From Mesaphorura yosii (taxonomy: Eukaryota > Arthropoda > Collembola > Poduromorpha > Tullbergiidae): a DNA stretch of 22,877 nt. The first letter of the stretch is position 1. Each line of letters opens with the position of its first letter. This document shows positions 1 to 22,877 of the stretch, piece by piece. The notes under the pieces were generated by a model. That model ran no database searches. It was not told the DNA's origin and worked only from the letters and a program-made list of their open reading frames with translations. A program made the position numbers and the translations under genes. The stretch is from the NCBI GenBank assembly GCA_009869945.1, contig WIXG01000762.1:1-22877 (forward strand). Reading direction: 5' to 3'.

Positions 1-115
1 CTCCGGTCCTTTTGGGCGTTGCTCGAGCTGAGACCACTTTTGGAGGTTTGGGGGCATGGGTAATCGCCACAAAAATTTTGGACCGAATTTGATATGGGAC
101 GAGCCGTGTACTCTC
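1..115 (-). CDS. Second, inverted copy of the chemoreceptor-like coding segment (partial)
   Basis: Reading outward on the minus strand, the same frame as at the right end stays open through the repeat and 12 bases beyond it. A stop lies in frame at 201-199, so if this is coding it must be an exon; the acceptor ACAAG| at 120-116 would supply its start. Upstream on the same strand (about 430-688) is a frame with one or two hydrophobic helices that could be an earlier exon, but I cannot tie it to the family. Confidence 0.3.
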
Positions 116-120
116 CTTGT
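13..120 (+). repeat. Terminal inverted repeat, left copy (108 bp)
   Basis: Starts tgggcgttgctcgagctgag and is identical over 108 bp to the reverse complement of 22770-22877. The first mismatch on the inner side is at 121 (C against G). Twelve further bases lie outside it on the left. Confidence 0.97.
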
Positions 121-1319
121 CAGTGGAGAAGCGACTGGATCAGAGCACGAAGAGTGTCGAAAATGCAAAGCATGTGTCTTCTCTTTCGGGCCCAACCCTT
201 ACCCTTCTAACGCTATCCCTGCTCACGGCTTCGTCTTTCGTTCGTAGTGCATACCCGAGGAGGTACCGTTGGACGTGGGGCTCGTCGGACTGAGATGTCA
301 CACAAATGATGAGACGGGGCACCGGTCGGACCCGCAGATGCCTGCTGGGGACCTGGAAAGGGCTCTGGTTCAACGATGTTGAGAGGGGAACTGGGCCAGA
401 CTCCGATGGGTCAGGAGGTTCGATTTGTATGCTGGAGCTGTTGAATGTGATGTGAATCCAGTGGTCCTGGAATTCGCCCACGAACCAGCTCAGGGACCGA
501 ATGATGACCATCAGCTCACATCCCACAAGGGTGGGTCCGGAGCCAGGCCCCAGAGCTGTCATAAAAATCCAAAGGCAAAAGCAAGCGTTCGCGATCGCGT
601 ATGCCGAGAGCGGGTTTAGAGGCGGCATTCTGCTGCGGCGAGTGCTGACGTGGGCCCAAGTCATGGTGACTGAATAATGGAATTGCACACCGGAAACTGA
701 ATATTAGTTCTCGGACGCTGTGCGAAAACTAAGACACATTTGAGAGGTTCGCACTTGAGAAGAGGGAAAATTTAATCTTTAGTTTTGAAGGCTCCTCCTG
801 ATTTAACCAATCAGGCGCTCTTCACTTGCTAAAAATGACTGGAGTTGAATCGGAGGTGTCGATGGCGAATCCATTTTTTATTAACTTCGGCACTGAGGCC
901 AAGAAAAACATAGCTTGCTCTCCCACTCACAGAACATGGTCAAAAATCTTTATGCCCAAAGGAATATCAAAAACGTAACCTCCGAAAACAAAGACGCGCA
1001 ACTCGCGCCTGCCTTCTCTCCACGCTATTTACAATAACAGAAATTCTCCACTTTTAACAGTTAGGCTCCATCACCGCGATTGAACTTGAACGACAAGAGA
1101 GAACGCCCGATGTGGAGTGGTTCCTCTGTTCTCAAGGCCATGCCATGCGAAGGCACACAGGCCCAGGGCGTGTCCCGGTCCTAAATGCATTTCGCTGTAT
1201 TTAATCCAATTCCAGTGTAAAATCATCGAGTTTGGAGGGTATTATTGGAAACGCGAATTTGCACAAAGTCACACCACTCAAAAATGGGTGATAAATAAAT
1301 TGACTTTGAATTTATGACC
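121..1319. other. Left flank; no gene firmly recognised
   Basis: A minus-strand frame at 688-140 contains hydrophobic runs (ANACFCLWIFMTAL and LVGCELMVIIRSLSWFVGEF) and could hold an exon of the outward-facing chemoreceptor-like gene, but there is no firm match. From about 700 to 1319 I see only AT-rich sequence with no coding signal and the distal 3' flank of the giant gene. Confidence 0.35.
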
Positions 1320-1325
1320 TTTATT
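1320..1325 (-). terminator. Polyadenylation signal AATAAA for the giant gene
   Basis: AATAAA on the minus strand, 95 bp beyond the TGA of the giant frame. It fits a 3' UTR of about 110-120 nt and argues for polymerase II expression. A second, weaker candidate lies near 880. Confidence 0.55.
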
Positions 1326-1419
1326 TCGCAATTGATATCGCAATTCTGTAAATTTGCAGCGCTTGCCTTGACTTTGAGCGAAGTATCGCACATGGAAATG
1401 ATGGCGACAAAGTTCGGAT

Positions 1420-4400
1420 TCAATTTGTCTCGGTTGAGTCTTCCGAGTCGACGAAGGGAGTGTAGGCATCGGAAGGCAAGTCATCAGAGGGGAAGTATTC
1501 GTCTCCCGTCTGGTACCTCATGTGCACTTGCCCAACTAAATTCTGGAAGTCGTGTTCGTCCCTCAGCGCCTCCGCCTGGGCCGGGGTGGGGGCAGCTTCC
1601 GCTTCAACCAAAACCACGGCCCGTTTTATCATCGCATCGATCTGAGCTCGGTCCTCGCGGAAGGTTTCGTTGCCCCCTGCTGGGAGGGTTCCATCCGGTC
1701 TCCTCTCCCTTGGCTCGTGTGCGTAGGCCAACATCTTGTGCGCCACGTTCTCGACGGTTTTATGGTCGGTGGCAACGGGCGTGATCCCCACGTCCACGTA
1801 GGTCTCCCGGTTCTTCGTCTCAAGCTCCTTAGGTCTCTTCGACGGGGGTTCCCGCGCCGTCCTGCCGATCTTTGTGAGTGGGACCCCTGCATCCCGCTCG
1901 CCTTCAAGCCCGCTGCTCGCGGCCCCTGTATCCTGCTCGACCTCTGGTCCGCTGCTCGCGGCCCCTGTATCCCGCTCGGCCTCTGGTCCGCTGCTGGAGA
2001 CCCCTCCGGCCTGATCTCCATCAAGGCCGTTCGGGACTTCGAAGGCATACACAGCACCAGGCCCATCCCTTGGAGTCGGTCCCTGTTCCACCCGATCCTT
2101 CACTTCCTCGTCATCGGCCTGGAGCTCTGCGTGTAAATCTTCCTCCCCTGGGTTGAACGCCCATGGGTAGCCCGTGTCTTTCCATTTCTCCTCCCGACCC
2201 CCAACCAACAGAGCCTCGTTCGCCTCGGATGGGTGTCGCTCGACGAGCCAGTCCGCTACAGACTGAATCTCCTCAAACTTCGCCGGAGAGTCGTGAATTT
2301 CGGTGTACGCGTCATTGCGAAGCTCTGCGGATGTTTTGGCTCCTCCTGTGAGGTAGGCGATGACGTCGTAGCCACAGTCCATCCCCCCACTCCCCTGGAC
2401 GGTGACCCTACCCCCCGTCGCCGGGTCCATGAGGGAGTAGTGACCCACGCCTCCTCCAGTCCCCTTCTCAAACACAACAAGCGGCACCCCTTCCGCCTTG
2501 TCCTGCTCCGTGGGGGCGTAGTCGGGCGCGACGATTTTTATGTTGAGCCCGTTCTGAGTGGCAAGGGAGAACATGATCGCCATGTTCGCTGGGGCGCCAT
2601 TCAACGCGCCGTTTGCGACCGAGGCTACTACTGGTGAGGGGGCCGCCCCCTCGCCGCCTGCTTCTACGTCCCTCATCGCCTTCGCGACAATGGCCCTCCT
2701 TTGCCAGGCGACAGTCATGTCCTTCTCGTTGGCACGAATCTGACCTGCGACCGTCCTTGGCCCTCCGGGCTGGTCCCGCCCATCCTCGGCCGCGTTGCAG
2801 ATGAAGCGATCCTGAAGCTCGGCGGAGATTTTCGCAACGAGGGACCCCACAAGCTGAGACGAGATGGGGGACACGAGGTGGGAATTCCCGATCTGAATGA
2901 TGTGGTTCACGAGCATGTCCACAACCACCCGTAGGAGTTGACTGAGCCCAGTGTGCTTACGCGCCTTGAAACCGGCCTGTCTTTCGGCCAGTCCCTTGTA
3001 CAGGTCCTTCACTGAGGTTCGATCCGAAGCGTCCGGAAACTCCGACGCGGGCGGCAACGCGCGCACCAAAAAGTCCGACTGACACTCCGGGCTCCGTGGG
3101 ACGAAACTGATTTGTGACGCAATCGCGCGAGCGCTTTCACTCGACAGCCTCGCGTGCGTCTGCAGAATTTTCTCGACGCTCGGCTTCTGGCGGCTGAGCT
3201 GGGCGTGTACTTCGGAGCAGACTTTGTCCACCACCGTCGCGATTTGGCGCACTCCAGAAATGATGCCGTAGGCGAGCGTCGCCCGACTCGCGACACTCCC
3301 CAGGAATTGTGGTGACGCGAGGATGCCGTTCGACAACGGAGCCCCGACGGAGTTCCAGAGGCTCAACCACTTGGACGCCTTGGGGTTTAACGTTTCTCCG
3401 ACCACGCCCAGAACCCGCAGCCGAAGGTCTTGCAGGGTTGGATCCAGCGCGTAGTAGAAGCCCAGCAGAGCCTCGAACTCCTCCTGGTGGAAATGGAGCC
3501 GCACCTCTTTGCTCACATTCTCCACGATGGCGTCCCGCATTTGGTCGAAGGCGAAGTCGGTGACCCCGTCCAGGAGCGTCTTAAGCGCAATTCGCCCGCC
3601 CGTTTCCGCGAGGGAGACGCCCAACTTCTTGTACGCCAAACTGGACAGATTCTTCCCTGCGTGGCTCACGACTTGATTGGCTGTCTTCTGTCCCGCGCTC
3701 ATGATCGCATTTCCCGCCACCTGCTCCGCCACTTCGGTGGCTGCACTTTGCCCGACGAGGGTCGCGCCCTTCGCCCCGTCCTTGAGCGCCGAGAGTCCCA
3801 TGGAGACACACGAGATGGCGAGACTCACCGCCTTCTGCGTCCCGTACTCGGCCCACGTGAAGTGGCGGGTGGTGTAGATGCGTTGGGCCAGGACGAGGTC
3901 CGCCATCGACTCCGTGATCAGGCCCATGCCCACCGTCGCCCCGAACCCCGTCCAGATGAGCACGACACCCGCCCCTGCCTGCAGGGCCGCGAGCCCCACG
4001 ACGGTGCAGATGCTGATCCACGGCACGAACTGCCGCTCGTTGAAGGTCACCATGAGACACACGCCTCGAGCCCCGAGGTCACGGAGCTCCTGTAGAGGAA
4101 GGCAGTCAGCCATGTACAGGCCCAGGAGCTCCTTGTACTTGCTCGTCTGAATCGTCTCCTGGGCGAGGTCCGCCTTCTGGAGGAGGTGTTGCGCTGCGCT
4201 CAGGTCCAGGCCGGAGCATGTGAGGGAGAAATCTGTGCCAACGTCCCGCAATTTTCTGATGATGGTGCACGCTGTGTCCGGGCTCAAGTTGCCTAGGCGC
4301 AGCTCCGCCGCGTTGAACCCCGAGAGGGCGGCCCTGACTGCGTCTGGCGGACTTTCCTTTCGCTCCGTCTGGTCGTTGCCCTCATTACCGTTCTCCTGCC

Positions 4401-7400
4401 CCTGCCCTGATTTCTGCTCCGGCTCGTGGGGTGGTCGGATGGTGTGAAGCGTGAGGCTGGTGCGCAGTTCAGGCACCGTCGCCTCCAGCAGTTTCGCCAC
4501 GACGTCTCCCAGCACGGCGACGTTTTCTGTCTCGATGAGGAGGCAAAGGGAGCAAGCCGGGCAGTCGGGGTCGCTGTCGCTGAACAGATTCTGGAGCTCT
4601 GCTACACCCTCCTCCAGTGATGATTGCTCTGGGTCAAATTCCCAGACCACGCGACACTGACCCTCCGCATTATCCCCATCACCCTCGACGACCTCCTCCA
4701 CTCGCGCCCTGATCTTCAGCTCTGCGACTGCGACCCGAAGGCTCAGCGCAAACTTCAGCAGCTGCTGACGTGATGCCTCAGAGGCGGAGCTGACCTGCAA
4801 GGTGAATCGGGAGGGCTTCAGACCCGCCAACTCGTCCAGCTTTTCCCCACCCGTCAACACTTCCAGGTCGAGGTTGCACAGCTCCAGATTCATGTCCAGG
4901 TCAGTCACAGCCACACCACTGGATCCGCCCCCGCCCAACTTGTTGAGTACTTTATGGAGGTCTGCTGCGTTGGGGCACGTGACCATGAATGACTCCTTCG
5001 TTTGGCGCCTCAACTTCCATTTGAATGTGTCCATGACCTTGATTGTGTTCACGGCTTGGTCCTGCACTTTGTTTCCATCCTTGAAGCAGGTGAGGTCAGC
5101 AAAGGTCAACTCGTACGACTCGTACGTGCGCCAAGGAATCGTGCGCTCCTCCGTCCGCATGAGGGCGTCCTTGAACGTCCGGACGTTCCACGCTTTCCTA
5201 CTCATCGTTCGTTCGCCTGCGACTTTTTTCTCATTGACCCCCGAGAGGACCCCGAGGCAGGTGACCCGGCGGAGTGACCGCTCCACAACCGCCGCATTCG
5301 CCTGGACATTCTTGAGGTACGAGCCAAGGAGGTTCGCCTTTTCCGTGGACTGCTTGAAGAGGTCAGAGTTCAGTGTCGGTCCGGCTGAGCCGAAACGCTG
5401 GAGGAGTGACTGGGTGACAGTGATGAGCGCCATTTCCCCCGCCAGAAGAGGTTCAGCCAGCCGTAGCTGGTCCAGTGCCAGCTCCTTGTACTCCTCCGCC
5501 GAGTGGGTATCCGCAAACAAGATGGCCCGCTCCCCCGTGAGGAGTGCGTACGCCAGACCTACGCGAGCCCCTGCCGCGAATTCGGGCTCCATCTCGATGG
5601 CCTCGCGGTAGTGGCTGGCGGCCGCTTCCATCCGAGCGCAGTACTTTGAGTCCATGCTGTACTCGTAGTTCCCCAGCTGGGTAAAGTAAAAGGCATTCCC
5701 ACGACCCGAGTCTCGGAGGAGAGCCCCCACTCCTGTTCCTGAGTCGGTCCCCAAGTCCTTTAGCACCGAATTCTTGAGGGAGGTGTACCTAGATAGGGCC
5801 TGGGCCTGCGTTCGGTCCGCTGGGACGGACACGGTGTCCATTTCGTGCAGTAAGATGGCCCACCGTTGCTCCACCGCCTGCATTATTATGACTTCATCTG
5901 GAGTCGGGGGTAGGGGCGCTGGTGGGAGTTGCCCGGTTACTGCGATGCTGCACAAGGCGCTGGTGACGTCCTTCACTGCCCCGTACAGCGTCAACCTCCG
6001 TGCGTGAACCTCCGCCCGCACTTGGCGGTAAAGTTCGCAAAATTGGTCGAAAAGTCCGTCCTTCGTCCGAATGAGGACCAGCTCGTTCGCCTGGAAGTGC
6101 TCCAGCGTCCGTGCCTCCTTCGCGTCCCTTTCCGCAGTCAACGCTCCTGCTAAGGCTGTTACTGTGACTCCTGCAGCGCCGTGTCCTGCAGCTTCTTCGC
6201 CTTCGCTTTCGACTCCCATCCGAATGATGAGTTGTCCGGTTCCTGTCTTCCCCTGCCTGGACGTTCGCCCGAACGCCTGCTCCTCCACACGCAGGCTCGA
6301 GGGGAGGAAGGTGAGGATGACATGCAGGCCACCGTAGCGTTCGATGTCAGACGCCTTGATGTCCGTCCCCCGCCCTGCGAGGTTCGTCGCCACAAAGACG
6401 TCCCCCGGCAGGATCCGCTCGATGGCCTTCTCCTGATCTTCGGCGTTCTTCGTGTACGACTTGACGCGCACGTGTTTGAAGTGGCTTAGAGCGGATGTGA
6501 CCAGCTCCGCGTCCTTTATCGTCTGACAGATGACCAGCACCCCCCGGCGCTTCGACACCTCCTCCAGCGTGCCCACGAGGATCTCACGGAACCACTCGCC
6601 TTCGGAGTCCGCGACGTGATCTGGAAACCGAAGCCACTTCTTGTGGTGTGTTTCGGGGATGATGAAGAGGTTCATGTTGTACACGCCCTGCAGCACATGC
6701 CGGCACGCCTCCGAGCCGAGCGTCCCCGTGAACCCCACGAGTCGGGGTCCGTACTTCTTGAACATGGCCGTGTTCGACATGAAGTTCGTCGTCACGGACT
6801 CGGAGCTAAGTCGGAGGCCGTGTTTGAGCTGGAGGAACTGGTGGAGCCCGTTCGACCAGTTCGTACACGACTGAACCACGCCCGTCGTCGCGTAGTCGAC
6901 GGGCTTCACGACCCCCTCGTCTACGACGTAGTGCACGTTCTCCTGGTAGAGGAGGGAAGTCAGGGCACTCCTGACCCAGGCAGGGATCTGGGCCAGCGCA
7001 TACTCCAGGAGCCACCGCGGGAGTTTGAGGGTGGGTGGGCCTCCAGGCGAGAAGCCGGGCACCGGGTCGGTCGAGATAAGGGCTCGCGTGTACTTCTGCA
7101 GGTGGTCGGACACGAACTCCTCCAGCGTCGTCACGGGGTGAATTCGTGCGCCCTTCAGGTCCCCTCCTTCGACGATGTACGCGATGACGTTCGCGATGGT
7201 CAGCAGCTCCCCGGCGCTGTCAGCAAACGTATACGAGACGACAGGTGTGGGTGCAGACTGTAGCCCGACGGGCTCCTCGGGGGTATGCTGGGCCTGAACC
7301 TGAACTTGCGTCTGTCCTTCCATGTAGTACATTTGGTCGAAGACCCGGAAGAGGTGTGACTTCATGAAGTGGAGGCGATCCCAGATGAGATGGTAGAGGG

Positions 7401-10400
7401 GGTGAAGGAGATCCATACCCGGAAGCGTGGAGGAGAGGCGGGCCAGCTTGGAGCCGTCGTCGATGAACATGGAGTCCACCTCGTCCACAATCGCAAAGTC
7501 GCAGCCCCGCCCGGCGAGTGTCCCAAGCGCGGAGTATTTGTCCCGCAGGTAGTCGAACTGGAACTGGGCACACTCCCCGTACACGACCCGCTTCGTGTAG
7601 CAGGCTTTGGGCCCCGTCACGTAGTCCCTGGCCCGGTCCCCGTTGTGGTCCACGGTGAGCCTGAATAGTTCGTAGAACCCCCGCCACTCCTTCGCGTCCC
7701 GTTCGGCCAGCACGCCGGAGCTTGTATACACGTCGACGGATCGCGCCGACTTGAGGCACGTGAGGGCGGCGATGACTGCGACGATCGTCGACTTGCCGGA
7801 GCCCGTAGAGACTTGGAGGAGCTGACCCTTCGTGGAGTGCATGGATTGGAGGCCTTGGACGATGGCCAGAAGCTGGACATGTGTGAGCACGTAGCCGCAG
7901 GTGAGGTACACAGCTTGGCGGGCAACCATCAGACACTCCTCAAAGTCCAGCTCCGCGTGCGCGCCCGTCTCGGAGCCGGAGCCGCCGTTGGCGTTCGCGT
8001 TAGTCATTGCCACTGCCGCTGCCCACCTCCGCACTTCGCGCTCGCTCCATTCGCAGATGGGCTTCCCCTCGACAGTCATGCGGCTCTTCACTTCCGCCAG
8101 CTGGATCTTCACCACAAACATTCGCAAAGACTCCAACTCCTCGTCCACCCCGATCTGGCCACCGCCACCAGACTCCGCGTTCAGGGCGCAGAATTCACCC
8201 AGCACCGTCGCGACGTCCTTCAGCCCTCCATGCCCACCCGTGAATGCAAACTGGTTCAAAATATCCCCACAGGTGCGAATGCAGTCGGGCGGGTGGAGGA
8301 CCGAGTCGGACGACTTGATGGCGCCTACCAGCTCCGAAAAAACGTCCGGCGTGACGCTGTACTTCCCCGCCTGTGACAACACGTGGCCCACGATCTGATC
8401 GAAGTCGTTGGGTTTCCCGGACACATGCCGCCTCTTCACTAGACTCAGAAGTTCGTGGAGGACGTCGAATGGAATGCGCTGGTGGAGGAGCAGTCGCTGG
8501 ATGGGTGCGGCGGGATGCAGCTTGGAATTGGCCGGGCACAAGCTGACCAGGATCTGCGTTTCGACGAGCGCCTGAAGAGCGGCAGCTGAGAGCGAGCCGT
8601 CCGGAGCCTCCTCCAGCTCTGTCACGATGGCGTTCTTCACTTCAAGCGTCGCTGGGGTCGAAATCGAAGGCCGATGGGCCGCGAGGGCGTGGACTAACCC
8701 CACATACTGCCCAGTGTCCGCCAGGGGACCCAGTTTGGTCAGCAGCAGTTGTTGGAAGCCAAAACCCGTCAAGTCACCCCCCACAGCGTCCGTGAACTGG
8801 CGTTGGAGGACGCGGAGCATCTCATTGCCCACCGGAGTCTGAAGTTTGTGCTGGAGCACCTGGACGACCCAGGAGTCCTCCAACTCACGCACCAGCTCCC
8901 CGACGGGACTCGCGGCACATTTCCAGAACACGTGCAGGCTCTCCTCCAGCGGCAGGTCAGCCATGATGGACAGAATCGTTGAGAATTTAGGCGGGGCTGC
9001 TCCGGGACTGCTGGTGCTGAAGCGGTGAGTCAGGTGCCTGCAGAGCTCCTCCATCGCATCCGGCCCGTGCTGCTTGTACATCCCGTTGAGGAGGAGGACG
9101 AGGCGGATCTCCTCGTCTCTACACGTCGCGAAGGTGGCCAGGAAGTCAGAGAAGACGAGGCATTGACGCCACCTGCAGGCTGGTTGCCCCTTCAGGCTCC
9201 GGACGTCCCAGGCTCGCAGCCCGTACAGGCAGCCGACGAGTTCCTTCGCGAAGCGCTGCTCTTCCTCAGCGCCAGTGGGCGCAACTGCTCCACCGCCCGC
9301 GTGCTTCACGAGTTCCACGCCAAACGCGGCGGATCTCGTTATGATTTGCTGGACGCATGCTTTCGCCTTCTCCAGCATTTCATTACCTCGGCCTCCAGCG
9401 ACGAGGACCGCGTCGAAGTCGAGCCTGGTCAGGACTTTGAAGCAGAGGTCACGATGTCGTGGGAGCAGGGCCGGAGTCCCGAAAAGATCCAACACAACGT
9501 GCACGACCTCAAGGGGAAAGTTCTTCGGTGACTCGGTAGCTAACTTGGACGGCCCCAGTTTGGCTGCTTCGAAGAAGCACTCGAGCGCCGTGGTCGTCAC
9601 CAGCATTCGCATCTCAACCCATTTTTCTTCTGTGACGTTGGCAGCAGGGTCGGAACACTCCTGGCACAGCTGGGCAAGCCCCCTGAGGCATGGCGGGATT
9701 GAACCCCTCGTGCTGACGCCCTCCTTTAGCATGAAGCCGTAGGCGACGAGCACAGACGGATGCAGGCGGACTTCCTCTCCACCTTCGGGTAGGAATAGCG
9801 AAAGCAGCAGGCGTTGCTTCAGAAGCGCCTTCTCGATTACGTCGGCAAACTTTTTGACGTGAACGCCTGAGAGGAGGCGAGTCCTTGAGGCGGGTTGTAT
9901 CTGCAGGCAGTTTGTCACCAGAAGATTCGCAAATGCAGACGAGGATTGGAGGAGGGGGAGGGGGACGAGTTCCAGGAACTTCATGAAGAGCTCGTAGCCC
10001 AGGTTCATGCTCGCAATGGGCGTGGCCAGCATGTTGGCCAGGAATTGTGCCACGGCCACACCCTCATGACCATCACGCCCGCCCGCGACGGCGACCCCTG
10101 CACGGGCACACTGGGAGAGGAAACGTTGAACTCCGATTTTGAACTCAAGCGACCCGCCTTGCCCCTCCACGTGGCGTTCTCCTTGAAGTTGGCTGGCGAA
10201 TTGGATGTAGTCCGGGTTTAGGGCCAAGTAGCTCATAAATGTTGACGAGAGCGGAGCCTTCGCATCCAGGAGCTCCACAATGAGAAGTTTGGAGGTCTTC
10301 TTCAGGTCGGAGGCACTGGCTTCCTCGTCGTCGTCACTGCAGCTGCTTGAATTAGTCACAGTCGCGTTTTCCGCCACCATGAAGGCGATGGACTCAACCA

Positions 10401-13400
10401 GCCGGGTGCTCATTTTAGATTTAGAGTCTGGAGGCAGTCGGCGGAGGAGCCGGAGGACCCGTGCGTGGGCGTGGACTGCGCCTCCTTGCTGAAGCAACGC
10501 AGCGAGTCCCCCCTGAAGGTCTTCGCCTTCATCCAACGCGAGAGCCAGTAAATGATCCCCAGCCGCCTCGAGGGTCTGCAGCAGCCTCTGGCGGTCATGG
10601 CTGGAGCTGGCCGCCCTCACATCCGCCAAGAACTTAAATCTGGCGCGCAGGTCGGCAGGAAGACGCTCCAGGTTCTTGTGGAGGAACGTCTGGATGATGT
10701 TCCGGTCCTCCTGGCTGGTTCCACGAGCAGGACGAGTTTCACACGCCACGCCGAGCAGAATGTTGAAGTCGGCTGCTTGGAGGAGGTCCGGAGAAAGTGA
10801 GAGGAGCCCATGAAGCCCTGTGCTTGCGATCTGTCGGTTCGGGTCCTGCACCGCCTCCAGAAAGATGGGGCGCATGAGGGTAAATGTAGTGCAGCCGCCC
10901 TCCTTCGCAGATATTTGAGGCTTCGTGCCGGTGGCGGATGACGCAACGGCCTTTAAAGCGCTCAGCACCTGGAGGCGGTGGCGGTTCCTCCGTGTCCGCT
11001 TCCAGAACCCGGCCGTTCGTTTGACACGCATCACCGATCGGAGGAGGCGGATGAAGGCCGCGTACTCGAATTTGGTTTTGGGGAATCCAGCAGGGGTGGC
11101 CCACGTTTCGGCGGCAGACTCGCCTTCGCCCGAGTCCTTGCCATGCTTGTCTGAGGCTACCGGAAGGTGTTGCTTGGGCCCATTTCCGCCAGGGACAGAG
11201 CTCGAGCTGGAGTTCCGCCACAGGTCACAGAGTCTCCCTATGACCCTGGCGGAGCACATGGACTCGGTGGCCCCTTGCTCCTCACAGAGTTTGACGACGA
11301 GAGCGAAAATGTTGTCGTAGATGGGCTCCTCTCCTAAATGTCTGACTCCGTTCCCCTGGCTTCCACAAAACTCCTCCAGTATCAGCTCCACAAACGGCGA
11401 CGGAAGCTTCTGGTGATGGGCGACAAGGCTGAGGGTCAGCGAGAGTATCGCCAGGTTTCTGTCTCGATTTTTGGCTTCGGAGCCCGTTTGGAACCTGCTC
11501 AGCACATCCGCCACCAACCCCGTCGGGAGGTTCTGCTCGTTTTCGACAGCGCTCAGGAGACAGCGCAGCACTGGCTCCCAACCCATGTCCAGGGCGAAAC
11601 CCCGACGAGCCAGCCAAAATCCAAGCCTTGACAACGGGCGCCCGTATGCAATGAAGGAGGTCATCGTTTTGACGACGAGCAGTTCGACGTCGAGACCGTC
11701 TCCTGGAGCGGGAAGGGGTATCCAGTCCTTCAGGAGGTGGTGGGCTACATCAGGGCTCGCTTCAGGCTCCCCCAATCTCGCAAGGCAAGTTGCCAGTCGA
11801 ACGGCCATGAACTCCATGTCGACCACCTCAAACATGTGTTGGGGGAGCCCCTGCAGCAAGAAGACCTCCAGTAGGAACCCAAAGGCGTGGCTGGTGGCCT
11901 CCGTGAGCGTTTCGTACCCCACAAAGTTGTTGTAGACGTGGCCCACCGTGGCCTCCGCGACGTGGAGCCCAAACTCGACGAGAGCGATGCGGAGCAGTTG
12001 GAGGACTTGTGGGTGGAGGAGGCCTGCTGAGGGCGATAGGCACTGGAAAAGGATTTCGACGGTCTGGAGGCAGTAGACTGGAAGTGGAGTGCGCGCGTGG
12101 GTGCCGCCGACCCCGACGGTGCCGGGAGTGTAATGTGCCAGCAGGGTTTGAATACAGAGGGCGATTGAGTCTGTGGCTCCGCTGGTGGCCAACTCGCCCT
12201 CTTGCAGCTGCAGCGACCCCGTACGGATTACTTGAGTGAACAGCTGAAAGACGTCGTCTGGGAAACTTGAGACTCGCCCCGCCTGGCTCCACAGAACTTC
12301 CAGAATGGGGGTATTGACGTACTTCGCGAAGTCCCTCTCACCCAAGGTCAGGAGGCTCCCGTCGTGGTCGTAAAGTTTCACAAGCCAACGAAAGTCTTCA
12401 TCCGGGAGCACTCCTTCGCCACCACACCTACACCCGCATTCGTCACCCTCATGGGCAGTTTTCGATCCAGAGTGTCCAGCCGACTCCGACTCGTCACTCG
12501 ATCCAACTTCGTCACTCTCGTCTGTGGAATTCGATTCGGAGTGTCCAGACGTCTCCGACTCGTCACCCGAACCAACTTCGTCTTCTTCGCTTTCAGAATC
12601 CGATCCGGAGTGTCCAGTCGGCTCCAGCTCGTCTTCCGATCCAACTTCGTCATCGTCGCGTTCAGAATTTGATCCGGAGTGTCCAGCCGCCTCCAGTTCG
12701 TCACCCGGCCCGAAGTGGATCCACAGCTGCTGACAGAAGACGACCGTCATGAACACGGATACGTCGGGCACGGTGTCCATCGTGAGGTGGCGCAGCGAGT
12801 CCAGCCTGGGGAGGCCCAGGCACTGATGGGCGTAGGCTGACGCCTGGAAGAGGCACTCGGCGCACGTGATGCGCGTATTCTTGTCCCTCTCCCGGTCCCG
12901 AACTGCTTCGAAGATGTACTCGAATGTTGTTTCGTCGTACAAGGCCCCCGCCGGCAATGAGGAAGCCCCTGACCCTCCGTCGGCGTCGGGAGGGACTGAT
13001 TTCAGCAGAATGTTTGAAACGAAATGCGAGAGGTACTCCAGACCCTCTTCAGCCGCTGGTTTCCTTGTTGCCTCTCCAGGGGCACTGGAACCTGCAGTCT
13101 TCTCCTGCCACTTCTTCAGTGCACACTCTCGTGCCTGGGCGATCAACCCCCTGACCCCACCCGCACCCGAACCCTTCCGCTTCCCTCCGCCTCCGCTCTC
13201 GCCCTGCTGCTCTTCTGATGGTGACTCCTCCTCTTCGGTCCCCAGATACACGAGCCCCTGGCGGTCCACAGCGTCGGCTCGCGCGAGTCTGTGCGCAAGG
13301 CGTTCCGGGTCGGGAATTCGGATCTTGCCTTGACCTCGGACCACCAGGTTGCCAAGGGTGATGACGATGTACGCCTCGAGGCGTGGGTCCTCGTCGAGTG

Positions 13401-15570
13401 TAGTCAGCTTCACGAGGAAGCGAAGGAGTGCCTCCGATGGGGGATTCGCGCGCGCGTCCTTGGACCCGGACCCCGCCCCTTTGTCCATAGTGTGAAGAAT
13501 GGTCCGAATTACGGCAGCACGAAACTGCTGGCGCTCCTCGTCAGGGGGCCACGACTCCTCCTCGGCGACTTGCACTGGCGGCCCGGTGTCACCCGGCCCA
13601 TAATCATATCCAATCCGCCCTGTAAGGATCATGCTGCCCGCCATCCACAATGCTGGGAGGCTTCCGGCAGTGAGGATGGTTCCGACTGTGAGCGCAGTTG
13701 CCTTAGTGACCACTTTCACAACGTCGCTGACGTCGTAGCCGGCTGACGCTGCTTGCAGGGAGATTGGCGTGAAAGCGTGACCCCCGCCATACAGCTCCTC
13801 ATACGCTTCCAGCCACTGCGCGTCCAACCCACCCGGGTGGCTCGCGTGGGCGACGAGGCTCTCGACAATCTCTGCAGCCTGCCTCCGCATCCGGGCCGGA
13901 TACTTCCCGTCGCGATTGGCCACGATTTCGAGCAGCGTGGCGGAGAATTTGAACTTGCCCTCCAGGTCGACGGCTCGCTGCTCGATGACGACATGGCTGG
14001 CGATGTAGTCCAGGCTGGAGGCGCACGTCGCTACCCATGCGGCTCCAGCTGCAGGCTCCAACTGGCTCAAGGACTCTTCGAATGTCTCCTCCAGATTCCC
14101 GTCGTCTTTCATCATGATCTTCCAGATGAAGCGCCTCATCTCCGTGGAGCAGTCCGGAGCCTCCTTGAAGCCACACAGAGTGGCCTGCATCCGGTCGGGG
14201 ATTGCTGGCCGACGCCTGGAGAAGTTTTCGAAGGCTTTGAGCAGATTCAGGCGACAGTTGTCATACGATTTGCCCAGACGTCGGCCGAACAAGTTTTCCG
14301 CCAACGCCGTCACTATGTCGCCGTCCAGATCCTGGAAGGCGCTGATGGCAGCGAAGATTCTCGCGATCCCATTCATCTCGGGCACGCCAACCAGCGTGTT
14401 GGTCAGGTTCACACCAAAGTTCGTCTTCTCCTTCAGCCAGACAATGTCGTCCGCCTTGAGGGGCTCCTTTGCGTCTGCCATGCGGAGGAAATTGCCGATC
14501 TCCCAGCCCGTCGGCTTCCACCAGCTGCGGTCACTCCCACCTTTCGTGCTGAGCAATGGCTCCAGCGTCGCCTCCGTCTGCACATTCTTGGCAGCATTGC
14601 GACCCTGAGCGAGTGCCGCTGACAAGCTGATCGCCTCCAGCTCGGACTTCTCTGATTTATTGTGCTTGACCGAAGTGGCCACGACCTGCTGAGTCTTCAC
14701 CGCGTGGGCCTGTGGCTGGGGGGTAGCAGCGCTCAAGCCCCCACCCAACCCCTGCTGGAATGCTTGGCCACCAAATCCGAATACCGCCGTCGCTGCACTG
14801 CCGCCTGTCTCACCTCGCCCCTTCTTGAGTTTGTCCGATTTGAGCACGCTCAGGATGTCGTCCTGGAGAAGGTCGCCGCCGGTCTGGCGCTTGTTATTGT
14901 CGCGGGCTGCCCAAGCTTCCAAAATCTTCCCGAGTTCGGTTTGGGTTCGGCGGCCAAAGTGGGGCGCCAGTCGCTGCAGTTTGGAATGCAAACCCTCCGT
15001 AAACTCACAGCCAGTGCCCGCCCGCAGCTTGAGCAGTACACATTGACCCACTTCGGGCAGGATGTACTCCTCCGCCTCCTCCGCTGCCTGAACATCTCCA
15101 GCCCCAGCATCCCCCGTCTCAGCACGCGACGTCCCCTCCTCCGTGAACGCCAAGACCAGACTAATACAGTCCGCTAAAGTTGTGAAATCCATGTCATGCT
15201 CCAGAGCGTAACGCAAGATTTGAGCCATCTGGAGGCGCTGTCTTCGGTTCGCGAGAGGATCAGGAAGTCGTGGGAGGAGATGAGCCAAGAAGGAGCGAGG
15301 GAGTCCATGCTTCTTCGCGACGTACTTGAGGATGTCGAGGGCGGTGAACTCAAACTGCGAGGGCGGGAGCATCGGGCCACTGCGGCGGACAGCGCCTCCG
15401 CCCTCGCCCTCGCCCTGGAGGATGTCGATTTGTCCCTCCGCCAGCGCGACTCGCGCCCGCACGAAGCATTCCTCCACGGCCGCCCGCACGGACTCAGAGT
15501 CGGCGGGCGTCGTCGGTGTGAAGTGGTGGAGGTCGAAGAGGGCTCGCAACTCTTCTTGGAAACTCGGCAT
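1420..15570 (-). CDS. Giant intronless SecA-motor protein (4,716 aa)
   Basis: One open frame of 4,716 codons starts at the ATG at 15570 and stops at TGA 1422-1420. The start is the first ATG after an in-frame TGA at 15597-15595 and has A at -3. Order of parts: helical, HEAT/ARM-like sequence (about 1-2500) with a hydrophobic Ala/Gly segment (about 612-655) and a 23-aa acidic repeat (957-1048); a SecA motor (about 2555-3120); a TPR-like stretch (about 3305-3345); a second hydrophobic segment (about 3842-3897); a region with His4377 and Cys4399; and an acidic tail with 13-aa repeats. Bacterial SecA is about 800-900 aa and drives proteins through SecYEG. No signal peptide is evident, and no SecYEG partner is encoded in this window. 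The motor assignment is firm. The role in the cell is unknown: ATP-driven translocation, membrane remodelling and effector-like activity are all open. Bacterial origin by gene transfer is inferred from the motor, the lack of introns and the GC contrast. Confidence 0.95.
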   Translation of the reverse strand: MPSFQEELRALFDLHHFTPTTPADSESVRAAVEECFVRARVALAEGQIDILQGEGEGGGAVRRSGPMLPPSQFEFTALDILKYVAKKHGLPRSFLAHLLPRLPDPLANRRQRLQMAQILRYALEHDMDFTTLADCISLVLAFTEEGTSRAETGDAGAGDVQAAEEAEEYILPEVGQCVLLKLRAGTGCEFTEGLHSKLQRLAPHFGRRTQTELGKILEAWAARDNNKRQTGGDLLQDDILSVLKSDKLKKGRGETGGSAATAVFGFGGQAFQQGLGGGLSAATPQPQAHAVKTQQVVATSVKHNKSEKSELEAISLSAALAQGRNAAKNVQTEATLEPLLSTKGGSDRSWWKPTGWEIGNFLRMADAKEPLKADDIVWLKEKTNFGVNLTNTLVGVPEMNGIARIFAAISAFQDLDGDIVTALAENLFGRRLGKSYDNCRLNLLKAFENFSRRRPAIPDRMQATLCGFKEAPDCSTEMRRFIWKIMMKDDGNLEETFEESLSQLEPAAGAAWVATCASSLDYIASHVVIEQRAVDLEGKFKFSATLLEIVANRDGKYPARMRRQAAEIVESLVAHASHPGGLDAQWLEAYEELYGGGHAFTPISLQAASAGYDVSDVVKVVTKATALTVGTILTAGSLPALWMAGSMILTGRIGYDYGPGDTGPPVQVAEEESWPPDEERQQFRAAVIRTILHTMDKGAGSGSKDARANPPSEALLRFLVKLTTLDEDPRLEAYIVITLGNLVVRGQGKIRIPDPERLAHRLARADAVDRQGLVYLGTEEEESPSEEQQGESGGGGKRKGSGAGGVRGLIAQARECALKKWQEKTAGSSAPGEATRKPAAEEGLEYLSHFVSNILLKSVPPDADGGSGASSLPAGALYDETTFEYIFEAVRDRERDKNTRITCAECLFQASAYAHQCLGLPRLDSLRHLTMDTVPDVSVFMTVVFCQQLWIHFGPGDELEAAGHSGSNSERDDDEVGSEDELEPTGHSGSDSESEEDEVGSGDESETSGHSESNSTDESDEVGSSDESESAGHSGSKTAHEGDECGCRCGGEGVLPDEDFRWLVKLYDHDGSLLTLGERDFAKYVNTPILEVLWSQAGRVSSFPDDVFQLFTQVIRTGSLQLQEGELATSGATDSIALCIQTLLAHYTPGTVGVGGTHARTPLPVYCLQTVEILFQCLSPSAGLLHPQVLQLLRIALVEFGLHVAEATVGHVYNNFVGYETLTEATSHAFGFLLEVFLLQGLPQHMFEVVDMEFMAVRLATCLARLGEPEASPDVAHHLLKDWIPLPAPGDGLDVELLVVKTMTSFIAYGRPLSRLGFWLARRGFALDMGWEPVLRCLLSAVENEQNLPTGLVADVLSRFQTGSEAKNRDRNLAILSLTLSLVAHHQKLPSPFVELILEEFCGSQGNGVRHLGEEPIYDNIFALVVKLCEEQGATESMCSARVIGRLCDLWRNSSSSSVPGGNGPKQHLPVASDKHGKDSGEGESAAETWATPAGFPKTKFEYAAFIRLLRSVMRVKRTAGFWKRTRRNRHRLQVLSALKAVASSATGTKPQISAKEGGCTTFTLMRPIFLEAVQDPNRQIASTGLHGLLSLSPDLLQAADFNILLGVACETRPARGTSQEDRNIIQTFLHKNLERLPADLRARFKFLADVRAASSSHDRQRLLQTLEAAGDHLLALALDEGEDLQGGLAALLQQGGAVHAHARVLRLLRRLPPDSKSKMSTRLVESIAFMVAENATVTNSSSCSDDDEEASASDLKKTSKLLIVELLDAKAPLSSTFMSYLALNPDYIQFASQLQGERHVEGQGGSLEFKIGVQRFLSQCARAGVAVAGGRDGHEGVAVAQFLANMLATPIASMNLGYELFMKFLELVPLPLLQSSSAFANLLVTNCLQIQPASRTRLLSGVHVKKFADVIEKALLKQRLLLSLFLPEGGEEVRLHPSVLVAYGFMLKEGVSTRGSIPPCLRGLAQLCQECSDPAANVTEEKWVEMRMLVTTTALECFFEAAKLGPSKLATESPKNFPLEVVHVVLDLFGTPALLPRHRDLCFKVLTRLDFDAVLVAGGRGNEMLEKAKACVQQIITRSAAFGVELVKHAGGGAVAPTGAEEEQRFAKELVGCLYGLRAWDVRSLKGQPACRWRQCLVFSDFLATFATCRDEEIRLVLLLNGMYKQHGPDAMEELCRHLTHRFSTSSPGAAPPKFSTILSIMADLPLEESLHVFWKCAASPVGELVRELEDSWVVQVLQHKLQTPVGNEMLRVLQRQFTDAVGGDLTGFGFQQLLLTKLGPLADTGQYVGLVHALAAHRPSISTPATLEVKNAIVTELEEAPDGSLSAAALQALVETQILVSLCPANSKLHPAAPIQRLLLHQRIPFDVLHELLSLVKRRHVSGKPNDFDQIVGHVLSQAGKYSVTPDVFSELVGAIKSSDSVLHPPDCIRTCGDILNQFAFTGGHGGLKDVATVLGEFCALNAESGGGGQIGVDEELESLRMFVVKIQLAEVKSRMTVEGKPICEWSEREVRRWAAAVAMTNANANGGSGSETGAHAELDFEECLMVARQAVYLTCGYVLTHVQLLAIVQGLQSMHSTKGQLLQVSTGSGKSTIVAVIAALTCLKSARSVDVYTSSGVLAERDAKEWRGFYELFRLTVDHNGDRARDYVTGPKACYTKRVVYGECAQFQFDYLRDKYSALGTLAGRGCDFAIVDEVDSMFIDDGSKLARLSSTLPGMDLLHPLYHLIWDRLHFMKSHLFRVFDQMYYMEGQTQVQVQAQHTPEEPVGLQSAPTPVVSYTFADSAGELLTIANVIAYIVEGGDLKGARIHPVTTLEEFVSDHLQKYTRALISTDPVPGFSPGGPPTLKLPRWLLEYALAQIPAWVRSALTSLLYQENVHYVVDEGVVKPVDYATTGVVQSCTNWSNGLHQFLQLKHGLRLSSESVTTNFMSNTAMFKKYGPRLVGFTGTLGSEACRHVLQGVYNMNLFIIPETHHKKWLRFPDHVADSEGEWFREILVGTLEEVSKRRGVLVICQTIKDAELVTSALSHFKHVRVKSYTKNAEDQEKAIERILPGDVFVATNLAGRGTDIKASDIERYGGLHVILTFLPSSLRVEEQAFGRTSRQGKTGTGQLIIRMGVESEGEEAAGHGAAGVTVTALAGALTAERDAKEARTLEHFQANELVLIRTKDGLFDQFCELYRQVRAEVHARRLTLYGAVKDVTSALCSIAVTGQLPPAPLPPTPDEVIIMQAVEQRWAILLHEMDTVSVPADRTQAQALSRYTSLKNSVLKDLGTDSGTGVGALLRDSGRGNAFYFTQLGNYEYSMDSKYCARMEAAASHYREAIEMEPEFAAGARVGLAYALLTGERAILFADTHSAEEYKELALDQLRLAEPLLAGEMALITVTQSLLQRFGSAGPTLNSDLFKQSTEKANLLGSYLKNVQANAAVVERSLRRVTCLGVLSGVNEKKVAGERTMSRKAWNVRTFKDALMRTEERTIPWRTYESYELTFADLTCFKDGNKVQDQAVNTIKVMDTFKWKLRRQTKESFMVTCPNAADLHKVLNKLGGGGSSGVAVTDLDMNLELCNLDLEVLTGGEKLDELAGLKPSRFTLQVSSASEASRQQLLKFALSLRVAVAELKIRARVEEVVEGDGDNAEGQCRVVWEFDPEQSSLEEGVAELQNLFSDSDPDCPACSLCLLIETENVAVLGDVVAKLLEATVPELRTSLTLHTIRPPHEPEQKSGQGQENGNEGNDQTERKESPPDAVRAALSGFNAAELRLGNLSPDTACTIIRKLRDVGTDFSLTCSGLDLSAAQHLLQKADLAQETIQTSKYKELLGLYMADCLPLQELRDLGARGVCLMVTFNERQFVPWISICTVVGLAALQAGAGVVLIWTGFGATVGMGLITESMADLVLAQRIYTTRHFTWAEYGTQKAVSLAISCVSMGLSALKDGAKGATLVGQSAATEVAEQVAGNAIMSAGQKTANQVVSHAGKNLSSLAYKKLGVSLAETGGRIALKTLLDGVTDFAFDQMRDAIVENVSKEVRLHFHQEEFEALLGFYYALDPTLQDLRLRVLGVVGETLNPKASKWLSLWNSVGAPLSNGILASPQFLGSVASRATLAYGIISGVRQIATVVDKVCSEVHAQLSRQKPSVEKILQTHARLSSESARAIASQISFVPRSPECQSDFLVRALPPASEFPDASDRTSVKDLYKGLAERQAGFKARKHTGLSQLLRVVVDMLVNHIIQIGNSHLVSPISSQLVGSLVAKISAELQDRFICNAAEDGRDQPGGPRTVAGQIRANEKDMTVAWQRRAIVAKAMRDVEAGGEGAAPSPVVASVANGALNGAPANMAIMFSLATQNGLNIKIVAPDYAPTEQDKAEGVPLVVFEKGTGGGVGHYSLMDPATGGRVTVQGSGGMDCGYDVIAYLTGGAKTSAELRNDAYTEIHDSPAKFEEIQSVADWLVERHPSEANEALLVGGREEKWKDTGYPWAFNPGEEDLHAELQADDEEVKDRVEQGPTPRDGPGAVYAFEVPNGLDGDQAGGVSSSGPEAERDTGAASSGPEVEQDTGAASSGLEGERDAGVPLTKIGRTAREPPSKRPKELETKNRETYVDVGITPVATDHKTVENVAHKMLAYAHEPRERRPDGTLPAGGNETFREDRAQIDAMIKRAVVLVEAEAAPTPAQAEALRDEHDFQNLVGQVHMRYQTGDEYFPSDDLPSDAYTPFVDSEDSTETN
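1884..2000 (-). repeat. Three 39-bp tandem repeats near the C-terminus (13-aa unit)
   Basis: The anchor cccctg(c/t)atcc recurs at 1884, 1923 and 1962, a 39-bp period. On the coding strand the unit reads roughly SSG-x-E-x-E-(R/Q)-D-(T/A)-G-(A/V). It lies in the acidic, probably disordered tail of the giant protein, after the His/Cys region. Copies are nearly identical, so copy number may vary between individuals. Confidence 0.88.
2220..2670 (-). other. C-terminal region with His/Cys motifs, possibly cysteine-peptidase-like
   Basis: About residues 4301-4450. A predicted beta-rich stretch (NIKIVAPDY, then PLVVFEKG) leads to VGHYSLMDP with His4377. After 21 residues comes GMDCGYDVIAYL with Cys4399. 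The HY and DC-x-(Y/F)-x-(V/A)-(I/L)-A elements resemble those of OTU-type cysteine peptidases, but there Cys normally comes first and His last. If real, this would be a permuted arrangement; it could equally be a chance likeness. No domain is claimed. Confidence 0.25.
3880..4045 (-). other. Hydrophobic Gly-rich segment, about residues 3842-3897 of the giant protein
   Basis: Contains WISICTVVGLAALQAGAGVV and then a Gly-rich run up to GMGLITESMADL, followed by a long Ala/Ser/Gly region. The pattern resembles a hydrophobic hairpin of the kind that inserts into membranes. Two such segments, one on each side of the SecA motor, could let the protein attach to or cross a bilayer. That function is inference only. 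Confidence 0.5.
6210..7905 (-). other. SecA DEAD motor domain within the giant protein
   Basis: About residues 2555-3120. Walker A is TGSGKST with Lys2593, where bacterial SecA usually has TGEGKT. The stretch ending FDYLRDKY (about 2660-2677) matches the SecA FDYLRDN motif. Walker B is DEVD (Asp2696-Asp2699) inside the SecA-type run VDEVDSMFID. Residues about 2877-2970 hold the SecA-specific order: VVKPVDYATTG, then WSNGLHQFLQLKHG, then GFTGTLGSEA, corresponding to the SecA elements DxxTGR, WSxGLHQAxExKEG and GMTGTA. The second motor lobe has ATNLAGRGTDIK (GRGTD at 3066-3070) and FGRTSRQGKTG (3101-3110), equivalent to GRGTDI and the arginine-finger motif GRAGRQG. A region between the lobes (about 2740-2900) would hold the preprotein cross-linking domain but is diverged. 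All catalytic positions I know for SecA appear kept, so ATPase activity is likely. The SecA C-terminal zinc motif was not seen. Confidence 0.95.
12427..12702 (-). repeat. Four 69-bp tandem repeats encoding a 23-aa acidic unit
   Basis: The anchor gtgtccag recurs at 12472, 12541, 12610 and 12679, exactly 69 bp apart, so the array stays in frame. It encodes residues 957-1048 of the giant protein. Each unit follows the pattern DE-[LS]-E-x-x-GHS-x-S, then acidic/serine residues, then DE-[VC]-G. The units have diverged from one another. The last runs into a Cys cluster (ECGCRCGG) that could bind metal. This looks like an expanding disordered acidic linker between helical regions. Confidence 0.92.
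13600..13734 (-). other. Hydrophobic Ala/Gly/Thr segment, about residues 612-655 of the giant protein
   Basis: A run of about 40 residues rich in Ala, Gly, Val, Leu and Thr (containing TVGTILTAGSLPALWMAG) with no acidic residues at its core. It is long enough for one or two membrane passes. It is isolated within otherwise soluble-looking helical sequence, so it may be a membrane-insertion segment rather than a normal anchor. Inferred by eye, without a hydropathy calculation. Confidence 0.5.
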
Positions 15571-16950
15571 CTTTGAAATTGTTCGTCGTAGTGGTCACGC
15601 CACAGATTTACAGTCACCACAGTCAATGCGAAAGTGAAATTGGGAAATTGGGCATTGGCGGTGTGGGTGGCGACTTGAAGCACTTGAAATTCCGGGGAAT
15701 TTATCCCCCACTTAATTGTTCTGTTCACGTTTCAGTGGCGTGATGTGAATGGTGGCCCAATTTTTGTCGCGATACTTGAGATGGAATTGCAAACTGAGTT
15801 TCAGCTCCAGCGTCTCACGCTCACCTTCACACAACACAACTTATCACAACAAGAGTGAGATTGTCTGTTTTTGTATTTATCAGCGAATCAGTTCTCAGGA
15901 ACTGCGACACCTGACCTTAATTCCAACATCCGCTCTAACGTTCCTGCCCTCGCTCCACTTGATTAGATAAGGTTCTTGAAATTCTTTTGCGAACGATACA
16001 TGCAGCATGTACGTGTGAAATGAAATGTGTTTGAGATGGGACACTTGCAATGAAAAGTGCAAACTAGCTTCCAGTCGGCAGTGTCGCCAAATCTTAGATA
16101 AAGGAAGCAAGCAGCCACCACGAATCAAGATGCCCTTGACAGCCCCAGAGTGCTTCGCTGTCAATGGGATATTGAGCAGGCTCCGTCCGCTGCTGTAAGT
16201 GCGACCAACACATCCTCAAAATAAACGTCTTTAATGTATAACAAATTCATGGGCGGGACAGGCCGGGCCGTGTGAGGTACATTCCTCTGAGATGCCGATG
16301 CGAAGTGCTGTACTCTGTCTGGTTGCCTTGTGGTTTGTGGGACAGAGATAGGATGAGTGTGAGAATTATGTGCCAAACGCACATGACACTGTTTATATTA
16401 TACCCGACGGTTAGAGATGAACAGGCTGTGCAAAGAGACGAAGAGAGGAGCCAAACCCAAAGAGTCAAGTTGAAGGTTAACTGAGCCATTACCATAAATC
16501 TGTCAACAGACTACAAGTAGTGAGTTACGTAATCAACCTCTACACTCCCGATGTGCGGTGTGCTAGTGTGCAAAAATTCGCAGTTCCATCGCCAGGCTGA
16601 ACTTGCAAGCCTCTGGATTGGCGTTGGGACCGAAGCTTGGCCCCACTTTCTAACAATCAGCCTGCAAAAGAATGTTTCGCAGAATTGATGACCGGCGGTA
16701 TGGAGAAGCGAAGGGATTACGGATTACTAATTAAGGAGGAATTACTAAGAAATATACTGTAGCATCTTCGTTCAGGCTTTGATACAGCATCTGCTATGGC
16801 TCGGAACTTCTATGGAAGCGAGGACATGGTGCTCTCAGGAGCAGAAAGAAGAAGTTATGGGATGGGGAGTCCGCGTTCGCTGTTTTGCACGACACACACT
16901 TTGAAACTGAGGTATCCGCGCACGTCGCGGACATAGGAAAGGACTCGTGA
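15571..16950. other. Upstream region of the giant gene; no gene recognised
   Basis: No conserved coding sequence is seen. On the minus strand an arthropod-type initiator TCAGTT sits at 15797-15792, about 225 bp before the giant gene's ATG; there is no convincing TATA box, so the promoter call is weak. A minus-strand frame at 16495-16247 begins with a hydrophobic, signal-peptide-like run but shows nothing further. A 47-codon plus frame from about 16795 lies before the possible channel exon and could be a leading exon. Base composition is clearly more AT-rich than the giant gene. Confidence 0.4.
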
Positions 16951-17055
16951 ACCCTCTCGTCCAGTCCCACGAAGGTCTACACTAGACTCTCAAATTGTTG
17001 CTGGTTGGCTCTCTGTCCTCTTGTTTCGGAACTAATGAAGCGCCGAAGCTAGTGA

Positions 17056-17259
17056 GTGACCCATACCCAGGATTCCAGTTCCAGTTCGCATTCTTACTCG
17101 CCCCGCCATCGCAGTGTCTCTCGATTCTCAACAGCTTTCGATTGGTGGCTCCGGTTTATTTTTCTTGGCGCCGCCTTCTTCCTCGCCGCTGTTCTGTATG
17201 TAGAATTCATGAGTACTTGGATGACCAGTGAGCAGACAGGCAAGGTGACTTCGCTCTAG
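17056..17259 (+). CDS. Possible first-membrane-segment exon of a DEG/ENaC (pickpocket-type) channel
   Basis: An open stretch without its own ATG. A Ser-rich start is followed by FSTAFDWWLRFIFL, a membrane segment and YVEFMSTWMTSEQTGKVTSL. The order (aromatic/basic cap, one TM, then Y-x-x-x-x-x-W and a T-x-x-x-x-V tail) resembles the N-terminal TM1 region of DEG/ENaC sodium channels. A possible donor AAG|GTGACT occurs just before the TAG, so it may be an internal exon. No extracellular cysteine-rich domain or second TM was found nearby, so it is partial. A generic single-pass protein is the main alternative. Confidence 0.3.
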   Translation: MTHTQDSSSSSHSYSPRHRSVSRFSTAFDWWLRFIFLGAAFFLAAVLYVEFMSTWMTSEQTGKVTSL

Positions 17260-17360
17260 GATTGCTTTATCATAGCAAAATTGTTGATTCGTCCGACTCA
17301 TGGAGGGACGTCGCGTCGCATCCCGGTGAAAACCAACCGTCGTCTAGCCGCCACCCATTC

Positions 17361-17857
17361 TCAAAATTTAACGTAGCTCGTCCGATGCAGTACCTCGTGT
17401 ACCATGAACACCAATTTGGTCAGACGCTTGAATTTTCGCGCGTAGTTCTCCAGATCGCCTAATTTCGCCCCGGGAAACGTCTGCCTGGTCTTCAGGATGA
17501 GGGTCTTGATCCCCGGGAAGAGGGTGGGGAGGGACGCCAGGAGCTGCTTCAGCTGTGTGAAAGTAGGGTGATCCTTCTTCGTGGAGCTCCAGCATTCGAG
17601 CATCGTCTTGTATCTAAATCGGGAAACCAAATTTGTACATTGCCAGACGGATGCGAAGGTAAGGTTAGGCGTAGGTTTAAGAAGGCAAGGATGCTTACAC
17701 GAGCTCAGTCGCACGCTCAGGCTTGGGCCACCTGAGTCCGGCTCGCAGCTGGATCACGAAATCCAACCTCCAACCTATGCAAGGATAAGGCACCTCGCCC
17801 AGCGTACAGCTCCCACAGAGTGACTCCATAGGCCCAAATGCCCGACTTGGTCGAGAA
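17361..17857 (-). pseudogene. Receptor-type tyrosine kinase, C-terminal fragment with a frameshift
   Basis: Reading down from 17857: FSTKSGIWAYGVTLWELYA (kinase subdomain IX), then GEVPYP, a stretch ending GLRWPKPERATEL, and YKTMLECW with DHPTFTQLKQLL (subdomains X-XI). An 85-nt intron (17698-17614, GTAAGC...TTTAG) joins the last two parts in correct phase. Two defects are seen. The invariant Asp of the S-D-x-W motif is Gly (codon 17842-17840). One extra base in the GGG run at 17800-17798 shifts the frame between LYA and GEVPYP. The ATP-binding lobe and catalytic loop are absent upstream; a signal-peptide exon lies there instead. It is a dead 3' copy, or an intact gene only if the frameshift is a sequencing error and upstream exons lie elsewhere. 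Confidence 0.75.
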
Positions 17858-17892
17858 ATGCATAACCAGTGTTACCATGGCTCCCAACTCAC

Positions 17893-18087
17893 CACGCAAT
17901 TGGCTATGTCGGCGTAGTAAGTCCTCCCGTCGACGGTACCTACGGGTTCGAGTTGGCGGTGCATGAGTTGATCACGAGGGAATGCCACCGCAACGCGCTT
18001 AGTTTCTTCTTTCACCACCGGTGTGGCTCTGGCGAGCCCGGCGAAGGCACAGGCGACAACGATGAGGAGGATGGCGTGGGCATTCAT
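17893..18087 (-). CDS. First exon of a secreted protein, possibly C-type-lectin-like
   Basis: ATG at 18087 begins a classic signal peptide (residues 1-21, hydrophobic ILLIVVACAFAGLA, likely cut after ARA). A short linker follows, then LEPVGTVDGRTYYADIAN, which resembles the start of C-type lectin domains (G-x-x-x-G-x-x-Y-Y, then the AN-x-x-W region). The exon is 65 codons and ends at a strong donor GTGAGT (17892-17887), phase 0. No second lectin exon is visible; the kinase fragment begins only 35 nt beyond the donor, so the gene seems cut off there. A TATA box and initiator lie upstream. The secreted nature is well supported, the lectin label less so. Confidence 0.5.
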
Positions 18088-18135
18088 GGCGGATTTAGAA
18101 TCGTGCTAGATGGCTCCTGGTCGTTGCTTCATTCT

Positions 18136-18172
18136 GTCTGAATTCAATTGTGCCAGGTTCGGAGTTTAAATA
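18136..18172 (-). promoter_or_regulatory. TATA box and initiator for the secreted-protein exon
   Basis: On the minus strand TATTTAAA (18172-18165) lies 26-33 bp before an arthropod-like initiator TCAGAC whose A is at 18139. This predicts a 5' UTR of about 52 nt before the ATG at 18087. Spacing fits a focused core promoter. Confidence 0.45.
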
Positions 18173-18867
18173 CCAAACCCGCGACGAATCCATACGTGTG
18201 CAGGAGAGCAATTAATTAATTAAAGGGTCATGTGCACCAAATGATCGCACATTCGCCAGCTCCGCGAGAAATGAATGAATAGAATTTTAGAATTATGTAA
18301 TGCGAGACGTAAACCTGAAAGGTCAAGAGCTATGCAATGAACAGTAGGCCGTGTTCATCGGCTGGCGTAACATCCGCCCGCCCAGATGTACAATGGGTCA
18401 CGGGGCATTACTGGACGAACCGAGTCAAGTAATAGTTTGTTGACAGGAAGCAGGCTGAAGTCATCTTCTTTCATCTGATCCATGAAAATCTAGCCTTAAT
18501 GCTTTTGCATTGATGCGAGTACGAAGCAAACACTTCAAACATGTCCCGAAACTAAAGCCGGGTTGATGTAATCCAACCAGTAAATTCTTTTGACGGAAGT
18601 TGGAAATTGAAAAGTACTAATTGATGACGTTGCAATTCGCAGAGTTCGATCACTTTGTTGTGTTTAATAATAGGAATTTAATTATATTTTCGTGGGGGGG
18701 GGCGGGATTCCGGCGCTCCTGCCACAGACGCCATCTACTACATACATTTGCTATGACGACTTGCGAGATAGAAAATAGGAATGAGTCTGCAATTAACAAA
18801 TCTTGTCAAAAATATTTAAATTCAAGATTACAATTCTTTGTGCACATAATTACTTTGATTTTGCAAA
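18173..18867. other. AT-rich spacer between the secreted-protein gene and the ionotropic receptor
   Basis: No gene recognised. It contains a short ATTA repeat at 18211-18222 and a run of nine G at 18694-18702. No clear AATAAA for the receptor gene was found on the minus strand; ATTAAA at 18667-18662 is a possible weak signal. Confidence 0.5.
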
Positions 18868-19998
18868 CTAACAGCGTAGGCTTCTTCTCATGCGATTCAA
18901 TCGTGTGAGAGATGTGCGAATAAAATTTGCGAATCGATAGAGACTGTGGATGCAAGCGCGCAAATTAAATATTTCCTGGATGAAAGCGGCCACCGCGCTC
19001 GCGAGGAGCACGCCGTACACAGTGAGTGGAATGCGGAACAGTGACATTGAAAGTTTCTCGGGCTCAGGTGGTGGTGGCGAAAGACTAAAAATGACTGGTG
19101 CAATCACTCCACCCCCAACGGTGCTGTGAGCGTCCGATTCTTGCAAAAACCATCGCGCAAAATACCGCACATGGATGTTGTTGTACATGTCCGTAATGAG
19201 TTGCCAGCGGTCGCTGAGGCCAGACTCAATAAACCCCGAGCGAAATGCCCGGTGTATAAGTCGCCCGATGTAATCGTTCCAAAAGTTTACTACGATTACA
19301 TTCACAAATGGTGGGGCGGCAGCGGTGTGGACAACAAGCTTCTCAGGTTTGACAGCTTGAGTGACAACTTGCAGGTAATACCGCCAATTGTAGCCAGCAA
19401 TCAGAGCAAAGTTGGAAGGAATGACTTGCTTCCCGAAACGGGTCGTTCGCACGGGCTTGGATTCAATCATTGATTGGCGAAACCGTAGAAAGTCATGCTT
19501 CACGCTCAGGTACATCTCCTCTGGCGGCCTGACATACTTCATCGCCTGAAGGAGCCGAAATGAGGTACTCTGGCTCTGCGAATCGAATTTATCCCCGGCC
19601 CACGTGGTTGGAATGACGGGAGCGTTCACCAACTTGCCTTCGATAAGAATTACATATTCTGAAAATGAATAGATTGCGGTTTCATTCTGAGCCAGCTCCT
19701 CCACCGTTCTCGGGTGATTCGGAATGATTTGTTTGGCCATGAGGGAAGTCATTATCCCGCTGTATCCATTCGAGATGATAATCGTGACGAAGAGCCAGAC
19801 ACAGAGCACAGGCACAAACGTACGCTTGACCCGATTACTAATTTGAATGCCCTGGCCTAACAATACACCGAATACGGGGATGGCATTGAGCAAAATTTCT
19901 CGCGGATTGAAAACTGATGCATTTTGTAAGCCACAACGTACTAGAGTGATGCTGGCAACAGAGATCAAGGTCCAAAGCCACGTGGCGCCGTCCATTGA
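18868..19998 (-). CDS. Ionotropic receptor (iGluR-related), membrane-domain exon, 5' part missing
   Basis: The frame encodes about 375 residues. TM1 is at about 4-20 (WLWTLISVASITLV), a pore-like helix at 34-50, TM2 at 60-80 followed by YSGIMTSLMAKQIIP and TVEEL, then a second ligand-lobe region, and TM3 at about 323-343 near the C-terminus. The TM1-pore-TM2-S2-TM3 order and the TVEEL motif are typical of arthropod ionotropic receptors used in chemosensing. The N-terminal S1 half is absent. A pyrimidine-rich stretch ending TATAAAG gives a plausible acceptor at 20000-19999, so this is probably a last exon. Immediately upstream is transposon coding sequence, so the 5' exons are either beyond it or lost. 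The frame itself is intact. Confidence 0.75.
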   Translation of the reverse strand, partial: SMDGATWLWTLISVASITLVRCGLQNASVFNPREILLNAIPVFGVLLGQGIQISNRVKRTFVPVLCVWLFVTIIISNGYSGIMTSLMAKQIIPNHPRTVEELAQNETAIYSFSEYVILIEGKLVNAPVIPTTWAGDKFDSQSQSTSFRLLQAMKYVRPPEEMYLSVKHDFLRFRQSMIESKPVRTTRFGKQVIPSNFALIAGYNWRYYLQVVTQAVKPEKLVVHTAAAPPFVNVIVVNFWNDYIGRLIHRAFRSGFIESGLSDRWQLITDMYNNIHVRYFARWFLQESDAHSTVGGGVIAPVIFSLSPPPPEPEKLSMSLFRIPLTVYGVLLASAVAAFIQEIFNLRACIHSLYRFANFIRTSLTRLNRMRRSLRC

Positions 19999-20000
19999 CT

Positions 20001-20594
20001 TTATATAGAGACAATGAAAGGCGTAGAATCGATAGCTTGATCAAGAATAGCTAAAATCGGCCAAAATTGATCGTTACCACTTTTACTTATGGGTATCCCG
20101 TCAATCCCTACAGTTAAAGATATAGTGTTTGAAGACAGAACATTTTTTAAACCTGATTGAATCCGCTTGATTAAGCTGTTCTTAATTCCAAAATGATAAT
20201 ATAAACCACCCGCAACTTCAACTAACTCGCTTACTTTTGGAGTTTTCAAAAGTGTTCTCGGGTCGCTTGGTAAATCGATATCTGGCAGTTGCTGGTCAAG
20301 GATTCCTAAAAGTTGTTTTAGAGCCGAGTGGGTAATGTTATTAGACATTGCCCAGGTACACAACCTGCCCCTAAACGTTACTTCACTAAAAATGTTTGGG
20401 ATTGGGTCAGGAATATTGACTTCAGCTTGAGGGCTTAATCTTGGAGCGGGATATCCTAGCTCTTCGTTCTGGCTATCTGTGCAATGCGTATTTTCTAACT
20501 CTAATTCTAAACTACTACATTTTCGTATTTTCTGGAGGGACTGCTCAACAGCGTTTCGAATCCGTCTTCGCTTTGTAGATCTAGGCATGTTCAT
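20001..20594 (-). CDS. Transposon protein (transposase-type N-terminal region), truncated
   Basis: 197 codons from ATG 20594. A basic start (RSTKRRRIRNAV) precedes a CTWAMSNNITHSALKQLLGI motif (about 79-98), LPSDPRTLLKTP (108-119), GGLYYHFGI (129-137) and GIDGIPISKS then FWPIL (163-181). This combination is familiar from unnamed transposase-like proteins repeated in arthropod and cnidarian genomes; I recall it by pattern only. Homologues continue well beyond the PF-x-x-x-I position, but here a TAA follows at once and ionotropic receptor sequence begins, so the copy is cut off at its 3' end. Its ATG overlaps the end of the upstream transposon frame by 14 nt. Confidence 0.6.
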   Translation of the reverse strand: MNMPRSTKRRRIRNAVEQSLQKIRKCSSLELELENTHCTDSQNEELGYPAPRLSPQAEVNIPDPIPNIFSEVTFRGRLCTWAMSNNITHSALKQLLGILDQQLPDIDLPSDPRTLLKTPKVSELVEVAGGLYYHFGIKNSLIKRIQSGLKNVLSSNTISLTVGIDGIPISKSGNDQFWPILAILDQAIDSTPFIVSI

Positions 20595-21917
20595 CTTGAG
20601 GTGTTGGTTGCTTCGCAGCTTTTCGGATTATTCTACCACCATTGCGGTCTTCCACATTCCGAAACCAACTTCCAATTGCAGAGTTTACATCATTTTCTGT
20701 CAGTTGTGAACCAATAACAGTTGATGTCACGCTTTCTGAACACAAGAAGAATGCATGAAACTTGATAAAATTACTTCTGCTAAATAGGCATATTAATATG
20801 GTAACATACCAACAGCTAATTTCCGAATCTTGGTGTCCTTGATGCCGATCTTCCCACTTTGCTGGGTAAATCGAACTTTTTGAGCCAATGAATGATGAAA
20901 TAATTTATTCAGAATGTTGTAAATTGTCTTATTCGCCGTTGAGCCTCCAGTTTTAGATAATACTGCAGCCTGGAATTTATAGAACGATAGTGCAACTCCA
21001 CACAATTTCACATAAGGCTGCTCCTCGAGCTCGAATCCTACTTACCAATGTGTTGTAGTTACGTCCTTCTGCGAGCCAAGCATCCAATCCTGACAACTCC
21101 TCTTCAGTTGATAAAGGTAACACTGGAAGGTTGACGGAATCTTGCATGCCCGAACCACTCAGGCCTCCATGTTTGCTTAGCTCAGCTATTGTCTTATTAG
21201 CGCACTGCGTTAGCTCACTCACGTCGTGCTGAAGGCGTTCAATTTTCTCCAGGACAATCTCCTGGAACTCTGGAAGTTTCGGGTATTGCGTTAAGCTTTT
21301 GGCCTGAAGCAGTTGACATGAACATGAAATAGGAAAACCCTTACGTCTTTGTTCGTTAAGAATAACTTGTACGTTTGGACCAGGAACAGTAACAAGTTCA
21401 AGTGGGCTGCTTGGCAGGGCTCCAACAGCAATATCTTCAATTACTGTAATCAGTTTAATGCGGAGCAAGTTTTAGAGCATTTCAGGGAATATTGCGACCT
21501 TTGTATTTTGATGCCCGTTTTCTTTTCCTGGTACCCGCCGATGTTCCTGTGTCCGTCGACTCCGAATCAGATGTCTGTGTAGCCAGCAGTGCCTCCTTTC
21601 TTGCTTTTTCGTAAGAGCCTAGATTGGAAGTTGCAATTTTATAGTTCCTGCTCCATTGCAGAGCAAAGTTTGAAATAATGCTGCCAAACTTACCAGAGGT
21701 TTTAAGCACACGAACGTCAAACAGTGTCCAATCGCTTTGAGGAACTGAATTCCCAGATTTCAACAAGCTTGAAAGCTTAGCTGTGGTGGCATTTGACCAC
21801 TTACATTTGACACTTTGACCCGCTTGCAGTCAGCCAAGACGTTGGAACCGCTTCCACTGACTCTACGTCGTTGTTTGCACTCGCTTTAAACTCAACAATT
21901 GAATATTTCTTTGCCAT
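20581..21917 (-). pseudogene. Transposon-associated DUF4806-type protein gene, five segments, one frameshift
   Basis: Starts at ATG 21917 with KKYSIVEF and VEAVPTSWL, the usual N-terminus of this family. Inferred segments: 21917-21499 (with a one-base shift at the GGG run 21821-21819, after which the frame reads VKCKWSNAT), 21443-21046, 20969-20810 and 20735-20581. Introns of 76 and 74 nt have good GTAAGT or GTATGT donors; the one at 21498-21444 has a weak donor. The DUF4806 core spans the third and fourth pieces: LPLSTEEELSGLDAWL, then GGSTANKTIYNILNKLF and GIKDTKIRKLAV. The C-terminus has IGSWFRNVEDRNGGR, also typical. The function of the family is unknown; it travels with the transposase-type protein. 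The shift suggests decay, unless it is a micro-intron or a sequencing error. Confidence 0.65.
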
Positions 21918-21990
21918 TGCACTACCATTTGCACGATTTCCAGAAATGCTGGATTTTTTATGTTCTGGACTGGGCGAGGTCAAATGTAAA

Positions 21991-22440
21991 CATTTAAATT
22001 ACAGAGGAAGCGGAGCTGGACTGAATTCAAGCGTAGTCAAAAACTGAATGCTCCTTGGTGAGAGGAAACAAAGAGAAGGGCTGTTAGGGAGCCAATGCAT
22101 TACGCGCTATTCGAAATGGCAACAAAGACCACTTGTCGCGTAGATTGCCATGAGCGAAACAACACTGGCAGAGCGTTGGTCTGCCACTTAATACCAGTAC
22201 AGGCACGAGCGCAATTATTTATATCGCACCGGCACCGTACCAATACTGGTAAAGAGGAGCTGGGCTTGCGATGGCACAAGAACCTTTCCCAATGAGGTTA
22301 TATTGCCGGCTTGCTACTGGGGATGCCAGTACTGGAAACCTGAGAATCATCGGCACTCCACCATTGTTTCGGTGGTGGGCCGCTATAGTTTTTTCAGAAG
22401 ATTTGCCTGCCAACAGTACGCCAGCATGCCAGCATTTCAC
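21991..22440. other. Spacer with scattered CCAGTA motifs; no gene recognised
   Basis: The motif ccagta or its complement occurs several times, including a perfect 10-bp palindrome ccagtactgg at 22326-22335 and an imperfect one near 22237-22250. This may be the remnant of a repeat family. A 100-codon plus frame at 22271-22573 has no recognisable feature. Confidence 0.3.
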
Positions 22441-22526
22441 CAACATGAAATCGACGCTTGAATGCTTGTTGGGTGGCTGCGGAGGCTACAACGGCCTCAG
22501 CCTCCGGGGGCCGTGCTTCAGTGCCC

Positions 22527-22877
22527 ATGCGGGTGGTCCTGAAGGAGTACAATTATGCGAAGCGAGTCGTTGACCGGATTAATTCGACCGTCGGTGCACT
22601 GCTTGTCGGGAGTCTGACGGAGAAGATGCTCTACTGCACGACGTACGTCGTAGAGTTGGCGAGCACGAGCGACTGGCTCCTCACAGCGCGCTATCTCTTC
22701 TTTGGTACCACTGTACTCAGCGTTCTCTTCATCTCGGCGGCGGCGGCTCAGCGACTCAGCACGGAACTCACAAGGAGAGTACACGGCTCGTCCCATATCA
22801 AATTCGGTCCAAAATTTTTGTGGCGATTACCCATGCCCCCAAACCTCCAAAAGTGGTCTCAGCTCGAGCAACGCCCA
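22527..22877 (+). CDS. Gustatory-receptor-like chemoreceptor fragment, runs off the window end
   Basis: An open frame of 117 codons from ATG 22527 with no stop before the end. It may start as an exon at the acceptor TTCAG|TG just upstream (22520/22521). It reads EYNYAKRVVDRINSTVGALL, then MLYCTTYVVEL, a hydrophobic helix (YLFFGTTVLSVLFISAAAA) and a basic segment. The spacing of I-N-x-x-x-G, aromatic/hydrophobic helices and the A-x-x-A end resembles the TM5-TM6 region of arthropod gustatory receptors. The final 36 codons lie in the inverted repeat shared with the left end. The family label is pattern-based and other multi-pass proteins are possible. Confidence 0.4.
   Translation, partial: MRVVLKEYNYAKRVVDRINSTVGALLVGSLTEKMLYCTTYVVELASTSDWLLTARYLFFGTTVLSVLFISAAAAQRLSTELTRRVHGSSHIKFGPKFLWRLPMPPNLQKWSQLEQRP
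22770..22877 (-). repeat. Terminal inverted repeat, right copy (108 bp)
   Basis: Perfect inverted match of 13-120, ending exactly at the last base of the window. It lies inside the chemoreceptor-like open frame. Whether identity continues outward cannot be seen here. Confidence 0.97.

Follow-up and report, generated by a model that had tools for sequence, protein, structure and literature searches.

The SecA motor is the engine of bacterial protein export. Very long secA genes have been described before. In 2013 two such genes were reported in Wolbachia wBol1-b; their full-length matches were all to insect proteins, and further matches lay in Daphnia and protists (PMC3639933). Comparison of wBol1-b with wHa indicated purifying selection on one of the two genes and the other looked neutral, and the transfer was argued to have run from eukaryotes to Wolbachia (PMC3639933). 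SecA is also one of ten eukaryotic-like domain types in the phage WO module (PMC5062602), the term 'eukaryotic-like secA' is repeated in PMC9203015, and SecA-like domains are listed for Amoebophilus effectors (PMC3482391). PMC7046167 only names the ordinary secA of a Wolbachia. In view of the first four of these papers the giant SecA family must be regarded as already known, and the premise of the initial annotation that animals lack such proteins is not supported, given the giant secA genes published for insects and Daphnia (PMC3639933). In the open-licence literature on the family, itself partial, no report of a tested function was found.

The DNA analysed here, the window, is a stretch of 22,877 nucleotides that makes up the entire contig C762 of the 93.0-Mb genome of the springtail Mesaphorura yosii, assembled in 1,127 contigs. 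Its features are as follows, amino acid (aa) positions being those of the giant protein.

1320..1325, minus strand: AATAAA polyadenylation-like signal, 94 nt past the stop of the giant frame
1420..15570, minus strand: giant SecA-like gene, a single open frame with an ATG start, 4716 aa
1621..1872, minus strand: GIY-YIG-like (MUG113/T5orf172) end, aa 4567-4650
2194..2613, minus strand: OTU-like module with His-before-Cys order, aa 4320-4459; H4377, C4399
3691..4113, minus strand: conserved hydrophobic helical block after the motor, aa 3820-3960
5521..5727, minus strand: TPR-like stretch, about aa 3282-3350, placed approximately by correspondence with paralogue C918
5734..8166, minus strand: whole-SecA fold in the predicted model, aa 2469-3279 (model residues 30-840)
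6250..6621, minus strand: second motor domain (P-loop_SecA / Helicase_C), aa 2984-3107, with GRGTD and GRTSRQG
6709..7947, minus strand: SecA_DEAD match, aa 2542-2954, with Walker A and DEVD, spanning the preprotein-binding region
8251..15570, minus strand: long N-terminal region, aa 1-2440, with weak co-linear matches to relatives
20584..21475, minus strand: spliced neighbour gene, exons at about 21046-21475, 20810-20969 and 20584-20735

A 14-kb frame that stays fully open had been described, and 4,716 codons do run uninterrupted from the ATG. Fifty order-1 simulations of 22.9 kb produced no open stretch longer than 393 codons, the mean of the longest being 303, and with the ORF's own dinucleotide make-up the log10 probability of 4716 open codons is -49.3, a chance of about 10^-49. 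GC content at the three codon positions kept the same order in 12 of 12 segments of the frame. The giant SecA-like frame is real, and it is neither a chance product nor unique. Three direct repeats with a 69-nt spacing (12439-12707) lie in the coding frame and encode an acidic Ser/Glu-rich stretch. The contig ends carry 112-nt inverted copies (13-124 and 22766-22877), 99% complementary, which may derive from a repeated gene or element where the assembly broke.

The SecA ATPase signatures, claimed in the initial annotation to be kept in order, were all located, in that order: TGSGKS at 2589 (Walker A), FDYLR at 2672, DEVD at 2696, WSNGLHQ at 2905, GFTGT at 2946, GRGTD at 3066 and GRTSRQG at 3101. 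Against Pfam the protein scored 98.5 bits for SecA_DEAD (cut-off 24.6), 41.2 for P-loop_SecA (27) and 31.5 for Helicase_C (23.5). SecA_PP_bind reached 20.9 bits, below its cut-off of 23.5; the region lies within the fold match, and the same profile is above cut-off in paralogue C918 and in relative P0002. The predicted fold of residues 2440-3420, from a model that is confident for the motor, matches a whole solved SecA, beyond the motor alone. For the helical scaffold, wing and two-helix finger the fold alignment reaches chain residue 778 with the target partly unaligned, and no Pfam SecA_SW match is listed for the window protein at E 1. Eight NCBIfam SecA/SecA2 models matched, all far below their cut-offs (the best 167.9 against 862 bits), so the window protein cannot count as an ordinary SecA.

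The spliced neighbour, some 5 kb away from the giant frame, has two GT-AG introns (76 and 74 nt) and a joined product that matches Pfam DUF4806 at 25.6 bits, just above the cut-off of 25. Paralogue C593 adjoins DuoxA (Pfam 271.6 bits), the best match of which stands at 96% and the best named matches at 57% (Allacma fusca), 53% (Orchesella cincta) and 53% (Folsomia candida). On the C593 contig there is also a Duox frame, its domains being haem-peroxidase, EF-hand and ferric-reductase, and besides it a fucosyltransferase and two stretches that resemble GPCR exons. Ten other flank ORFs, three in the window, five beside C221 and one each beside C837 and C804, had no Pfam match above cut-off.

Further frames were seen near members of the family. 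A 375-aa receptor-like frame in the window (18868-19995, minus strand) gave Lig_chan at 20.8 bits (cut-off 30.8) and had no relative at E 0.001 in the protein search. Split pieces of a kinase C-lobe (17364-17971, minus strand; 20.4 bits against a cut-off of 23.1, and 12.6) are either exons or a relic and were not counted as evidence. A 2,250-aa open frame with URGCP-like GTPase domains (204 bits), very long and intronless, occupies L040:750-7499 (minus strand) and is separated by about 6 kb from the C546 tail frame.

Because of the spliced DUF4806 gene, the AATAAA signal and the Duox, DuoxA and GPCR neighbours, the giant gene is placed in an animal genome, within the limits of a single assembly. 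The description 'animal-type genome' was therefore correct, and a single gene, DuoxA, narrows it to a springtail. That the contig came from a symbiotic or contaminating bacterium of the springtail sample might be suspected from the intronless ORF, from the GC content of 59.5-63% between 2001 and 14000 against 39-53% in the flanks, and from the giant SecA-like genes that bacterial symbionts carry, some on plasmids. However, two GT-AG introns interrupt a gene on the same contig, the AATAAA lies beyond the stop, paralogue C593 adjoins DuoxA and Duox, and the nearest rows in the tree described below are eukaryotic, which together make such a source highly improbable. A grouping with a current symbiont and a lack of any eukaryotic link had been named in the initial annotation as grounds against its own proposal; the spliced gene and the eukaryotic nearest rows point the other way.

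SecA_DEAD was found at nine places in the springtail genome, eight in frames of 2,999-4,724 codons and the ninth in one of 398. Four copies are single frames (C762, 4,716 aa; C918, 4,222; C837, 3,647; C221, 3,381), C67 is one frame of 3,954 aa analysed short of its end, and C593, C804 and C546 are interrupted and continue in a second frame, with a TAG in the C593 tail. Short fragments of family tail or motor were also seen on contigs C765, C826, C994 and C874, those on the first three being of the tail. In BLAST segments the paralogues are 22-51% identical to the window protein. Since the paralogues are near synonymous saturation, four-fold sites were compared instead of calculating dN/dS. Within alignable blocks of at least 30% identity, a choice that raises the quoted residue identities, C762 and C804 have 44% of residues in common across 2,287 codons and agree at 36% of four-fold sites against 31% expected from composition; four other pairs share 41-44% of residues and agree at 30-38% of four-fold sites against 25-33% expected. 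Synonymous sites have been nearly randomised with protein and frame kept, and therefore purifying selection has acted over the alignable half of the protein. This selection is strong between the springtail paralogues and bears out the earlier suggestion that the open frame implies selection. The three interrupted copies could be taken to indicate a decaying insertion without function, but the frames of 3,381-4,716 aa in C762, C918, C837 and C221 are still open and synonymous sites are near saturation in the pairs C762-C918 and C837-C221, so that decay is scarcely credible.

When 5.8 billion proteins were searched for relatives of 0.55-1.75 query lengths, 1,310 candidates were scored and 99 relatives of the window protein were obtained. 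Those with names come from animals (Paramacrobiotus, Bradysia, Culex, Chironomus, Haematobia, Rotaria, Adineta, Brachionus, Hydra, Hyalella, Daphnia, Plectus and Diploscapter), ciliates (Tetrahymena and Paramecium) and bacteria (Megaera, Tisiphia and Wolbachia). The best match was P0002 (45%), and the best named matches were P0003-P0005 of the tardigrade Paramacrobiotus metropolitanus (46%, 46% and 44%, SecA region). With its 4716 aa and 98.5-bit SecA_DEAD match, its clustering with the giants and its conserved post-motor block, the window gene belongs to the giant family.

Among bacteria, matching plasmid records include Megaera polyxenophila (40.5% over 86% of the query), Candidatus Bandiella and Legionella geestiana. 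In a scan of genome_contigs (84,980 prokaryote species) 126 of the 176 stretches were confirmed and 80 loci were kept, the strongest being from Rickettsia, Orientia chuto, other Rickettsiales, Legionella, Legionellaceae, Parachlamydiales and a few other MAGs. In the 23 loci examined, 16 frames lay clear of the locus ends and 14 of these exceeded 2,500 aa. Loci L050 and L052, filed as Flavobacteriaceae and Cytophagales MAGs, hold giant SecA-like frames of 2,386 and 4,195 aa and represent either true symbionts or binning errors. As to a viral origin, a scan of viral_contigs with a single-sequence query gave nine pattern matches, none of which was confirmed; 21 phage records matched, and the 20 listed covered 19-50% of the query at 28-33% identity.

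The Megaera polyxenophila plasmid protein WPX99843.1 (5225 aa; L025:347-16024, CP113870.1) is 79% identical, counted over 4,330 positions, to P0011, a macronuclear protein of Tetrahymena thermophila. This identity, and the position of Megaera inside Tetrahymena in the tree, indicate a recent exchange between the symbiont lineage and ciliates.

The tree was built from the SecA region (69 rows, 616 columns) with IQ-TREE under LG+C20 PMSF. It took 28 of the 99 relatives, the other 71 being unnamed, near-duplicate or, in the case of P0100, without a SecA region by profile. It also took 23 of the 80 prokaryote loci, leaving out L059 (a near copy of L060), L068 (on the same contig as L062) and L069-L123, 55 weaker matches with many planctomycetes and other free-living bacteria among them. 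The 63 giants stand apart from the six canonical-type rows (support 100/100), and two large clades are rich in eukaryotes. The first, of 15 rows (100/100), unites the springtail copies C67, C837 and C221 with nematodes, Daphnia, flies, one Rotaria row and Wolbachia, and these three copies form a group with one Parachlamydiales MAG and one unclassified bacterium (97/89). The second, of 23 rows (99/100), contains the springtail copies C762, C918, C804, C593 and C546 together with Paramacrobiotus, Bradysia, rotifers, Hydra, Hyalella, ciliates, one Legionella MAG and Megaera, and here C918 pairs with Paramacrobiotus as its sister (100/99). Outside both clades lie 25 of the 31 bacterial rows, in a basal order that lacks resolution. 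The eukaryote label changes six times on the tree, and at least five of these changes are forced by starred branches. A single springtail clade was rejected (p-AU 1.6e-45), as was a single clade for the five springtail copies of the 23-row clade (p-AU 0.009, for a group picked after the tree had been seen).

These results support the proposal that the gene was transferred between domains and now resides in an animal genome. Old vertical inheritance would require instead that the gene was present in the ancestor of many eukaryotes, that most of them lost it and that bacteria took it from their hosts. The eukaryote-to-Wolbachia direction argued in PMC3639933 agrees with this, as do the nesting of Wolbachia within animals and of the Megaera plasmid protein within Tetrahymena, and panarthropod descent could also bring springtail, tardigrade and Bradysia copies together. 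However, the bulk of the bacterial rows branch beyond both eukaryote-rich clades and the eukaryote label needs its five or more changes, and we judge vertical inheritance to be improbable.

Outside the SecA region the modules are less distinct. Pfam gave no match in aa 1-2440; relative P0044 carries HEAT_EZ in a precomputed domain list, and the region is probably a helical-repeat solenoid. The TPR-like stretch corresponds to TPR_1 in C918 (E 1.1e-4, 22.3 bits, below the cut-off of 27.8), and the window protein itself has no Pfam TPR match. Co-linearity with many family members extends to about aa 4458. The OTU-like module occurs in 33 of 142 proteins. It departs from the permuted-OTU motif, H-aromatic-(N/D/E)...C, in that H-Y and C are conserved and the third position is Ser, mixed in relatives. 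The permuted OTU deubiquitinase EschOTU (PDB 6w9s; PMC7396840) is 14% identical to the module and has Asn two residues after the His, whereas the window protein has Ser. The module would be a cysteine protease, probably a deubiquitinase. At the GIY-YIG-like end MUG113 scored 20.0 bits, below its cut-off of 22.3; T5orf172 (cut-off 20) is passed by relatives P0002 (25.0 bits) and P0005 (46.4 bits).

Several other labels for the tail were considered and set aside. A Latrotoxin-like label for the helical block was rejected as hmmscan showed no Latrotoxin_C at E 1 or 10; the Latrotoxin_C profile also had no match in a scan of the springtail genome in which control profiles were equally silent. The tail model also matched Tc toxins, other helical folds and a phage DUF4214 protein in the viral library (E 4.7e-4, TM-score 0.09-0.10); all these matches were dropped as non-specific, and the tail sequence had no match at E 1 among PDB sequences. 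With regard to the polymorphic-toxin pattern, a constant core with exchanged C-terminal domains, the observations are the differing tails of P0004 and P0005, both predicted gene models, and the OTU-like module in 33 of 142 proteins. In other relatives, a Ulp1/RickCE-like protease stretch precedes the SecA motor in P0055 (Tisiphia) and its near relative P0054, with Peptidase_C48 above cut-off in P0055 only.

The reading that we consider likely is that of a springtail nuclear gene, one of at least eight paralogues, from a domesticated symbiont-effector family with a polypeptide-threading motor. It starts from the frame, predicted fold, family, clades, selection and eukaryotic neighbours in the assembly, and from these it proposes ATPase activity, threading, client recruitment, tail enzyme activity, an effector origin and a cell location. 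The giant family is common to intracellular bacteria (Rickettsiales, Legionellales and Parachlamydiales), invertebrates and ciliates; it would have entered springtails at least twice separately, and there it has been kept by purifying selection. The N-terminal solenoid and TPR-like parts may recruit a client, and the complete SecA-type clamp and motor would grip the client polypeptide and thread it with ATP, a reading that follows from established SecA biology. The tail enzymes would then act on the client, in C762 a putative OTU-like cysteine protease and a GIY-YIG-like end, elsewhere other tails; the coupling to deubiquitination is suggested by the weak OTU-like evidence. Bacterial members may be effectors aimed at the host, and the springtail member a domesticated or self-maintaining derivative.

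Two other functions can be envisaged, besides the movement of a polypeptide across a host or symbiont membrane that the initial annotation put forward as an example. The profile of the hydrophobic helical block after the motor matches 111 of 142 proteins, with 26 of 31 bacterial giants among them, and the tails differ in two tardigrade copies with neighbouring positions in the tree, P0004 having a kinase and P0005 a T5orf172 tail (both predicted gene models). This would suit a self-delivery machine in which the block enters a membrane and the motor drives its own tail through, as a secreted effector needs; we think this unlikely. The P0004 tail was also seen to end in a Kelch-like region beside the kinase. 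Expansion into divergent copies is a pattern of immune gene families, and the at least eight divergent springtail copies, some interrupted and spread over two clades, resemble it. They may thus be domesticated defence factors against intracellular bacteria that carry relatives, but beyond the tail modules no known immune domain is present, and this function too is doubtful.

Returning to the domesticated effector with a threading motor, a wider proposal can be advanced tentatively, with the balance still against it: that animals and ciliates run a nuclear-encoded, complete SecA-type threading machine with ubiquitin-directed and nucleic-acid-directed tail enzymes, repeatedly acquired and still traded with intracellular bacteria. 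If true, this would be an unrecognised class of eukaryotic unfoldase or translocase. Giant proteins of springtails, other small invertebrates and protists have retained a bacterial export motor, including the catalytic signatures and, as predicted, the whole fold, and the family ties intracellular bacteria to their hosts through repeated gene exchange. As an experimental handle the springtail offers a small animal genome with several intact paralogues belonging to two clades, and a confident motor model. The prediction is testable: the motor should bind and thread polypeptides and the tail should cleave ubiquitin.

To the published family this work adds springtail members in two clades, a predicted whole-SecA fold, tail modules and many more bacterial carriers, as well as a tree that puts the majority of bacterial members outside the eukaryote-rich clades. 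None of these was found in the open-licence, partial literature on SecA. Compared with canonical SecA and SecA2, the window protein shares the whole fold, as predicted here, and the ATPase signatures; it differs in that the giants form a separate, fully supported clade and that the springtail motor sits inside a protein about five times larger. The genes of wBol1, wHa and insects (wBol1_1091 and wBol1_1092; PMC3639933) are likewise very long, with a SecA domain and little sign of true introns, and are likewise common to animals, protists and an endosymbiont through horizontal transfer. The SecA of the phage WO EAM (PMC5062602) belongs with these nearest known genes. The Wolbachia rows share the 15-row clade with three springtail copies, and the window gene falls in the other large clade. 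PMC3639933 inferred eukaryote-to-bacterium transfer, whereas here 25 of 31 bacterial rows fall outside the eukaryote-rich clades. Megaera WPX99843.1 resembles the window protein in motor, helical block and OTU-like module (31-37% identity in three matched stretches), but belongs to the plasmid of a ciliate symbiont and to a recent exchange in another lineage. Unlike the wBol1 genes as described in PMC3639933, the window gene has an OTU-like and GIY-YIG-like tail, the order of which is the same in tardigrade P0005, whereas the predicted gene model of P0004 has a kinase in place of the GIY-YIG-like end.
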